Assembly: GCA_019638845.1 (NCBI GenBank)
Contig: JAHBSZ010000006.1
Coordinates: 1 to 64,000, forward strand
DNA length: 64,000 nucleotides
Reading direction: 5' to 3'
Source: Salinibacterium sp.
Lineage (GTDB): Bacteria > Actinomycetota > Actinomycetes > Actinomycetales > Microbacteriaceae
The notes under the pieces are model-generated. The model did not search any database. It had not been told where the DNA came from and saw only the letters and a program-made list of their open reading frames with translations. Positions within the stretch are counted from its first letter, which is position 1. Every line of letters begins with the position of its first letter. A program made the translations under genes and the position numbers. Of this stretch, positions 1-64,000 are shown piece after piece.

Positions 1-62
1 CGTGAGGGCTCCCCACAGCCACGAGCGTCACTCGTTCAACGCGACATCCGGAATTCTGAACC

Positions 63-108
63 GGGTGCGCGGGCGGTCGGGGCGCGGGTGCGCGGGCGGT
101 CGGGGCGC
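63..108. repeat. G-rich tandem repeat, 23-bp unit x2
   Basis: A 23-base unit rich in GGGCGG/GGGGCGC occurs twice head to tail (63-85 and 86-108) and runs on into G-runs to about 135. It lies between the window start and the 3' end of the heme oxygenase gene. Bases 1-62 hold nothing I recognise. Several runs of three or more G make G-quadruplex formation on the + strand possible. No gene is credible here. Confidence 0.7.
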
Positions 109-141
109 GGGGCGGGGGCGCGGGGCGCGGGGGCGGGTGAG

Positions 142-786
142 CTAGGCGGCCTTCGCCTCGGCGAGGTCCACGAACAGATCCGTGTTGAACCGGTAGGCCG
201 TGACGACTTCATCGATCACACGTTCGCGCTCTGCGTCGCCCCACGTGACGGCGTCGAGCTGGTCGCGGTAGGTCTCCTTGAACTCCTTCGGCTTTGCGAT
301 CTGGTCGAAGAGGTAGAACCCGACGCCGTTCGTCTCGAAGCCGAATTGGCGCTGCATAAGGGTGCGGATGACCTGGCCACCCGACAGGTCACCCAAGTAG
401 CGCGTGTAGTGGTGGGCGATGAAACCGCCCGCCCACCCCTCTGCGGCGATCTCGTCGACACGCGCCGCGTAGCGGACGGTTGTCGGTAGCGGCGCAATCT
501 GTGCGCGCCAGTCCGGACCGATGAGGAACTCGAGGTCGTCCGCAATGGCCGGCAGCCGAGTGAGTTGCGGCGTGATGAACGCAGCCGCGACGGGATCACC
601 AGCGAAGGTGTCTGCCGCCCGCTCGATGGCCTCGTAGATGAAGTAGTGCTGGGCGACGAGTGCGACGTAATCTTCCCTGGTGCCCTGACCGGTCATCAGA
701 TCCTTCATGAAGTCGGCGCCCTCGCTTTCGCCGTGGTTCGGGCGGGTGCGCTCACGAAGAGCTTGAGAAAAGGGCGTGACACTCAC
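142..786 (-). CDS. biliverdin-producing heme oxygenase
   Basis: This 214-residue protein matches the HmuO-type heme oxygenase family, which cleaves heme to biliverdin, CO and iron in the cytosol. The N-terminal helix carries the candidate proximal heme ligand His18 (RPNHGESE). The distal helix has the glycine-rich GDLSGGQVIR motif that bends over heme. Length is normal for the family. The GTG start at 786 has an AGGAG site about 7 bases upstream. A DtxR/IdeR-like box lies 17-35 bases upstream of the start, which implies repression in iron-replete cells and induction on iron starvation. The upstream co-directional DUF2470 gene ends only 45 bases away, so the two probably act together in heme-iron acquisition. 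Confidence 0.95.
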   Translation of the reverse strand: MSVTPFSQALRERTRPNHGESEGADFMKDLMTGQGTREDYVALVAQHYFIYEAIERAADTFAGDPVAAAFITPQLTRLPAIADDLEFLIGPDWRAQIAPLPTTVRYAARVDEIAAEGWAGGFIAHHYTRYLGDLSGGQVIRTLMQRQFGFETNGVGFYLFDQIAKPKEFKETYRDQLDAVTWGDAERERVIDEVVTAYRFNTDLFVDLAEAKAA

Positions 787-802
787 GGGGCGCTCCTGAC
801 GA

Positions 803-821
803 TGAGGTTAGGTCACCCTAA
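803..821 (-). promoter_or_regulatory. DtxR/IdeR-type iron box
   Basis: TGAGGTTAGGTCACCCTAA agrees at 15 of 19 positions with the actinobacterial iron-box consensus TTAGGTTAGSCTAACCTAA. It sits in the 45-base gap between the DUF2470 gene and the heme oxygenase start, where a bound repressor would block the heme oxygenase promoter. The match is seen directly; regulation is inferred. Confidence 0.7.
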
Positions 822-831
822 GTGTACCGGG

Positions 832-1128
832 CTAATGAACTCGGGGAGTGATGCCGAGCTTCACGCACGCGGCATCGTAAAGCGCGACGATCTCGCGCCG
901 GATCTCAGGCCGTTCCGCGATCGTGGTACTCCAAGGCACGGTCAGCTCGGACTCGCCCCCGACCGAGTGGTACACCCAAGTGCCGCCTGACTCGTCGAGG
1001 GTCGTCATGGTTGCGGAGGTTGCATCCACGTCGCCGAATGCCCGCGCGATGAGCAGGTTGTCATCGTTGTGATCGCTATTCATGTGGGCGAGGACGGCCT
1101 CGATGGTCTCTGCTGCGAAGGTTGGCAC
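832..1128 (-). CDS. DUF2470 domain protein
   Basis: This 98-residue protein has the DUF2470 signature MNSDHNDDNL near its N-terminus (residues about 16-25). The fold is found at the C-terminus of HugZ-type heme-degrading proteins and as stand-alone proteins next to heme genes. The GTG start at 1128 is preceded by a TACCGT box with a 7-base gap, which suits a leaderless mRNA. It lies directly upstream of the heme oxygenase on the same strand. A role in heme binding or iron release is inferred from family and neighbour; no catalytic residue can be assigned. Confidence 0.85.
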   Translation of the reverse strand: MPTFAAETIEAVLAHMNSDHNDDNLLIARAFGDVDATSATMTTLDESGGTWVYHSVGGESELTVPWSTTIAERPEIRREIVALYDAACVKLGITPRVH

Positions 1129-1172
1129 GAAAACTACGGTAGCTGGTCGTACGGGTGCGCCACCATTGAGGC

Positions 1173-1685
1173 ATGGCGATTACTCCCGACACAAAGAACT
1201 GGACCTGGGTCATCGAGCGACCGTGCCCCGAATGCGGCTTCGACCCCTCAACTTTCGAGGGCACGGATGTCGCGTCGCTAGTTCGCGAAAATCTCGAGGC
1301 TTGGCCTGCCGTGCTCGGCCGCGCCGACGTGCGCGCGCGCCCCAACGAGTCGACGTGGTCGGCCTTGGAGTACGCCGCCCACGTGCGTGACGTGTTCCGG
1401 CTCTACGAGTTCCGGCTGGCGCTCATGCGCGAACAGGATGACCCGCTCTTCCCCAACTGGGATCAGGATGAGGCTGCCGTCGCCGATCGGTACAACGATC
1501 AGGACCCGGCGGTCGTGTCAGACGAGTTGGTCGCGGCCGGGGCATCCTTGGCCGATGCATTCGACAAGGTGGACGACTGGTCGCGCGCCGGACGCAGAAG
1601 TGACGGGGCTTCGTTCACCATCGAGACGTTCTCGAAATACTTTATTCACGACGTGATCCACCACCTGTACGACGTGACGAAGTAG
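1173..1685 (+). CDS. DinB family protein
   Basis: This 170-residue protein fits the DinB/YfiT-like four-helix-bundle superfamily, whose members bind a divalent metal with three histidines. Candidate ligands are the His in EYAAHVRDV (about residue 70) and the pair in HDVIHHLYDV near the C-terminus. The N-terminal CPECGF is an extra cysteine pair. Some family members are thiol-dependent transferases, but the substrate cannot be read from sequence. The ATG at 1173 has no clear ribosome-binding site. The gene converges on the dienelactone-hydrolase-like gene one base away. Confidence 0.8.
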   Translation: MAITPDTKNWTWVIERPCPECGFDPSTFEGTDVASLVRENLEAWPAVLGRADVRARPNESTWSALEYAAHVRDVFRLYEFRLALMREQDDPLFPNWDQDEAAVADRYNDQDPAVVSDELVAAGASLADAFDKVDDWSRAGRRSDGASFTIETFSKYFIHDVIHHLYDVTK

Positions 1686-1686
1686 G

Positions 1687-2334
1687 TCAGTCCAGCAGGC
1701 TCGATTCCAAGAACACGCTGGTGCGAGCGAATGCCAGCGCCGCGGCCTGAAGGTCAACGTGGGTGGCCACGCTCGCGTTGGCGAACCCGTGAACGGTTCC
1801 GATGTACCCGTGCTGGGTGACGGGCGTGCCGTGATCTTTGAGGCGGGCGATGAATGATTCCGGGTCTTCGCCTTCCTCCCAGTCGTCAATCTCCGCCCAC
1901 TGAAGCAGGAGTGGGCAGGGGATGACGCCGTGGTCGCGCGGTCCGAGGCTCGCGTAGTACGCGACCACGGCATCAGCGGCTCCGGCCTGCGCGTGCAGGA
2001 GGGCGAGCCATCCGCCCAGAGAGAACCCAACGAGACCCACTCGCTCGGTGCCAGTGAGTTGCGCCTCGACCAAGGCATCATCGATTTCGGCAAGAGCGGT
2101 GCCGATGTCGAGGCCAGTCATCAGTTCTTGGGCAGTGGTTTCGTCAATGGTGCACACACCGTCGAAGAGATCGGGGACCGCGACTCGGAAGCCGCGGCTG
2201 GCGAGCGCTTCGGCGAACGGCTCCAGCCAGGGCAACCGTCCATAAGTGTCGTGGAGCACCACGACCACCGGATTGCCGGGCTCCCCGTAGAACAGCGATT
2301 CCCCGGGAGAGGGGATCGGGACGAGCTGGCTCAT
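1687..2334 (-). CDS. dienelactone hydrolase family protein
   Basis: This 215-residue alpha/beta hydrolase resembles dienelactone hydrolase throughout: an oxyanion strand VVVVLHDTYG, the nucleophile elbow GFSLGG at about residues 105-110, an acidic residue region around WAEIDDWEEG, and the catalytic-His motif GTVHGFAN. Classical dienelactone hydrolases carry cysteine in the elbow; this one has serine, so a general esterase activity is more likely than dienelactone cleavage. The ATG at 2334 follows TAGGCT by 6 bases, which marks a leaderless transcript. It diverges from the YkvA gene at 2369. Confidence 0.85.
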   Translation of the reverse strand: MSQLVPIPSPGESLFYGEPGNPVVVVLHDTYGRLPWLEPFAEALASRGFRVAVPDLFDGVCTIDETTAQELMTGLDIGTALAEIDDALVEAQLTGTERVGLVGFSLGGWLALLHAQAGAADAVVAYYASLGPRDHGVIPCPLLLQWAEIDDWEEGEDPESFIARLKDHGTPVTQHGYIGTVHGFANASVATHVDLQAAALAFARTSVFLESSLLD

Positions 2335-2368
2335 GTTGAAAGCCTAGAGCGGAAGGTAGCCTGATCAC

Positions 2369-2581
2369 ATGACCAATGGCCGCCGGATACTCGCTGCAGT
2401 GCTCGTCGGGGTGGGTGCACTCGTCTACGGCATCTCGCCCGTCGACATCATCCCCGAGCTCATCGCGGGCCCGTTCGGGTTCGCGGATGACCTCGCCGTG
2501 ATCGCCGGTGCGGGCTTCGCAATCTACAAACTGCTCACTGGTCGCACGCCCGGTGCGAGCACGGCGCCGCCCGAGGCCTAG
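2369..2581 (+). CDS. YkvA-like (DUF1232) small membrane protein
   Basis: This 70-residue protein contains the DUF1232/YkvA core YGISPVDIIPE followed by FGFADDLAVI, with hydrophobic segments at about residues 6-22 and 40-56. Family function is unknown. The start is fixed by TAGCCT at 2357-2362 with a 6-base gap, the leaderless pattern used by many genes here. Its TAG stop lies within a CTAG (2578-2581) that also supplies the stop of the convergent membrane protein. Confidence 0.85.
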   Translation: MTNGRRILAAVLVGVGALVYGISPVDIIPELIAGPFGFADDLAVIAGAGFAIYKLLTGRTPGASTAPPEA

Positions 2582-3060
2582 AGGCGGCTCAGCGCTGGCA
2601 TCACCCGGCTGTCGCGCAGGTGAGCGACAAGCGGCAACACGGCCGCGCCAACGGCGAGGAACACCGGGACGACGGCGAGATCTTGTCCGGTTCCCTGGAG
2701 TGCGAGCAGGAGTGAGTTGAGTGCGGCGGGCTGAAGGTCGGGTGCCACCGAGGCGAGTGTGTTGCCGAGTAGGAACAATCCGAGGGCGATCCCACCGGCG
2801 ACGGCGCTTGCGATAAGCAGAGTCACGCACGGCACAAGAATCCGCCCACCGAGGAGTGTTCTCGCCGCGATGACGGCCACTCCTAGCACCGCTGCAATTC
2901 CTGCGGCCTTGTTTGCGTACAGCAGGATCTCGTAGCCGAAAATGTTCGGCCCCGCGGCGAGCGAAGACAGCGCGATCGCATAGAGCACGGTATCGACCAC
3001 GGCCGCACCCACGGCAAAGCCGAGGATGACGCGTGGGACCATGATGTGCGGTGCTGACAT
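2578..3060 (-). CDS. four-helix membrane protein, unknown function
   Basis: A 160-residue protein with about four hydrophobic segments (residues roughly 8-30, 42-64, 70-95, 120-145) and no recognisable motif. I chose the ATG at 3060, beginning MSAPHIM, because TAGCGT stands 7 bases before it; a GTG three codons upstream (3069) is the alternative. It converges with the YkvA gene and shares a CTAG stop. I do not recognise the family. Confidence 0.7.
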   Translation of the reverse strand: MSAPHIMVPRVILGFAVGAAVVDTVLYAIALSSLAAGPNIFGYEILLYANKAAGIAAVLGVAVIAARTLLGGRILVPCVTLLIASAVAGGIALGLFLLGNTLASVAPDLQPAALNSLLLALQGTGQDLAVVPVFLAVGAAVLPLVAHLRDSRVMPALSRL

Positions 3061-3133
3061 GGTGTTCACGCTAACGAAACCTATGAGCTTGCCGAGAGCC
3101 CCAGTGCGGGTAACCCCAGTCCGGGGGTTTGTG

Positions 3134-3151
3134 GAGCGGATGACGGGAATC
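3134..3151. repeat. 18-bp copy of the tRNA-Gly 3' end
   Basis: Eighteen bases here are identical to 3292-3309, the 3' part of the tRNA-Gly gene (acceptor strand plus part of the T arm), 158 bases away in the same orientation. This looks like a relic of tRNA duplication or an attachment-site-like repeat. No integrase or cargo lies between the copies. Confidence 0.7.
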
Positions 3152-3156
3152 CCCTA

Positions 3157-3209
3157 CTGAGCCGCCGCCAGATCGCTTCGCAAGCTCCGCGATCCAGCGG
3201 ACTGCTCAG
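3157..3209. repeat. imperfect hairpin
   Basis: Nested inverted repeats, CTGAGC...GCTCAG on the outside and GATCGC...GCGATC inside, can fold a 53-base hairpin. It lies between the tRNA fragment and the tRNA terminator. No T-run follows, so it is not a convincing terminator. Confidence 0.5.
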
Positions 3210-3249
3210 CGGGGGCCCAATCGATTCGCGTGCTTGTCTTCGAATGACA

Positions 3250-3283
3250 AAAGCCAGGTCGCCCCAGAGGGCAACCCGGCTTT
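3250..3283 (-). terminator. intrinsic terminator of tRNA-Gly
   Basis: On the minus strand, immediately downstream of the tRNA, arms AAAGCC/GGCTTT enclose a second paired block (GGTTGCCC against GGGCGACC) and run into TTTTGTCATT. The position and the short T-run fit a Rho-independent terminator. Confidence 0.75.
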
Positions 3284-3292
3284 GATCATTCG

Positions 3293-3363
3293 AGCGGATG
3301 ACGGGAATCGAACCCGCGCTATCAGCTTGGGAAGCTGAAGTTCTGCCATTGAACTACATCCGC
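3293..3363 (-). tRNA. tRNA-Gly (anticodon CCC)
   Basis: A full cloverleaf reads on the minus strand. The 7-bp acceptor stem is GCGGATG/CATCCGC, the D stem GTTC/GAAC, the anticodon stem TCAGC/GCTGA around loop TTCCCAA (anticodon CCC), and the T arm has loop TTCGATT. The discriminator base is U, as expected for glycine. CCA is not encoded. The gene is monocistronic with its own terminator. Confidence 0.95.
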
Positions 3364-3450
3364 GTGTGGCGGTGACCGCCGATAGAAGAGCTTACCAGTG
3401 TGGCAATCCCCTACTATCGGCACCGGATGCATCATCGCTACCCTCGACAC

Positions 3451-4080
3451 ATGAAGCACATTCACGCGCTCGCCCTGCCGTTCATTCTCGTCGGGGCGCT
3501 CGCGGCGTGCGTGCCCGTCGTTCCCGAATCCACAGCGACCGCGTCCGCCACCCCGTCGCCCACGGCTACTATCGCGTCGCCTACCCCGACCCCGACGCCG
3601 ACCGTCGAGCCGCTCTCGATTCCTGACTGCCTGACGCTGCTTCCCCTTGCTGTGGCACGCGACAACTTCAGCGCAAGCACCGAACTTCTCGGCGAACCCG
3701 CGGCGAGCGACTTCCAGGGCCGCGAGGATGTCGCCACAATTCGAGTGGTCCTCTCGAATGCGAGCTCCTCGCGAGTCTGCTACTGGGGTGTGCCCAATTC
3801 TGACGGGCTCTTTTTCGTCACGGTGGCATTCATCAACCCTGGCCAGCGAGCCGCTCTGGAGTCCGACCTCGCGGCGGCCGGCTACGCCCAAACGACGACA
3901 GGCACCGTCACTGCCTACGAACTTGACGGCATGAACGAGGTGTCATCGCTCGGTTTCACCCACTTGTTCACGGGCGACGCCTGGATTCACGTGGACGGAT
4001 CGTCGATCGCGTTCTCTGGAGTGATCGCCGCTCAGGTGCTCGATGCGATGCGCGCGGCGAACCCGACGCTCGGGCTCTGA
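3451..4080 (+). CDS. putative lipoprotein, unknown function
   Basis: A 209-residue exported protein. It begins MKHIHALALPF and has a lipobox LAAC at about residues 16-19, so the cysteine would be lipidated and the mature protein held on the outer face of the membrane. A Ser/Thr/Pro/Ala-rich linker follows (about residues 20-50), then a folded domain of about 150 residues with two cysteines and no motif I know. The start is set by TACCCT at 3439-3444 with a 6-base gap; an upstream in-frame ATG at 3400 would bury the signal peptide. It is monocistronic. Confidence 0.8.
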   Translation: MKHIHALALPFILVGALAACVPVVPESTATASATPSPTATIASPTPTPTPTVEPLSIPDCLTLLPLAVARDNFSASTELLGEPAASDFQGREDVATIRVVLSNASSSRVCYWGVPNSDGLFFVTVAFINPGQRAALESDLAAAGYAQTTTGTVTAYELDGMNEVSSLGFTHLFTGDAWIHVDGSSIAFSGVIAAQVLDAMRAANPTLGL

Positions 4081-4112
4081 TTCCGATCGGCTCGACTGGC
4101 TAGTCTTACGGC

Positions 4113-4718
4113 ATGCTGCTTTCCGACCGTGACATCCGTGCCGAACTGTCGACGGGGCGCATCGCCCTCGAACCGCTCGACCTCGACATGGTGCAGCCGT
4201 CGAGTATCGACGTGCGCCTCGACAGGTTCTTCCGCCTGTTCGACAACCACAAATACCCGTTCATCGACCCGGCGGAAGAGCAGCCCGATCTCACCCATCT
4301 TGTCGAGGTCGAAGAGGGACAGCCGTTCATCTTGCACCCCGGCGAATTCGTGCTCGGGTCGACGTTCGAACTCGTCTCCCTGCCGAATGACGTCGCCGCG
4401 CGGCTCGAGGGCAAGAGCTCGCTCGGTCGCCTGGGCCTGCTCACACATTCGACGGCGGGTTTCGTGGACCCCGGATTCTCGGGGCACGTCACCCTCGAAC
4501 TGAGCAACGTCGCCACGCTGCCCATCAAACTCTGGCCCGGTATGAAGATCGGGCAGTTGTGCTTCATCCGTACCTCGTCGCCTGTGGAAAACCCCTACGG
4601 CTCGGGCAACTACCTCAATCGCTACCAGGGCCAGCGGGGCCCGACGGCGTCGCGGAGCGCGCTCAACTTCCACATCACCGACGTGCGGTCGACAGACGCG
4701 GGTGCGACCGGCGGCTGA
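4113..4718 (+). CDS. dcd: dCTP deaminase, probably dUMP-forming
   Basis: This 201-residue protein is a trimeric dCTP deaminase of pyrimidine deoxynucleotide synthesis. It has the start MLLSDRDI, the substrate-binding [10 protein letters not shown] and the catalytic-Glu region VTLELSN. The segment [11 protein letters not shown] has the HxTAG pattern of the bifunctional enzymes that also hydrolyse the triphosphate to give dUMP, unlike the E. coli deaminase-only type; this is my reading of family motifs. TAGTCT at 4101-4106 with a 6-base gap gives a leaderless ATG. It converges with idi seven bases away. Confidence 0.97.
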
Positions 4719-4725
4719 ACGCCCC

Positions 4726-5244
4726 CTAGCTTCCCAGCTGCTCCAACTGCCACCCCAGCCACGGGCTGAACGCGTAGGGCGCGGCAACCGCGGCGGTGTG
4801 CAGCGACTCGGGGGTCACCCACTCGAACTCGGCGACTTCGTCAGGGTTCGGCGTCACGGCATCCGTCGTATGGGCTCGATAGACCGGACACACCTCGTTC
4901 TCGACAATGCCCGAGGCATCAACCGCTCGGTAGCGAAAGTCGGGGAGCACCACGCGCAGGTCGGTGACGGTGATCCCGAGTTCGAAGTCCGCGCGGCGGG
5001 CGATCGCAGCCTCCATCGATTCGCCGGGGGCCGGATGCCCGCAGAACGAGTTCGTCCACACTCCGGGCCAGGTGAGCTTCCCGACTGCCCTGCGGGTGAC
5101 CAGCACGTTCCCGTCCTCGTTGTACACGTGGCAGGAGAACGCGAGGTGCAGCGCGGTGTCTGCGGTGTGGACGGCGATCTTGTCGGCGACGCCTATCGGA
5201 GAGCCCGTGGCATCCACGAGCACGACCTGTTCGGGGTGGGTCAT
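4726..5244 (-). CDS. idi: isopentenyl-diphosphate delta-isomerase, type I
   Basis: A 172-residue Nudix-fold isomerase that interconverts IPP and DMAPP and so feeds prenyl starters to the carotenoid genes next door. Catalytic Cys68 lies in TNSFCGHPAPGES. Metal-site histidines fit His26, His33 and His70, and the second catalytic-Glu region is NEVCPVY. I prefer the ATG at 5244 (MTHPEQ) over a TTG at 5262 that would overlap crtE. CAGACT precedes the ATG by 6 bases and overlaps the crtE -10 box on the other strand. Confidence 0.95.
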   Translation of the reverse strand: MTHPEQVVLVDATGSPIGVADKIAVHTADTALHLAFSCHVYNEDGNVLVTRRAVGKLTWPGVWTNSFCGHPAPGESMEAAIARRADFELGITVTDLRVVLPDFRYRAVDASGIVENEVCPVYRAHTTDAVTPNPDEVAEFEWVTPESLHTAAVAAPYAFSPWLGWQLEQLGS

Positions 5245-5261
5245 CGCGGTAGTCTGCCTCA
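5245..5261. promoter_or_regulatory. shared divergent leaderless promoter idi/crtE
   Basis: Only 17 bases separate the two start codons. On the + strand TAGTCT (5250-5255) stands 6 bases before the crtE ATG. On the minus strand CAGACT (complement of 5251-5256) stands 6 bases before the idi ATG. The two -10 boxes are the same DNA read in both directions, and the implied start sites are 18 bp apart. No room exists for a ribosome-binding site on either side. Confidence 0.7.
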
Positions 5262-6332
5262 ATGGACGTTGTTGACCAACCGAGTGTCTCCGAAGAGAGA
5301 CAATCGCAGGTTGACGCTGTGTTGGAGCGCTTCTTCACCTTATCCAAGAACCGTGCCGCAGCCTTCGGTCCGCAGTATGTTCAGCTCTGGGAAACCCTCG
5401 AACAGAACACGACTGGCGGCAAGCGATTCCGCCCCAAAATGGTGTTGACGGCGTATCAGGCGTTGGGCGGAACCGACCTCGAAGCTGCTGCCTACATCGG
5501 TGCGGCCTTCGAGCTGTTGCATACCGCGTTGATCGTGCACGATGACGTCATCGACCATGATTTTGTGCGAAGAGGTGTTCCCAACATTTCTGGCAGCTAT
5601 CGGGATGCCGCTGCCGCCGCAGGAACGTCCGAACGCGTGGCCGAACACAGCGGCATCTCGGCGGCGGTCATCGCCGGCGACCTCGCGCTCTTCAACTCCT
5701 ATCGACTGATCGACCGCAGTGGAGTTGCTGATGTCACGCGCGCGCGACTGCTCGACGTGATGGACGAAGCCCTCTTCGCCTCGGCGGCGGGCGAGCTCAT
5801 CGACGTCGACTTCCAGATTGCCACTGAGGTACCTCGCGTCGACGACATCCTCACCATGGAACGACTCAAGACCGCGGTCTACTCGTTCGAGGGCCCATTG
5901 CAGGCTGGCGCAATTCTCGCCGGGGCGAGCGAGGACGTGGTGCACACCCTCGGCGATTTCGGTCGCGAGATCGGGATCGCGTACCAACTCGTCGACGATC
6001 TGCTTGGCGTGTTCGGCCTCGAGGAGGAGACGGGGAAGACCACGATAGGTGATCTGCGCGAAGGCAAACGGACGGTGCTCATCGCCTACGCGACCACCAC
6101 TCGGGAGTGGCCGGAGATCGAGGGTCTGATCGGTGACCCGGATCTCACCGATGAGGGAGCGGCGCGAGCGCGGAGCCTGCTGACCTCCAGTGGCGCCAAG
6201 TCGTTCGCCGAGGGCCTCGCCCGGTACTACGCCAACCGGGGTTCTGCACGTCTCGCCGAGCCGCACATCCCGCCAGCGTTGCGCACCGAGTTAGACCCGG
6301 TAGCCGATGCAGTGTTAGGGAGGGTCAAGTGA
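5262..6332 (+). CDS. crtE: geranylgeranyl diphosphate synthase
   Basis: A 356-residue all-alpha trans-prenyltransferase that makes the C20 diphosphate used by CrtB. The first Asp-rich motif is DDVID (about residues 92-96), followed by RRGVPN. The second is DDLLG. GGKRFRPK near residue 50 is the diphosphate-binding start of the family. It heads a six-gene operon in which crtB overlaps by 4 bases. Chain length is inferred from operon context; the family also includes shorter-chain synthases. Confidence 0.93.
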   Translation: MDVVDQPSVSEERQSQVDAVLERFFTLSKNRAAAFGPQYVQLWETLEQNTTGGKRFRPKMVLTAYQALGGTDLEAAAYIGAAFELLHTALIVHDDVIDHDFVRRGVPNISGSYRDAAAAAGTSERVAEHSGISAAVIAGDLALFNSYRLIDRSGVADVTRARLLDVMDEALFASAAGELIDVDFQIATEVPRVDDILTMERLKTAVYSFEGPLQAGAILAGASEDVVHTLGDFGREIGIAYQLVDDLLGVFGLEEETGKTTIGDLREGKRTVLIAYATTTREWPEIEGLIGDPDLTDEGAARARSLLTSSGAKSFAEGLARYYANRGSARLAEPHIPPALRTELDPVADAVLGRVK

Positions 6333-7171
6333 GCGTGCGCCCGGCACTGTATGACAGGGTCGCCGAGGAGACCGCGAGCATTGTCATCCAACGGTATTCG
6401 ACATCGTTCGGCCTTGCCTCCCGTCTGCTTGGCCCGAGTGTGCGCCAGCATGTGGAGAACATCTACGCTCTGGTTCGAATCGCTGACGAGATCGTTGACG
6501 GCGGTGCGGACATCGACACCATCCAGGCGGCTCGTGCTCTCAACGACCTCGAGGCGGAGACTGAGACCGCGATCAGCACCGGCTTTAGCGCGAACTTGGT
6601 CGTGCACGCGTTCGCGCTGACTGCTCGCGATGTGTCGTTCGGCACCGAGCTCACCGCGCCGTTCTTCGAGTCCATGCGCACAGACCTCACACAGACCCAG
6701 CACGATCAGGCGAGTTTTGACAAGTATGTCTACGGTTCCGCGGAGGTCGTGGGGCTCATGTGTCTCCGCGCATTCTTGGTGGATGACCCGGTGACCGACC
6801 TTCCACGTTTCGAGACGGGAGCGCGCGCACTCGGTGCAGCCTTCCAGAAGGTCAACTTCTTGCGAGATCTCTCTGCGGACTTCGTCACTCTCGGGCGTAG
6901 CTACTTTCCGGATGTCGCCATCGACTCATTTGACGAAGAAACCAAGGCCCGCCTGCTCGACGACATCGACGCCGACCTCGCGGTGTCGGGCGCCGTCGTG
7001 CCCGACCTGCCCAGGAGCTCACGCCGTGCCGTTGCCCTCGCTCAGTCCCTCTTTGCGGAACTGTCCTCCCGCCTTCGCGCTACCCCCGCGAGCGAACTCG
7101 TGCGTGCGCGCGTACGCGTGCCCAACCCGGTGAAGGCGCGGCTGGCGCTCGCCGCGGCGGTGCGCCGATGA
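6329..7171 (+). CDS. crtB: phytoene synthase
   Basis: This 280-residue squalene/phytoene synthase condenses two geranylgeranyl diphosphates into 15-cis-phytoene. The two Asp-rich Mg-diphosphate sites are ADEIVDG (about residues 51-57) and NFLRDLSADF (about 175-184). The GTG start at 6329 overlaps the crtE TGA (GTGA), so translation is coupled. Length and motif order are normal, and the next gene overlaps by 4 bases. Confidence 0.97.
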   Translation: MSVRPALYDRVAEETASIVIQRYSTSFGLASRLLGPSVRQHVENIYALVRIADEIVDGGADIDTIQAARALNDLEAETETAISTGFSANLVVHAFALTARDVSFGTELTAPFFESMRTDLTQTQHDQASFDKYVYGSAEVVGLMCLRAFLVDDPVTDLPRFETGARALGAAFQKVNFLRDLSADFVTLGRSYFPDVAIDSFDEETKARLLDDIDADLAVSGAVVPDLPRSSRRAVALAQSLFAELSSRLRATPASELVRARVRVPNPVKARLALAAAVRR

Positions 7172-8715
7172 GTTCGGTGGTGATTATTGGCGGCGGGATC
7201 GCCGGCCTCGCGAGTGCGGCTCTGCTCGCGCGCGAAGGCCACACCGTCACGGTGCTCGAAGGCCGGCCCGAAGTGGGCGGTCGTGCGGGGTCTTGGCAGC
7301 ACGACGGTTTCCGATTCGACACCGGCCCCTCCTGGTACCTGATGCCGGAAGTGTTCGACCACTTCTACAAGCTCCTCGGCACAAGTGCTGAGGAGCAGCT
7401 CAAGCTGGTCACGCTCGATCCGGGCTATCGCGTGTTCTTCGAGGGCGTCGAAGCCCCGATTGATATCTCCGCCGAAGTCGACGACAACATCGAACTGTTC
7501 GAGCGCATCGAGAAGGGTGCCGGCGCGCGATTGAGCGCGTACTTGAAGTCGGCAAGTGAGGTGTACGAGTTGGCCAAGGCGCGCTTTCTCTACACAACGT
7601 TCGCCGATCTGCGCCCTCTACTGACGCGGGACGTCGTGGGTCAGGCCGCCCGATTCGTCAAGCTTCTGATCGAGCCACTCGCCACGTTCGTGGCGCACAG
7701 GTTCAGAGACACCCGCTTACGGCAAGTGCTCGGATACCCCTCGGTGTTCCTCGGATCATCGCCGTACCTGACGCCGAGCATGTACCACCTCATGAGCCAC
7801 TTGGACCTCGCTGCCGGAGTGCTGTATCCGATGGGTGGCTTCACCCGGGTGATCGAGTCCATCGCCGACCTCGCGAGAGCCGAGGGGGTCACGATCATTA
7901 CCCGCGCCGAGGTTACTCGTATCGTCGTGGAGCAAGGAGTTGCGACGGGCGTTGCCTATTTGGACGGGGACCGCGCAGTGCAATTCGAGGATGCCGACAT
8001 CGTCGTGTCGGCCGCCGATCTGCATCACACGGAGACCAAGTTGCTGCTCGACGGCGACCGCACCTACCCGCAGGAGTATTGGGATACCAAGACGCCCGGG
8101 CCGAGTGCGCTTCTGCTCTACCTGGGCATCGAAGGCGAACTTCCCGAACTCGAGCACCACAACCTGCTGTTCACCGCGGACTGGAAGTTGGGCTTCGACG
8201 CCATCTTCGGCGAAGAATCGTCGGTGCCGAGCCCGGCGTCCCTTTACATCTGCAAGCCCAGTGGGGTCGATCCGGATGTCGCTCCCGAAGGGTTCGAGAA
8301 TCTCTTCGTGTTGGTGCCGATTCCCGCCGACCCGACCATTGGGCGGGGCGACGTCGACGGGGACGGTGATACCCGGCTCGAAGTGATGGCCGACAAGGTC
8401 ATCGAGCAGATTAGCGAGTGGACGGGCATCCATGATCTCGCCGACCGGGTGACCGTTCGACGCACGGTGGGCCCTGGAAACTTCGAGCAAGATCTCAACG
8501 CGTGGCGCGGAACCGCACTCGGTCCCGCTCACATTCTGCGGCAGAGTGCATTCTTCAGAGCGGGCAATGTCTCGAAGAAGGTTGAGGGCCTCTACTACGT
8601 CGGCGGCTCGACTATCCCTGGAATCGGACTGCCCATGTGCCTCATCAGCGCGGAGTTGCTCGTCAAGCGGTTGCGCGGCGACGTATCGACGGGTGCCCTG
8701 CCGGAGCCGTTGTGA
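7168..8715 (+). CDS. crtI: phytoene desaturase (lycopene-forming)
   Basis: A 515-residue FAD-dependent desaturase that converts phytoene to lycopene at the membrane. The N-terminal dinucleotide-binding fold reads VIIGGGIAGLASAALLA, with the flavin motif GRPEVGGRAGS after it. The C-terminal family signature YYVGGSTIPGIGLPMCL is intact. The ATG overlaps the crtB stop by 4 bases. Full length is present, with no sign of damage. Confidence 0.97.
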   Translation: MSSVVIIGGGIAGLASAALLAREGHTVTVLEGRPEVGGRAGSWQHDGFRFDTGPSWYLMPEVFDHFYKLLGTSAEEQLKLVTLDPGYRVFFEGVEAPIDISAEVDDNIELFERIEKGAGARLSAYLKSASEVYELAKARFLYTTFADLRPLLTRDVVGQAARFVKLLIEPLATFVAHRFRDTRLRQVLGYPSVFLGSSPYLTPSMYHLMSHLDLAAGVLYPMGGFTRVIESIADLARAEGVTIITRAEVTRIVVEQGVATGVAYLDGDRAVQFEDADIVVSAADLHHTETKLLLDGDRTYPQEYWDTKTPGPSALLLYLGIEGELPELEHHNLLFTADWKLGFDAIFGEESSVPSPASLYICKPSGVDPDVAPEGFENLFVLVPIPADPTIGRGDVDGDGDTRLEVMADKVIEQISEWTGIHDLADRVTVRRTVGPGNFEQDLNAWRGTALGPAHILRQSAFFRAGNVSKKVEGLYYVGGSTIPGIGLPMCLISAELLVKRLRGDVSTGALPEPL

Positions 8716-9050
8716 TCCTCCTCTACTTGCTGGCGCTTCTCGTCGCCCTGACGGGCATGATTCTGCTCGACCGACGATGTGAGCTCTTCTTCTGGCGAGA
8801 CGCTCGTCGGGCATCCATCGTGCTCATTGCCGGCCTCGTGTTCTTTCTCGTCTGGGATCTGGCCGGCGTGGGTGGCGGCATCTTTTTTCGCGGCGAGACG
8901 TCGTTCATGACGGGGCTGCAGGTCGCCCCAGAGGTTCCGCTGGAGGAGGTCTTCTTCCTCACGCTGCTCTGCTACCTGACCATGAACGTCTACGGCTTTG
9001 CTTCTCGTCGAGTGAGCTTGGCGACGTCTCATCGACGGGGTGCCCCGTGA
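8712..9050 (+). CDS. crtYe: lycopene cyclase subunit, CrtYe/LbtA-type
   Basis: A 112-residue membrane protein with about three helices and the heterodimeric C50-carotenoid cyclase signature PEVPLEEVFF at about residues 76-85. It pairs with CrtYf to cyclise the elongated lycopene ends. The GTG at 8712 overlaps the crtI TGA by 4 bases; longer upstream reading would run inside crtI. The ring type formed (epsilon, beta or gamma) cannot be read with confidence from sequence. Confidence 0.9.
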   Translation: MILLYLLALLVALTGMILLDRRCELFFWRDARRASIVLIAGLVFFLVWDLAGVGGGIFFRGETSFMTGLQVAPEVPLEEVFFLTLLCYLTMNVYGFASRRVSLATSHRRGAP

Positions 9051-9340
9051 CCTACTGGGCCCTCAACGCGATCTTCCTGATGATCGTTGCGGTCGTCGCT
9101 CTCCTCGCCTTCCGCCGAGTACGGTGGGCGGCAATCGGTCTGACCGCCGCGATTCTTCTCGTGATGACTGCGGTGTTCGACAACATCATGATTTCGGTGG
9201 GGCTGGTCGCATACAACGAGTCACTGATCAGCGGAGCGTTCATCGGGGTAGCCCCGGTCGAAGATTTCGCGTACGCGGTCGCGGCGATCGTTGGGTTGCC
9301 CGCGCTGTGGGCGCTGCTTGAGAGGAAGCCTCGTGCTTAG
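9047..9340 (+). CDS. crtYf: lycopene cyclase subunit, CrtYf/LbtB-type
   Basis: A 97-residue integral membrane protein, the second half of the heterodimeric cyclase. It has three helices and the motif GVAPVEDFAYAV (about residues 66-77), which is the equivalent of the acidic signature in CrtYe. The GTG start overlaps crtYe by 4 bases. Length is normal. The downstream elongase starts 8 bases before its stop. Confidence 0.9.
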   Translation: MTYWALNAIFLMIVAVVALLAFRRVRWAAIGLTAAILLVMTAVFDNIMISVGLVAYNESLISGAFIGVAPVEDFAYAVAAIVGLPALWALLERKPRA

Positions 9341-10193
9341 GGCCCTGTTCGTGTCGTCCCGCCCGCTGAGCTGGGTCAACACGGCGTTCCCGTTTGCTGC
9401 GGCGTACCTCCTGACGACGCGCGAGATCGACGCGACGCTCATCGTCGGAACCCTGTACTTTCTCATTCCGTACAACCTTGCGATGTACGGCATCAACGAC
9501 GTGTTCGACTACGAGTCTGACCTCCGCAACCCACGAAAGGGTGGCGTCGAGGGCGCCTTGCTCGATCGAAGCATGCACCGCCCCACGATTGTCGCGGCCG
9601 TGGTCACCAACCTTCCGTTTCTCGTCTACCTCGTCGTCGTCGGTGGTCCGCTCTCGTGGCTCGTGCTCGCGATCAGCGTTTTCGCGGTGATTGCGTATTC
9701 AGCGAAGGGTTTGCGATTCAAGGAGAAGCCCTTCCTCGACTCGGTGACCTCAAGCACGCACTTCGTCTCACCGGCGATCTACGGCCTCGTGCTCGCGGGC
9801 GCCATGTTCAGCCTGCCCCTGTGGGCAGTGCTCGCCGCCTTCTTTTTGTGGGGGATCGCGTCGCACGCGTTCGGGGCAGTGCAGGATGTGATTGCCGATC
9901 GCGAAGCGAGCATTTCCTCGACAGCGACGGTCATCGGCGCACGAGCGACCGTCCGGCTGGCGGTCATCGCTTACTTGTTGGGCGGGGGGCTACTGCTGTT
10001 GGTGAACTGGCCAGGACCGCTCGCAGCGGTACTCGTCCTCCCCTACGCGGCGGTCTGCGCACCCTTCTGGAATGTCACGGATGCCAGGTCAGAGGCCGCC
10101 AACCGCGGCTGGCGGCGCTTTCTGTTGCTCAACTTCGTGACCGGCTTCGTGGTGACGATGCTCATGATCTGGTGGGCGTTCCTCACGGCGTGA
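9333..10193 (+). CDS. crtEb: lycopene elongase/hydratase, UbiA family
   Basis: A 286-residue UbiA-superfamily membrane prenyltransferase that adds C5 units from DMAPP to lycopene, giving the C50 backbone. The two Asp-rich motifs are INDVFDYESD (about residues 56-65) and QDVIADREA (about 185-193). The GTG at 9333 has AGAGGAAG upstream and overlaps crtYf. It ends the carotenoid operon. Products are inferred to be decaprenoxanthin- or sarcinaxanthin-like. No crtX glucosyltransferase is adjacent. Confidence 0.93.
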   Translation: MLRALFVSSRPLSWVNTAFPFAAAYLLTTREIDATLIVGTLYFLIPYNLAMYGINDVFDYESDLRNPRKGGVEGALLDRSMHRPTIVAAVVTNLPFLVYLVVVGGPLSWLVLAISVFAVIAYSAKGLRFKEKPFLDSVTSSTHFVSPAIYGLVLAGAMFSLPLWAVLAAFFLWGIASHAFGAVQDVIADREASISSTATVIGARATVRLAVIAYLLGGGLLLLVNWPGPLAAVLVLPYAAVCAPFWNVTDARSEAANRGWRRFLLLNFVTGFVVTMLMIWWAFLTA

Positions 10194-10205
10194 CTTGACG
10201 CGCGG

Positions 10206-10224
10206 AATGTTAGTGACTAACATT
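10206..10224. promoter_or_regulatory. perfect palindromic TetR operator
   Basis: AATGTTAGTGACTAACATT is a perfect 19-bp palindrome around a central base. It overlaps the TAACAT -10 box (10218-10223) that stands 7 bases before the TetR GTG start, so a bound repressor would block its own promoter and the ABC genes behind it. Confidence 0.8.
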
Positions 10225-10230
10225 TGGCAC

Positions 10231-10773
10231 GTGACCTCGACCAAGACCGAACTGACCCGCGCGCGATTGCTCGCGACGGCTCTTGAGCTTTTCGCGGAGC
10301 AGGGTTATGAACAGACCACCGTCGCGCAGATTGCTGCCCGTGCGAGCGTGAGCGAGATGACCTTCTTCCGCTACTTTCCGGCGAAGGAAGATCTGCTGTT
10401 GGACGACCCTTACGACCCCCTGATGGTGGCGGCCGTAGCGCAGCAGCCGCGCGATCTGCCCCCGCTGACACGGGCGGTACGCGGCATCCGAGCAGCTTGG
10501 CACTCATTGCCGGTGCCAGATTCCGCGGACGTGCGCAATCGCGTCCGCATCATTGCGAACACGCCTAGCCTTCGTGCGAGCATGTGGCGAAACGCAGCGG
10601 AAACCGAGCAGGTGATTGCGCAGGCGCTAGGCGACGGCCTCGCCTCCCGAGTTGCCGCGGCCGCGGCGATCGCCGCGTTGAACACTGCCCTGCTGGAGTG
10701 GGGCCTGGGGTCGGGCGACCTCGGCGAACTGATCGATGAAGCTCTCGATGTGTTGGAGGCCTCGGATGACTGA
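10231..10773 (+). CDS. TetR family regulator
   Basis: A 180-residue one-component regulator. Its N-terminal helix-turn-helix spans about residues 10-55, including TTVAQIAARASVSEMTFFRYF. The C-terminal ligand-binding domain is generic. I place the start at the GTG at 10231 (MTSTKTEL), since upstream reading (from 10195) would translate through the palindromic operator. It overlaps the ABC ATPase gene by 8 bases, so all three genes form an autoregulated operon. The ligand is likely a substrate of the exporter. Confidence 0.9.
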   Translation: MTSTKTELTRARLLATALELFAEQGYEQTTVAQIAARASVSEMTFFRYFPAKEDLLLDDPYDPLMVAAVAQQPRDLPPLTRAVRGIRAAWHSLPVPDSADVRNRVRIIANTPSLRASMWRNAAETEQVIAQALGDGLASRVAAAAAIAALNTALLEWGLGSGDLGELIDEALDVLEASDD

Positions 10774-11494
10774 GCCGCGGCTTCGCGCCGAGGGGCTTGT
10801 GCGCACCTTTGACCGGAGCGCCGGCATCCGGGGCGTTGACCTGACCGTTCAGGCGGGTGAGATCCACGCCCTCGTGGGACTCAATGGCGCGGGCAAGACC
10901 ACGCTCATGAGGTTGCTGCTCGGCATGCTGCAGCCTCGAGCGGGATTCGTCGAGATAGAGGGTCTGGATATCCGGGTCGCCCCGCGGCGCACTTGGGCGG
11001 GAGTCGGGCATCTCGTCGAATATCCCCTTGCCTACGGCGAACTCACGAGTCGTGCGAACCTCGAACTCGGGGCGCGACTACACGGGGTCGCGAAGGAAAA
11101 TATCGGGGCGATGGTCGACGCCGTGCTCGACGAGTTGAACCTTCGGCAGTACGCTTCACGTCGATCGGGAAGGCTGTCGCTAGGCAACCGGCAGCGCCTC
11201 GGGCTCGCTTCTGCTCTGCAGCACACACCGCGACTCATTGTGCTCGATGAGCCGACGAACGCGCTCGACCCGTCCGGGGTGATTCTGGTGCGGGAGGCGT
11301 TGCTACGCCGCGCACGGGCGGGTGCGGCAGTACTCGTTTCCAGCCATCACCTCGACGAGGTGGCGCGCATCGCCGACCGGATCACCGTGATCAATGCAGG
11401 TCGCGTGATCGGTTCCCTCGACCCGGGCGGCGTTGATATCGAGCGCTCGTTCTTCGAGCTCGTGCACACGGACGACCGAGTAGGAGTGCTGTGA
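10766..11494 (+). CDS. ABC transporter ATP-binding protein
   Basis: A 242-residue ABC-2 type ATPase. The Walker A is GLNGAGKTT (about residues 38-46). The signature loop reads LSLGNRQRL instead of LSGGQ. Walker B is LIVLDEPT, and the H-loop is SSHHLDE. The ATG at 10766 has GGAGG ahead of it and overlaps the TetR stop. It pairs with the permease that follows (GTGA overlap) to form a drug- or lipid-type exporter. The substrate is unknown. Confidence 0.93.
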   Translation: MTEPRLRAEGLVRTFDRSAGIRGVDLTVQAGEIHALVGLNGAGKTTLMRLLLGMLQPRAGFVEIEGLDIRVAPRRTWAGVGHLVEYPLAYGELTSRANLELGARLHGVAKENIGAMVDAVLDELNLRQYASRRSGRLSLGNRQRLGLASALQHTPRLIVLDEPTNALDPSGVILVREALLRRARAGAAVLVSSHHLDEVARIADRITVINAGRVIGSLDPGGVDIERSFFELVHTDDRVGVL

Positions 11495-12246
11495 TTGCCG
11501 CGCTGTCGACGGAGGCCGACAAGTTCTTCCGTTCGCGAGTCACACTCGCCACGACGGTAATGCAGACGCTCGGCATCGGCATCTTGCTGGGTTCGATGCT
11601 GCTCGCGGTTCAGCGTGCGGATGCGCAAACGATCGCGAAGTTCGGGGCACTCGCGAATCCTGGGGGATGGCCCGGTTACCTTACGTCCAGTTCGCAGGTC
11701 ACAGCGGTTGCAGCGCTCCTCGGCTTCGGTGTTGTACTGTCCTGGCTGTTCGGTCGGGAGTTCGCGGATGGCACGATCACAGGCCTCTTCGCGCTGCCGG
11801 TCGGTCGTGGCACGCTCGCCCTCGCCAAGGTCGGCATCTTCTTCGCGTGGGCAGTGATCGTGAGCATCGGTCTCGTGGTCGCCCTCGTCGGGCTCGGGTT
11901 CGTGTTCGGTCTCGGCGCCCTGCCCATGAGCGCATGGCCCGCGATCGCGCGTCAACTCATCGTCACACTGCTCACCGCGTTGCTCGCGCTACCTGCCGCG
12001 TGGGTTGCAACGCTCGGGCGCGGACTGCTTCCGGGCATCGGAACGACCATCGGCACTGTGGTGCTGGCGCAGGTCGCCGCGATCGGTGGATTCGGTGCTT
12101 GGGTTCCGTTTGCGGCTCCCGGGCTATGGGCGATCTCCGGTGGGCTCGCTGTATCACCCGGCCAACTCATGCTGGTGGTTCCCGTCAGTGCTGCGTTCAT
12201 CACGCTCACGGTGCTGGCCTGGCGAAGGCTCCAACTCGACCGGTGA
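11491..12246 (+). CDS. ABC-2 type permease
   Basis: A 251-residue membrane protein with about six hydrophobic segments, the partner of the ATPase just upstream. The conserved pattern FADGTITGLFALPVGR after the second helix is the usual ABC-2 coupling segment. The GTG start overlaps the ATPase stop by 4 bases. Its last 93 bases overlap the convergent hydrolase gene at 12154-12246. Confidence 0.9.
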   Translation: MIAALSTEADKFFRSRVTLATTVMQTLGIGILLGSMLLAVQRADAQTIAKFGALANPGGWPGYLTSSSQVTAVAALLGFGVVLSWLFGREFADGTITGLFALPVGRGTLALAKVGIFFAWAVIVSIGLVVALVGLGFVFGLGALPMSAWPAIARQLIVTLLTALLALPAAWVATLGRGLLPGIGTTIGTVVLAQVAAIGGFGAWVPFAAPGLWAISGGLAVSPGQLMLVVPVSAAFITLTVLAWRRLQLDR

Positions 12247-13050
12247 CACGAATCCCGCAATCTCGGCCGCGATGCTGGCGTCTCCGAGGACGCGCATGTG
12301 TCCCAGCCCCGTTGTGGTAATTCGCCGCACGGGTCCGATGTGACTGAGCTCGATGAGGTCGGCCTCCGACGGCGACACGATCCGGTCGGTGGTGTCGTGC
12401 ACGAGCAGCACGGGAAGCGGATCGTCGATGCGTGTGACAAACCTCGCCCAGGGGTCATCCACAACGGTGAAGGTGCGCCGCTCGACTGTGTCGCGCAAGA
12501 GTTCGCGGACTCTGTCGGTGAGACCGGCCTGACGAGCGAACTGGCCGAGGATTGCGCTCGCGTCGTGCATGCCAGCAACACCGACGATGCGACCCGTGCG
12601 TACGCCCTCGCGTATCGCCACGAAAGCCGAGAGCACGCCGAACGAGTGACCGATGATCGCCTCAAACTCACCGTGCACGTCATGGAGCTGGGCGATGGCT
12701 TCTGCGTAGTCGAGCACGCTCGTGCGCGACCCTGGGGAGGCGCCGTTTCCGGGGGCGTCAAAGGCGATGATGGTGCGGCCCGGCTCTTCGAGGGCTCTCA
12801 CCAGTGTCGAGAATCGCGATGCCCGGCTTCGCCAGCCGTGCACGAGAAGAATGACCCGGCGCCCGTTTCCCCAGGAGTACGTGACGACCGGTTTGCCGTT
12901 CACCTCGAGCTCGCCTACTACTGCCTCGGCGTGGACGTCGCGGTCTCTCGCGTGGACGGCTTCGGGCTGACCCAGATTCCACCACAGCCGGTAGGCGACT
13001 TCTGCGGCCACGGGCGGCGCGATGCGGCAGAGAAGGTTGAGGGGGTTCAT
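12154..13050 (-). CDS. alpha/beta hydrolase
   Basis: A 298-residue hydrolase. It has the oxyanion segment LLVHGW, the nucleophile elbow GHSFG at about residue 135 (Ser), an aspartate in VLLVHDTTDRIV and the catalytic His in TTGLGHMR. The core ends near AAEIAGFV. The last roughly 30 residues are charged and low in order, and they are encoded antisense to the end of the ABC permease. The ATG at 13050 has TTGGAG upstream. It diverges from a TetR gene, with a palindrome in the 54-base gap, so the TetR protein probably controls it. The substrate is unknown. Confidence 0.88.
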   Translation of the reverse strand: MNPLNLLCRIAPPVAAEVAYRLWWNLGQPEAVHARDRDVHAEAVVGELEVNGKPVVTYSWGNGRRVILLVHGWRSRASRFSTLVRALEEPGRTIIAFDAPGNGASPGSRTSVLDYAEAIAQLHDVHGEFEAIIGHSFGVLSAFVAIREGVRTGRIVGVAGMHDASAILGQFARQAGLTDRVRELLRDTVERRTFTVVDDPWARFVTRIDDPLPVLLVHDTTDRIVSPSEADLIELSHIGPVRRITTTGLGHMRVLGDASIAAEIAGFVSPVELEPSPGQHRERDERSTDGNHQHELAG

Positions 13051-13068
13051 CCGAACTCCAAACTATAA

Positions 13069-13084
13069 ATACGATCGTTCGTAT
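13069..13084. promoter_or_regulatory. TetR operator between divergent genes
   Basis: ATACGA-TCGT-TCGTAT is an inverted repeat midway between the hydrolase start (13050) and the TetR start (13105). TATAGT-like -10 boxes occur at its edges on both strands, so one bound dimer could shut both promoters. Confidence 0.7.
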
Positions 13085-13104
13085 AGTAGGGTGAAGGGGA
13101 GAGA

Positions 13105-13713
13105 ATGACAACCATGACCACACTCGACGGCCGCAAACTGCGGGGAGACTCCTCCCGGCGGGCCATCATGCGCGTTGCCGTGGATCTCGCCTCAGTAAAC
13201 GGGCTCGAGGGCCTCTCCATCGGCGCGCTTGCGAGCGAGACAGCCATGAGCAAAGGGGGTGTCGTCGCTCTGTTCGGCACGAAAGAGCAGTTGCAGCTCG
13301 CCACGATTGCCGCGGCATCCGAGATCTTCGTCGCGAACGTTATTACGCCAGCCCTTGAGGTGCGAGGGGGGCTAGAGCGACTTGAGGTCTTGCTCGATAG
13401 CTGGCTGCGCTACAGCGAGTCGCGCGTGTTCCGTGGAGGGTGTTTCTTCGCCGCGGCGACAGCGGAGCTCGGCTCGAGGGAAGGCCCGTTGCGCGACGCG
13501 GTCGCTCAACTCATGCGTGACTGGCACGATTTCGTGCGCCGCACGATCGAGCGCGCGGTGGCGAATGGGGATCTCCCCGAGGGTACGGATGCCGCTCAAC
13601 TCACGTTCGAGTTCACTTCACTGCTCGACGGCGCGAACGACCAGTCACTACTGTTCGGCAGTTCCGAGCCCTACGATCGGGCCCGTTCCGTGCTCGCAAG
13701 AGTGTTGGGCTAG
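13105..13713 (+). CDS. TetR family regulator
   Basis: A 202-residue TetR protein. The DNA-binding domain covers about residues 12-60 (LSIGALASETAMSKGGVVALFGTKEQL). The C-terminal domain resembles the TetR_C type (RVFRGGCFFAAATAELG). Unlike many genes here it has a strong ribosome-binding site, AGGGGAGAG. Its TAG stop lies in a CTAG shared with the convergent MarR-like gene. It probably represses itself and the divergent hydrolase. Confidence 0.9.
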   Translation: MTTMTTLDGRKLRGDSSRRAIMRVAVDLASVNGLEGLSIGALASETAMSKGGVVALFGTKEQLQLATIAAASEIFVANVITPALEVRGGLERLEVLLDSWLRYSESRVFRGGCFFAAATAELGSREGPLRDAVAQLMRDWHDFVRRTIERAVANGDLPEGTDAAQLTFEFTSLLDGANDQSLLFGSSEPYDRARSVLARVLG

Positions 13714-14135
13714 TCGCGCCACCCGAGATTGCGGGCCATCGTCTCGAGCACGGCGAGGGTCTCGTCGTATTGCTCCACGGTGAGGCCTTCGGTCATCTGG
13801 GTGCGCTGCCCGGCGACAACTTGGGAGAGCCGCTCGAGGGCACCCTTACCGCGCTCGGTGAGCTCATAGCCTGCCGCAGCGATGGCGACCCACCCGCTGT
13901 CCACGAGTTCGGCCAAGTGCTCGGCTGATGACTCGGCGTTCCCCGGATCGAGAAAGGGCGCCACCGCCGCATCGAGCGCTTCGAGCGTCGCGGATTCACT
14001 GGTGAGCACATTGAGGAGTTGCCATTGGCGACGGGTGACCCCGTGCTCCTCGAGGGTCGTGGCGAATTGCTCGTCGATCAGGCGATCGACGAGCTTCAGC
14101 CAAAATCCAATCGGTCGAGGGGTGGTCGTTGCCAT
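13710..14135 (-). CDS. MarR-like winged-helix protein
   Basis: A 141-residue protein with a MarR-type layout: an N-terminal dimerisation helix (GFWLKLVDRLIDEQF), a winged helix from about residue 30 (RRQWQLLNVL) to 95, and a C-terminal helix ending LAVLETMARNLGWRD. Its ATG overlaps the stop of the upstream paralog (TAATG), so the two are co-translated. The recognition helix is less typical than in the MarR protein encoded divergently at 14535. Some relatives are annotated only as hypothetical. Confidence 0.8.
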   Translation of the reverse strand: MATTTPRPIGFWLKLVDRLIDEQFATTLEEHGVTRRQWQLLNVLTSESATLEALDAAVAPFLDPGNAESSAEHLAELVDSGWVAIAAAGYELTERGKGALERLSQVVAGQRTQMTEGLTVEQYDETLAVLETMARNLGWRD

Positions 14136-14473
14136 TAGCGTTCCGTGTCCGACGACGTCGTCGAGTCGCTGCTGAGCTCCTCGGGGTGCCGGGGGTGGTT
14201 GCCGAATCGGCGCATCATGCCGTGGTGGCGGTGTCCGTGACCATCGTGTCGGTCGGATGCTCGATCGGGCCGCTGGGCGTCATCCCAGCCGAGGTTGCCA
14301 GCCATCTTCTCCAGGGTGGCCATGGTCGTTGCATAGTCCGCGTCGGAGATCCCTTCGCGGGCCCTGTCGCTGAGGGACGCGCGGTACGTGCGCATGAGTT
14401 CGTGCTTGCGAGACTCGATGGCATGAAGCCAGAAGTTCGGACGGCGGGCATCTGTGGTGTTGGGGGCAGTCAT
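14135..14473 (-). CDS. truncated MarR paralog with His-rich tail
   Basis: A 112-residue protein. Its first helix (NFWLHAIESRKHELM) and its helix YATTMATLEKMAGNLGWDD match the two dimerisation helices of the next gene (GFWLKLVDRL and TLAVLETMARNLGWRD), but the winged-helix core between them is missing. The tail has several His (HDGHGHRHHG and NHPRHPEE). The ATG at 14473 has AAAGGA upstream. The inference is a partner that dimerises without binding DNA, possibly metal-responsive. Family membership rests on the shared ends only. Confidence 0.6.
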   Translation of the reverse strand: MTAPNTTDARRPNFWLHAIESRKHELMRTYRASLSDRAREGISDADYATTMATLEKMAGNLGWDDAQRPDRASDRHDGHGHRHHGMMRRFGNHPRHPEELSSDSTTSSDTER

Positions 14474-14494
14474 AGGTGATTCCTTTGTGTGAGC

Positions 14495-14534
14495 TGTATG
14501 TATGTCATATGACAACAGTTGTAAGATTACATAC
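14495..14534. promoter_or_regulatory. MarR operator/divergent promoter
   Basis: The gap between the divergent MarR genes holds a perfect 12-bp palindrome TGTCATATGACA (14503-14514). An outer inverted repeat, TGTATGTA (14495-14502) and TACATACA (14528-14535), flanks it. The -10 box TAAGAT (14522-14527) stands 7 bases before the ATG at 14535. The A/T-rich palindrome is typical of MarR operators. Confidence 0.7.
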
Positions 14535-15095
14535 ATGGATGCAGGACGTCAAGACCCCATTGCCGAGATCGAACAAGCGGTAGTAGCGTTGCGACACTTC
14601 CGACCCCGCGGGCCCGGCACCCGCCAAGGAGGACCACTCCGATTGCATGGCGGTGCCCACGAAGGACAGCACGATGGGCCAGCAACGGAACGGATGCCCT
14701 CGCCGCGAGGATTCCGCGGGTCGCATGACCGCTCGATGGGTGGTGCCGCCCGCTTCCGGTTACTCGGTGCGCTCCGGGATGGGGACGGCATGAGCGTCTC
14801 GGAAATCGCCGACGTCATTGGCGTCGATCAGCCCCGCGCGAGCCGACTTGTCAATGATTCAGCGGAGCGCGGCCTCGTCACGCGTCGCGCTGACGACAAG
14901 GATGCGCGACGCAGCGTTGTTGAACTCACGGATGCCGGGCGCGCGATGTTGACGTCGGCGAATGCCTCTCGTCGCACGGCCGTGACGGACGCGGTGGCAG
15001 ATTTCACTCCGGAAGAGACCGCGCAGTTTGCCGCCCTCCTCAACCGGTTCGTCGCGGGATGGACGAAACACGATGGTGGTCACCGACCGCTTTAG
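14535..15095 (+). CDS. MarR family regulator with Gly/His-rich insert
   Basis: A 186-residue regulator. Helix 1 is IAEIEQAVVALRHF. A region of about 45 residues rich in Gly, His, Arg and Pro follows (residues about 22-66, including LHGGAHEGQHDG). Then comes an orthodox winged helix (MSVSEIADVIGVDQPRASRLV, and the wing TRRADDKDARR) and the C-terminal dimerisation helix. The insert between helix 1 and the DNA-binding domain is unusual and could bind metal. The leaderless ATG at 14535 lies against its own likely operator. Confidence 0.85.
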   Translation: MDAGRQDPIAEIEQAVVALRHFRPRGPGTRQGGPLRLHGGAHEGQHDGPATERMPSPRGFRGSHDRSMGGAARFRLLGALRDGDGMSVSEIADVIGVDQPRASRLVNDSAERGLVTRRADDKDARRSVVELTDAGRAMLTSANASRRTAVTDAVADFTPEETAQFAALLNRFVAGWTKHDGGHRPL

Positions 15096-15135
15096 CTGGT
15101 TCGGAATCCGGCATCTCGCCGTGACCCCCCGATGA

Positions 15136-15157
15136 GGGAAGATCATCCTGTCTTCCC
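15136..15157 (+). terminator. hairpin after the MarR gene
   Basis: GGGAAGA/TCTTCCC forms a perfect 7-bp stem with an 8-base loop 40 bases after the MarR stop. There is no T-run, so termination strength is uncertain. A further small inverted repeat (CGATC-ACAC-GATCG, 15222-15235) lies before the surface-protein gene and may belong to its promoter. Confidence 0.45.
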
Positions 15158-15277
15158 CCGGTGGAGTCGGACCTGCACTGGGACCTGTGTAACGCACGGT
15201 GACTTCGCAAGATAGAAGTATCGATCACACGATCGGAGATCTTGCCCAGAATCACTGTCCCGGGGGGAACAGCTGTT

Positions 15278-17455
15278 ATGGATTCACACGCTCGCCTGCG
15301 CACCCGACTCGCGCTAGTCGCTGTCGCAGTCCTCACCGTTGTCGGGGCATCCTCGACCATCGCACCACCTACCGCGACCGACGAGGCAAGCGCCGCTGGG
15401 TCGAATTTGTCGTGTGATCAGAACACTCTCTACGGCATTACCTCTGCGGGTGACGTTATCGAGATCGACGCGACTACCGGTGCAGCGACTGCAGTCAGCG
15501 GCATGGCGCCCGCGACCAACGGCCTCGGGATCACCTACAACGGCACCTCGGCGTGGGCTTTCGAGAGCGGTGCCAACACGATCGTCGCCTACGATCCGGT
15601 GACGGGGGTATCGACCACGATCGCTGCGCCAGACCCCGAAGGCAACCAGGTTGCCATTCGCGGTGCGGTCAACCCCGTGAACAATATCTACTACTACGCC
15701 GGCAGCGGCACCAGTGCACGAATTGCCGGGTATGACATCACCAACGGCACTCCGATTGGCCAGGTTGGCACGATCACCGGTCTCGGTGGCAACAACGGCG
15801 ACATGGCGTTCGGTACCGACGGCACGCTGTACGTCGTGGATGGAGACAAGGTCTACCAGGTGGGGTCGGTTCCGTCCGTCGCCGGAGTGGGAAACCTGCC
15901 GGCCAGCCAGATCCTCACGCTTCCGGGCGGATCGAATAGCCCCGGTATCGCATACTCGTCCGACGGCTACCTGTTCCTCGCGGCGAGCAGTGCTTCGGCG
16001 ACCATTTACAAGATCAACCCGAGCTCCGGTGCAAACGTGGCCACCTTGACGATTTCCACTGCCCAGCCCGTGGTCGACCTCGCTACCTGCAACTACGCAA
16101 ACTCGCTCCGTGGGGAAGTGGATGTGCGCAGCCGCGCTGCCTCCACCGACCAGTTCACGCTCACCAACTCTGGCGGTGGGATTTCGTCGGGTAACACCGC
16201 AACAACCACCGGCACCAGCGTGGGGCTCCAGTCGGCGGTTGCCGGGCCGAATCTGACTCTCGGTGGCGATAACTACAGCGTGACCCAGACCGCGTCGGGC
16301 ACAACCGACCTCTCGAAGTACTCGGTGGGCTGGACGTGTGTGAACCTGACAACGTCACTTCAGGTCGCGAAGGGCACCGGTAATACAGCGAGCTTCACGA
16401 ATCCGATGACGGTCACCTCTCAGGGAACCGATGTCGTGTGCACCTTCCTCACCGCGGTGCTGCCCTTGGCAGTCGACGACGCTTACACCACGCCGATCAA
16501 CACGACGCTGACGGTGAACGCGGCCGCTGGTCTGCTCGCCAATGACACTGGCGCTGACATCACCGTCACCGCCAATACTGCACCGACGAACGGTGGGGTC
16601 ACGGTCTCGGCCGACGGCTCCCTCAGCTACGTCCCGGACTCCGGCTTTACCGGCACGGACACCTTCGACTACACCATCACCGACGCCAACGGCACGACGT
16701 CGAGTGCGACGGCGACCATCCAAGTACAGCCGGTGGCAGCCGACGATAGCTACTCCACGCCTGCAGACACTCCGCTGACGATCTCGGACCTGACCGCGAA
16801 TGACACTCCGACGACGATGACGGTTCAGTCCGTCACGACCCCGACGCACGGTGCCGCTGTGCTCAACGGCGACGGCACGGTCACGTACACGCCGACGGCC
16901 GGATACACAGGACCTGACACCTTCGACTACACGGCGATCGACACGAACGGCCAGACTGCGACGGCAACCGTCACGATCACCGTCGCTGCGATGGCCGCCA
17001 ACGACCAAGCCACGGGTACTCCGAACACACCCACCATTCTTCGGCCGCTCACCAACGACACGCCAACGGGTGGGTCGACCTTCGATCCGGCGACACTGCG
17101 CATTTTCGATCCGGCCACCTCGAGCTGGGTGACAGACGTCACAATCTCCGCGGTCGGCAACTGGAAGATCGTCGGTAGTGAACTACACTTCACGCCGGTT
17201 TCCGGCTTCACCGGAACCGCGTCGATTCCCTACCGGGTCACGGACACGGCATCGAACACGGTGACCGCGAACGCTTCGGTGTTCTACCCGACACTCGCTC
17301 TCGCCTATACGAACGTCGAGCACGCCAAGGTGGGAGTCACGCTGAGCGTGGCATCCGTCGCCTTCTTGATCGGACTTCTCATGCTCCTGTTCGCTGCCTT
17401 CCAGCGCCGAACGACGACGAGACGTACACCTCGGCACAGAGGGGCAACGCCCTGA
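15278..17455 (+). CDS. membrane-anchored surface protein with Ig/cadherin-like repeats
   Basis: A 725-residue secreted protein. The signal peptide covers about residues 1-40 (hydrophobic core LALVAVAVLTVVG, then ASAAGS). Residues about 45-275 form a repetitive beta-rich domain resembling DUF6923-type propellers. A beta domain follows, then three tandem Ig/cadherin-like repeats (about 395-680), the first two containing GTDTFDYT or GPDTFDYT. The C-terminus is one transmembrane helix (ASVAFLIGLLMLLFAAF) and an Arg/Thr-rich tail. No LPxTG motif precedes the helix, so anchoring is by membrane rather than by sortase. The ATG at 15278 follows GGGGGGAA. Adhesion is a guess. Confidence 0.8.
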   Translation: MDSHARLRTRLALVAVAVLTVVGASSTIAPPTATDEASAAGSNLSCDQNTLYGITSAGDVIEIDATTGAATAVSGMAPATNGLGITYNGTSAWAFESGANTIVAYDPVTGVSTTIAAPDPEGNQVAIRGAVNPVNNIYYYAGSGTSARIAGYDITNGTPIGQVGTITGLGGNNGDMAFGTDGTLYVVDGDKVYQVGSVPSVAGVGNLPASQILTLPGGSNSPGIAYSSDGYLFLAASSASATIYKINPSSGANVATLTISTAQPVVDLATCNYANSLRGEVDVRSRAASTDQFTLTNSGGGISSGNTATTTGTSVGLQSAVAGPNLTLGGDNYSVTQTASGTTDLSKYSVGWTCVNLTTSLQVAKGTGNTASFTNPMTVTSQGTDVVCTFLTAVLPLAVDDAYTTPINTTLTVNAAAGLLANDTGADITVTANTAPTNGGVTVSADGSLSYVPDSGFTGTDTFDYTITDANGTTSSATATIQVQPVAADDSYSTPADTPLTISDLTANDTPTTMTVQSVTTPTHGAAVLNGDGTVTYTPTAGYTGPDTFDYTAIDTNGQTATATVTITVAAMAANDQATGTPNTPTILRPLTNDTPTGGSTFDPATLRIFDPATSSWVTDVTISAVGNWKIVGSELHFTPVSGFTGTASIPYRVTDTASNTVTANASVFYPTLALAYTNVEHAKVGVTLSVASVAFLIGLLMLLFAAFQRRTTTRRTPRHRGATP

Positions 17456-17468
17456 GTCAAGCCCGAGC

Positions 17469-18251
17469 TCAGTACGAGAACCCGAGCTCGGTCGGGTAGT
17501 CGCCCAGCACCGTGAGCTGGGCGGCTGCCGCCTGCAGGTGTGCGAGCGTGAGGCCGAGGGTTCCCGGTCCGAAACTCACGCGAGAGACCCCGAGTTCGGC
17601 CAGCGTTGTCAGCGGTGGCGAACTCGGATTCGCGATCACCGATACCCGCCCGTTGACCGCCTCGATCACCCAGGAGATGGACTCCTCGTCGCGGGCACCC
17701 AACATGAAGATGACGTCGGCGCCCGCCTCGAGGTAGGCGTTGGCGCGATCCGCCGCATCGTCGCGATTGCTCCCGCGAACCAGCGCGTCCACCCGCGCAT
17801 TGAGCACAATCGGGATGCCCGTAGACGCCGCCGCGCGCCGCACCGCAGCGACTCGTGCCACGGCGAGCTCACGCGGGAACAGTTCGGTCGCCGACGCGCT
17901 GTCCTCGAGGTTGAGCCCGACGGCACCGGTTGCGATCAGTGCCTCCACGTTGCGTTGCAGGTTCGCGGCATCCGTCGCATAGCCTCGCTCGAAGTCGACC
18001 GAGACCGGCAGCTCGACCGAGGACACGATGCGGCGAGCAGCGGCGAGAGCCTCGTCGAGGGTGAGCCCTTCGCCGTCGGCGACTCCGTGCGCGAAGCTCA
18101 CCGCGTGGCTTGCCGTGGCTATCGCCCGTACTCCAGCTGCGGCCGCGACAGTGCGGGCGGTAACCGCATCCCACACGTTCGTGACGATCAGCGGCTCACC
18201 GGGCACGTGCAGCGAGTCGAGGAGCACGGCCTTGTCTTGTTGTGTCGTCAT
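17469..18251 (-). CDS. isocitrate lyase/PEP mutase family protein
   Basis: A 260-residue TIM-barrel enzyme of the PEP mutase/isocitrate lyase superfamily. Family landmarks are TNVWDAVTAR, the metal-site stretch SVDFERGYA and GLNLEDS, then LNARVD. The KKCG-type lyase cysteine loop is not seen; ATASHAVSFAHG occupies that area, so true isocitrate or methylisocitrate lyase activity is unlikely. A C-C lyase or phosphonate-type substrate is possible. The ATG at 18251 (MTTQQDK) follows CAGGCT by 6 bases. It lies downstream of the transporter gene on the same strand. Confidence 0.88.
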   Translation of the reverse strand: MTTQQDKAVLLDSLHVPGEPLIVTNVWDAVTARTVAAAAGVRAIATASHAVSFAHGVADGEGLTLDEALAAARRIVSSVELPVSVDFERGYATDAANLQRNVEALIATGAVGLNLEDSASATELFPRELAVARVAAVRRAAASTGIPIVLNARVDALVRGSNRDDAADRANAYLEAGADVIFMLGARDEESISWVIEAVNGRVSVIANPSSPPLTTLAELGVSRVSFGPGTLGLTLAHLQAAAAQLTVLGDYPTELGFSY

Positions 18252-18266
18252 ACCTAAAGCCTGACG

Positions 18267-18299
18267 GTCGGATACCGCCAACGCCAGTGATTATCCGAC
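18267..18299. promoter_or_regulatory. 8-bp inverted repeat before the PEP-mutase-like gene
   Basis: GTCGGATA and TATCCGAC (17-base loop) lie in the 56-base gap between the UMF1 transporter stop and the next start. It could be an operator or a weak terminator. No T-run is present. Confidence 0.45.
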
Positions 18300-18307
18300 A
18301 GCGTGGG

Positions 18308-19720
18308 TCAACCTACTCGTGACGGGATCGACTGCGGGGGCTTGACGAACAGGAGCAGAATTCCGCCGATCAGCAGCACCAGCGAGATACCAAGAATTCC
18401 GTATAGGGTCTGGCTGCCAGACAGGGCGATGAAGACACCCCACAGCAGGGAGGCCATCCATCCCGCCGCGCGTCCGGTCGTCGCGTAGAGGCCGAAGATC
18501 TCGCCCTCCCGACCGGCGGGGGTGACCCGCGCGAGGAACGAGCGCGACGCAGCCTGGGCGGGCCCGACGAAGATGGCGAGCACAATGCCAGCCGCCCAGA
18601 ACAGCGGCTTGCCGAGCTCTGCGCCGAAGAAGACCACGAGGGTGCACGCGACTAGGCCGAATATCGACACCAGGATTACGCGCTTTGGACCGAAGCGGTC
18701 GTCGAGACGGCCGGCGAGGATGGTCGAGATTCCGGCGACGATGTTGAGCACGATGCCGAAGATGACCAGATCGGTGAATCCGAACCCGAAGACGATTCCG
18801 GCGATGATCGAGCCGAAGGTGAATACGGCTGAGAGCCCGTCACGGTAGACGGCACTGGCCAGAAGGAACCAGAAGGTGGGGCGGGTCTCCTTGTAGAGAC
18901 GGACAATCCCCCGAACGAGCTCGACATAGCTGCGGAAGAACCCAACTTTCTCGGCGGTCAGCCGGTGGGGCGGCTCCGGAACACTGAGGAAGATCGGGAT
19001 GACAAATACGACAGTCCAGATGGTGCAGCCGAGCGCGATCATCTGGAAAGTGGAGGCCGCCGTGCCGTCGAGTACTCCGCCGAGGATGAGGCCCACGACG
19101 ATCGCGAGCGCGACGATTCCGCCTAGATAACCGAAGCCCCACCCGAGCCCGGATACTTTCCCGATTGTTCTGGGGGTCGAAACGGAGATGAGCAGGGCGT
19201 TGTAGTTGACGCCCGCAATCTCGCCGAACACGCTGCCGATGGCGATCAGGCTGACACCCATCCAGAACCATTCCATGCCCGGCTGCACGAACACGAGGCC
19301 GAGCTGGGCCAGGATGAGCAGCGCGGTGAACACCAGAAGCTGAAGCTTCTGGCGGCCGGCACGGTCGGCTCGTTGGCCGAGCACCGGAGCGAGAAGTGCA
19401 ATGAGCAGGCCCGCAACGGTGACGCCGTAGCCGAGGGAGCTCGCCAGTTGGCCGAGCGCTGCTTCTTCGCCGGGTGTACCGACCACGGCCGGGTCAACAA
19501 AGAACGTGCTCGTTAGGTAACTCGGCACCCACACGAAGGTGAGCAGCACTGTGTTGAACGGTTGGGTCGCCCAGTCCCAGAAGGCCCAGGCGAATACACG
19601 CCGCCGCGGCACCTGAAGGCCCTCCTGAAGATCGAGCCCCATAACCCCGACCGCGCGAGTGTTCGCGGTGGCGGGGATGGTCTTGTCGGTCGGGTGCACA
19701 GCGTCGGGCTTGTCCGTCAT
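18308..19720 (-). CDS. MFS transporter, UMF1 family
   Basis: A 470-residue transporter with about 12 hydrophobic helices. The UMF1/Atg22-like signature is FAWAFWDWATQPFNTV near residue 40. The central loop and the GQRADRAGRQ motif between helices 2 and 3 are typical of the MFS. The start at 19720 is set by TAGCGT with a 6-base gap (GTGAGC), so the first ATG, not the GTG two codons earlier, is the likely initiator. Family members are proposed amino-acid or small-molecule exporters; the substrate here is unknown. Confidence 0.9.
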   Translation of the reverse strand: MTDKPDAVHPTDKTIPATANTRAVGVMGLDLQEGLQVPRRRVFAWAFWDWATQPFNTVLLTFVWVPSYLTSTFFVDPAVVGTPGEEAALGQLASSLGYGVTVAGLLIALLAPVLGQRADRAGRQKLQLLVFTALLILAQLGLVFVQPGMEWFWMGVSLIAIGSVFGEIAGVNYNALLISVSTPRTIGKVSGLGWGFGYLGGIVALAIVVGLILGGVLDGTAASTFQMIALGCTIWTVVFVIPIFLSVPEPPHRLTAEKVGFFRSYVELVRGIVRLYKETRPTFWFLLASAVYRDGLSAVFTFGSIIAGIVFGFGFTDLVIFGIVLNIVAGISTILAGRLDDRFGPKRVILVSIFGLVACTLVVFFGAELGKPLFWAAGIVLAIFVGPAQAASRSFLARVTPAGREGEIFGLYATTGRAAGWMASLLWGVFIALSGSQTLYGILGISLVLLIGGILLLFVKPPQSIPSRVG

Positions 19721-19764
19721 GCTCACACGCTAGCGGCTCATGGTGAACTGTGGGTGTCTGGTTA

Positions 19765-19785
19765 GTTGAGTCACTCACACTCAAC
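19765..19785. promoter_or_regulatory. HAIR element 1 (HspR site), dnaK operon
   Basis: GTTGAGT-N7-ACTCAAC is a perfect inverted repeat with the 7-base spacing of the HspR-associated inverted repeat (CTTGAGT-N7-ACTCAAG). It lies 116 bases before dnaK, upstream of a TTGACA at 19801-19806. Confidence 0.85.
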
Positions 19786-19827
19786 TTTCAGCCAGCTGGC
19801 TTGACACGCTCATCCTTACCCTACAAA

Positions 19828-19848
19828 CTTGACATACCGTGACTCAAG
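19828..19848. promoter_or_regulatory. HAIR element 2 (HspR site), dnaK operon
   Basis: CTTGACA-N7-ACTCAAG matches the HAIR consensus at all but two positions, both in the left arm. It lies 52 bases before the dnaK start, with a TTGACA -35-like element at 19801-19806 just upstream, a position that would block initiation. Confidence 0.85.
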
Positions 19849-19900
19849 TTGTCGCGAAGGCTTCACAACCAGCACCAACCGATTCAAGGAGTAAGAGCAC

Positions 19901-21760
19901 ATGGCTCGAGCAGTAGGTATCGACCTCGGAACCACGAACTCCGTGGTCGCCGTTCTCGAGGGTGGCGAACCCACCGTGATTGCGAACGCAGAAGGTTTCC
20001 GCACGACCCCATCCGTCGTGGCCTTCACCAAAGACGGGGAGGTGCTCGTCGGTGAGACCGCGAAGCGCCAGGCCGTTACCAACGTCGACCGCACAATTGC
20101 CTCGGTCAAGCGCCACATGGGCACGACCTGGACGACCGAGATCGACAGCAAGAAGTACACGGCGCAAGAGATCTCGGCCCGTATCCTCGCAAAGCTCAAG
20201 CGTGACGCGGAGCAGTACCTCGGTGAGCCGGTAACCGATGCGGTCATCACCGTTCCCGCCTACTTCAACGACGCCGAGCGTCAGGCCACCAAGGAGTCGG
20301 GTGAGATCGCGGGACTCAACGTGCTCCGCATCATCAACGAGCCCACTGCCGCGGCACTCGCCTACGGTCTCGACAAGGGCAAGGAAGACGAGCTCATCCT
20401 CGTCTTCGACCTCGGTGGCGGAACCTTTGACGTCTCTCTCCTCGAGGTGGGCAAGGACGACGATTTCTCGACCATTCAGGTCAAGTCCACGTCCGGTGAC
20501 AACCGTCTCGGCGGCGACGACTGGGACCAGCGCGTTGTCGACTACCTCATCGGCAAGTTCAAGGACACGACCGGAGTTGATGTCTCGAAGGACAAGATCG
20601 CAAAGCAGCGCCTCAAGGAAGCTGCCGAGCAGGCGAAGAAGGAACTGTCCTCCCAGACCTCCACGACAATTCAGTTGCCGTACCTCTCCCTCACCGAGAA
20701 CGGCCCGGCCAACCTCGACGAAACGCTCACGCGAGCGAAATTCGAAGAGCTGACGGCCGACCTGCTCGAGCGCACCCGTAAGCCGTTCAACGACGTCATC
20801 AAGGAGGCCGGAGTCAAGCTCGAGGAGGTCTCGCACGTCGTTCTCGTCGGTGGTTCTACTCGTATGCCCGCTGTCGTTGAGCTTGTCAAGAAGCTCACCG
20901 GCGGCAAGGAGCCCAACAAGGGCGTCAACCCGGACGAGGTAGTCGCCGTCGGCGCCGCTCTCCAGGCTGGCGTGCTGAAGGGCGAGCGCAAGGACGTGCT
21001 CCTTATCGACGTGACACCCCTGAGCCTCGGTATCGAGACCAAGGGTGGAATCATGACGAAGCTCATCGAGCGCAACACAGCGATCCCGACCAAGCGCAGC
21101 GAGACCTTCACCACGGCAGACGACAACCAGCCGTCGGTGGCGATCCAGGTATTCCAGGGCGAGCGTGAATTCACGAGGGACAACAAGAACCTCGGAACTT
21201 TCGAGCTCACGGGTATCGCTCCAGCGCCTCGCGGCATCCCGCAGGTCGAGGTGACCTTTGATATCGACGCCAACGGCATCGTCCACGTGTCTGCAAAAGA
21301 CAAGGGCACTGGCAAGGAGCAGTCGATGACGATCACCGGAGGCAGTTCTCTGTCGAAGGAAGACATCGAGCGCATGGTGCGTGAAGGTGAAGAGCACGCT
21401 GCCGAAGACAAGGCGCGCCGTGAGGCTGCCGAGGTTCGCAACACCGCCGAACAGCTCGCGTACTCGACCGACAAGCTCATCAAGGACAACGAGGACAAGC
21501 TCCCCGAAGACGTGAAGAGCGACGTGCAGGCCGACGTGGACGCACTCAAGACGGCGCTCGCCGGAGACGACGAGGCAGCGGTCAAGACCGCCTTCGACAA
21601 GCTGAACGAGAGCCAGCAGAAGCTCGGACAGGCTATCTACTCTGCATCGCAGGAGCAGCCCGCCGATGGCGGCGAGGCTCCTGAGCAGCCCGCGGCCGAG
21701 TCCGACGAAGACATCGTCGACGCCGAGGTTGTCGATGATGAGGAAGAGCCCAAGAAGTAG
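19901..21760 (+). CDS. dnaK: chaperone DnaK (Hsp70)
   Basis: A 619-residue Hsp70. The ATPase domain covers residues about 1-360 ([14 protein letters not shown]; phosphate loop [11 protein letters not shown]; adenosine motif [12 protein letters not shown]). The interdomain linker is [15 protein letters not shown]. The substrate-binding domain follows, with a lid ending in an acidic tail EEEPKK. It folds and refolds proteins with GrpE and DnaJ, encoded next. AAGGAG precedes the ATG. Two HAIR elements upstream predict repression by HspR, encoded in the same operon. Confidence 0.99.
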
Positions 21761-22384
21761 ATGACTGACGAAGAGAACCCATCGACAGGTCCAGACGAGA
21801 CCAACGAACCGGTGATTCGCGACAAGCGACGGATCGATCCGGAAACCGGTGACGTTCGCGAGCCTAAGGGGGCGGCGGCTGAGGCCGACGCCCCCGAGGG
21901 CGAACCGGACCTAGAGCATGATCTGAGCGAAGCCGATCAGGCGCTACTCGATCAGGCTGCGACCGATCTGGTTGCCGAGATGCGTTCTGACATGCTGCGC
22001 GCACAGGCCGAGCTCGTGAACTTCCGCAATCGAGTTGAGCGCGATCGTGCGGCCAACCGCGAGGCGGTGATTGCTGAGGTCATCCGTTCATTGCTCCCCG
22101 CACTTGATGACCTTGCCCGGGCGGAGGCTCACGGCGACCTCACCGAGGGCGCGCCGATGACGATCGTCGCCCAGAAACTGCGCGGCTCGTTCGAGAAGTA
22201 CGGACTCGCGCAAGTCGGCGAGAAGGGCGAGCCCTTCGACCCGGCGTTCCACGAGGCGGTTGTGCAGCTGCCTAATCCGGATGTCACTGTCAACACGATC
22301 GCGGATGTGATCGAACCCGGCTATGTTCTCGGCGAACGCCTTGTGCGTCCCGCGAAGGTCGCCGTGTTCGTTCCGGCCACCTAG
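21761..22384 (+). CDS. grpE: nucleotide exchange factor GrpE
   Basis: A 207-residue GrpE. It has a long acidic disordered N-terminus (about residues 1-65), a coiled-coil helix (RAQAELVNFRNRVERDR) and the beta domain ending VIEPGYVLGERLVRPAKV, the family signature. It releases ADP from DnaK. The ATG follows the dnaK stop with no spacing, so translation is coupled. Confidence 0.97.
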   Translation: MTDEENPSTGPDETNEPVIRDKRRIDPETGDVREPKGAAAEADAPEGEPDLEHDLSEADQALLDQAATDLVAEMRSDMLRAQAELVNFRNRVERDRAANREAVIAEVIRSLLPALDDLARAEAHGDLTEGAPMTIVAQKLRGSFEKYGLAQVGEKGEPFDPAFHEAVVQLPNPDVTVNTIADVIEPGYVLGERLVRPAKVAVFVPAT

Positions 22385-22411
22385 TCATTCGAGAAACAGG
22401 GTAGGAGCGCG

Positions 22412-23386
22412 ATGGCTAGCCAGGACTGGTTCGACCGGGATTTCTATGCCGTGCTCGGCGTGGCAAAGAATGTGTCGGAAGCCGACCTCAAGAAGACTTA
22501 CCGCAAGCTCGCGCGGCAGTATCACCCGGATTCGAATCCCGGCGATGCCAAGGCTGAGGCTAAGTTCAAGGAGATTAGCGAGGCGCACTCGGTGCTCTCC
22601 GATCCCGCGCTCCGCAAGGAATACGACCAGATTCGCGCTATGGGTTCGGGCGCTCGCTTCCAGGCGGGCGGCCCCCAGGGCGGCGGGTTCGAGGACGTGT
22701 TCGGTGGGATGTTCAATCAGGGCGGTCGCGCCCAGTCGAGTGCGAGCTTCGAAGATCTGCTCGGCGGCATGTTCGGCGGCGGCGGCTTCGGCTCCACGTC
22801 GGGCGGGTTCCGCGGATCCGGCGGGCCGACTAAGGGCAGGGACGTTTCCGCCAACACCACACTCGACTTCGTCACGGCAATTCGGGGTGAGACGATCAAG
22901 CTCCAGCCCCAGGGCGGTAAAGCGATCAACGTCAAGATCCCCGAGGGTGTCACCGATGGACAGAAGATTCGGCTCAAGGGCAAGGGTGAACCAAGCCACG
23001 ACGGTGGCACGGCAGGCGATCTTGTCCTGACCGTTTCGGTGCGCAAGCATCCGGTGTTCGAGCGCGACGGGCAGCATCTGCGCGTCGTTGTTCCGGTGAC
23101 GTTCGCAGAGGCGACGCTGGGCGCGACAATCGAGGTGCCGACCCTCGGTGGGGAGCCCGTGAAGCTGCGGGTTGCTGCGGGAACCCCGAGCGGGCGCATC
23201 CTTCGAGTGAAGGGCCGCGGTGTGACGTCCGCCAAGGGCGAGGGCGACCTCCTCGCCGAAGTGCAGGTCGCGGTGCCCGCGCACCTCACTGCCGAAGCAC
23301 TCAAGCACCTCGAGGCATTCGCGAAGGCGATGCCGACTGAGAACCCCCGCGACGAGCTGCTCGAAAGGGCAAAGGCCGACCACTGA
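22412..23386 (+). CDS. dnaJ: DnaJ-type co-chaperone lacking the zinc finger
   Basis: A 324-residue J-protein. The J domain (residues about 5-70) has HPD at residues 38-40. A Gly/Phe-rich linker (about 75-135) is followed by two C-terminal beta-barrel domains. The four CxxCxGxG repeats of type I DnaJ are absent, making this a type II (CbpA-like) protein, although it occupies the dnaJ position of the heat-shock operon. AGGAG lies about 8 bases before the ATG. Its stop overlaps hspR (TGATG). Confidence 0.95.
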   Translation: MASQDWFDRDFYAVLGVAKNVSEADLKKTYRKLARQYHPDSNPGDAKAEAKFKEISEAHSVLSDPALRKEYDQIRAMGSGARFQAGGPQGGGFEDVFGGMFNQGGRAQSSASFEDLLGGMFGGGGFGSTSGGFRGSGGPTKGRDVSANTTLDFVTAIRGETIKLQPQGGKAINVKIPEGVTDGQKIRLKGKGEPSHDGGTAGDLVLTVSVRKHPVFERDGQHLRVVVPVTFAEATLGATIEVPTLGGEPVKLRVAAGTPSGRILRVKGRGVTSAKGEGDLLAEVQVAVPAHLTAEALKHLEAFAKAMPTENPRDELLERAKADH

Positions 23387-23808
23387 TGGACATGGATGCC
23401 GAGACCCCAGTCTTTGCGATAGCGGCAGCTGCCGAACTCGCCGGCATGCATCCGCAGACCCTCCGGCAGTACGACAGGCTCGGGCTCGTGAGCCCGCGTC
23501 GCACCGCCGGGCAATCGCGCCGCTATTCGCTGCGTGATGTTGCCCAATTGCGTGAGATCTCGGCGCTGACTGCTGAGGGTCTCAACCTCATGGGGATCAG
23601 TCGCATTCTTGAGCTCGAGAATCGTGTGTCCGAACTCGCGAGTCGGGTGCGCGAACTCGAGCACGCTCTCGCGGATGAACTGCTCGCACGTCCCGGCAGT
23701 CGAGTCTTTGCGGCGGGGGCCGAAGGTGATGTCGTTTCCCTTCGGGCGGGTGAGCGCGCCAAGCGCAACAATGCCGTGGTTGTCTGGCGACAGCTCGGCC
23801 GGGGATGA
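23386..23808 (+). CDS. hspR: heat-shock repressor HspR (MerR family)
   Basis: A 140-residue MerR-type regulator. The winged helix has the signature MHPQTLRQYDRLGLVSPRRTAGQSRRYS (shown here as MHPQTLRQYD then RRYS), followed by a coiled coil (ELENRVSELASRVRELEHAL). It is the fourth gene of dnaK-grpE-dnaJ-hspR and should bind the HAIR elements at 19765, 19828 and 24936 with DnaK as co-repressor, as in Streptomyces. The ATG overlaps the dnaJ stop by 1 base, and its stop overlaps the methyltransferase start by 4. Confidence 0.95.
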   Translation: MDMDAETPVFAIAAAAELAGMHPQTLRQYDRLGLVSPRRTAGQSRRYSLRDVAQLREISALTAEGLNLMGISRILELENRVSELASRVRELEHALADELLARPGSRVFAAGAEGDVVSLRAGERAKRNNAVVVWRQLGRG

Positions 23809-24887
23809 CGAACCTCTTCGACTCACTGCGCCGTTGGCCAGATTTCGAAGCACCAGAGCTTCGCGCGTGGGATGCCGCAGATCTCCTCATCCTCGACGAG
23901 GCCGCAGCGCTTCTGGGCGCCGCCGAGCTCGCGGTCATCGGAGACGAGTACGGCGCCCTCACGCTCGGCGCACTGGAACGCGGAGCAGCCAGCGTTCGTG
24001 TGCACCAAGACTCGCTCGCGGGCGAACTGGCCCTCCGCGCGAACGGAAGCGGTTCCTACCAGAACCTGCCGCTCGAGAGCTCACTGGTCAGGGACGCCAC
24101 GCTGGTGCTGCTGCGACTACCGCGGTCGCTGGATGCCCTCGAGGAGATCGCGGCCCTCATCGCGGCGCACGCAGACCCGGCAGTTGTTGTCATCGCAGGT
24201 GGCCGGCTCAAGCACATGACCGTGTCGATGAATCAGGTGCTCCTGCGACACTTTGGGCGACTAGACGTGTCGTTGGCGCGTCAGAAGTCTCGACTGCTGA
24301 TTGCACGCGAGCCGACTCCCGGTGATCTTGCGCCCCCGCGCCGTCGATTCCACGACGACGTGGGATTGTGGGCGGTGGCAACCGGTGGTGTGTTTGCGGG
24401 GGATTCCCTCGACATCGGCACCCGCGCGCTGCTGGGGGTGTTCGACTCGCTGCCGACGTTCTCCCGGGCCGTCGACCTAGGGTGCGGCACCGGTATTCTC
24501 GCCGCCGGGCTCAAGCGGCTGCGGCCTGAGGCTGTCGTACTGGCGTCGGATCAGTCGGCGGCTGCCGTGGCATCCGCTCGCCTCACAGTCGCTGCGAACG
24601 GACTCGACATCGAGGTGACACGGGACGACGCGCTCTCACAGGTTTCCGATAGCAGCGTCGATCTCGTGGTGGTGAACCCGCCATTCCATGCGGGTGCGGC
24701 CGTGCACAGCGGCGTCTCCCTCAAACTGTTCGAGGCCGCGGCACGTGTGTTGCGGCCGGACGGTGAACTCTGGGCGGTATGGAATTCACACCTGGACTAT
24801 CGGCCCACGCTCTCGCGAATCGTCGGCGAAACGCGGCAGGTGCACCGCACCGCGAAGTTCACGGTGACGGCGTCCCGTAAGCGGTAA
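23805..24887 (+). CDS. RsmC/RlmG-like rRNA guanine methyltransferase
   Basis: A 360-residue two-domain SAM methyltransferase. The N-terminal half is a degenerate methyltransferase-like domain. The C-terminal half has the SAM site DLGCGTGILAAGL (about residues 224-236) and the catalytic NPPFHAG motif typical of RsmC/RlmG enzymes, which make N2-methylguanine in rRNA. The ATG overlaps hspR by 4 bases, so it is co-transcribed with the heat-shock operon. The target base cannot be decided from sequence. Confidence 0.87.
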   Translation: MTNLFDSLRRWPDFEAPELRAWDAADLLILDEAAALLGAAELAVIGDEYGALTLGALERGAASVRVHQDSLAGELALRANGSGSYQNLPLESSLVRDATLVLLRLPRSLDALEEIAALIAAHADPAVVVIAGGRLKHMTVSMNQVLLRHFGRLDVSLARQKSRLLIAREPTPGDLAPPRRRFHDDVGLWAVATGGVFAGDSLDIGTRALLGVFDSLPTFSRAVDLGCGTGILAAGLKRLRPEAVVLASDQSAAAVASARLTVAANGLDIEVTRDDALSQVSDSSVDLVVVNPPFHAGAAVHSGVSLKLFEAAARVLRPDGELWAVWNSHLDYRPTLSRIVGETRQVHRTAKFTVTASRKR

Positions 24888-24935
24888 ACGGCCATTTCTG
24901 GCTCGAGAATGCACCAGACCGACTCCGGTGCTAAA

Positions 24936-24956
24936 CTTGAGTCACACGCACTCAAC
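24936..24956. promoter_or_regulatory. HAIR element 3 (HspR site), clpB
   Basis: CTTGAGT-N7-ACTCAAC differs from the HAIR consensus at only one end base. It begins inside the TAAACT -10-like box (24932-24937) and ends 4 bases before the GGAGA ribosome-binding site of clpB, so HspR would sit on the transcription start. Confidence 0.88.
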
Positions 24957-24967
24957 TTTGGAGAATC

Positions 24968-27121
24968 ATGGCCAACATGCAGGGAGCTCCCGCTACCGAC
25001 GAGGAGCAGAAGACCGCGCTCGAGCGCTACGGGGTCAACCTGACGGACATCGCGCGCAGCGGCAAACTCGACCCGGTTATCGGTCGAGATGCCGAAATAC
25101 GCCGGGTGAGCCAGGTGCTCACGCGGCGCACCAAGAACAACCCCGTACTCATCGGCGAACCCGGAGTCGGCAAGACCGCCGTTGTCGAGGGCCTCGCCCA
25201 GCGCATCGTCGCGGGCGACGTCGCCGATTCGCTCAAAGACAAGCAGCTCGTCTCACTCGACCTTGCTGCTCTGGTTGCGGGCGCAAAGTACCGGGGGGAG
25301 TTCGAGGAACGCCTCAAGGCTGTTCTGAAGGAGATCAACGACTCCGACGGCCAGATCATCACCTTTATCGATGAGCTGCACACGCTCATGGGTGCGGGCG
25401 GCGGCGAGGGTTCCGTCGCTGCAGCGAACATGCTCAAGCCCATGCTCGCGCGCGGGGAGCTGCGCCTCATCGGCGCAACGACGCTCGACGAGTACCGCCA
25501 ATACATCGAGAAGGATGCAGCCCTCGAGCGCCGCTTCCAGCAGGTGTTCGTCGGCGAACCGTCGGTCGAAGACACTGTTGCGATCCTTCGCGGGCTCAAG
25601 GAGCGCTACGAAGCCCACCACAAGGTCGCGATTACGGATGCCGCGCTCGTCGCCGCGGCGACCCTCAGCAACAGGTACATCACGGGCCGCAAGCTTCCCG
25701 ACAAGGCCATCGACCTCATCGACGAGGCCGCGTCGCGCCTAAAGATGGAGATCGACTCCTCTCCCGTTGAGATAGACCAACTCAAGCGGGCGGTCGACCG
25801 CCTGAAGATCGAGGAACTGGCACTCAAGAAGGAGAAGGACGACGCCTCGAAGGCCCGGCTTGAGAAGCTCCGTTCCGACCTGGCCGAACGGTCGGCCGAA
25901 CTTGCCGAACTCGAGTCGCGATGGAAGGTCGAGAAGGCCACACTCACGGGTGTTGGTGATCTCAAGACGCAGCTCAACGACGCTCGCATTGAGCTCGACA
26001 GGGCAATGCGCACGGGCGACTACCAGAAAGCGTCCCAGCTCAACTACGAGACGATTCCCGGCATCGAGGCGGCGCTGAAGGCTGCGGAGTCGGAGGACCA
26101 GACCGGCCCTCGCATGGTCAACGATTCGGTGACGGAAGACGACATCGCGTCCGTCGTCGCCCAGTGGACGGGCATCCCGATCGATCGCCTGACTCAGGGC
26201 GAGACCGAGAAACTGCTCCACCTCGAAGCCGAGTTGGGCAAGCGACTCATCGGCCAGAAGGATGCAGTTCGCTCCGTCTCCGAGGCGGTGCGCCGCACCC
26301 GCGCCGGCATCTCCGACCCCGATCGGCCCACCGGCTCGTTCCTGTTCCTCGGGCCTACCGGCGTCGGCAAGACCGAGCTCGCGAAAGCGCTCGCCGAGTA
26401 TCTGTTTGACGACGAGAAGGCGCTCGTGCGCATCGACATGAGCGAGTACGGCGAGAAGCATTCAGTGTCCCGGCTCGTGGGTGCCCCTCCCGGTTATGTC
26501 GGTTACGAGCAGGGTGGACAGCTCACGGAGGCGGTACGCCGTCGCCCGTACTCGGTGATCTTGCTCGATGAAGTGGAGAAGGCGCATCCGGAGGTCTTCG
26601 ACATCCTGTTGCAGGTTCTTGACGATGGTCGACTCACCGATGGCCAGGGGCGAACCGTCGACTTCCGCAACGTGATTCTGATTCTCACCAGCAACTTGGG
26701 CAGTCAATACATCACCGACCAAGACATCCCGTGGGAGGAGCGCAAGGTAGCGGTCAACGAACTGGTGCGACAGGCGTTCAAGCCCGAGTTCGTGAACCGC
26801 CTCGATGACATCGTGGTGTTCGCGCCGCTGTCGACCGACGACCTCGGCTTCATCGTCGAGCTCTACATCGAACGCCTCTCCAAGCGTCTCGCGGGTCGCC
26901 GACTCGAACTCGCGGTGACTCCGGATGCACGTGCCTGGCTCGCCGTGCGTGGCTACGACCCGATTTACGGCGCGCGTCCGCTCCGCAGGCTCATGCAACG
27001 CGAGATTGACGACAAGCTCGCGCGCTCGTTGCTCGCCGGGGAGATCCGCGATGGAGACACCGTGCTCGTCGAGATCGATCCGGACGGGGACGACCTCACC
27101 GTCCGGAGGATGGAAGCGTGA
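24968..27121 (+). CDS. clpB: ClpB-type disaggregase lacking the N-domain
   Basis: A 717-residue Hsp100. NBD1 has Walker A GEPGVGKT (about residues 60-67) and Walker B FIDELH. The middle coiled-coil domain covers about residues 260-380. NBD2 has GPTGVGKTE and [11 protein letters not shown]. ClpB normally has about 860 residues; here the N-terminal Clp_N substrate-entry domain (about 145 residues) is absent and the protein begins just before NBD1. The upstream 80 bases contain the HAIR element, so no N-domain is encoded there. It works with the DnaK system to dissolve aggregates. Confidence 0.95.
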
Positions 27122-27130
27122 TCTAACCCG

Positions 27131-27499
27131 TTAGGGAACTGCCAACCGAACGAGCCACGACCCCAGGAGGAATACTCCGATGACGGCAAGGCACGAGACA
27201 AGCGGCACCGCGAACGCGACTTTGCGGCGCGCGATGAACACCACAGTCGTGACGATTCCCGCGAGCGTGATGATCGCGACACCGAATGTCGCCAGAAGGG
27301 TTCCGACGCTAATCACCGTGCCGTTGCAGGCCTGAGATGAGTCGGCGCAGGTCAACGTCGCGACGCTCAGGCCGAGGCCGAGCACAAGGAAGATCGCTGT
27401 GAGCACGAGCAACAGGAAGAGCAGAAACACGGTGAGGAAGAAGTCCCACGTTCGTGGCGGCTTCTCCTCTTCGGACTGAACGATGATGTCGTCGGTCAT
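27131..27499 (-). CDS. small membrane protein, unknown function
   Basis: A 122-residue protein with an acidic N-terminus (about 18 residues) and three hydrophobic segments (about residues 20-45, 60-85, 95-118). Two cysteines lie in the first external loop (TCADSSQACNG), which could form a disulfide. TAAGCT with a 6-base gap marks a leaderless ATG at 27499. It converges with clpB. I do not recognise the family. Confidence 0.7.
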   Translation of the reverse strand: MTDDIIVQSEEEKPPRTWDFFLTVFLLFLLLVLTAIFLVLGLGLSVATLTCADSSQACNGTVISVGTLLATFGVAIITLAGIVTTVVFIARRKVAFAVPLVSCLAVIGVFLLGSWLVRLAVP

Positions 27500-27520
27500 G
27501 TCGAGAGCTTAGCGGCAGGC

Positions 27521-28165
27521 CTAGTTCAAGGGCACCCGGATGGTGGCCAGGAGCTTCAACGAGGCACGCGCCATCACCACGTCGCGCAGCCGAACAGCCT
27601 CGATGAGGATCTTCTGCGCGCGACCGAGCGCCTCGACGTCGATGTACTCGGGGAGGTTCAGGCTTCCGAGCCGCACAATGTGCACGACGGAGACGATGGC
27701 GCGTTGCAGGGCAGGATTCGTCGACTCCGTCGAGAGGCGGCTGAAGAACAGGAAATTGGCCGTCGCAATGCCTTGGACATCCTTCGCCTCGAGGCTTCCG
27801 AGAAACCGCTCATGCTCCTGTTCAAGAAAGACATGGATCCCGTCCGGAGCCCGGGGTACCACCTCTTCAATGAGCGCGCGGTAGAGAGCGAGCCAGACGA
27901 CGTAAGCCTGAGCGGTCTGATCGGGCGTGACAACGGCGACGCGGGTGAAGCGACTGGGGGATGCCTCGATGATTCCGATCTCGCGAAGCCGCTGTAAAGC
28001 TTCCCGCACCGGTGTGCGGGATACCCCGAACTCCTGAGCAAGCGCGGCGTCGCTGATCCGTTGGCCCGGCAAGAGCGTTCCCTCATGCACGGCCGAGAGG
28101 ATCTGTTCGAAGACGGTAACGACGACTTTGCTGGTGGTGACCTTGTCGTCCTCCTCGTCCATCAC
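27521..28165 (-). CDS. GntR family regulator (FadR/FCD-like)
   Basis: A 214-residue regulator. The N-terminal winged helix reads GQRISDAALAQEFGVSRTPVREALQRL (shown here as LAQEFGVSRTPVREAL), the GntR signature. It is followed by an all-helical C-terminal domain of about 130 residues, in the size range of FCD domains, though the usual metal-binding His residues are not obvious. The GTG start at 28165 is fixed by TATGAT with a 6-base gap. Neighbours give no clue to the ligand. Confidence 0.88.
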   Translation of the reverse strand: MMDEEDDKVTTSKVVVTVFEQILSAVHEGTLLPGQRISDAALAQEFGVSRTPVREALQRLREIGIIEASPSRFTRVAVVTPDQTAQAYVVWLALYRALIEEVVPRAPDGIHVFLEQEHERFLGSLEAKDVQGIATANFLFFSRLSTESTNPALQRAIVSVVHIVRLGSLNLPEYIDVEALGRAQKILIEAVRLRDVVMARASLKLLATIRVPLN

Positions 28166-28228
28166 GCCTTGATCATAGGGGTGATGAGTTGGGCCGGGAC
28201 CGAAAATGTCACCCGATTCGAGCCCGCG

Positions 28229-29065
28229 CTAGAGGAACATGGGCCGATCGTCGTCGTCTTCGGTGTCGATCGCAAGGTCGACCGTGACGGGAACATGATC
28301 GCTCGGCGCATCGCCCTTGCGTTCTTCGCGGTGGATCTTCGGCTGGCTGGCGAGCTCGTCGAACGCCTGCGAACCAAGGATGAAGTCGATGCGCATCCCC
28401 TCGTTCCGCGGAAAACGTAGTTGTTGATAATCCCAGTAGGTGTAGCCCTCGATCCCGCGCGTGCGCACCACGTCGACAAGGCCGGCTTCTTCGAACGCGG
28501 CGAACGCTGCCCGTTCGGGCGGGCTCACGTGCGTTCGGCCAGCGAACAGCGCAATGTCCCATACATCGATGTCAAGGGGCGCGATATTGAAATCACCCAT
28601 GAGTGCCAGCGGCTGTTGTGGGTGGGCCGCGAGCCATGTCGCCGTTTCGCTGGCAAGGTTCCCCAACCACTCGAGCTTGTATGGGTAATGCGCGTTCTCG
28701 AGTTCACGGCCGTTGGGCACGTAGAGGCTCCACAGCCGAACACCGGAAACGGTCACGGCCAGTGCGCGGGCTTCTCTCGGCAGTGTGCCATCGTCGAGGG
28801 GCTTCCCGAAACCGGGCGCTGAATCAAAGCCGAGGGCGACATCCGTCATCGGCAGGCGGCTCGCGAAGGCGACCCCGTTCCACTGGTTGAGGCCGTGGAC
28901 GGCCACGTCGTAGCCAGCCTCACTGAAAGCGTCGTAGGGGAACTGCTCCTCAGTGCACTTGATCTCCTGAAGAGCGAGGACGTCGACGTCCTCGCGCACG
29001 AGCCAGTCGACCACGCGACCGACGCGAGTGCGGATTGAGTTCACATTCCAGGTGCCGACGCGCAT
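28229..29065 (-). CDS. xth: exodeoxyribonuclease III / AP endonuclease
   Basis: A 278-residue exonuclease/endonuclease/phosphatase-fold enzyme for base-excision repair. Motifs in order are WNVNSIR (residues about 6-12), LQEIKC with the metal-binding Glu, the YVPNG block, GDFNIAP, and the C-terminal SDHVPV. I placed the start at 29065 (MRVGTWN) because TAGTTT stands 7 bases ahead; a longer reading from 29233 adds 56 residues with no family counterpart. Confidence 0.95.
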   Translation of the reverse strand: MRVGTWNVNSIRTRVGRVVDWLVREDVDVLALQEIKCTEEQFPYDAFSEAGYDVAVHGLNQWNGVAFASRLPMTDVALGFDSAPGFGKPLDDGTLPREARALAVTVSGVRLWSLYVPNGRELENAHYPYKLEWLGNLASETATWLAAHPQQPLALMGDFNIAPLDIDVWDIALFAGRTHVSPPERAAFAAFEEAGLVDVVRTRGIEGYTYWDYQQLRFPRNEGMRIDFILGSQAFDELASQPKIHREERKGDAPSDHVPVTVDLAIDTEDDDDRPMFL

Positions 29066-29179
29066 GTGATTAAAACTAATCGTTCGCACCGACGACCCTG
29101 AACCGAAGGTGGAACCACGCCCGTCCCTCCCCCTAATGGGGCAGTTACAAGACAACCCTCTACGTTCTAAGGTGCAGAT

Positions 29180-29326
29180 GTGCCCGAACCCGACGAGTTT
29201 CTCGATGAGGACGCCGCAACGGCGAATCGGCACGACACGCGCAGCGCGGTGATCGTCACGCTCGTCGCCCTTGCCGCTGTTCTCGCCGCGAGCGCCTTGG
29301 TGATCCTGGGCGGCATCACCGCCTGA
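29180..29326 (+). CDS. 48-residue single-pass membrane protein
   Basis: A short reading frame beginning at a GTG (MPEPDEFLDED) and ending in one transmembrane helix (VIVTLVALAAVLAASALVIL is its hydrophobic core). The first 20 residues are acidic, followed by Arg. TAAGGT at 29168-29173 with a 6-base gap matches the leaderless promoter layout seen before larger genes in this window, which is the main support. It lies between xth and pyrE. Function is unknown. Confidence 0.6.
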   Translation: MPEPDEFLDEDAATANRHDTRSAVIVTLVALAAVLAASALVILGGITA

Positions 29327-29358
29327 ACCGGTGTCGTGTGAATCAGTAGTCTTTACTG

Positions 29359-29907
29359 GTGACCAACGCGAAGCAGCAGCTCATCGACTACATTTCTGCC
29401 GACGCTGTGTTCCACGGTGACTTCACGCTCACGAGCGGCAAGAAAGCCACATACTACGTAGACCTGCGCAAGGTGAGTCTCGACCACCGCGTCGCACCGC
29501 TCATCGGACAGGTCATGCTGGACCTCATCGCCGAGGTTGCTGACGTTAGCGCCGTGGGTGGCATGACGATGGGTGCGGACCCGATCGCCACGGCCATCCT
29601 GCACCAGGGCGCAGCCCGCGGGCTCGGCTACGACGCTTTCGTCGTGCGCAAGGAGCCGAAGGACCACGGCCGCGGACGGCAAGTCGAGGGCCCTGAACTC
29701 GCCGGAAAGCGAGTAATCGTTCTTGAGGACACGTCGACGACGGGTGGCTCGCCGCTCGCCGCTATTGAGGCGCTGCTCAAGGTCGGCGCCGAGATCGCCG
29801 CGGTTGCCGTTGTCGTCGACCGCAACACCGGGGCCCGCGAGCGCATCGAAGCTGCCGGATACCCGTACCTCGCTGCGCTCGGACTCGACGATTTGGGCCT
29901 CTCCTGA
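29359..29907 (+). CDS. pyrE: orotate phosphoribosyltransferase
   Basis: A 182-residue enzyme that joins orotate and PRPP to give OMP in pyrimidine synthesis. The PRPP-binding loop VIVLEDTSTTGGSP lies at about residues 117-130, and the lysine-bearing RKEPKDHG loop at about 97-104. TAGTCT at 29347-29352 with a 6-base gap gives a leaderless GTG. It overlaps the next gene by one base (TGATG). Confidence 0.96.
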   Translation: MTNAKQQLIDYISADAVFHGDFTLTSGKKATYYVDLRKVSLDHRVAPLIGQVMLDLIAEVADVSAVGGMTMGADPIATAILHQGAARGLGYDAFVVRKEPKDHGRGRQVEGPELAGKRVIVLEDTSTTGGSPLAAIEALLKVGAEIAAVAVVVDRNTGARERIEAAGYPYLAALGLDDLGLS

Positions 29908-31205
29908 TGGCTGACGACATCGACCCGTCCGACTGGCTCTCGAGCCAGTTTGGGGAGGACGAACCTGAGAAGCCCACGCGCCGGCGAGGGAAGTCCGCGC
30001 GGCAGCAGCCAGCCCGGTCGGGTCTGCCCGTCGATCCGGCACCCGTTCCACCGGCGCCTGAGCCCGTCGTCCCTACGGTTTTCGCTAAGCCGGTTTCAGA
30101 GCCTGAAGTAGCGCCTCCGCCGGCACCCCAGGAATCCTTCGGCGGCGGCTTCAACTGGGGCCTGACCCCGGGTGGTTCGACGCCTGATGTTCCCGTGCAG
30201 CCAGCGGTCGTTCCGTCCCCAGCTCCTGCGCAACCCTCCGCTCCCGCCGAACCGCCCGCTACCGCTGAACCGCCCGCTACCGCTGAACCGTCGAGCTCCG
30301 AGTGGGATGTGCCCACCGTCGCCACGCCCGTCATCCCCGAGCCCGCGACTGAAGAGTTCGGCGGCGCTGCGCTCGTACGGCAGGAGTTCCCCGGTTTCGG
30401 CGCACCAGTGGACTCGTCATTTGAGGGCGTCACCGAGGTGCTCGGAGCGCAGCCCGTCGGGCTCACCGCACCGGAAGCCGAAGGCGCTGAGGTGTCACCT
30501 ATCGACTCCCTGTTCGGCGACAGCGCGTTCGTCGAGTACCAGGACACTCTCGTCCCGACACTTCCGGCGCGAGGCTCCGAGCTCGTAGTAGTAGATCGAC
30601 CGCGGGGCGGGGGTGGCGGGCGCGGCCCGATCCCGCCCCTCCAGAAGGTACTCATGAGCGTTGCGGGTGGGCTGGTCGGCATCCTGCTTCTCATCGTGCT
30701 GTTCCTCGCGGGTTCCCGGATCGCAGAGAACGCTCCAGCGCCCGCCATTACCGCTGACCCAACCCCGTCTGCAACGGTCGGCCCGGTCGTGGGTCCGGTC
30801 CCGCCGGGGGATTACCCTTGGGACAGCCTGCTCGGCGGCGAGTGCATCGCGCCGTTCGTTTCACCTTGGGAGAACACGTTCACCGTGGTGGCGTGTTCTC
30901 AGCCGCATCCGGCCCAACTCGTCTACAAGGGGACTTTCCCGGTCACCGATGACCCGGACTACCCGGGCGTCGATGCTCTGCAAAAACTCGCGGCATCACT
31001 GTGTGCGGTCCCTTCGGTCATCGACTACGCAGCGGCCGGCTCGAGCAACGATCTTCAGATTCTGGGGAGTTTCGCGGCAGACGAGCAAGAGTGGCTCGAC
31101 GGCAATCGCACCTTCTACTGCTTCGTAAACGCGACCGGCGGTGCCATGTTCACGACGTCTATCGCCATGCCACAGGTGCTTCCCACGGCAACGCCCGCGC
31201 CGTAG
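29907..31205 (+). CDS. membrane protein with septum-formation-like domain
   Basis: A 432-residue protein. Residues about 1-235 are Pro/Ala/Glu-rich and disordered, including a short repeat of PPATAEPPATAEP type. One transmembrane helix follows at about 248-272 (GGLVGILLLIVLFLAG). The external domain (about 300-420) carries the pattern GECIAPF...VVACSQPHPAQ, as in the Septum_form family of actinobacterial envelope proteins. Cysteines are placed to form disulfides. It is co-transcribed with pyrE (1-base overlap). A role in division is inferred from the family name only. Confidence 0.75.
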   Translation: MADDIDPSDWLSSQFGEDEPEKPTRRRGKSARQQPARSGLPVDPAPVPPAPEPVVPTVFAKPVSEPEVAPPPAPQESFGGGFNWGLTPGGSTPDVPVQPAVVPSPAPAQPSAPAEPPATAEPPATAEPSSSEWDVPTVATPVIPEPATEEFGGAALVRQEFPGFGAPVDSSFEGVTEVLGAQPVGLTAPEAEGAEVSPIDSLFGDSAFVEYQDTLVPTLPARGSELVVVDRPRGGGGGRGPIPPLQKVLMSVAGGLVGILLLIVLFLAGSRIAENAPAPAITADPTPSATVGPVVGPVPPGDYPWDSLLGGECIAPFVSPWENTFTVVACSQPHPAQLVYKGTFPVTDDPDYPGVDALQKLAASLCAVPSVIDYAAAGSSNDLQILGSFAADEQEWLDGNRTFYCFVNATGGAMFTTSIAMPQVLPTATPAP

Positions 31206-31210
31206 GGCGG

Positions 31211-32008
31211 TTATCCGTCTGACTCGATAGGTTCGGCCGACAGCAGGTCCGCGACGCTGTTCAGGATCTCGTCGGGGCGGAACGGGTAGCGTTCGATTTC
31301 GGCCTGGTCGCTGATGCCGGTCAGCACCAGAATCGTGTGCAGACCGGCTTCGATTCCCGCGACGATGTCGGTGTCCATCCGGTCGCCGATCATGCCGGTG
31401 TTCTCGCTGTGGGCGCCGATCTTGTTCATCGCCGACCGGAACATCATGGGGTTCGGCTTGCCGACGACGTAGGGCTCTTTGCCCGTTGCCTTGGTGATGA
31501 GCGCTGCGACCGCCCCCGTGGCCGGGAGGGGTCCGTCGGCGCTCGGGCCCGTGGCATCCGGATTCGTGACGATGAAGCGCGAGCCGGCCCCGATCAGCCG
31601 GATTGCTTTGGTGATGGCTTCGAATGAGTAGTTGCGTGTCTCGCCGACCACCACGTAGTCGGGATCGCTTTCGGTCATGATGAAGCCGACCTCATGCAGT
31701 GCCGTCGTCATACCTGCTTCACCAATCACGAACGCGCTACCGCCGGGCATTTGTGAATGGAGAAAGTCGGCAGTCGCGAGAGCGGAAGTCCAGATGGATT
31801 CCTCGGGCACGTGCAACCCAGAGGCCTTGAGCCGAGCGCTGAGGTCTCTGGGAGTGAAGATCGAGTTGTTGGTGAGCACGAGGTAGGGCTTGCCCTCGTC
31901 ACGCCACTGCTGCAGCAACTCGGACGCACCGGGCACTGGACGGTTCTCGTGCACGAGCACGCCATCCATGTCAGTGAGCCAGCACTCGATTTCGCGTCGG
32001 TCGCTCAT
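31211..32008 (-). CDS. HAD-IIA family phosphatase (NagD-like)
   Basis: A 265-residue HAD hydrolase. Motif I is DMDGVLV (nucleophile Asp at about residue 13), motif II TNNS, motif III Lys in VVGKPNP, and motif IV GDRMDTDI. The C2 cap between motifs II and III defines subclass IIA (NagD, 4-nitrophenylphosphatase). Substrates of such enzymes are sugar or nucleotide phosphates; none can be specified. TACGCT lies 7 bases before the ATG at 32008. Confidence 0.93.
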   Translation of the reverse strand: MSDRREIECWLTDMDGVLVHENRPVPGASELLQQWRDEGKPYLVLTNNSIFTPRDLSARLKASGLHVPEESIWTSALATADFLHSQMPGGSAFVIGEAGMTTALHEVGFIMTESDPDYVVVGETRNYSFEAITKAIRLIGAGSRFIVTNPDATGPSADGPLPATGAVAALITKATGKEPYVVGKPNPMMFRSAMNKIGAHSENTGMIGDRMDTDIVAGIEAGLHTILVLTGISDQAEIERYPFRPDEILNSVADLLSAEPIESDG

Positions 32009-32059
32009 GCGTCCCAGCGTACCGGCGCGGTTGAACTAACACTGCTGCTCCCGGATGTC

Positions 32060-32128
32060 TCTGCCGCCCTGCGCCCGCACCCCCACCCTGCGCCCGCACC
32101 CCCCGCCCTGCGCCCGCACCCCCGGCCC
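32060..32128. repeat. C-rich direct repeats x3
   Basis: CCCTGCGCCCGCACCCC occurs three times in close succession with small spacer variation. The opposite strand is G-rich. This begins a gene-free stretch of 312 bases (32009-32320) between two genes transcribed on the minus strand. Confidence 0.8.
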
Positions 32129-32204
32129 TGCCGTTGCGGAGGACGACGCGCCGCGACCAGGGCTCCGGGCGCGCTCTGCGGTGCGTCATCCTCCGCAACG
32201 GCAG
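32128..32204. repeat. long inverted repeat, 22-bp arms
   Basis: Arms at 32128-32149 and 32183-32204 are reverse complements at 21 of 22 positions (starting CTGCCGTTGCGGAGGA) around a 33-base GC-rich loop. The structure would be a very stable hairpin on either strand, like a REP/BIME element or a strong bidirectional terminator. No T-run follows. Confidence 0.85.
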
Positions 32205-32231
32205 GGGGGCGGCAGGGGGGCGGTAGGGGTG

Positions 32232-32280
32232 TGCGGGGTGCGGGGTGCGGGGTGCGGGGTGCGGGGTGCGGGGTGCGGGG
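32232..32280. repeat. TGCGGGG tandem array, 7 copies
   Basis: Seven head-to-tail copies of the 7-mer TGCGGGG, then GTGCGGTGCGCGCGGTGCG degenerate copies to about 32315. The array could form G-quadruplexes on the + strand and is a likely site of copy-number change. It ends just before the 3' end of the DNA methyltransferase gene. Confidence 0.9.
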
Positions 32281-32320
32281 GTGCGGTGCGCGCGGTGCGT
32301 GCGGTGCGCGCGGCGCCGGA

Positions 32321-33166
32321 CTAGGACTCGAACGTTGTCGAGGCGGGGAGGCGCTGCCGCATGATCTCGATCGCCTCCGGGTTCTGATCGACGAGTACGA
32401 AGCGACGGCCAAGTGCCGCAGCGACGGCCCCGGTCGTGCCGCTGCCCGCGAAGAAGTCGAGAACCCAGTCGCCGGGTGCGCTGGAGGCTTGAACAATGCG
32501 CCGGATGATCCCCTCCGGCTTTTGCGTGGCATATCCGGTCTTCTCCCGACCGGTCGGGGAGACGATCGTGTGCCACCACACGTCCGTGGGGAGCTTGCCG
32601 CGCGCGGCTTTCTCCGCGGTCACCAGCCCCGGGGCCATGTATGGCTCACGATCGACCGCCTCGTTGTCGAAGTAGTACGACTTCGGGTTCTTCACGTACA
32701 CGAGGATCGTGTCGTGCTTCGAAGGCCACTTGCGAGTCGCACGCGCACCGTAGTCGTACGCCCAGATGATCTCGTTGAGAAAATTCTCCCGACCAAATAG
32801 AGCGTCGAGCACGACTTTCGCATAGTGCGCCTCCCGAAAGTCGAGGTGCAAGTAAAGGGTTCCGCTGTCGTCGAGCAGGCGCCACGCCTCAATGAGCCGC
32901 GGCTCGAGGAATGCCCAGTAGTCGGCGAACGTGTCGTCGTACTTCGTGAGCGTGCCCTTGATCGTCTCGTAGCTGCGACCCTGGAAGCCGGTGCGGCTGC
33001 CCTCCGTGGAGCGCTTGGTCGTGATTGCCTGACGTGATTGGGTCCGGCCGGTGTTGAACGGTGGATCGAGGTAGATCAGGCGAAAGCTTGCGTCGGGCAG
33101 AGCCTCAATCACGCGCACATTGTCGCCGTGGATGACGAGGTCGGGGCCATCCGGAGTCCACTGCAT
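32321..33166 (-). CDS. DNA methyltransferase (N6-A/N4-C, beta-type order), no partner nuclease
   Basis: A 281-residue enzyme. The catalytic DPPFNTG (about residues 34-40) comes before the SAM-binding DFFAGSGTTG (about 238-247), the motif order of the beta group. A target-recognition stretch lies between them (about 100-200, including IIWAYDYGARATRKW). No restriction endonuclease is adjacent, so it may be a solitary, regulatory methyltransferase. TAATCT with a 6-base gap marks a leaderless ATG. The target sequence is unknown. Confidence 0.9.
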   Translation of the reverse strand: MQWTPDGPDLVIHGDNVRVIEALPDASFRLIYLDPPFNTGRTQSRQAITTKRSTEGSRTGFQGRSYETIKGTLTKYDDTFADYWAFLEPRLIEAWRLLDDSGTLYLHLDFREAHYAKVVLDALFGRENFLNEIIWAYDYGARATRKWPSKHDTILVYVKNPKSYYFDNEAVDREPYMAPGLVTAEKAARGKLPTDVWWHTIVSPTGREKTGYATQKPEGIIRRIVQASSAPGDWVLDFFAGSGTTGAVAAALGRRFVLVDQNPEAIEIMRQRLPASTTFES

Positions 33167-33198
33167 GTGCCGAGATTAACAGGAGGTAGCCTCGACAG

Positions 33199-33831
33199 GT
33201 GGACGAGGAGCCGAACCCGAGCGTCGAGCTCTCGACGTACGGCGTCGGTCCGTGGCGCGGCGAGCTTCCGGATGATCCCCGCTACGATCGCGAACTGCTC
33301 GAGCGCGGCGACTCGAGAAATGTGATCGATCGGTTTCGGTATTGGACAATCGATGCGATCAAGGCAGAGCTCGACGCCACGCGGCATCCGTTTCATGTCG
33401 CGATCGAGAACTGGCAGCACGACATGAACATCGGGTCAATAGTGCGCAGTGCCAACGCCTTCGGGGCCAGCACGGTGCACATCATCGGGCGGCGGCGCTG
33501 GAACAAGCGCGGGGCGATGGTCACCGACCGCTACCAGCATGTGCTGCATCATCCTGATGTCGATGACTTCGTGACCTGGTGCCGTACCGCGGGGTTGAGC
33601 ATCGTTGCTGTCGACAATGTGGCAGGAAGCGTGCCAATCGAGACGCACACGATGCCGCTGGAGTGTGTCTTGCTGTTTGGCCAGGAGGGTCCGGGGCTCT
33701 CGGCCGAGGCGCTCGCGGCCGCTGATCTGACCGTGGAAATCACCCAGTTCGGTTCGACGCGGAGTCTCAACGCGTCGGCGGCAGCGGCAGTCGTGATGCA
33801 CGCGTGGGTGACGCAGCACCACTCGTTCTAG
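33199..33831 (+). CDS. SpoU/TrmH family RNA 2'-O-methyltransferase
   Basis: A 210-residue SPOUT enzyme. Motif 1 is NIGSIVRSANAFGA (residues about 77-90), motif 2 LLFGQEGPGLS, and motif 3 SLNASAAAAVVMH, which together form the trefoil-knot SAM site. It methylates ribose 2'-OH in tRNA or rRNA. The target cannot be told from sequence. TAGCCT at 33187-33192 with a 6-base gap sets the GTG start at 33199. It diverges from the DNA methyltransferase gene. Confidence 0.93.
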   Translation: MDEEPNPSVELSTYGVGPWRGELPDDPRYDRELLERGDSRNVIDRFRYWTIDAIKAELDATRHPFHVAIENWQHDMNIGSIVRSANAFGASTVHIIGRRRWNKRGAMVTDRYQHVLHHPDVDDFVTWCRTAGLSIVAVDNVAGSVPIETHTMPLECVLLFGQEGPGLSAEALAAADLTVEITQFGSTRSLNASAAAAVVMHAWVTQHHSF

Positions 33832-33870
33832 AATGAGTTGCAAGACCCCACCACTTCGAAGGGATCCCCC

Positions 33871-35157
33871 ATGCCCGCAATCGTGATCATCGGCGCCCAA
33901 TGGGGCGACGAAGGCAAGGGCAAGGCAACAGACCTCCTGAGCGAAGGCATCGACTACGTCGTCAAGTTCAACGGAGGCAACAACGCCGGGCACACCGTCG
34001 TCGTCGGCGACCAAAAGTATGCCCTGCACCTCCTGCCCTCTGGCATTCTGACGCCCGGGGTAATCCCCGTGATCGGAAACGGTGTCGTCGTTGACATCGA
34101 GGTGCTCTTTGACGAGTTGACCGCACTGACGAGCCGCGGTGTGGACGTTTCCCGGCTTCTCGTGAGCGCGAATGCGCACGTCATCACGCAGTACCATCGC
34201 ACGCTCGACAAGGTCACCGAGAGATTCCTCGGTAAGCGTCAGATCGGCACGACGGGCCGTGGGATCGGGCCGGCGTATGCGGACAAGATCAACCGCGTCG
34301 GCATCCGGATTCAGGATCTGTTCGACGAGAACATTCTTCGCCAGAAAGTCGAGGGTGCTCTTCACCAGAAGAATCACCTGCTCGTGAAGATCTACAACCG
34401 CCGCGCGATCTCGGTCGATGAGGTCGTCGAAGACCTGCTGAGTTATGCAGACCGGTTGCGCCCGATGGTCGCAGACACGGGCCTCATTCTGAATCAGGCA
34501 CTCGACGCCGGAAAGACCATCGTCTTTGAGGGTGGTCAGGCCACGATGTTGGATGTCGACCACGGCACCTACCCGTTCGTGACGTCATCCAACTCGACGA
34601 GCGGCGGCGCCGCGACCGGCTCGGGCGTTGCACCCAACCGCATCGATCGCGTTATCGGGATTGTCAAGGCGTACACCACTCGGGTGGGGGCGGGTCCGTT
34701 CCCGACGGAACTCAACGACGCGTCGGGTGAATGGCTGCGTTCTCGTGGTTTCGAGTTCGGCACGACGACGGGCCGACCCCGTCGCACGGGGTGGTACGAC
34801 GCGCCCATTGCTCGATACTCGGCCCGAATCAACGGCGTCACGGACTTCGTCATCACCAAGCTCGACGTACTCACCGGCCTCACCGCGATCCCGGTGTGCG
34901 TCGCCTACGAGGTAGACGGCGTCCGTGTCGATGAGGTTCCCGTCTCGCAGACCGACTTCCACCACGCGGTGCCCATCTACGAAGAGTTCCCCGGCTGGGA
35001 TGAAGACATCACCGGCGCCAGGAAGTTCGAGGACCTGCCCAAGAACGCGCAGGACTACGTGCTTGCTATTGAGGCGATGAGTGGCGCACGGATGTCGGCG
35101 ATCGGCGTCGGACCAGACCGCGAGGCGATCATCGTGCGGCACGACTTGCTGTCTTAA
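33871..35157 (+). CDS. purA: adenylosuccinate synthetase
   Basis: A 428-residue GTP-dependent enzyme of AMP synthesis. The N-terminal phosphate loop [11 protein letters not shown] (residues about 7-17), the IMP site (TGRGIGPAY) and the late motif [10 protein letters not shown] are intact. The start MPAIVIIG is preceded by GAAGGGA; an ATG-free extension to 33838 is not needed. Its TAA stop lies inside the first half of the TTAACCC repeat that precedes the polysaccharide operon. Confidence 0.98.
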
Positions 35158-35172
35158 CCCTCCGCTTAACCC
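35154..35172 (+). promoter_or_regulatory. TTAACCC direct repeat, site A
   Basis: TTAACCC occurs at 35154-35160 and 35166-35172, 12 bases start to start, in the upstream region of the sugar-transferase operon. CCCCGTTCG follows at about 35195, and TTACCC occurs at 35276-35281. The pattern recurs at 42840, 48775 and 54468. It is a candidate regulator binding site shared by the locus. Confidence 0.6.
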
Positions 35173-35218
35173 GCACGGAGCGGTAGGGATTACTCCCCGT
35201 TCGCGCCCCCTCGACCGG

Positions 35219-35240
35219 GGGTCCCCTCTTTCGGGGACCC
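35219..35240 (+). terminator. hairpin after purA
   Basis: GGGTCCCC/GGGGACCC is a perfect 8-bp stem with a 6-base loop, 62 bases after purA. No T-run follows. It may end purA transcription or act in the leader of the next operon. The rest of 35158-35372 holds only the TTAACCC/TTACCC motifs. Confidence 0.5.
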
Positions 35241-35372
35241 ATAACCTGAACACTGCCGATACCCGACGGTAGCGCTTACCCCTATGTACTACCGGTCGGC
35301 AAACCCGAAAAACCCGACGACCCGACCGGCAGTCTTCCCGAGTGCCGGTCGGGACGAGGAATGTGACCCGAC

Positions 35373-36869
35373 ATGACTCACACAGTCGACCGCGGCTACC
35401 CGTGGCAGATTGCCGGCAGTCCCGGCCTTGAGCTTCAGCGCGCTCGCTCCCGCCCGACCGAATGGGCGACCACCTTCTCCCGATTCGTGACGGTGAGCGA
35501 TGGCCTTGCCGTGCTTGCCGCGACCGTGAGTACTCACCTGATCTGGTTCGGCTTTCAACGCGTTCCGGTCGCGGCGCCGATCGAGTTCGGCATCGACTAC
35601 CTGTTCTTCTCGGCGGGACTCATGCTCGCGTGGATGGTCGCACTCTCAGTCTCCGGATCGCGTGACACGCGCATTCTCGGCACCGACTCGACCGAATACC
35701 GCCGCGTGGTGAACTCGACCCTTCTCCTATTCGGCAGTATCGGTGTCTTCGCCGCCATGACTCAAACCGACCTTGCTCGGGGCTACCTGCTAACAGCCTT
35801 CCCACTCGGTCTGGGGATTCTGCTCGCTTCGCGGTGGGGCTGGCGGCGCTGGCTGCATGTGCGTCGCCGACGTGGTGAGTTCTCATTCCGGGTGCTCATC
35901 ATCGGCAACTCGGAGAGCGTGCGGGAGCTGGCGACCTCGCTCTCACAGCGTCCGGACGCCGGGTATCGCGTGGTGGGTGCCCTCGTCACCGACGGGACGT
36001 CGGGGTCGATCGAGGGGGTTCCCGCCACGCGGGTGACCCGCAACACCCTGTTCGCCCGCCTTGGCGAGTCGACTCAGGACACCGTAATCGTCGTGGGGTC
36101 CGACGACCTCGACGCGGCGGCGATCAACGAGTTGAGCTGGCGGCTCGACGCGGGTCAGCAGCTCGTTGTTGCGCCACAGCTCGTCGGGGTGGCGGGGTCG
36201 CGCATCCACACCCGCCCCGTCGCGGGCCTTCCGCTCATTCACGTCGAGACGCCGTCATACGACGGAGCCAAACGCTTTGCGAAGCGTGCCTTCGACATCG
36301 TCAGCACGTCGCTGCTTCTTCTCGTGCTCGCGCCGATATTTGTGGTGACGGCGATCCTCATCAAGTTGACATCGCCCGGCCCGGTCTTCTATCGCCAAGA
36401 GCGAATCGGGATGAGCGGTGAGCCGTTCCACATTCTCAAGTTCCGCAGCATGGTGGTGAACGCGGACAGCCGCCTCGCGGCGCTTCTCGCGGAGCAGGGG
36501 AACGGTTCGACTCCGTTGTTCAAGGTGAAGCACGACCCGCGTATCACCCCGATCGGACGCATCATCCGTCGCTATTCGATCGACGAACTCCCGCAGTTGT
36601 TCAACGTGCTCGCCGGGCAGATGAGCCTCGTCGGCCCTCGGCCTCAGGTTGATGGCGAAGTGCGACTCTACGACTCCAAGGCAAGCCGTCGTCTTGCCGT
36701 CAAGCCTGGAATGAGCGGCCTGTGGCAGGTGAGCGGCAGGTCCAACCTGTCGTGGGAGGACAGCATCAGGCTCGACCTCTACTACGTGGAGAACTGGTCG
36801 GTGACGAGCGATCTGGTCATTCTGATGCGCACGGCGAAGGCCGTCTTCGCCCACGACGGAGCCTATTGA
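35373..36869 (+). CDS. polyprenyl glycosylphosphotransferase (WbaP/WcaJ-like)
   Basis: A 498-residue initiating enzyme for exopolysaccharide. It has an N-terminal block of four hydrophobic segments (about residues 45-165), a Rossmann-like domain (about 170-285), and a membrane re-entrant helix leading into the catalytic domain (about 305-498). There the motifs FHILKFRSM, IDELPQLFNVL, MSLVGPRPQ and PGMSGLWQVSGRS are intact. It transfers a sugar-1-phosphate to undecaprenyl phosphate. It heads the forward operon of five genes. Confidence 0.94.
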   Translation: MTHTVDRGYPWQIAGSPGLELQRARSRPTEWATTFSRFVTVSDGLAVLAATVSTHLIWFGFQRVPVAAPIEFGIDYLFFSAGLMLAWMVALSVSGSRDTRILGTDSTEYRRVVNSTLLLFGSIGVFAAMTQTDLARGYLLTAFPLGLGILLASRWGWRRWLHVRRRRGEFSFRVLIIGNSESVRELATSLSQRPDAGYRVVGALVTDGTSGSIEGVPATRVTRNTLFARLGESTQDTVIVVGSDDLDAAAINELSWRLDAGQQLVVAPQLVGVAGSRIHTRPVAGLPLIHVETPSYDGAKRFAKRAFDIVSTSLLLLVLAPIFVVTAILIKLTSPGPVFYRQERIGMSGEPFHILKFRSMVVNADSRLAALLAEQGNGSTPLFKVKHDPRITPIGRIIRRYSIDELPQLFNVLAGQMSLVGPRPQVDGEVRLYDSKASRRLAVKPGMSGLWQVSGRSNLSWEDSIRLDLYYVENWSVTSDLVILMRTAKAVFAHDGAY

Positions 36870-36870
36870 C

Positions 36871-38985
36871 GTGACCTCTCTCGACACCCGCATCACTGAG
36901 ACGCCCGCCACGCAGTACGCGCGGCGGGTAGTCGTGATGCATGTTGTTGAGAGTTGGGGTGCCGGGGTACGCGCAGCGACGATCCGCTACGCGGCAGCAA
37001 CCCCGGAATGTGAGCATCATGTGTTGCGCGGAGTAGGCCGCAGTGAGTTCGCCTCCGATGGCGAAGAAGTGTTCGCGAGCGTGCGGGACCTGCCCTCGGG
37101 TGCGCTCGCGGCACGGCGTGCGATCCGAGCCGCAACGCGGGAGCTCCGACCGGATGTCGTGCACGCTCAGTCGTCATATGCCGGAGTGTTCGTGCGGATG
37201 TCCCTCCGGAGCACCTCGCGTCAGCGCATCGTGTACAGCCCCCACTGCTTCGCCTTCGAGCGCGATGACCTGTCGCCGCTACTTCGATGGGCAGCGCGCG
37301 CAGTCGAAACCATACTTGCCCGCAACACGGATACGGTCGCGACGTGCTCGCGTGCCGAGCTCGCGACAGCGTCGCGGCTCGGTGCTCGCGCCGTCTATGT
37401 TCCGAACGTGCCGAGCACCGGAAGTCCGGCGGCGGTGACCTCTACCGAGGGGGTCGTCGCCGTCGGACGCATCGGTGCGCAGAAAGACCCGGGCTTCTAC
37501 GGTGACGTCGTCGACCTTCTGCGAGCGCGGCGCCCCGCCGTGGCCGCTGAGTGGGTCGGCGATGGGGACGACACGGATGCCCGCGCCGACCTCGAGCGCC
37601 GCGGCATCCGTGTCACCGGCTGGCTGTCGTCGGCGGGAGCCCAGTCGGCGGTCGCTGGCGCTGCCGTGTACGTGCACACCGCCGCATGGGAGGGCTTCCC
37701 GATCTCCATCCTCGAAGCGGTCGAACTCGGGATTCCGGTGGTCGCTCGCGAGGTTCCCACGCTCGCTGGTGCGCTCGCGACGCCCGGTCTCATGACTCCA
37801 GCCCACGTTGCCGACGCCGTCGAAGCGTTGCTCGCCGGTGGGCCAGAGGCTCGTGAACGAAACCTTCTCGCCTGGCGCGACTTGCTGGCCGGCAACAGCG
37901 CAGAACAGCAGGCCGCCGCGTTGCGCGAGTTGTACTCACCAGCGATTCCGCTCGCAATAAACGGAAAGTGGCTCGGTTCACGTCAGAGTGGAATGCAACG
38001 CTATGCGGGCGAGGTAGCTCGCCGGATTCTTGCCCTCACCCCGGATGCTCGCGTGATCGCTCCCGCGAATGCGGTGCTGCCTGAGTGGCTACCAGCGGAG
38101 CGGGTGACCCGTTCCACGTTGAGCGGGGTACCGTTCGAGCAGCTGGAGTTGCCGTGGCGTGCGCGCGGCAGCATGCTTCTGAATCTCGCGGGCGCCGCAC
38201 CACTGGTGAAGCGCGATCAGCTCGTGGTCATGCACGATGTGACCCCGGTGCGCTTCCCGCAGACCTTCTCGCGCCGGTTCGTCGCGTGGTACTCGGTGAT
38301 GAACCGGGTGCTTTCTCGGCGAGCGCGTCACCTTGCGACCGTCTCGGAGTTCAGCCGCAGTGAGCTGGCCGACGTACTGGGCGTGGAGCGGTTCACCGTT
38401 GCCCCCAACGGTCATGAGCACATGCTCGATACGCGCGCGCCTGGAGGATTCGCGCGATCCGGCGGGCTCGACTACGTGCTGTGTATCGGAAACCTCACTC
38501 CGAACAAGAACCTCGTTCCGGTGGCGACGGCGCTCGCCGCCGCGGGAATCCCTGTCGTGGTGGTCGGTGCCGGGGGCTCGAGCAACGTGTACGCGCGTCA
38601 GGTCGGCCTCGATATTCCCGGCGTCGAACTGGCGGGTCGGGTGAGCGACGACGAGCTGGCAACGCTTCTGCGAGGTGCGAAGGCGCTGGTGTTCCCGTCG
38701 CTCTATGAGGGATTCGGCCTTCCTCTCGTCGAGGCTCAGGCACTGGGGTGCCCGGTGATTGCGTCGGACGCGGCATCCATTCCCGAAGTTGCCGGCGATG
38801 GCGCGCTGTATTTCGACGCGCGTCACCCGGAACAGGCTGTTGCGCTGGTCCAGGCCCTTGATGCCGACACGCGCAGTACCTTGGTCGAGCGCGGGCACAC
38901 CAATGTGACACGGTTCAGTTGGGACTCCACAGCGGCCACGTTGCTGGCGCTCGCCACAGACGATCGAGCGAGGAGCACGCGATGA
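36871..38985 (+). CDS. fused double GT4 glycosyltransferase
   Basis: A 704-residue protein with two complete GT4-type halves. The first spans about residues 18-345 and has the donor-site motif EGFPISILEA. The second begins near residue 352 with NGKWLGSRQSGMQRYA and ends with EGFGLPLVEAQ. Each resembles a stand-alone glycosyltransferase, so one polypeptide probably adds two sugars in succession. The GTG start follows the sugar-transferase gene by one base. The next gene overlaps by 4. Confidence 0.9.
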   Translation: MTSLDTRITETPATQYARRVVVMHVVESWGAGVRAATIRYAAATPECEHHVLRGVGRSEFASDGEEVFASVRDLPSGALAARRAIRAATRELRPDVVHAQSSYAGVFVRMSLRSTSRQRIVYSPHCFAFERDDLSPLLRWAARAVETILARNTDTVATCSRAELATASRLGARAVYVPNVPSTGSPAAVTSTEGVVAVGRIGAQKDPGFYGDVVDLLRARRPAVAAEWVGDGDDTDARADLERRGIRVTGWLSSAGAQSAVAGAAVYVHTAAWEGFPISILEAVELGIPVVAREVPTLAGALATPGLMTPAHVADAVEALLAGGPEARERNLLAWRDLLAGNSAEQQAAALRELYSPAIPLAINGKWLGSRQSGMQRYAGEVARRILALTPDARVIAPANAVLPEWLPAERVTRSTLSGVPFEQLELPWRARGSMLLNLAGAAPLVKRDQLVVMHDVTPVRFPQTFSRRFVAWYSVMNRVLSRRARHLATVSEFSRSELADVLGVERFTVAPNGHEHMLDTRAPGGFARSGGLDYVLCIGNLTPNKNLVPVATALAAAGIPVVVVGAGGSSNVYARQVGLDIPGVELAGRVSDDELATLLRGAKALVFPSLYEGFGLPLVEAQALGCPVIASDAASIPEVAGDGALYFDARHPEQAVALVQALDADTRSTLVERGHTNVTRFSWDSTAATLLALATDDRARSTR

Positions 38986-40139
38986 GAATCGCCCAGTTCG
39001 TCGGCTCGCTGCTCGAACCGCTTGGCGGCGCCGAGCAGTACTGTCTCGAACTCGCGCGCTGGCAGCGCGATCAGGGACATGAGGTCACGATCATCACCGG
39101 GTGGGTATCCCCCGGAATCGAGAAGTCCCTTGCGGCCGAGGGCCTGACGGTGCGCCTCGTGCGCAGCCGACGGCCATACCCGCCCGACCGCAAGGGATCC
39201 AAGCCATCCGCCGTGGTGTTCCACGCTCTCGACTTGGTGGGGGGCCTCCGCGTCTCCGCACCACTGCGTCGTGTGCTCGCCGAACCGTGGGATGTCGTGC
39301 ACGTTCACCGGTTCGCGGGGTTTGGTGCGGCGATGTTGCGGTCAGGTCGACCCACCGTCATGACGGTTCACGACTATGGGCTTGTTGACACCTCCACGAC
39401 GCTTCTGCGGCACGGTCGCGAGGTGGAGAAAGCGCCGCTCGTGCAGCGCATCCGCACGAGCATCACCAACCGCTCGGTGCGGTCGGCGCGCCTCATCTTC
39501 CCCACTGAACGACTTCGTCAGAAGCATGCTCAATGGGGGCTTGAATTGCCGACGAAGACGGACGTGATACCGCACGGCTGGCGTGGTTCCGCACCGTCAT
39601 TCACCGAGCACGACGGACCCGTCATCTTCCTGTTTCTCGGCAAGCTGATTGCCCCGAAGGGCATCGAGTTGTTGCTCTCAGCGTGGGCCGAAGGAATCCG
39701 TGGCGCAGAACTGTGGGTAGCAGGCGCCGGCGAGCTCGAGTCGGTGGTGCAGGCTCACGAGAGTGTGCGGTATCTCGGATGGCTTGACGACACCGGGCGC
39801 CGCGCGGCCCTGGCCGCGGCATCCGTGCTCGTGCTCCCGTCGACGTGGCCCGAGAACTTTCCGCTTTCTGCCGCCGAGGGGGTGCTGGCCGGGTTGCCGT
39901 TGATTTCCACGACGATCGCCGCGCCGCCGGTTCTGCATGAGGGTGTGAACGGACTTCTCGCTCAACCGGATGCCGCGGCCCTGCGCTCGGCTCTGCTCGA
40001 GTTGCTCGATCCGGTGACTCGGGGGCAGTTCGCCGCTGGCTCCCGCGAGATCGCCCTCGCCCTCGACTTCGATACCCATGGACGCCGCATCGAGGCACTG
40101 TACGAGGAGCTTCTCGAGATGGATCGGGCAGCGTCGTGA
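38982..40139 (+). CDS. glycosyltransferase, GT4 family
   Basis: A 385-residue GT-B glycosyltransferase. The N-terminal acceptor domain begins MRIAQFVGSLLEPLGGAEQ, with the Gly-rich loop of GT4 enzymes. The C-terminal half has FLGKLIAPKG and the late motif NFPLSAAEGVLAG in place of the usual E-x7-E. The ATG at 38982 overlaps the previous stop. The sugar donor is not known. It acts on the cytosolic face of the membrane in repeat-unit assembly. Confidence 0.92.
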   Translation: MRIAQFVGSLLEPLGGAEQYCLELARWQRDQGHEVTIITGWVSPGIEKSLAAEGLTVRLVRSRRPYPPDRKGSKPSAVVFHALDLVGGLRVSAPLRRVLAEPWDVVHVHRFAGFGAAMLRSGRPTVMTVHDYGLVDTSTTLLRHGREVEKAPLVQRIRTSITNRSVRSARLIFPTERLRQKHAQWGLELPTKTDVIPHGWRGSAPSFTEHDGPVIFLFLGKLIAPKGIELLLSAWAEGIRGAELWVAGAGELESVVQAHESVRYLGWLDDTGRRAALAAASVLVLPSTWPENFPLSAAEGVLAGLPLISTTIAAPPVLHEGVNGLLAQPDAAALRSALLELLDPVTRGQFAAGSREIALALDFDTHGRRIEALYEELLEMDRAAS

Positions 40140-40585
40140 GTGTGCAGGATCGCTTGTTGCACGCGTCTCGTTCGCGGTTGTTGGGCAGAGTTGCCTATCT
40201 CATGCTCAAGTCTCTCGGGGTTGAGTTCCCACGCAGTGTGGAGTGGTCGGTACCGCTCGAGCTCGCACACGGTGCAGTTGGGCTTGTCGTACACTCCCGC
40301 ACGCGGATCGGTTCTGGTGTGACCCTTATGCCCGGGGTGGTCATCGGACGGTCGGACTCGTACATCCCCGAACAGGCTGGGACCGCAACCGGTCGTGTCG
40401 TCATTGGCGATAACGTCACGGTGGGCGCCGGAGCGAAGGTGCTCTTCAAGCCGGGTCAGGAACTCGTCATCGCGCCGGGAACCATTGTCGGCGCCAACGC
40501 GGTACTGCTCGAGTCGACGGGCGCCGATGAGGTCTGGGCGGGCAACCCGGCACGCAGGGTCGGCACAAGGGCAGTGGGAGAGTGA
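40136..40585 (+). CDS. left-handed beta-helix acyltransferase
   Basis: A 149-residue hexapeptide-repeat protein of the serine acetyltransferase/colanic-acid acetyltransferase type. Repeats of the form [LIV]-G-x4 (IGSGVTLMPGVVIG, VIGDNVTVGAGAKV, IAPGTIVGANAVL) cover about residues 55-130, and the ending VWAGNPARRVG is the family tail. It probably O-acetylates the polysaccharide precursor. The GTG overlaps the previous stop, and the next gene overlaps it. Confidence 0.88.
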   Translation: MSVQDRLLHASRSRLLGRVAYLMLKSLGVEFPRSVEWSVPLELAHGAVGLVVHSRTRIGSGVTLMPGVVIGRSDSYIPEQAGTATGRVVIGDNVTVGAGAKVLFKPGQELVIAPGTIVGANAVLLESTGADEVWAGNPARRVGTRAVGE

Positions 40586-41913
40586 CAGTACTCGGCGTCG
40601 TGACTCTCGTCGCGATAGTTGTGGTCTGGTTCGTTCGACGCGAGTGGACCCAATATGTGGTTGGCGCGACCGTGGCCTTTCCGCAGACGGCGGGCTTGAT
40701 AGTCGCCGGCAACGGTTTCCCGTTGTTCTATCTCGCGGTCGTGATCCTCGTGGTGCTTGCCGCCCCGTATGCGTTGCTCGGCCTGTCACGGATGGGACGC
40801 GCGCCCCATACTCGCCGCGAGCGCCTGCTTCCGGATTTGATCGGGCTCGCGCTCGTGGCGTGGTCCGCGGTCATCACGGTGGCGGGCCCTCGCATCTTCG
40901 AAGGGATGCGGGTATTCGCCCCCGAGCTCGGGGTCGATGCGCAGGTGTACAACATGGCGACGTTGCATCCGTCGCTCGGCAACATTGCGCAGCTCGGGTA
41001 TGTGAGCCTTGGCGTCATCTTTCTGCTCGTCGCTGGTCGCACCTTCCCGGTGGATGCACGACTCATCGGTTCCGCGCTGTGGGTCGCGGTTGTGCTCGCC
41101 GCCGTACGAATTGTGGCCGAGCCGGTCTGGCCTCACGCTCTGCTCCAAAACATGCCGTCGTTCCACTATGCAACCCCTGAGCGGCTCTCCGGCACCTTCT
41201 ATGAACCGTCTGTGCTCGGGCTGTATCTGACGGCTGCGGCCGGGTATTTCGGCGCGCGCTTGCTGTGGTCGGGCCGCGCGGGTCGAGTCGCTGCCTTCAT
41301 CGCGCTCGTGCTCGTCGCAGTTGATTTCGTGAGAAACGGATCGGGCACGGCCCTGCTCGGGCTCGCGATCCTGCTCGCGCTCGCCGGTGTTGTTGGCCTC
41401 GTGCGTCAGCTACGATCGCGCCGTTTCGGGGTACGGCCGCTCGCGATCGTAGGTGCTGTCGCACTCATCGGCGGAGGGCTAACCCAAATCCCGGTCATCC
41501 TGCAGCTGACCGTGGGATCCGCTGCCACCAAAGCTGATTCCGATAGTTTCATCGCGCGCACCGCATCCAACGTGAGGTCGTGGAACATCTTCCTCGAGAG
41601 TGTGGGCCTCGGAATCGGCCTCGGGGGCAATCGTCCGTCCAGTCTCGTCTTGCTCATCCTGAGTTGTTTGGGCATCGTCGGATTCGCGCTCGTGACAGTG
41701 CTTGTCGTTCTTGCCCTGAAGCGGGCACTCGCCCATCGCCCGATCGAACCCGCTGGCTGGGGACTAGCGGGGGTGCTCGTCGCCGCGATAGTCGCGATCC
41801 CAGACCTCTCTACGCCCGCGATCTGGATCGGCCTCGCGGCGTGCCTCTACACCGTGGTGCCGCTGCCTGACCCTGCATCACTGAGGGTGCCCACCGCTGC
41901 CCTGCATCGCTGA
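40582..41913 (+). CDS. O-antigen polymerase/ligase-like membrane protein
   Basis: A 443-residue protein with about 11-12 hydrophobic segments and one larger external loop (about residues 180-215, VWPHALLQNMPSFHYATPERLSG region). The topology and place in the operon fit Wzy-type repeat-unit polymerases or WaaL-type ligases; sequence motifs in these families are too weak to tell which. The GTG start overlaps the acyltransferase. It ends the first forward operon and meets a convergent GT2 gene. Confidence 0.75.
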   Translation: MTVLGVVTLVAIVVVWFVRREWTQYVVGATVAFPQTAGLIVAGNGFPLFYLAVVILVVLAAPYALLGLSRMGRAPHTRRERLLPDLIGLALVAWSAVITVAGPRIFEGMRVFAPELGVDAQVYNMATLHPSLGNIAQLGYVSLGVIFLLVAGRTFPVDARLIGSALWVAVVLAAVRIVAEPVWPHALLQNMPSFHYATPERLSGTFYEPSVLGLYLTAAAGYFGARLLWSGRAGRVAAFIALVLVAVDFVRNGSGTALLGLAILLALAGVVGLVRQLRSRRFGVRPLAIVGAVALIGGGLTQIPVILQLTVGSAATKADSDSFIARTASNVRSWNIFLESVGLGIGLGGNRPSSLVLLILSCLGIVGFALVTVLVVLALKRALAHRPIEPAGWGLAGVLVAAIVAIPDLSTPAIWIGLAACLYTVVPLPDPASLRVPTAALHR

Positions 41914-41919
41914 CCGACG

Positions 41920-42822
41920 TCAGCGCGAGCGCCAGCCCAATTCTTGCCGAGCGCGCCGGCCGAGGTACCAGTGTTCGAGCGGTGACAGGCCCGACAATGA
42001 GCCGAGGAAGCGTTGGACGAATGGCTCGACGGCGGCGCGACCTTCGGCCGAGAGCGGGCCGGCGCGAGTGAATGCCAGGTCGCGAAACCACGGTGTCTCC
42101 CGCGTTCCCCACACGACGTTCGTGAGTTCCTGATACGACCGTTCAAGCACCGGATCGTAGGCGAGACTCTCGCGCCAGCCGACAGCCGCGGTCACTTGGG
42201 TGGCGCTCTTGCGGATGAGAACGGTTGGCCTGCCGAGGCGAACCATGTTCGCGCCGTTCGCGGCGGCACGCAGCCAGAGGTCGTAGTCCTCGGCGATCGC
42301 GCCCTCGCGGTAACCTCCCGCAGCGAGCAAGACCTCGGCTCGCCCGAGCGAGGTCGAGTGCGGATAGGGACAGTCGATGAGCAGCGCGAGCTGGGCTGCG
42401 GCAGCGCCAAACCTGATCGGCGGGATGAGCTTGGGGCGATTCGCACCGATCACCTGAAACATCGAGAACACGATGTCTGCGCCACGATCGATCGCGCCGA
42501 TCTCGGAGCGGAAACGGCCAGGTAAGCACACGTCGTCGGAGTCCATGCGCGCGATGAGCTCCCCGCTCGCGGCCTCGAGCAGTCGCTCAGCGGCGAGTGC
42601 GACCCCGAGGTTCTCGGTGACACTGTCGATCTTCACCCGTGAGTCACCGGTGGACGACGCGATCTCGAGAGTTCGGTCGGAACTCGCGTCATCGAGAACA
42701 ATCAGTTCCGCATCACGGGGCAGATCTCGCAGAGTGCTCCTGAGCGCTTCTCCGATGGTGCGCTCCGCATTGCGGGCGGGCATCAAGACGCTGAGGCGGG
42801 GCACCGCACCACTCTGGCACAC
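41920..42822 (-). CDS. glycosyltransferase, GT2 family
   Basis: A 300-residue GT-A enzyme. It has the opening SVLMPARNAERTI, the donor-binding LIVLDDASSDRT, the DxD-type metal site ARMDSDDVCLPGR and the acceptor-side EDYDLWLRAA. It is the only minus-strand gene inside the polysaccharide locus. The GTG at 42822 sits against GGAGG. The GTG at 42804 (MPRLSVLM) is an equally good start, and spacing does not settle it. Confidence 0.92.
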   Translation of the reverse strand: MCQSGAVPRLSVLMPARNAERTIGEALRSTLRDLPRDAELIVLDDASSDRTLEIASSTGDSRVKIDSVTENLGVALAAERLLEAASGELIARMDSDDVCLPGRFRSEIGAIDRGADIVFSMFQVIGANRPKLIPPIRFGAAAAQLALLIDCPYPHSTSLGRAEVLLAAGGYREGAIAEDYDLWLRAAANGANMVRLGRPTVLIRKSATQVTAAVGWRESLAYDPVLERSYQELTNVVWGTRETPWFRDLAFTRAGPLSAEGRAAVEPFVQRFLGSLSGLSPLEHWYLGRRARQELGWRSR

Positions 42823-42839
42823 CTCCGGAGGGTCCGCAG

Positions 42840-42858
42840 TTAACCCCGGGCTTAACCC
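42840..42858 (+). promoter_or_regulatory. TTAACCC direct repeat, site B
   Basis: TTAACCCCGGGCTTAACCC is identical over 19 bases to site C at 48775. CCCCCTTTCGGGTG follows 11 bases later, and TTACCC is doubled at 42931 and 42943, again 12 bases apart. It lies 176 bases before the AcpS start, in the divergent gap. Bases 42859-43034 hold no gene. Confidence 0.65.
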
Positions 42859-43034
42859 TCAGACCTATGCCCCCTTTCGGGTGCCCCACCGTGGAGGGCC
42901 ATGGACTATCCCCCCTAGCCTGTTCATGAGTTACCCACTCGTTTACCCGATTTCGCCCGCTCGGTTCACCCGGACCAAGCAACGCACGGCCACCCACCGC
43001 GCGTCGACGGCGAACCATCGCAAGGAACCCGAAA

Positions 43035-43472
43035 ATGCACAGCACCCGAGCTGGCACGACGATGGAGCACCCCGGTGTTCTCATCGGCTGCGACATCCAT
43101 CCCGTTTTCAACGTCGTCGAGAGCCTCGACATCTTTGGCGACCGCTACCTCGCGCGAGTGTTCACGCCCGCCGAGCAGGCGGCGTGTGAGGGCGTTGCCT
43201 TCGCCGAGCGTTTGGCCGCACGATACGCAGCGAAGGAGTCGATACTCAAACTCCTGAAGGTCCCGGCCGAGGTTGCTGTGCCGTGGACCGACATCGAGAT
43301 CGGCGCCGAGACCAGCGGAGCTCCAACCGTGAGTCTTACCGGTCGCGCCGCCGAGATCGCGGCCACCTTAGGGGTGTCGGTGATCGAACTCACTCTCAGC
43401 CATGACGCTGGCCTGGCCATGGCGGTCGCCGCTGCGGTCGTCGGGGTCAAGGTGGAAGCGCTCGCCGCGTGA
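43035..43472 (+). CDS. holo-ACP synthase (AcpS-type phosphopantetheinyl transferase)
   Basis: A 145-residue AcpS-like enzyme that would move phosphopantetheine from CoA to the carrier protein encoded next. Motif 1 is IGCDIHPV (Asp20, metal), and motif 3 is ARYAAKESILKLL (Glu68). The C-terminal LSHDAGLAMAVA is also conserved. AAGGAA precedes the ATG at 43035. The GTG of the carrier protein overlaps its stop. Its presence in the cluster suggests a dedicated rather than a housekeeping enzyme. Confidence 0.88.
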   Translation: MHSTRAGTTMEHPGVLIGCDIHPVFNVVESLDIFGDRYLARVFTPAEQAACEGVAFAERLAARYAAKESILKLLKVPAEVAVPWTDIEIGAETSGAPTVSLTGRAAEIAATLGVSVIELTLSHDAGLAMAVAAAVVGVKVEALAA

Positions 43473-43720
43473 CGGCCGTCGACACCGTGCGTCACGTCAT
43501 AGACAAGCACGGAAAACTCAAGGCGGACGTGGCCAATCTGGCCGAGGACGCCGACCTGTATGCAGCCGGCATGACCTCCAACGCGAGTGTCAACGTCATG
43601 CTCGCCGTCGAGGATGCCTTCGACATCGAGTTTCCGGACGAACTACTTTCCAAATGCACGTTCACCTCAATCGGCAGCATCTGCTCCGCCGTCAAAGGTC
43701 TTCTGGAGGCCGCAGCATGA
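43469..43720 (+). CDS. acyl/aminoacyl carrier protein
   Basis: An 83-residue carrier protein with the four-helix acidic fold. The attachment serine is probably Ser37 in YAAGMTSNASVN, in place of the usual DSL triplet, followed by VMLAVEDAFDIEFPD. The gene lies between AcpS and the flavoprotein with 4-base overlaps on both sides. The amino acid:carrier protein ligase two genes on is its probable loading enzyme, so its cargo is likely an amino acid rather than a fatty acid. Confidence 0.88.
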   Translation: MTAVDTVRHVIDKHGKLKADVANLAEDADLYAAGMTSNASVNVMLAVEDAFDIEFPDELLSKCTFTSIGSICSAVKGLLEAAA

Positions 43721-44892
43721 GAATGCCCACCACTATCGTTTCGACCCCGGATGCTCGGCCGCTGGCCGAACGCGTCGCGTACGTTGCCGACATCGCCGGC
43801 CGCTACGCAGGCGAGGTCGATGCTGCCGCCCGCTTCCCCGCGGAGGCGGTCGATGCCATGCGCTCGACCGGGTTGCTCGGCGCTAGCCTGCCGACCTCGC
43901 TGGGCGGTGAAGGACTCACCCTCTCCGAACTCGGCTCCATCGCCGCGAAGATCGGTGCCGCGTGTTCGTCTGCGGGAATGGTCTTCGCCATGCACCACAG
44001 CCAGGTTTTGAGCATGTCCCGCCACTTGGGCGGCTCGGCATCCCTTGCGGTGCTCGCGGGTCGCATCGCCACGGAACAGCTTCTGATTGCGTCGGCAACG
44101 ACGGAACTCGGGATCGGCGGCGATGTTCGTTCGAGCTCGTGCTTCGTCGATATCGAGGGCGACAAGGTCCGGCTCGTCAAGAACGCGCCGGTCATCTCCT
44201 ATGGCTCTGAGGCCGATCTGGTGTTCGTGACGGCTCGCCGCAATGCGGACAGCGCGCCCAGCGATCAGGTGGTCGTGGTGTGTGACGCGGCCAACCTCCA
44301 GCTTGAGCCCACCGGAGGCTGGGATACCCTCGGCCTGCGTGGGACAGCGAGCATGGGGTACCGCCTCAATGCCCTCGTCGCCGCTGATCGGGTGATTCCG
44401 GAGCCCTACGAATCAATCTCCACCGAGTCGATGCTTCCCGTGTGCCATGTGTTGTGGGCATCAGTGTGGCTCGGCATGGCGCGCGCGCTTGTCGATATCT
44501 GCCGCCAGTACGTGCGCGCTGCAGCCCGACGAAGCATCGGCAGCGTGCCGCCGGGTGCGACGAAGCTCGTGGATCTCATCGCCGAGCTTGAGCGGTTCGA
44601 GGCCCTCGTTGACGGACTCGCACGTCGCACCGACGAGATCTTCGACGATCGTGAGGCCCTCGGCACGATCGGCTACCAGGTGAGCATCAACAATCTCAAA
44701 GTCACCGCCTCGGAGCTCGTTGCCCAAGTCGCGATCGCTGCCCTTGCCATCACCGGCATCTCCGGCTATCGAAATGACGGTCAGTACAGCGTTGCCCGCA
44801 TCTTCCGCGACGCACAGGGCGCCGCTCTCATGGTCCACAACGATCGCATCATCGCCAACACGGCCAGGCTCATCTTGGTCCAGAAGGGGTAG
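43717..44892 (+). CDS. acyl-CoA dehydrogenase-like flavoprotein
   Basis: A 391-residue protein of the acyl-CoA dehydrogenase fold: N-terminal helices, a beta domain (about residues 110-210) and the C-terminal four-helix bundle. The usual catalytic-base region near the C-terminus (YEGT-like) is replaced by MVHNDRIIANTA, so ordinary alpha,beta-dehydrogenation of acyl-CoA is doubtful. In other pathways family members oxidise amino acids bound to carrier proteins, as in pyrrole formation from prolyl carriers. The ATG at 43717 overlaps the carrier-protein stop. Confidence 0.85.
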   Translation: MRMPTTIVSTPDARPLAERVAYVADIAGRYAGEVDAAARFPAEAVDAMRSTGLLGASLPTSLGGEGLTLSELGSIAAKIGAACSSAGMVFAMHHSQVLSMSRHLGGSASLAVLAGRIATEQLLIASATTELGIGGDVRSSSCFVDIEGDKVRLVKNAPVISYGSEADLVFVTARRNADSAPSDQVVVVCDAANLQLEPTGGWDTLGLRGTASMGYRLNALVAADRVIPEPYESISTESMLPVCHVLWASVWLGMARALVDICRQYVRAAARRSIGSVPPGATKLVDLIAELERFEALVDGLARRTDEIFDDREALGTIGYQVSINNLKVTASELVAQVAIAALAITGISGYRNDGQYSVARIFRDAQGAALMVHNDRIIANTARLILVQKG

Positions 44893-44896
44893 AGGA

Positions 44897-45838
44897 ATGA
44901 CTGACGTTCTGAACGACCGAACCACCGCACTCGACGACGCTCGCTTCGCATTCCGGGAGGAACTACTCAGCTCCGGTCAGCTCATCGGCACCTCGGTGCC
45001 GGGGATCTATGGACGATCAGGCTCCTTCGAGCAGGTCATTGCTGGGCTGGATCGCGTGCTGGGAGAGACCTTCTCGTCTCTCGGCGCGACGGTATTGCGC
45101 TTTCCGCCCGTGTACCCGCGAGCTGATTTCGAGCGCACCGACTACATTGCGTCGTTCCCCGACCTCAGTGGTGTCGTCTCGAGTTTCGAGCGCGGTGACC
45201 GCGAGCATCGTGAACTGTTGGCGGCCCGCGAGGAAGGCGAACCGTGGGACGGATGGCTCGACCCGACCGATGTCGTACTGACGCCAGCGATCTGTCACCC
45301 CCTCTACGCGACTCTCGAAGGCCGGCTACCCGAGGGCGGTGCGGTCTACGACCTCTCCGGCTTTGGATTCCGTCATGAGCCCTCGATCGACCCGTTGCGC
45401 ATGCAGTCATTCCGGATGCGCGAATTCGTGTTCGTGGGGACTCCCGATGCCGCGCAGCTCTACCGGGACACTTGGCTCGACACCTCCGTGGCGCTGCTCG
45501 CTTCTCTGGGTCTCGCCGTGGACGCCGTTCCGGCCAACGACCCGTTCTTCGGCCGCGCGGGAAAGATGCTCGTGAGCGCCCAGCTCAGGGAGAACCTCAA
45601 GGTGGAGATCACCGTTCCCCTCTATGCAGACCTGCACGAGGGAACGGCGATCGCGTCGGCAAACTGCCAGCGCGATCACCTCACGGCCGCGTTCGACATT
45701 CAGACTGCCGATGGTGAGACCGCCCACGGAGCCTGTGTCGCTTTCGGCATGGAACGCACAGTTCTCGCGCTCCTTCGTACTCACGGGATGGACACCGAAT
45801 CCTGGCCCGTGGCTGTCCGCGCAATCCTGGGGCTGTGA
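44897..45838 (+). CDS. amino acid:carrier protein ligase (class II aaRS homolog)
   Basis: A 313-residue homolog of the atypical seryl-tRNA synthetase catalytic core that lacks a tRNA-binding domain. Motif 2 is FGFRHEPS...FRMREF; motif 3 is AFGMERTVLAL. Cys133, Glu176 and Cys280 stand where this family binds zinc. Characterised relatives activate glycine or alanine with ATP and load it on a carrier protein, not on tRNA. AGAGGA lies at the ATG, 4 bases after the flavoprotein stop. Amino-acid choice cannot be read. Confidence 0.88.
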   Translation: MTDVLNDRTTALDDARFAFREELLSSGQLIGTSVPGIYGRSGSFEQVIAGLDRVLGETFSSLGATVLRFPPVYPRADFERTDYIASFPDLSGVVSSFERGDREHRELLAAREEGEPWDGWLDPTDVVLTPAICHPLYATLEGRLPEGGAVYDLSGFGFRHEPSIDPLRMQSFRMREFVFVGTPDAAQLYRDTWLDTSVALLASLGLAVDAVPANDPFFGRAGKMLVSAQLRENLKVEITVPLYADLHEGTAIASANCQRDHLTAAFDIQTADGETAHGACVAFGMERTVLALLRTHGMDTESWPVAVRAILGL

Positions 45839-45845
45839 TCACAGG

Positions 45846-47519
45846 ATGATGTTGGACACCTGGTTCGGCGATCCCGAGTCGCCGAACCTCGGCTTTCTCC
45901 ACCTCCCTGACGACCGCGAGGTCGTCGGGGGAGTGGTGATCTGCCCACCGCTCGGATACGACCAAGTGTTGGGCTACCGCGCTCTGCGGTTCGTCGGTCA
46001 GGAACTCGCGGCCCAGGGAATCGCAGCCCTGCGATTCGACTACGTCGGCGAGGGTGATTCTGCCGGCCAGAGCGGTACCGCTCAGGCGCCGGAACTGTGG
46101 ATGTCGAGCGTCGCGCGCGCGGCCGCCTACCTGCGGGACTCCGGAATCGACAATGTCGCACTGCTCAGCCTCGGCGCTGGCGCACTGATCGCCAACGAGG
46201 CCGCGCTCACAGTCGACGCCACCGCGCTGGTCCACTGGGACCCGGAGCTCTCCGGTCGTCGTTTCCTTCGCCGCCAGCGGGCGCTCTTCGAGCTGACCGT
46301 CGGCCACGATGGTCCGACCGACCCGTCAGCCCTGCTGTCGCTCACGCTGCACCCGGATGCCGCGGCGTGGCTGAGAACGCGCGAGATCACCGCCGCGACC
46401 CTTCCGGTGGGCATGGACGCACTGATCGTGGGTCGTCGAGCGTACGACGAGAACCCTGCGACCCTCAGGCTCACGAGCAACCTTCCGCCGCGAGCCGAAT
46501 ATCGGTCGGTTGTGGGACAGGAGGAGCTGCTCGATGTGCCGGGCACGCTCGCTGTTCTTCCGGAGGAGACAATCGCGGGGATGAGTGAGTGGCTACTCGA
46601 GCGCTTCCCTCGGGCATCCGTGCCGGCGCGACCGCTGGTGAATGGCCGTGCGGTCGTGGGACATACGTCCGATGGAACTCCGATCGTCGAGAAACTCCTG
46701 CGAATCGGGCCCGACCGGTTGTTCGTGATCACGACGTCGCGCGAGGACGACAACGAGTCCGGTGTCGTCGTGCAGCAGCCCGGCGCTGCGGAACACCGTG
46801 TTGGCCCCGGCCGTTTCCAAGTGCTGGCCGCCCGCGAGCTCGCCGAGCGCGGGTACCGCGCAGTCAGATTCGATAGGCGAGTCACGGGTGACACCACCGA
46901 GGTTCGCCCGGGTGAGCCCAACTTCATCTTCGCCAACGAGTGGGTAGACGACACAGACCGGCTGATTGCGGAACTGGGCATCGGTGAGGATGTTGCGCAC
47001 GCCGGACTGTGCGCTGGTGGCTGGGTCGCCGCACGCATGGCCGAGCGTCGACCCGCGCGCCTGACGGTGATGTTCAGCCCGAACTACTTCAAGACCGCCC
47101 CGCTGCGAGCTGGCGAATACTCGGTCCTCACCCAGTCGTCACGCGAGGGGACTCGGAAGTTCATCGGCCTCAAGCGCCGAATCCGTGGCATTTTGCCGGG
47201 GTGGGCGTGGCCAATTCTTGGCCGATTGCAGCTGTTCCACGACCCAGCGATATTGCTTGGGGCTTCGACCCGAGACCGGAACAGTACGGTTGCCGTGCTC
47301 CTGACGCCCGAGGACGAGGAAAACTTCCGTGCGCATCGCGGCCCAGATGCGGTTGCCCGTCTCATCAACAGGGGAGCCGACATTCGGGTCACCAGTTACG
47401 CGTACGGCGACCACTCGCTGTTCGGCGCGGAGGTACGCACGACGATGCTCACCGACCTCCTTTCCCTCGTCGATGAGAAGTTGACCCGTTCGGTCACCCC
47501 AACAAGATCACGACTGTGA
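45846..47519 (+). CDS. two-domain alpha/beta hydrolase, exosortase-type hydrolase-like
   Basis: A 557-residue protein with two alpha/beta-hydrolase halves. The first (about residues 1-290) has CPPLGYDQ and DYVGEGDSAG, as in hydrolases linked to exosortase systems, but its elbow reads LSLGAGAL with no nucleophile. The second (about 330-557) has the elbow GLCAGG with Cys389 and the probable catalytic His523 in YGDHSLFG. A Cys-type enzyme could transfer or release the thioester-bound aminoacyl group. The start is one of two adjacent ATGs. The flippase overlaps by 4 bases. Confidence 0.8.
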   Translation: MMLDTWFGDPESPNLGFLHLPDDREVVGGVVICPPLGYDQVLGYRALRFVGQELAAQGIAALRFDYVGEGDSAGQSGTAQAPELWMSSVARAAAYLRDSGIDNVALLSLGAGALIANEAALTVDATALVHWDPELSGRRFLRRQRALFELTVGHDGPTDPSALLSLTLHPDAAAWLRTREITAATLPVGMDALIVGRRAYDENPATLRLTSNLPPRAEYRSVVGQEELLDVPGTLAVLPEETIAGMSEWLLERFPRASVPARPLVNGRAVVGHTSDGTPIVEKLLRIGPDRLFVITTSREDDNESGVVVQQPGAAEHRVGPGRFQVLAARELAERGYRAVRFDRRVTGDTTEVRPGEPNFIFANEWVDDTDRLIAELGIGEDVAHAGLCAGGWVAARMAERRPARLTVMFSPNYFKTAPLRAGEYSVLTQSSREGTRKFIGLKRRIRGILPGWAWPILGRLQLFHDPAILLGASTRDRNSTVAVLLTPEDEENFRAHRGPDAVARLINRGADIRVTSYAYGDHSLFGAEVRTTMLTDLLSLVDEKLTRSVTPTRSRL

Positions 47520-48778
47520 AAGCGCGCGGCACCACCCGTCGGCTCGGGCTGTTCGGCGCCTCCGTGTTGCTCAACGGGGTCGTCAGCCTCGTCACGATTC
47601 CCGTCGTCGTGGCAATGGCCGGCGCGGACCCGTGGGCGTCCATGGCAACGGGACAATCCATCGGCAACTCGATCGGTGTGCTTGTGACCTTCGGTTGGGG
47701 GCTCACGGGACCCGCGACCATTGCGATGGCGTCCATTGAAAAAAGGCCGGGACTCTTCCTCGACTCGCTCTTTTCCCGTGGAGCACTGCTCTTACCCCTG
47801 TTGCTCCTCCAGGCACTGGTAACGGCGGCCATCGTGCCCAACGACAAGATCGTCGCTTTTGTCGCGGGCTTGGCAATGACGCTCGCGGGGGTATCCGCGA
47901 ACTGGTACTTCGCGGGGGAAAGCCGACCTGGACGCTTTCTTCTGTTTGACACGATCCCCCGTGTTCTCGGAACGGTGGCCGGCCTACTCTTGGTCGTTCT
48001 CACGGACGAACTGCTGTTCTTCGCGCTAGCGCAGCTTGCCGGTTCGCTTCTGGCTCTCGGGGTCTCGTCATATGTGATCTTCCGGGGGCGATCTCTCGAC
48101 TTCCGCGAGGCAGCGCGCTGGCGGAACATCGTGGCGCGTTTGGTCGAGCAACGCCACGGCGTTGTCGCGACGGGTCTTCAGGCGGCTGCCACCCCGGCGA
48201 TCCTCGGAATTGTCGCAATAACCGCGCTGCCCTCCCTCCCCCTCTTTGTGCTCGCCGACCGACTCTCGAAGTTCGTCGGCATGGCGACGTCCCCGCTCAT
48301 CCAGGTCTTTCAAGGATGGGTACCCGCCGCCCGCGGGGTGGAGTTACGGCGACGCATCGCCGTGTCCGCGCGCATCACGGTCATCCTCACCGTCGTTGCG
48401 GGCGCGACCTACGCCGCGCTTCTTCCTCTGTTCAGCCAAGTGCTCACCCACGGGCAGGTTGCGGTGGACGCGTCGTCAGCTATCGCCTTCGGAATTGTCG
48501 CGTCGTCGTGGGTGCTCTCGCCCTACCTCACCAACGTCGCGCTTATGGCCGTCGGACGGGTGCGTGTCGTTGCCTTCGGCGCCGCGCTGGGTGTTCCGCT
48601 CACTCTGATTCTGCTCACCAGCTCCGAGCTTCTCGGGGCCACGGAATTCGCCCCATGGTCGATCGTGATCGGGAACACCGTCGGAATGACGTGGCTCGTT
48701 GTCGCGCTGCGTAAGGCGTTGCAGGGCCCCCTCGAGCCCGCGCTCAACTTTGTCCCCGATTTGGAGCCTGTGCCTTAA
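47516..48778 (+). CDS. polysaccharide flippase-like membrane protein (Wzx/MOP type)
   Basis: A 420-residue protein with about 12 hydrophobic segments, laid out like the MOP-superfamily flippases that move lipid-linked repeat units across the membrane. Positive loops contain R/K near residues 125 and 245. Sequence similarity to a named Wzx is too weak to state. The GTG overlaps the hydrolase stop. It ends the second forward operon. Its TAA stop falls inside repeat site C. Confidence 0.82.
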   Translation: MKARGTTRRLGLFGASVLLNGVVSLVTIPVVVAMAGADPWASMATGQSIGNSIGVLVTFGWGLTGPATIAMASIEKRPGLFLDSLFSRGALLLPLLLLQALVTAAIVPNDKIVAFVAGLAMTLAGVSANWYFAGESRPGRFLLFDTIPRVLGTVAGLLLVVLTDELLFFALAQLAGSLLALGVSSYVIFRGRSLDFREAARWRNIVARLVEQRHGVVATGLQAAATPAILGIVAITALPSLPLFVLADRLSKFVGMATSPLIQVFQGWVPAARGVELRRRIAVSARITVILTVVAGATYAALLPLFSQVLTHGQVAVDASSAIAFGIVASSWVLSPYLTNVALMAVGRVRVVAFGAALGVPLTLILLTSSELLGATEFAPWSIVIGNTVGMTWLVVALRKALQGPLEPALNFVPDLEPVP

Positions 48779-48793
48779 CCCCGGGCTTAACCC
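48775..48793 (+). promoter_or_regulatory. TTAACCC direct repeat, site C
   Basis: TTAACCCCGGGCTTAACCC is the same 19-mer as site B. CCCCCGTTTGGTGG begins 10 bases after it, and TTACCC lies at 48886-48891. The site begins one base before the flippase stop codon and lies 134 bases upstream of the kinase-like gene. No other feature is seen in 48794-48927. Confidence 0.65.
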
Positions 48794-48927
48794 GCCAACA
48801 GGTCCCCCGTTTGGTGGACGCGAACCTCGGGCATCCGTAGGTTGGTGGGGAGGCCATTTGTACCCGCATCTGTACTCCCCAGTGCTTACCCGCGTCCTGG
48901 GAACCCGAAACCCGGAGCCATCCCGCA

Positions 48928-51825
48928 ATGGACATCCACGAATACCTTGGCGTGCTACGGCGCGGCTGGGCACTCATCGTGCTCGGCTTGCTCGTGGGCA
49001 TCGCCGGTGGACTCGCAGCAAACGCCGTGCAGCCGCGCGCCTATGCCGCGACGTCTCGCGAGATTCTCACCAACAGTGAGGCACTAGGCGACCTCACCCA
49101 GTCTTTGCAGGCGTCCAACCTCGCCGAGGGACGCATCGGTTCGTATGTGCTTGTGGCGACAAGCGGGCTCGTCCTGCAGCCCGTGATCGATGAGCTCAAG
49201 CTCGACATGACTGTTCAGGAACTCGCCGATCACGTGAATGTGGTCGCGCCGCCCGGCACCCTCATTGTCGAGATCACGGCGACCGCCGCAACTCCGGCAC
49301 TGGCCAAGTCGATCGCGAACACGGTTTCGGCGGTGTTCAGCGATGTGATCGAGAACCAGATCGAAAATGCGGCGGCCCCAGCGGTGGGTGCAACCGACGC
49401 GACAACGGATGCCACGGCAACTCCGGTCACCCCCGCAAGCACTCCCGTGCGCATCGTCAACATCGAGCACGCGTCCCTGCCGACCGCGCCGACGTTGTCC
49501 AACGCCCCGCTGTTGCTCGGTGTCGGCACGATTCTTGGCCTTGCCCTTGGTCTCATCGGGGCTTCGCTGCGTGAATCTCTCGATCGTCGCATCCGTGGTC
49601 GCAAGGATGTCGCTGCGGTCAGCGACCGCCCAGTACTCGCCCAGATCCGGCCCGATCGTGGAGTCAAAGCGAGCCCGATCGTTATGCACACCAGCTCGCA
49701 GAGCGCGATTGCCGAATCGTTCCGCGGCCTGCGCGCCAGCGTCGAGCACGTGCGCTCTCGCGACGACGTGAGCACGTTCGTGGTCACGGCCATGGCGCCA
49801 CGACAGGGTGCGTCACTGGTGGCGGCGAACCTCGCTCTCGCCATCGCTGACACTGCGACAACCGTCGTAGTCATCGATGCCAACCTGCAGGCGCCCCAGC
49901 AAGCTGAGATATTTGATGTTGATGCTGGTCCGGGTTTGACCGACCTGCTCACCACCACGATCAGCCTCGATGAGGTCATCGCGGCTGGCCCCGGTGACAA
50001 TATCTGGGTGGTGCCGATCGGCTCGCGCCGCGCACGGTCAGCCGACCTCCTCGCGACGCCGCGCATGCGTGCCCTGCTTGCTGAACTGCAGTCGCGGTTC
50101 GATGTCGTCATCATTGACACCCCAGCGATCAGCACGGCGACGGATGCCACGGTGCTTGGCTCCTTCGGTGCGGCCACCTTGCTCGTCGCCGCCGAGGGTA
50201 CCGCGACGCGACCGGCGCTCGCCGATGCGCTCGGGGTGCTCGCCGCCGGTGGAAGTGTTCCCGCAGGAATCGTGCTCAACCAGATTCCACGGAACACCCC
50301 CCGTGGTCGCCGCCCGGAGGCACCGGTAGTGCAGCGCACGCCCCGCCGCGGTGCAGGCACGAAAGCGCCGGCACCAGCCGCCAAGACTGTACTCGAAGCG
50401 CCGGCCGCCGCCGTTGCACCCGTGCCGATCCCAGGGGTCGAGCCAGCACCGGAACCGGTCGTCCGTTCAGAGCCTTCCGGAGTCGACGCGGTACCGATCG
50501 GGCGCGCGATCCCTCTCGCGCCGAGCCCGGCCCCCGTGGACGCCCCCGAAGTGCTGCCCGACCCCGTGGTATCCGCTCCCGCGGCTCCGGTTGTGCCACA
50601 GCTGCCGCCGCCGGTTGTCGAGTCGACCTCTGGTCGTGCCGCTGCACGAGCCGCCCGTGTTGCCATGAAAGCCGCAGCTCGAGCCGCCGCATCTCGGCCC
50701 CAAGCACCCGTCTCCCGCTTCGCACCCAAGCCCACAGGCGCCGTCGAGGCCGCAGAACTCGCAGCCGCAGCCGACCGCAAGTCGTGGCGCGCACCGATCA
50801 TCGACGCCGTGCCGGTACTTGAGCCGGTGGACGAAAGCTCCAACTCGGTGATTGACGTTCCCCGCGGTGACACGGGCGAGCGCGTCAGTCTACTCACCCC
50901 CCAGCCCGGCGACCGAACCCCAGAGGAACTCGCCGAGATCGTCGAAAACCAGTTCAAGGATGATGTCGTGTACGAGATTCCCGTTGAGGCATTCGGAAGT
51001 TTCCACAGTGTCGACGCCGAGGCATTTGCCGCGATCGACAATGAGCCAACTGTCACTCCGCCCCCGGTGCGACCCGAGGCTGCTGCCCCTCCCCTCACCG
51101 AGGAGAACGCCGCGTTCGTCATCGATCTACTCGCCGACGAGCCCGTGTATTCGCAGCCCCGATTCGACGATTGGGCAGCGGCAACCCCAACTCCGGCGGT
51201 TGCGGAGGCGGCAGAGCCCGATGTGTCGGTGGACGAACCGTCCGACATCGTGCCGGAAGCGTCCGTGGTGGAGAAGCCTGTCTACGAGGTTCCGGTAATC
51301 GAGCCCGAAGCTGTCGAGCCTCCACAGACTGCCGAGGTCGCCGAACCGACATCTTTCGTTGCGCCTGCTGCGTGGCCGGCGCCGCGCTTGGTGGCTGATT
51401 GGACGTTCGTACAACCTGGCCCCGCGGCCTGGCCTCCGGCACCGGAGGTGCCGGCAGCCGAGGTACCGGCGGCGGAGTCCTCCAAACCTGCTGCACCGCC
51501 GGTAGCCGAGGAGCCGGTGGTCGAGGAGCCAGCAACCGAGGAGTCAGCAACCGAGGAGCCGATCGCAGACGAGACGCAGGAGGCACCCACTCTTGCGCGG
51601 GTGACCATGCTTCCGACGCGTGAACGCCTGGCACGGGAGAGCTACCTGCTCAAGTCGCGCGAACTCGAGCGCGCAGCGCAGGAGCGACTGAAGTATGAGC
51701 AGGATCGACTCGAAGCACGTATCCGGGAGCAGCTCGAGGCTGACCGCCGACAACTCGCCGGAAAGCTCGACGAGTTGCTCGAAGACACGGTCATGATGCC
51801 GCGCTCCGTGAGTGACGGCTCGTAG
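48928..51825 (+). CDS. Wzz/BY-kinase-like protein, degenerate kinase with long tail
   Basis: A 965-residue chain-length/tyrosine-autokinase homolog. The Wzz part has transmembrane helices at about residues 15-32 and 190-212. The kinase-like domain (about 260-450) has lost key residues: Walker A reads APRQGAS (residues 290-296), with no Lys; Walker A' is DANLQ (317-321); Walker B IIDTPA (395-400) remains. The C-terminal Tyr cluster is missing. Residues about 455-890 are Pro/Ala/Glu-rich and disordered, ending in a coiled coil (about 895-950). It is likely a structural regulator of polymer length, not an active kinase. Confidence 0.88.
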   Translation: MDIHEYLGVLRRGWALIVLGLLVGIAGGLAANAVQPRAYAATSREILTNSEALGDLTQSLQASNLAEGRIGSYVLVATSGLVLQPVIDELKLDMTVQELADHVNVVAPPGTLIVEITATAATPALAKSIANTVSAVFSDVIENQIENAAAPAVGATDATTDATATPVTPASTPVRIVNIEHASLPTAPTLSNAPLLLGVGTILGLALGLIGASLRESLDRRIRGRKDVAAVSDRPVLAQIRPDRGVKASPIVMHTSSQSAIAESFRGLRASVEHVRSRDDVSTFVVTAMAPRQGASLVAANLALAIADTATTVVVIDANLQAPQQAEIFDVDAGPGLTDLLTTTISLDEVIAAGPGDNIWVVPIGSRRARSADLLATPRMRALLAELQSRFDVVIIDTPAISTATDATVLGSFGAATLLVAAEGTATRPALADALGVLAAGGSVPAGIVLNQIPRNTPRGRRPEAPVVQRTPRRGAGTKAPAPAAKTVLEAPAAAVAPVPIPGVEPAPEPVVRSEPSGVDAVPIGRAIPLAPSPAPVDAPEVLPDPVVSAPAAPVVPQLPPPVVESTSGRAAARAARVAMKAAARAAASRPQAPVSRFAPKPTGAVEAAELAAAADRKSWRAPIIDAVPVLEPVDESSNSVIDVPRGDTGERVSLLTPQPGDRTPEELAEIVENQFKDDVVYEIPVEAFGSFHSVDAEAFAAIDNEPTVTPPPVRPEAAAPPLTEENAAFVIDLLADEPVYSQPRFDDWAAATPTPAVAEAAEPDVSVDEPSDIVPEASVVEKPVYEVPVIEPEAVEPPQTAEVAEPTSFVAPAAWPAPRLVADWTFVQPGPAAWPPAPEVPAAEVPAAESSKPAAPPVAEEPVVEEPATEESATEEPIADETQEAPTLARVTMLPTRERLARESYLLKSRELERAAQERLKYEQDRLEARIREQLEADRRQLAGKLDELLEDTVMMPRSVSDGS

Positions 51826-51837
51826 CGATCCTCGAGA

Positions 51838-54369
51838 TTACGCCGAGCGCGAGTCTTGGTCGAGAAGGCCTAATTCGGCGGCGACAAGTAGCGCTTCGGT
51901 TCGGGTAGAGACGTTGAGTTTGCGGTAGATGCTGCGCAGTTGGGCTTTGACGGTGTTGCTCGCCACGAACAACTTCTTCGCCACCTGCTCGACGGTCGCG
52001 CCCGGGTCGAGTGCCCGCAGCACCACGAGCTCCCGCTCGCTGAGCGCTCCGGCGACGGCTTGGTAGGGCGAGAGATAGCTCGTTCCCGTGAGTGAATACT
52101 GGGCGATGAAACGTGCAGCATCGGGATGCAGTCCGGCAAGCTCCTCGAGCGTCTGCTGAGGCAGAAGCCGGAAGGGCACAATTACTCCGGACTTCTCGGC
52201 TTGCTTGATGGCGCGTTGGAGGGAGGCCGTGGCATCCGCGTCGCGACCGAGAGCGAGTTCGGTGGCGGCGCGCAGCACGGCCAAGTCGAGTTGGCCGTAG
52301 CGCTCAGTGCGCCCGCGGGCCTGACCTTCGAGGATGAAGAGCAGCGCGTGCTTGGGGTTGCCGCCGAGCAGCGCAAGGCGGGCCCGGGAGACAGCGATCC
52401 AGGTGTTGCGTGTTGGCGACTTTTCCAAGGTGCTTTCCGCGCGCGACAGCTGGCCGAGGATTATCGCGAGGTCGGCGGCATCGCTCGTCAACAGCAACTG
52501 TGCCGTCGAACCCTCGATCAGCCGATCGCTATGTTCGGCCCACGTGCGGTCGAGGTCGGCGTCGGTTTCAACGGGGTCGCCCCAGTACAGTCCGAAACGG
52601 TGGTCGGCGTGGGCGGCGAACGCCCAGAATTCGTCATTGTCGCGAACGTCGGCGAGCAGGGCGAGCCAGTGTTGGGCGTCTCGCGAGTCAAGGCGACCAA
52701 TGGAGACTAAGGCGCGGGCAACGAGGCCGGCGGTTCCGGATTCACGGCCGTCGAGTGTGGTGAGCCAGTTCGTAGCGTGCTCGGCTTCGCCTTCCAGTGC
52801 TCGGACGAGCGCGATGGCTTCCGCCGCACGGTCGGCCGCGACGATCGCCGATTCGGTCGTGCCTTGTGCGAGCCCGTAGCTGTTGCTGAAGCTCTCCCGC
52901 GCACCCACGAGGTCGAGAGCGAGAAGTCGCGTCATCCCCGCCTGATAGTGCGCGTAGGCGAGGGTCGCCGCCGGTCGGGCAGCGAGATCGTCGTCGCCGG
53001 CGAGAAGTCCATCGACGGATTGGGCGGCCTCGAGGGCTGCAGGAAGGTCCCCTTTGAGACGGAACACGATGGTCTTGACGATTGCGACGTGCAGTTGGTC
53101 CCACGTCGACATTGACTGCGGCAGTCGCGCGAAGGTGCCCGCGGCGCGCCGCGCCATCGAGACCCAGGCCTGAGCGAGACCTTCACGCGGTTGCCAGCCC
53201 AACTCGAGGGCGAGGGTGAAGCGCGGGTTGTCTTCTCGCACCTTGCGCGGCATGGCGAGAATGGCATCGTGGAGTTGAAGCGGTTGCTCAGCGATCATCC
53301 GGAACATGATGTCGTCGAGCACGTCGACGACGGCAGCCCAGTTTTCGGCTGCGGCAAAGTGGGTGATGGCCTCGAACGGTTCATCGGCTTCGGCGAAGTA
53401 GCGTCCGACCGAAGCGCTCAACTCCCTGGCAAGGGCGGGCTGCCGCAGCCGCAACTCCGCGAGTAGCAGGCGCCGAAGTGCCGGGTCCATGCGATAGCGG
53501 GCAACGGATGCCCCCTGCTCGCGGTGTACGAGCTTGGTCTGTGCGACGCGGTCGAGTTGTAGCGCGGAGTCGGGCGAGACGAGTGCAAGGGTCCGTGACG
53601 TGAGCGCAGTCGGAATCGCAAGACGCAGGGCGTCCTCGAGCGCGGGATCCTTGCTTGCCCGCAGTCGCACCTCAAGGTGGTGCTCACTCTCTTCAAGAAG
53701 GTAGGCGACCGGATCCTCCTGGTCTTCGATGTCGTCGACGCTCAGAGAAGCGATCACCGAAGGGAGAAGATCGGGCAGGCTCAACGGGGAGTTTGCGAGC
53801 GCCGACGCCTGTTCGGACGACAAAGACAAACCGAAAATCGCAGCGCAGCGCCGAACCCCGCCCGCATCGAGCACGAGCTCGGATGGCGTGACGACGACTG
53901 CATTGTGATCGGCGCGACCCAGACCCTCGAACATGCGCCGTCCGGCGCATAGCGCAGCGAGCGAAAGCTTCGGTGCGTCTGCGAGGAGATCGAGCAGTTG
54001 GGTGTCGAAAAGCGAGCTCACTGAAGGCCCCAACGGAACCACGAGCAGCAGTGGATAGCGCAGTGCCTTCGTGAACTTTGCAATCGCGGGCAGCGCGTCG
54101 CCCGCGAGGCTCTTCCCGGATGCCTCGCCCAGCGTCGCGCGGATCGCTTCCCATGCCGCCTCGTCCCCCGACTTCTCGCCGAGGTCCACCCATACGAGGT
54201 CGCGTTCGGAGTTGTCATTGCCGAGCACGGAAGCGAGCAGTGCACGCGCGGGAATGAGAGGCAGGTCGGGGACGACGGTCACCCGGTGGTCGAGTGATGG
54301 CGCGGCTAGAGTGGTGGGCGCGAGCAGCGCTGACGTCGTGGGGACGCCAAATCGTTGTGGATGCTGCAT
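51838..54369 (-). CDS. LuxR-type regulator, LAL/MalT-like, no P-loop
   Basis: An 843-residue regulator. The C-terminal LuxR helix-turn-helix (about residues 780-838; LSERELVVLRAL, VAKKLFVASNTVKAQLRSI) is intact. The middle is helical and TPR-like, as in MalT. The N-terminal region resembles the LAL ATPase part but lacks a GxxGxGKT loop, so ATP control is probably lost. The ATG at 54369 has GAGGAG upstream. It converges with the polysaccharide genes and is the likely regulator of the locus. Confidence 0.85.
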   Translation of the reverse strand: MQHPQRFGVPTTSALLAPTTLAAPSLDHRVTVVPDLPLIPARALLASVLGNDNSERDLVWVDLGEKSGDEAAWEAIRATLGEASGKSLAGDALPAIAKFTKALRYPLLLVVPLGPSVSSLFDTQLLDLLADAPKLSLAALCAGRRMFEGLGRADHNAVVVTPSELVLDAGGVRRCAAIFGLSLSSEQASALANSPLSLPDLLPSVIASLSVDDIEDQEDPVAYLLEESEHHLEVRLRASKDPALEDALRLAIPTALTSRTLALVSPDSALQLDRVAQTKLVHREQGASVARYRMDPALRRLLLAELRLRQPALARELSASVGRYFAEADEPFEAITHFAAAENWAAVVDVLDDIMFRMIAEQPLQLHDAILAMPRKVREDNPRFTLALELGWQPREGLAQAWVSMARRAAGTFARLPQSMSTWDQLHVAIVKTIVFRLKGDLPAALEAAQSVDGLLAGDDDLAARPAATLAYAHYQAGMTRLLALDLVGARESFSNSYGLAQGTTESAIVAADRAAEAIALVRALEGEAEHATNWLTTLDGRESGTAGLVARALVSIGRLDSRDAQHWLALLADVRDNDEFWAFAAHADHRFGLYWGDPVETDADLDRTWAEHSDRLIEGSTAQLLLTSDAADLAIILGQLSRAESTLEKSPTRNTWIAVSRARLALLGGNPKHALLFILEGQARGRTERYGQLDLAVLRAATELALGRDADATASLQRAIKQAEKSGVIVPFRLLPQQTLEELAGLHPDAARFIAQYSLTGTSYLSPYQAVAGALSERELVVLRALDPGATVEQVAKKLFVASNTVKAQLRSIYRKLNVSTRTEALLVAAELGLLDQDSRSA

Positions 54370-54467
54370 CCGGACTCCTCGGGCACGGCTCAAGTGCGGC
54401 CACTCAAGGCACCGCGTTACTCGGGTTTTGCGGAATGGAACAGGTCGCTTCGGAACGACCTAATCCA

Positions 54468-54486
54468 TTAACCCGCCTTTTCACCC
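54468..54486 (+). promoter_or_regulatory. TTAACCC direct repeat, site D (degenerate)
   Basis: TTAACCC at 54468-54474 and TTCACCC at 54480-54486 keep the 12-base period, and CCCCCTGTTGTGGTGG follows 10 bases later, as at site C. It lies 99 bases upstream of the LuxR-type gene, reading away from it. The rest of 54370-54548 shows no gene. Confidence 0.5.
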
Positions 54487-54548
54487 GACGCCGGAACCCC
54501 CTGTTGTGGTGGCTTTGGTATCCCTTTCGAGGGGCAGCTGTACCCCGG

Positions 54549-55208
54549 TCAGCCAGCGACGGCGGCGAACCAGACGCCCGCGACCCAGTAGCCGAGCACG
54601 GCAAAGCCGATAGTGATCACCAAGACGGCGAGCCACCCGCCCAGCGTTGGCGGGAGCGCACCTTCGGGGTTGGGGGAGTTGGGGGAGAGCATTGTGCGAC
54701 GGGCGCGGTCGCCCTCGAAGTACTGGTCTCCGGTTGCTGCGCGCTGGCCGAGGAAGACCCGCTGTGGGCTGCCACGGAACTCGATGACGAGGGGGATGAG
54801 TCCCATCAGCTCGAACATCACACCGAGGATCAACCCGACCGGATCGCCAGTACCGAAGAATGCGGCAAGAAAGGCGCCACCGAGCCCACAGAACAGGATG
54901 GGCCATGCCCACGTAGTGAGTGGAGTGCCGAATCCGCGAGCGAAGAAGGCGTTGATGCCGACCGCGATGAGTCCACCAAAGATGCTCAAAGGCGCGAAGA
55001 CGGCCACCGAGTCCGGGCATTCGACGGCGATCTCGTACGGCCCGCCGCTCGCGCATGATCCACCCAGTGCCATGACGGAGAAGGTGACGTGGAACAGCAA
55101 CGTAAACGAGAGCGCGAAGAGGAACCACGAGGCTGCCGATCCGAGGACGCGTAGCAGCGGGGACAGGCGCCCGGGAAACGCGGGCAGACTCGAGATCGTG
55201 AAGCTCAT
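54549..55208 (-). CDS. membrane protein, unknown function
   Basis: A 219-residue protein with about five hydrophobic segments and a cytosolic loop near residues 145-185. Two or three cysteines lie in the first external loop (GGSCASGGPYEIAVECPD), possibly a disulfide. TAGAGT with a 6-base gap gives a leaderless ATG at 55208. It diverges from the GNAT gene with 34 bases between. I do not recognise the family. Confidence 0.75.
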   Translation of the reverse strand: MSFTISSLPAFPGRLSPLLRVLGSAASWFLFALSFTLLFHVTFSVMALGGSCASGGPYEIAVECPDSVAVFAPLSIFGGLIAVGINAFFARGFGTPLTTWAWPILFCGLGGAFLAAFFGTGDPVGLILGVMFELMGLIPLVIEFRGSPQRVFLGQRAATGDQYFEGDRARRTMLSPNSPNPEGALPPTLGGWLAVLVITIGFAVLGYWVAGVWFAAVAG

Positions 55209-55242
55209 GCGCTGACTCTAGGTACGCAGGGATAATTGAGCA

Positions 55243-55845
55243 ATGGCCGCTACTCGTCCTCCTCGCCGCGCGCTCGACGGACACTTCGTCCGGCTTGCAC
55301 CGCTCGAGGAGCACCATCTACCCGCCCTCTTCCGCGCGATCGGTACGCCCGAGGTTTTTGAAGGCGGATACGGTGGCGGCCCCAAGGGCTACCGAGCGAC
55401 TGAAGCTGAGTTCGTTTCGTGGGCGCACGACTACTTCGCCTGGCTCTCCGGCAATGTCTATGGCGTCTGGTTGGCGGATGGCACCCTCGTCGGCACGTCC
55501 ACTCTCGCTGACTTCGACGAGGTGAACGAGCACACTCACATCGGCTGGACCGCTTACTCGCCGGAAGTGTGGGCGGGCCCGGTGAATCCCGAGGCCAAGT
55601 TGCTCATGCTCACGGAGGCGTTCGATCATGGCTTCAACCGGGTGAAGCTTCAGGCAGATGCGATAAACGATCGGTCCCGAGCGGCAATTCTCAAGCTCGG
55701 CGCACAGTTTGAAGGGGTGCTTCGCAATACGAACCGACGCGCGGATGGGACATGGCGTGACACCGCGGTCTACTCAATTCTGGCGAGCGAGTGGCCAGCC
55801 GTGCGAGCAGGACTTGAAGCGCGCCTGGCGCGATTCGAGGCGTGA
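55243..55845 (+). CDS. GNAT acetyltransferase, RimJ/RimL-like
   Basis: A 200-residue N-acetyltransferase. The acetyl-CoA-binding region resembles RimJ/RimL enzymes: TLVGTSTLADFDE, HTHIGWTAYSPEVWAGPVN, then LMLTEAFDHGFNRVKLQ and the AILKLGAQFEGVLR tail typical of this subgroup. The target may be a protein N-terminus or a small amine. GATAAT at 55231-55236 with a 6-base gap sets the leaderless ATG. Confidence 0.9.
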   Translation: MAATRPPRRALDGHFVRLAPLEEHHLPALFRAIGTPEVFEGGYGGGPKGYRATEAEFVSWAHDYFAWLSGNVYGVWLADGTLVGTSTLADFDEVNEHTHIGWTAYSPEVWAGPVNPEAKLLMLTEAFDHGFNRVKLQADAINDRSRAAILKLGAQFEGVLRNTNRRADGTWRDTAVYSILASEWPAVRAGLEARLARFEA

Positions 55846-55868
55846 CGTTGTCGGTTAGGTTTGAGGGC

Positions 55869-56180
55869 ATGAGCGACAACGAAGGGTCGGCGGAGCTCAC
55901 GAGCCTGCGCCAGAGCATTGACAACATCGACGCGGCAGTGATCCATATGCTCGCCGAACGGTTCAAGTTCACCCAGCAGGTTGGACGGCTCAAGGCGACA
56001 ACTGGCTTGCCGCCGAGTGACCCAGAACGCGAAAAGGTGCAGATCGCGCGCCTACGGGTGCTTGCGGAGGAGTCGCACCTCGACCCCGCGTTTGCCGAGA
56101 AATTTCTCAACTTCATCGTTGCCGAGGTCATCCATCACCACGAACAGATCGCCTCGACGGGCACGATCGACACCGCGTGA
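55869..56180 (+). CDS. chorismate mutase, AroQ type
   Basis: A 103-residue all-helical chorismate mutase that converts chorismate to prephenate for Phe/Tyr synthesis. The AroQ pattern is visible: LRQSIDNIDAAVIHMLAERFKFTQQVGRLK (seen as SIDNIDAAV and RFKFTQQVGRLK, with the active-site Arg and Lys), then DPEREKVQIARL. TAGGTT precedes the ATG at 55869 by 7 bases; upstream codons back to 55842 lie in the GNAT gene end. It overlaps the SDR gene by 4. Confidence 0.92.
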   Translation: MSDNEGSAELTSLRQSIDNIDAAVIHMLAERFKFTQQVGRLKATTGLPPSDPEREKVQIARLRVLAEESHLDPAFAEKFLNFIVAEVIHHHEQIASTGTIDTA

Positions 56181-57082
56181 TCTGGGACCCTCGCCACCTG
56201 CCGTCGCAGGTGGGCAAGACGGTTGTTGTCACGGGCGCAGGTCGCGGCATCGGGTACTTCGCTGCCGAGCAACTCGCGGCAGCGGGTGCGCGGGTGATTC
56301 TCACCACACGGGGCGAAACGGCGGCGATCGACCAGCTTCGGTCGCGAGTGCCGTCTGGTTCGTGTGAACTCGTGACGCTCGAGCTGGGGTCGCTTGCCTC
56401 CATACGGACTGCGGCCACCGCGCTTGCTGCTCTCGGCCCGATCGACGTTCTCGTCAACAACGCGGGAAAGACCTCGGGTTCCCGGCGGCGTGAGGTCACC
56501 TCCGACGGACTTGAGATCATGGTCGGCACGAATGCATATGGACCCTTCGCCCTGACCGCGCTGCTGTTCCCGTCGATCACCGGGCGCATCATCAACCTGG
56601 GCAGCCTGAGCACTCGGCTCGCGACCGCCGACCTCTCCGACTTCGAGCAGGCGCGCGGGCGGTATTCAGTCTCGCGGGCTTACGCGTACTCGAAGCACGG
56701 CGTGCACGCGTTCTCGTTCGAACTCGATCGGCGGCTGAGTGCATCCGGAAGCAGTGTGAGTTCGATACTGGCGCACCCTGGGTGGGCGGTCAACGGCAAT
56801 TCGTCCGCGAGACCGGGCGTGACGGATCGCAACTCTGCCCTGCAGCGCATCGCCGAGCGCGCGCTGCGGCCGGTCGCGCACGGCAAAGACAGAGGCGCGT
56901 GGCCCGTTGTGCGAGCAGCAATTGACCCGGATGCCGCGGGCGGCGAGTTCTACGGCCCCGCACGCTCTGTGACCGGCCCACCTGTGCTCACGAAGCCCGT
57001 CGCGCAGAGTGCGGATCCGGCTTTCGGCGCCGAGTTTTGGCGCCTCGCTGAGGCTGCGACCGGGGTGAGCTTCGAGCTCTGA
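56177..57082 (+). CDS. short-chain dehydrogenase/reductase
   Basis: A 301-residue SDR resembling retinol-dehydrogenase/WWOX-like oxidoreductases. The cofactor motif is TGAGRGIGY (residues about 16-24), then NNAGKT, and the active site YAYSKHG (Tyr-x3-Lys). The segment LAHPGWAVNGNS after it is typical. The GTG overlaps the chorismate-mutase stop. The substrate is unknown. A short hairpin (TGCCT/AGGCA, near 57090) follows the gene without a T-run. Confidence 0.9.
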   Translation: MIWDPRHLPSQVGKTVVVTGAGRGIGYFAAEQLAAAGARVILTTRGETAAIDQLRSRVPSGSCELVTLELGSLASIRTAATALAALGPIDVLVNNAGKTSGSRRREVTSDGLEIMVGTNAYGPFALTALLFPSITGRIINLGSLSTRLATADLSDFEQARGRYSVSRAYAYSKHGVHAFSFELDRRLSASGSSVSSILAHPGWAVNGNSSARPGVTDRNSALQRIAERALRPVAHGKDRGAWPVVRAAIDPDAAGGEFYGPARSVTGPPVLTKPVAQSADPAFGAEFWRLAEAATGVSFEL

Positions 57083-57219
57083 AAATAGTGCCTATCGACA
57101 GGCATACAGCTACCTCCATAGTGTTACCTCATCGTGACCCAACGGAGGGTTCGGCAACCTAGTGATTCGGGTGCTGCAGCCATCTCGGGGCGCCCAAAAC
57201 AATGATCTGAAAGGTTGTC

Positions 57220-58713
57220 ATGGCTACAGATTCTTCCCCGCGTGCCACACTCTCCGACGACGATGCGCATCTGAAAAAGCTCGGCTACGACGGGCACTTC
57301 GATCGCTCGCTATCACTGTGGGGAACCTTCGCTCTCGGCTTCACCTATCTATCTCCGTTGGTCGGGGTCTACTCGCTCTTTGCCTATGGCATCTCGCTCG
57401 GCGGCCCGCCGTCCGTGTTCTGGTTGGTCATCGTCGGCATCGGACAGCTCCTGGTCTCCTTCGTGTTTGGTGAAGTGGTGTCTCAGTACCCCATCTCCGG
57501 CGGAATCTATCCGTGGGTACGTCGACTCTCGAATGCTCGCTTCGCGTGGATGGCCGCGTGGGTATATATCTGGGCCGTCATCGTGACCGTCACCGCGGTT
57601 GCTGAATACGGCACGGGATTCCTTGCCAGCCTTCTCGGTCTAGCGCCCACCAAGGAACTGACCCTCGGGCTCGCCGTCGCCTTCCTCGTGGTGGCTCTGG
57701 CGGTCAACCTGAGCGGAACGAAGAATCTCGCGAGGGTGGCCAAAATCGGACTCGCGGCCGAGTTGATCGGCGTCATCGGTGTCGGACTGTTCCTGATCAT
57801 CTTCGAGCGCAAGAACGACTTCTCGGTGCTTTTCGACACCTTCGGAACGCAAGGCGACGGCAGCTACCTCCCCGTCTTTATCGGTGCGGCTCTGACCGGT
57901 CTATTTCTGTTCTACGGGTTCGAGGCGTGCGGTGAGGTGGCGGAGGAAGTCTCCGAACCAGCCCGCGCCATTCCCCGCGCCATGATCATGACCATCTTGG
58001 TCGGTGGCGTCTCCGGCCTGATCGCCTTCGTCGGCTACATTCTGGCGGCTCCCGATCTTGCCAAGATCGTCAGCGGCGAGGATGCGGATCCGATTGCTGG
58101 CATCCTCGAAGCGTCGCTCGGCACCGTGGGGTCGAAGATCTTCCTGGTCGTTGCGCTCACCGCCTTCCTCTCGTGTGTGCTGAGCCTTCAGGCTGCTGGA
58201 AGTCGCCTGCTCTACTCCTTCGGGCGCGACAAGATGATGCCTGGCCACGCCTGGCTCTCGAAGCTCTCGTCGAAGAAGGTCCCGCGTAACGCCTTGCTCG
58301 TGGCCTGCATAGTCCCGATTCTCATCTGCGTCTTGATCTACATCGGCGAGGACGGGCTCCTCAGCCAGATCACGGCGTTCGCGGTGCTCGGTATCTACTT
58401 CGCATTCCAGTCGGTCGTACTTGCCGCGTTGCTCGCGAGGTTCAAAGGCTGGAAGCCCGCGGGACCGTTCAGCCTTGGTGCGTGGGGCATAGTCGTCAAC
58501 ATTGTCGCGCTTGCCTACGGCATCTTCGCCATGGTGTTGCTCGCGACGCCGGGTACCAGTGGTGACTTCCTCACCGACTGGATCGTGCTGGTCGGATTGG
58601 CCCTCGTGCTCGTCACCGGACTCATCTACATGGCGATCGCGCGACCGGGCCGTAACTCCAAGGTTCCGGAGGGCGACGCCGTAGAAATCGCTGCGCTACT
58701 GCGAAAGGGCTAG
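57220..58713 (+). CDS. APC family amino-acid permease
   Basis: A 497-residue transporter with 12 hydrophobic segments of the amino acid/choline transporter (ACT/GabP-like) group. The first helices read LSLWGTFALGFTYLSP. SQYPISGGIYPW is the conserved loop after helix 2. FEACGEVAEEVSEPARAIPRAM is the family signature loop, seen here at about residues 230-252. GAAAGG lies before the ATG. The 137-base upstream gap has no riboswitch I recognise. Substrates are likely amino acids or amines. Confidence 0.92.
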   Translation: MATDSSPRATLSDDDAHLKKLGYDGHFDRSLSLWGTFALGFTYLSPLVGVYSLFAYGISLGGPPSVFWLVIVGIGQLLVSFVFGEVVSQYPISGGIYPWVRRLSNARFAWMAAWVYIWAVIVTVTAVAEYGTGFLASLLGLAPTKELTLGLAVAFLVVALAVNLSGTKNLARVAKIGLAAELIGVIGVGLFLIIFERKNDFSVLFDTFGTQGDGSYLPVFIGAALTGLFLFYGFEACGEVAEEVSEPARAIPRAMIMTILVGGVSGLIAFVGYILAAPDLAKIVSGEDADPIAGILEASLGTVGSKIFLVVALTAFLSCVLSLQAAGSRLLYSFGRDKMMPGHAWLSKLSSKKVPRNALLVACIVPILICVLIYIGEDGLLSQITAFAVLGIYFAFQSVVLAALLARFKGWKPAGPFSLGAWGIVVNIVALAYGIFAMVLLATPGTSGDFLTDWIVLVGLALVLVTGLIYMAIARPGRNSKVPEGDAVEIAALLRKG

Positions 58714-58744
58714 ACCACAACGGCCCGGTCGCTAGGGTGGTCGC

Positions 58745-59110
58745 ATGCGCGACCGGGCCGTACCCAATCTTCCGTCGCGCGACTTCGACGACACCGAGGC
58801 GTTCTATCGCGAGTTCGGTTTCACGGTCAGTTTCCGAGATTCCCGCTGGATGATTCTGCTCAGAGGCGACATCCAACTGGAGTTCTTCCCCTATCTCGAT
58901 CTTGACCCGACCACAAGCTCGTTCATGTGCAGCATACGAGTCGGCGATCTCGACGAGCTCTACACGATGATCGAAGGAGCCGGAGTCCCGGTCGCGGATC
59001 GGGGCATCCCTCGCCTCGTTCCGACGGCAATACAAGACTGGGGTCAGCGTGTGGCGTTCTTGATCGACCGCGACGGCACGCAACTCAGCTTGATCGAAGA
59101 TCGCGGCTAG
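58745..59110 (+). CDS. VOC-fold protein, bleomycin-resistance-like
   Basis: A 121-residue glyoxalase/bleomycin-resistance fold protein. It begins with the first beta-alpha-beta unit RAVPNLPSRDFDDTEAFYREFGF, seen as LPSRDFDDTEAFY, and has IQLEFFPYLDLD and the closing FLIDRDGTQLSLIE. Similar proteins bind bleomycin-type drugs by dimer formation; others are enzymes. TAGGGT at 58733-58738 with a 6-base gap sets the ATG. Confidence 0.9.
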   Translation: MRDRAVPNLPSRDFDDTEAFYREFGFTVSFRDSRWMILLRGDIQLEFFPYLDLDPTTSSFMCSIRVGDLDELYTMIEGAGVPVADRGIPRLVPTAIQDWGQRVAFLIDRDGTQLSLIEDRG

Positions 59111-59141
59111 CGGTGTTAGTTGGGCATGCTCGACCTCGCCG

Positions 59142-61445
<2,304 letters not shown>

Positions 61446-61506
61446 AGGTCTCCTGAGAAGAGGTGGCGGGCGGGAACAATTCTACCCGCGCGAATAGGCT
61501 GTGCCC

Positions 61507-62349
61507 GTGCCCACTGCCGTGATCGACGACTCCCCACGCCCGGTTGTCTCGTGGGCGTTACTGCCCGCGATCCTGCTGAGCCTCTCTGCTCTGTTCCTCT
61601 ACCCACTCCGGATGCAGCTTGTTGGATATCCGATCGTGGTGGTGGCGCTCATCCTCGCTTGGCTCCTTGACCGGCGCGGGTTGTCCACCGACCTGTTTCG
61701 CGATGTGCTGCTCATTGCGATCGGCATGGTCATTGTGTCGACAACGTCGGTCAAGGCAGATATCTCCTGGATCAACTTTGTGGTTGTCGGTGTCGTTCTC
61801 GGGCTTGCCGTGCTCGTCCCCTACCTCATCGCACGCTTCGCCTATCGCGACCGGCGCATCCGCTTCCCCTGGCGCATCGAGAAGCGATGGGGATTCGCGC
61901 AGTGGGCATACCTCGTCGGCATCGTGCTTGCGGGATACCTCATCCTGCCGTTCTACTTCATCCAATCCGGCACGTACCTCAACTGGCCAGAGGTCAGCAC
62001 GTGGGATGAAGTGGCTCGACTCTTCGTCGGTGTCAACGCAGTCGGTACCTGGGACGAACTGTTCTTTATCTGCACGGTGTTCGCGTTGCTGCGACGGCAC
62101 TTTCCGACCTGGCAGGCGAACATCCTTCAGGCAGTCATCTTCGTCTCGTTCCTCTGGGAGCTCGGCTACCAGGCGTGGGGGCCGCTGCTGACCATCCCGT
62201 TCGCCCTGATCCAGGGCTACACGTTCAACCTCACGAAGTCGCTCACCTATGTGCTGACCGTGCACCTACTGTTCGACCTGTTCGTCTTCTTGGCGATCGT
62301 GTCCGCCCGAAACCCCGAGGCCTTGCCGATCTTCCTCATCACGCCCTGA
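61507..62349 (+). CDS. CPBP-like intramembrane protease family protein
   Basis: A 280-residue membrane protein with about eight hydrophobic segments. The CPBP glutamate motif is TWDELFFICTVFALLRR: the family EExxxR becomes DE with Arg further on, so activity is uncertain. A later helix has HLLFDLFVF, in place of motif 3. TAGGCT at 61495-61500 with a 6-base gap points to the second GTG (61507) as the true start rather than the first (61501). Confidence 0.75.
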   Translation: MPTAVIDDSPRPVVSWALLPAILLSLSALFLYPLRMQLVGYPIVVVALILAWLLDRRGLSTDLFRDVLLIAIGMVIVSTTSVKADISWINFVVVGVVLGLAVLVPYLIARFAYRDRRIRFPWRIEKRWGFAQWAYLVGIVLAGYLILPFYFIQSGTYLNWPEVSTWDEVARLFVGVNAVGTWDELFFICTVFALLRRHFPTWQANILQAVIFVSFLWELGYQAWGPLLTIPFALIQGYTFNLTKSLTYVLTVHLLFDLFVFLAIVSARNPEALPIFLITP

Positions 62350-62372
62350 CGGGCGGCCGCCCCAACGGCGCC

Positions 62373-63752
62373 TCACTGCCACGTACCGTCCAAGGCAGCG
62401 CGGCTGCGCTCCGTGAGGGCGCGGAAGAGCTGACGTTCGGCGGGGCAATAGTCGGCGCTCGCCACTGAGTCTTCGAGCAAGGCGAGCTCAGATCGCAGTG
62501 CGGCTCGATCATCGGCTCGTCGTGCACGGAAGGCAACTTCTCTGATGAGCTGGAGCATCCGCTCGGCGACATCGGGGTCGCTGATTCCGTATCGCCGAGG
62601 CTGCTCGAGTGCTGTGCGCAGCAAGTCACCGAAGTTGTGGGTGCGCAGGAGTACACGAATGATGCCGTCGTCGTCCTCGAGTGCTGCGGCCTGAGGTGGC
62701 AGTTCGGCGAGATCGCCCAAGACTGCGGAAACGTGCCCGAGCGCGTGCACTGCGGTCGTCGGATCGTTGACTCCCGGCGAGAGGGCACGCACCGCGATAT
62801 CGGTGAGTTGACGGATGCCGAAGCCGATGTCTTGGCTCGCCGTGCGTTCATAGGCGAGGCTGAAGGATGCCGCGACCTCCCGCCCGCGAGCGTGGATGTC
62901 CTCGTCCGTGGGGTGGGAGAGCACATCGCGGGGCCACCACCGGGCGATCGGGGTGGCCTCGACCACATGGTGCCCCGCTGGAGATTCCTCCTCGATGACG
63001 AGATCGTGCCTGACCGCCAACTCGAGCAGGCGCGCTCGGTCGACTCCTCGCACGAAGCCCGAGCCCCGCGCGAGGGCGAAGTGCACGGAGGCCGGGCGGA
63101 TTCCCTCCGGTACGGACATTGCCCCTTCGGTTGAGGTCGACCTGACGAATTCGATGGTCCGGTCCGTCTCGCGGTGTACCTGTTGCATCACTGTTTCGAC
63201 GCGTAGTTGCCGCGCGAGATGTCCGAGGAAGAGGGTCAGTGCGAGCACGCTTGCAAGAGTCAGGAGAGATGCGAGCGTTACCGCGATTCGGGGGACCAAG
63301 GGGTCCGTCGAGACAGTGGCATCCTGCACGCTTCGAAGCACGGTGATCGCGTAGGCGAAGGTCCCGACGAAGATGGCGAGTGTGCCCTGAACCGCGCGGT
63401 CCTTTGCGAATGTGCGGAGCACGCGTGGGGAGGCTTGGCTGCTGGCGAGTTGGAGGGCGACAACCGTGAGGGAAAAGGTGAGCGAGGTTGCGGTGATGAG
63501 CGAACCGCTGATTGCCGAGAGTACGGCGCGCGCGCTATCGACCCCACCGGCAAACAGGAACGCGGCGAAGGTCCCGGGCAGGGTGTGGTCGATCACCCGA
63601 TCGAGTGCGGGCAGCGCAATGCCGAGGGCGACAGCGGCGATCACGCTGAACGCGGGGAGCGGCCACAGCTCGGTGGCGATGCTCTCCTGGAGCGCAGCGA
63701 TCGTGCGGCGCAGTGAACTGCGGCGGACGCCGTCGACGGTTCTGGTGGGCAC
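62373..63752 (-). CDS. DUF2254 membrane protein
   Basis: A 459-residue protein of the DUF2254 family. It has four N-terminal helices (about residues 30-170) with the conserved SLITATSLTFSLTVVALQLASSQ stretch (seen as ATSLTFSLTVVALQ) and SPRVLRTFAKDR, then a large cytosolic domain with EESPAGHHVV and QDIGFGIRQLTDIAVRALSPGVNDPTTA, seen as ALSPGVNDPTTA. Function is unknown. GGAGG precedes the GTG at 63752. Confidence 0.92.
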   Translation of the reverse strand: MPTRTVDGVRRSSLRRTIAALQESIATELWPLPAFSVIAAVALGIALPALDRVIDHTLPGTFAAFLFAGGVDSARAVLSAISGSLITATSLTFSLTVVALQLASSQASPRVLRTFAKDRAVQGTLAIFVGTFAYAITVLRSVQDATVSTDPLVPRIAVTLASLLTLASVLALTLFLGHLARQLRVETVMQQVHRETDRTIEFVRSTSTEGAMSVPEGIRPASVHFALARGSGFVRGVDRARLLELAVRHDLVIEEESPAGHHVVEATPIARWWPRDVLSHPTDEDIHARGREVAASFSLAYERTASQDIGFGIRQLTDIAVRALSPGVNDPTTAVHALGHVSAVLGDLAELPPQAAALEDDDGIIRVLLRTHNFGDLLRTALEQPRRYGISDPDVAERMLQLIREVAFRARRADDRAALRSELALLEDSVASADYCPAERQLFRALTERSRAALDGTWQ

Positions 63753-63890
63753 GTGCTACCTCCGTCTCGTGGCCGCACAGATGAACGGCGTCAGACCACG
63801 GTACGCCGCGCACGCCGGTCAGGCGCCGCAAACGCCCGAGAGCATCGACCCCGTAGCCTAGATGGGCACGCGACACGACGGAGGCACCCG

Positions 63891-64000
63891 ATGTTCGACT
63901 GGCAGACCTGGATTCGCATAGCCATTGCGGTCGCGATCGCGATCGTCGGAGTCGTGGTGATCATCGGCACTGCATCCCTCATCTTCCGGATTGTGGCGCG
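63891..64000 (+). CDS. membrane protein, N-terminus only (cut by window end)
   Basis: Thirty-six codons are visible. The protein starts MFDWQTWIRI and runs straight into a hydrophobic helix (AVAIAIVGVVVIIGTASLI). GGAGG lies 7-8 bases before the ATG, and TAGCCT at 63854-63859 is a likely -10 box. The rest lies outside the window, so the family cannot be told. Confidence 0.65.
   Translation, partial: MFDWQTWIRIAIAVAIAIVGVVVIIGTASLIFRIVA

Follow-up and report, generated by a model that had tools for sequence, protein, structure and literature searches.

A first question raised by this locus is why a relative of the aminoacyl-tRNA synthetases, together with the carrier protein that it would charge, should sit among genes for polysaccharide assembly. 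The locus lies in a window of 64,000 nucleotides (the whole stretch of DNA analysed) from contig JAHBSZ010000006.1 of Salinibacterium sp., a member of the Microbacteriaceae. To our knowledge, the end product of the amino acid:[carrier protein] ligases has been unknown since their discovery, and we are not aware of any polysaccharide of the genus that carries amino acids. Background on the family is outlined in an excerpt of PMC9437257, and among the literature matches listed no title or abstract opening ties the family to a polysaccharide. Five genes make up the module:

43035..43472, + strand, AcpS-type phosphopantetheinyl transferase (PF01648, 46.9 bits, cut-off 25)
43469..43720, + strand, carrier protein, CP (PF00550; NF005480, 102.9 bits, cut-off 72)
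43723..44892, + strand, acyl-CoA-dehydrogenase-fold flavoprotein (PF00441, PF02771 and PF08028 above cut-off)
44897..45838, + strand, amino acid:[carrier protein] ligase (NF005479, 386.1 bits, cut-off 357; PDB 4h2w/3mey)
45846..47519, + strand, HYD12, a fused double alpha/beta-hydrolase (similar in its halves to TIGR03101 and TIGR03100, below cut-offs)

An earlier note on this DNA had described five tightly coupled genes, a description confirmed by the family matches and by the arrangement of the open reading frames, all of which run in the same direction: AcpS and CP overlap by 4 bp, the following gaps measure 2, 4 and 7 bp, and the HYD12 gene overlaps the next one (47516-48778) by 4 bp. The same order, which the note had proposed to seek in other Microbacteriaceae, is kept in 5/5 of the other locus-bearing genomes of the genus and in a second genus (L023), so that the set is not a chance neighbourhood. 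The surrounding genes are the following:

35373..36869, + strand, polyprenyl-phosphate sugar-1-phosphate transferase, PGT (PF02397, 229.7 bits)
36871..38985, + strand, GT4 glycosyltransferase of 704 aa (PF13692/PF00534)
38982..40139, + strand, GT4 glycosyltransferase (over Pfam cut-off)
40136..40585, + strand, hexapeptide-repeat acyltransferase (PF00132, 40.4 bits)
40582..41913, + strand, Wzy-like polymerase (PF04932, Wzy_C, 19.9 bits only, cut-off 31.7)
41920..42804, - strand, GT2 glycosyltransferase (PF00535)
47516..48778, + strand, flippase-like membrane protein (hydropathy and position only)
48928..51825, + strand, Wzz/Wzc-type chain-length regulator with tyrosine autokinase (TIGR01007, 102.1, cut-off 108.05; TIGR03018, 116.2, cut-off 230.65)

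The claimed placement amid polysaccharide genes is borne out by the PGT and the GT4 and GT2 glycosyltransferases, which are of the type found in Wzx/Wzy-dependent loci and score over Pfam cut-offs, as does the hexapeptide acyltransferase. It is less firm for the remaining components: the Wzy_C and Wzc models fall below cut-off (the Wzc-type kinase gave no Pfam match, and its NCBIfam match to TIGR01007 lies just under threshold), and the flippase, or Wzx, is named from its hydropathy and position, with no match in family, profile-profile or PDB searches.

A further link between the module and its neighbours is provided by a direct repeat, listed here with a putative regulator:

35154..35172, + strand, direct repeat TTAACCC-N5-TTAACCC, 219 bp before the PGT gene
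42840..42858, + strand, direct repeat TTAACCC-N5-TTAACCC, 195 bp before AcpS, the presumed operator of the module
48775..48793, + strand, direct repeat TTAACCC-N5-TTAACCC, 153 bp before Wzc
54468..54474, + strand, lone half-site TTAACCC before the LuxR gene
51838..54369, - strand, LuxR-type regulator (PF00196), conserved beside the locus

Within the window this repeat precedes exactly three operons (PGT, the module and Wzc), and three copies on one strand precede the same three operons in 6/6 genomes of the genus bearing the locus, including a verified copy before PGT in G004; G019 carries an extra copy elsewhere. The repeat is present in only one of the 21 genus genomes without the locus, and its reversed control pattern gave no occurrence in 27 genus genomes. 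The spacer letters differ between copies, and in a second genus (L059) only a half-site precedes AcpS. Judging from these sequence patterns, the repeat would act as an operator, and the module appears to be co-regulated with the polysaccharide operons through it. The LuxR-type protein may, as a guess, be the regulator of the locus. We reject a role for the repeat across the whole genome, as the three exact sites in the genome analysed all lie inside the locus.

The reading towards which we lean, with little more than even confidence, is that the module builds an aminoacyl-derived group on its dedicated CP and attaches it to the lipid-linked repeat unit from which the polysaccharide of this locus is made, while this unit still faces the cytoplasm and has been neither flipped nor polymerised. 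This process would start with the arming of the CP by AcpS, after which the ligase would activate a small amino acid, to judge from its family glycine or alanine, and load it onto the CP. In a subset of systems, the flavoprotein would alter the CP-bound aminoacyl group. Finally, HYD12, beside the flippase, would take over the acyl group on Cys389 and acylate the glycan with it at a hydroxyl or an amino group. We infer the loading activity, the amino acid, the flavoprotein chemistry, the transfer and the acceptor alike. The link to a glycan, which the earlier note had proposed for either the polymer or its lipid-linked precursor, is supported by the common upstream repeat, by common presence and absence, and by fusions of HYD12 to flippases in other bacteria.

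In the case of presence and absence, the ligase and Wzy occur in the same 6/27 genomes of the genus, and the ligase and HYD12 in the same 21/398 genomes of Microbacteriaceae, in one of which (G283) the two genes are about 0.9 Mb apart. The phylum sample speaks against the proposal: 12/17 genomes with HYD12-type matches (several of them single-domain) lack a ligase, and HYD12 is missing from 5/10 with ligase-type matches, which in these five fall below the ligase cut-off. A module found mostly away from polysaccharide genes had been named as an outcome against the proposal, and the result lies half-way, because recognised glycan genes are present in the fetched stretch at 15/30 actinobacterial module loci and absent at 15/30 (L015-L025 and L055-L073, leaving aside L026, a flank without ligase, and the distant ligase homologues L027 and L074). 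In one genus (g32), 7/8 module loci show no such gene in the fetched stretch. Control stretches gave 0/20, a comparison that favours the module loci because the glycan HMMs were built from their genes, and for which the 20 control places were hand-picked, not random.

These numbers bear on the best surviving alternative, unlikely in our view, by which the module decorates another envelope component (a wall polymer, a lipid or a small glycoconjugate), its tie to the exopolysaccharide in this genus being one of joint expression alone. The five genes without recognised glycan neighbours in several genera of Microbacteriaceae (e.g. L021, L024, L057, L058, L060, L062, L064 and L065) are what such a target would lead one to expect, whereas the common upstream repeat, the identical presence and absence with Wzy within the genus, and the flippase fusions elsewhere argue against it.

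Returning to decoration of the lipid-linked glycan, the individual proteins fit its steps to different degrees. The ligase (313 aa) is a class II aminoacyl-tRNA synthetase homologue with a catalytic core and no tRNA-binding domain, which aligns to 4h2w and 3mey, the structures of Bradyrhizobium Bll0957 and its nearest solved relatives (E 8e-67 and 3e-65, respectively). Its Cys133, Glu176 and Cys280, which we take to have a zinc role, are invariant (113/113 aligned), and position 282, presumably the specificity position, is Ala here (28/113) and Gly in 85/113, a residue from which the amino acid could not be predicted. The ligase tree was drawn without the distant homologues L027 and L074. For the CP, the nearest solved structures are 4h2w_C and 2jq4 (Atu2571), and Ser37, the predicted phosphopantetheine site, is Ser in 99/99 aligned homologues. 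The genome has three PF01648 matches, AcpS among them.

The earlier suggestion that the aminoacyl group is perhaps oxidised by the flavoprotein is uncertain, since there is no Glu at either of the positions that we take to be the canonical bases of acyl-CoA dehydrogenases, and no such gene was found in part of the sister modules. The Val371 column holds Ile/Val in 98/99 aligned sequences and a gap in one, and Cys241-His242 stand at the isovaleryl-type position, with His242 in 99/99 (rows under 300 aa, and under 60 aa for the CP, were left out of the alignments). A standard dehydrogenase was rejected on the absence of both bases.

HYD12, previously read as a two-domain hydrolase, does consist of two alpha/beta-hydrolase halves, although their residues are better read otherwise. 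Domain 2 holds a triad Cys389-Asp490-His523, conserved as a GxCxG nucleophile Cys in 68/69 aligned rows (six rows being duplicate places), His in 69/69 and Asp or Glu in 69/69, whereas the nucleophile position of domain 1 is never Ser or Cys in the 69 rows. In a structure model (pLDDT 93.8), Cys389 sits at a strand-helix turn. A Cys nucleophile is unusual in a plain esterase. From these alignments we propose HYD12 as a Cys-dependent acyltransferase with an N-terminal pseudo-enzyme half, and as the candidate transferase of the module. Flippase-HYD12 fusions, confirmed by Pfam, occur at one Williamsia locus (L088) and at two of Rhizobium (L134 and L135), and the HYD12 tree places them in two separate, well-supported clades. 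Plain hydrolysis keeps some probability because the fold resembles ordinary esterases and lipases, the only kinds of protein among the best 50 of 1754 Foldseek matches.

Such a hydrolysis would be central to a still less likely alternative, in which HYD12 acts as a thioesterase, freeing the amino acid, modified or not, from the CP as a small metabolite. Besides the fold, closest among the matches listed to esterases and lipases, this could draw on clorobiocin, part of which is made by comparable sets of activating enzyme, CP and acyl-CoA dehydrogenase, as described in an excerpt of PMC11218499; it has against it the Cys in place of Ser, the two clades with flippase fusions, and the lack of a small-molecule transporter among the five genes. 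That HYD12 is an editing enzyme clearing mis-charged CP, with transfer left to another gene such as the hexapeptide acyltransferase (40136-40585) of the same locus, is improbable, as this acyltransferase was not called in L017, which retains the module, and HYD12 accompanies the ligase in 21/21 ligase-bearing genomes of the family.

For the transfer to a glycan, known systems offer partial parallels. The hydrolases TIGR03100/TIGR03101 and the ligase TIGR03098 belong, as we take it from their family names, to an exosortase-A-associated polysaccharide context. Such loci (L192, L196) carry a hydrolase 2 and hydrolase 1 pair near a CP and an amino-acid-type activating enzyme; in the module, in contrast, the hydrolases form one protein and score far under the curated thresholds (53.5 against 168.45 and 72.7 against 202.75 for TIGR03100 and TIGR03101, so that an equivalog was rejected), and the activating enzyme is synthetase-like, not AMP-ligase-like. 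Exosortase PF09721 has no match in this genome (98.5% complete). As in the D-alanylation of teichoic acid by Dlt, a dedicated CP-held amino acid would be donated to an envelope polymer, although the AMP-ligase DltA and the transfer proteins DltB/DltD are absent among the five genes. In the biosynthesis of the clorobiocin pyrrole (CloN4, CloN5, CloN3 and CloN7), an amino acid is oxidised on a CP after its activation, and an acyltransferase then passes it to a sugar hydroxyl, in this case of a small-molecule antibiotic (PMC11218499, in excerpt). The module flavoprotein differs in lacking the base that we take to be that of prolyl-CP dehydrogenases.

A further reading, which we hold as possible, somewhat short of even chances, is a general device for glycan acylation: a synthetase-derived ligase would charge a CP, from which a pseudo-hydrolase/Cys-hydrolase pair, in some cases joined with the flippase in one protein, would transfer the aminoacyl-derived group to a lipid-linked glycan, the exosortase-type pair being a common transferase with interchangeable loaders (synthetase-like here, AMP-forming amino-acid ligases elsewhere). 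In any case, the common repeat, the presence and absence and the gene fusions of its partner tie an amino acid:[carrier protein] ligase to polysaccharide assembly, and since HYD12 and its Cys389 can be named as candidates for the transfer, the question of the ligase end product becomes testable. If true, this would also explain what the exosortase-associated hydrolase pair does and by what route a tRNA-synthetase relative shapes a bacterial surface.

Outside the actinobacteria, the ligase of Bradyrhizobium (Bll0957) and the CP of Agrobacterium (Atu2571) belong to the families in which the module proteins score over the NCBIfam cut-offs, and the alphaproteobacterial loci fetched have the same CP-flavoprotein-ligase order. 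DUF1839 is present at 56/57 non-actinobacterial loci, usually followed by a GH2-type gene, and HYD12 occurs in the stretch at 27/57, whereas in the present module AcpS and HYD12 complete the operon, DUF1839 is absent and a repeat is held in common with polysaccharide operons. The sister modules also speak for a transfer to the glycan, since the model of their DUF1839 resembles AziU3/U2, CtaG and CcbD. The lincosamide condensing enzymes CcbD and LmbD join a CP-bound amino acid (proline in the case of CcbD) to an amino sugar by means of a Cys enzyme, according to an excerpt of PMC12945683. Their papain-like fold resembles DUF1839 of the sister modules and not HYD12.

The earlier note had read five close-packed genes at 43035-47519 of the + strand as an aminoacyl-carrier-protein module, and gene positions and family searches confirmed each of them. 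The window sits on contig C10 of a Microbacteriaceae-type genome of 2.96 Mb (G000), for which the nearest matches among named records are labelled Rhodoglobus, Leifsonia and Salinibacterium, and the module encodes AcpS (PF01648), a carrier protein (CP; NF005480, 102.9 bits against a cut-off of 72), a flavoprotein of acyl-CoA-dehydrogenase fold, an amino acid--[ACP] ligase (NF005479, 386.1 bits against a cut-off of 357) and a fused double alpha/beta-hydrolase (HYD12), which overlaps the downstream gene by 4 bp and whose halves are akin to exosortase-A hydrolases 2 and 1, with scores far under their cut-offs. The ligase and CP match a solved Bradyrhizobium ligase/CP pair, and Agrobacterium Atu2571 is a further structural match of the CP. 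Around the module, a sugar-1-phosphate transferase (PGT), two GT4, a hexapeptide acyltransferase and a GT2 score above Pfam cut-offs, the adjacent Wzy shows a weak family match, and the Wzc-type kinase lies slightly under an NCBIfam cut-off, with no Pfam match. The gene after HYD12 would be a flippase, as judged from hydropathy and position.

Ligase family searches were positive in 12 of 149 genomes comprising G000 and its relatives, 21 of 398 Microbacteriaceae and 10 of 396 genomes of a phylum sample, and 80 named loci were fetched (the best 80 of 318 confirmed). In total, 114 stretches (113 loci and part of the window, with 113 ligases) were compared, calling genes with a home-made codon-score script and clustering them by BLAST; L075-L080 are the same places as L020, L022, L018, L016, L017 and L059, respectively. 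Two layouts recur. Type A (CP-flavoprotein-ligase-DUF1839-GH2-like) is found in Rhodococcus and nearly all non-actinobacterial loci among the best 80 of 318, where HYD12 also lies within the stretch in 27 of 57, and type B (AcpS-CP-flavoprotein-ligase-HYD12) in the majority of Microbacteriaceae loci. In Mycobacteriales, module parts are intermixed with PGT, GT4 and flippase genes, and the flavoprotein was not among the called genes in several of the fetched stretches. G000 itself carries a second, type-A module on contig C8 (L015 9297-13916: CP, ligase, DUF1839 and GH2-like), and no flavoprotein was found in the stretch around it. Type-A modules of Rhizobiales (e.g. L133 5549-8367) often adjoin genes for EF-P, an EpmA-like, class II tRNA-synthetase-like protein and an EpmB-like, lysine-aminomutase-like radical SAM protein, whose BLAST clusters each cover 22-23 loci.

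The proposal to look for the five-gene order and its glycan linkage in other Microbacteriaceae gave partial support: the order was found in most Microbacteriaceae loci, and glycan genes (HMMs for GT4, PGT, flippase, Wzy, GT2 and GumK-like) in 15 of 30 actinobacterial module loci, against 0 of 20 control stretches of module-bearing genomes, a comparison biased both by HMMs trained on module loci and by hand-picked control places. Two of the 15 (L066 and L067) have a lone, non-adjacent GT4. Among the best 80 of 318, glycan genes accompany 6/6 Microbacteriaceae loci (all duplicates of loci among the 30), 14/17 other Actinobacteria and 20/57 non-actinobacterial loci. These 57 have glycan genes in 16 of the 27 with HYD12 against 4 of the 30 without it, figures only indicative given that the loci are related, which suggests that glycan genes are tracked by HYD12 more than by the ligase. 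By Pfam, the HYD12 proteins of Williamsia L088 and of L134 and L135 from Rhizobium carry a flippase domain as a confirmed fusion, and those of L089, L146 and L147 are similar in length to these three. In a FastTree of HYD12, the two fusion groups are distant (support 1.0 each) and nested in unfused relatives (0.999 and 0.979), so that the fusion probably originated twice. In several Alphaproteobacteria, a gene of the GH5 cellulase family (L144 6152-7189, cluster c21) is a recurrent neighbour of HYD12 and of flippase genes.

The word TTAACCC occurs seven times in the window, on a single strand, as three direct repeats and one half-site:

Repeat sites in the window (all on the same strand)
35154, direct repeat TTAACCC-N5-TTAACCC, 219 bp before PGT (35373-36869)
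42840, direct repeat TTAACCC-N5-TTAACCC, 195 bp before the module AcpS
48775, direct repeat TTAACCC-N5-TTAACCC, 153 bp before Wzc (48928-51825)
54468, half-site TTAACCC, upstream of the LuxR-type gene (51838-54369, - strand)

These are the only three exact repeats in G000. All six locus-bearing genomes of the 27 in the genus (G000, G004, G008, G014, G019, G023) have three copies on one strand, plus one elsewhere on the opposite strand in G019; the repeat appears in 1 of the 21 genomes lacking the locus (G016, single copy), and the reversed pattern gave no matches in the 27. When checked against called genes, complete repeats in the 14 stretches examined all precede PGT, AcpS or Wzc, as in G004 (220 bp before PGT). 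In a second genus, they precede AcpS and Wzc in L023, which begins too near PGT to show that site, and PGT in L080, and only a half-site precedes AcpS in L059/L080. Across 398 kb of control stretches, the repeat was absent and the word occurred once. The N5 letters differ between copies, a pattern pointing to a repeat kept by selection and not to a recent duplication. The repeat could be regarded as a putative operator, with the LuxR-type protein as a candidate binder. The Wzy of the window and the type-B ligase share an identical set of 6/27 genus genomes. The link to glycan synthesis read from gene position is strengthened by the common repeat, this co-presence and the fusions. The LuxR-type regulator is large (843 aa) and kept at the locus end.

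Ligase (E <= 1e-3) and HYD12 (E <= 1e-20) occur in the identical 21 of 398 family genomes, by set equality, spread over 10 of 85 genera, and in G283 they are separated by about 0.9 Mb, indicating that linkage alone does not account for their co-occurrence. Fisher values for such co-occurrence take no account of how the genomes are related and are not read here as probabilities. The unlinked HYD12 of G283 (L200 8864-10597) is flanked by phosphoketolase and GT2-type genes. The match breaks down in the phylum sample, with both in 5 genomes, HYD12-type matches without the ligase in 12 (several single-domain) and ligase-type matches without HYD12 in 5, all five under the ligase cut-off. Stretches were fetched from 11 of those 12, and proteins of four were family-scanned. 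In L188 and L189, HYD12 comes with AcpS, CP and a nearby amino-acid adenylation protein, and in L192 and L196, a hydrolase or hydrolase pair adjoins an AMP-forming amino-acid ligase and a small carrier-protein-like gene. By BLAST, a similar ligase adjoins the hydrolases in L195, L197 and L202, appears only as a short fragment at the stretch edge in L203, and was not found beside them in L194 and L199; the hydrolase of L193 and L198 was not recovered by gene calls. These loci fit, rather than prove, exchangeable loaders feeding one common hydrolase pair. L192 and L196, both deep-branching actinobacterial loci, also encode a dehydrogenase akin to PigA/RedW (scores of 365 and 431 bits, under the cut-off of 500), and their gene set could indicate an acyl donor of the pyrrole type.

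As for HYD12 (45846-47519), an alignment of 69 homologues (six of them duplicate places) shows in the second domain a GxCxG Cys389 in 68 (one Ser), Asp490 in 65 (Glu in four) and His523 in all, and in the first domain Gly, Arg, Ala or Thr at the nucleophile position, with Ser or Cys in none. The confident predicted structure (pLDDT 93.8, pTM 0.93) places both positions at the strand-helix junction expected for a nucleophile elbow. A GxCxG hydrolase is present in seven of the eight split loci examined (L192, L195, L196, L197, L199, L202, L203) and was not seen in L194. The Foldseek matches listed consist of ordinary esterases, lipases and peptidases. Alpha/beta-hydrolase folds with a Cys nucleophile are found in acyl-transferring enzymes such as PHA synthase. 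We infer that HYD12 is a transferase, and the mechanism that we prefer, with moderate confidence, is that it would pass a CP-bound aminoacyl-derived group to the lipid-linked repeat unit on the cytoplasmic side. Bacterial glycans with amino acid substituents are described, e.g. glycine on the core oligosaccharide of one Plesiomonas (PMC7555982), which implies no link to the module genes.

At what we take to be the canonical dehydrogenase base positions, the flavoprotein has Val/Ile for the C-terminal Glu in 98 of 99 sequences (one gap) and Cys241 for the isovaleryl-type Glu, next to an invariant His242. Rv1679-type and SfnB-type models score above prolyl-CP dehydrogenases, all far under cut-off, and DnmZ, an enzyme with the ACAD fold, is among its PDB matches. 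We treat it as a candidate optional tailoring enzyme.

In the case of type A, the DUF1839 protein of the second module in G000 (predicted structure, pLDDT 96.1) matched AziU3/U2, CtaG or CcbD in 16 of 16 Foldseek matches at E <= 1e-3 (TM about 0.54-0.60, query length). CtaG is a transferring enzyme, and AziU3/U2 work on CP-bound groups. CcbD is described as moving CP-bound proline to its own cysteine and then to an amino sugar (PMC12945683), and an earlier account assigned DUF1839 to the papain-like superfamily and gave a glycan hint (PMC10318531). Type A and type B thus each carry a Cys enzyme suited to accepting the CP-bound acyl group.
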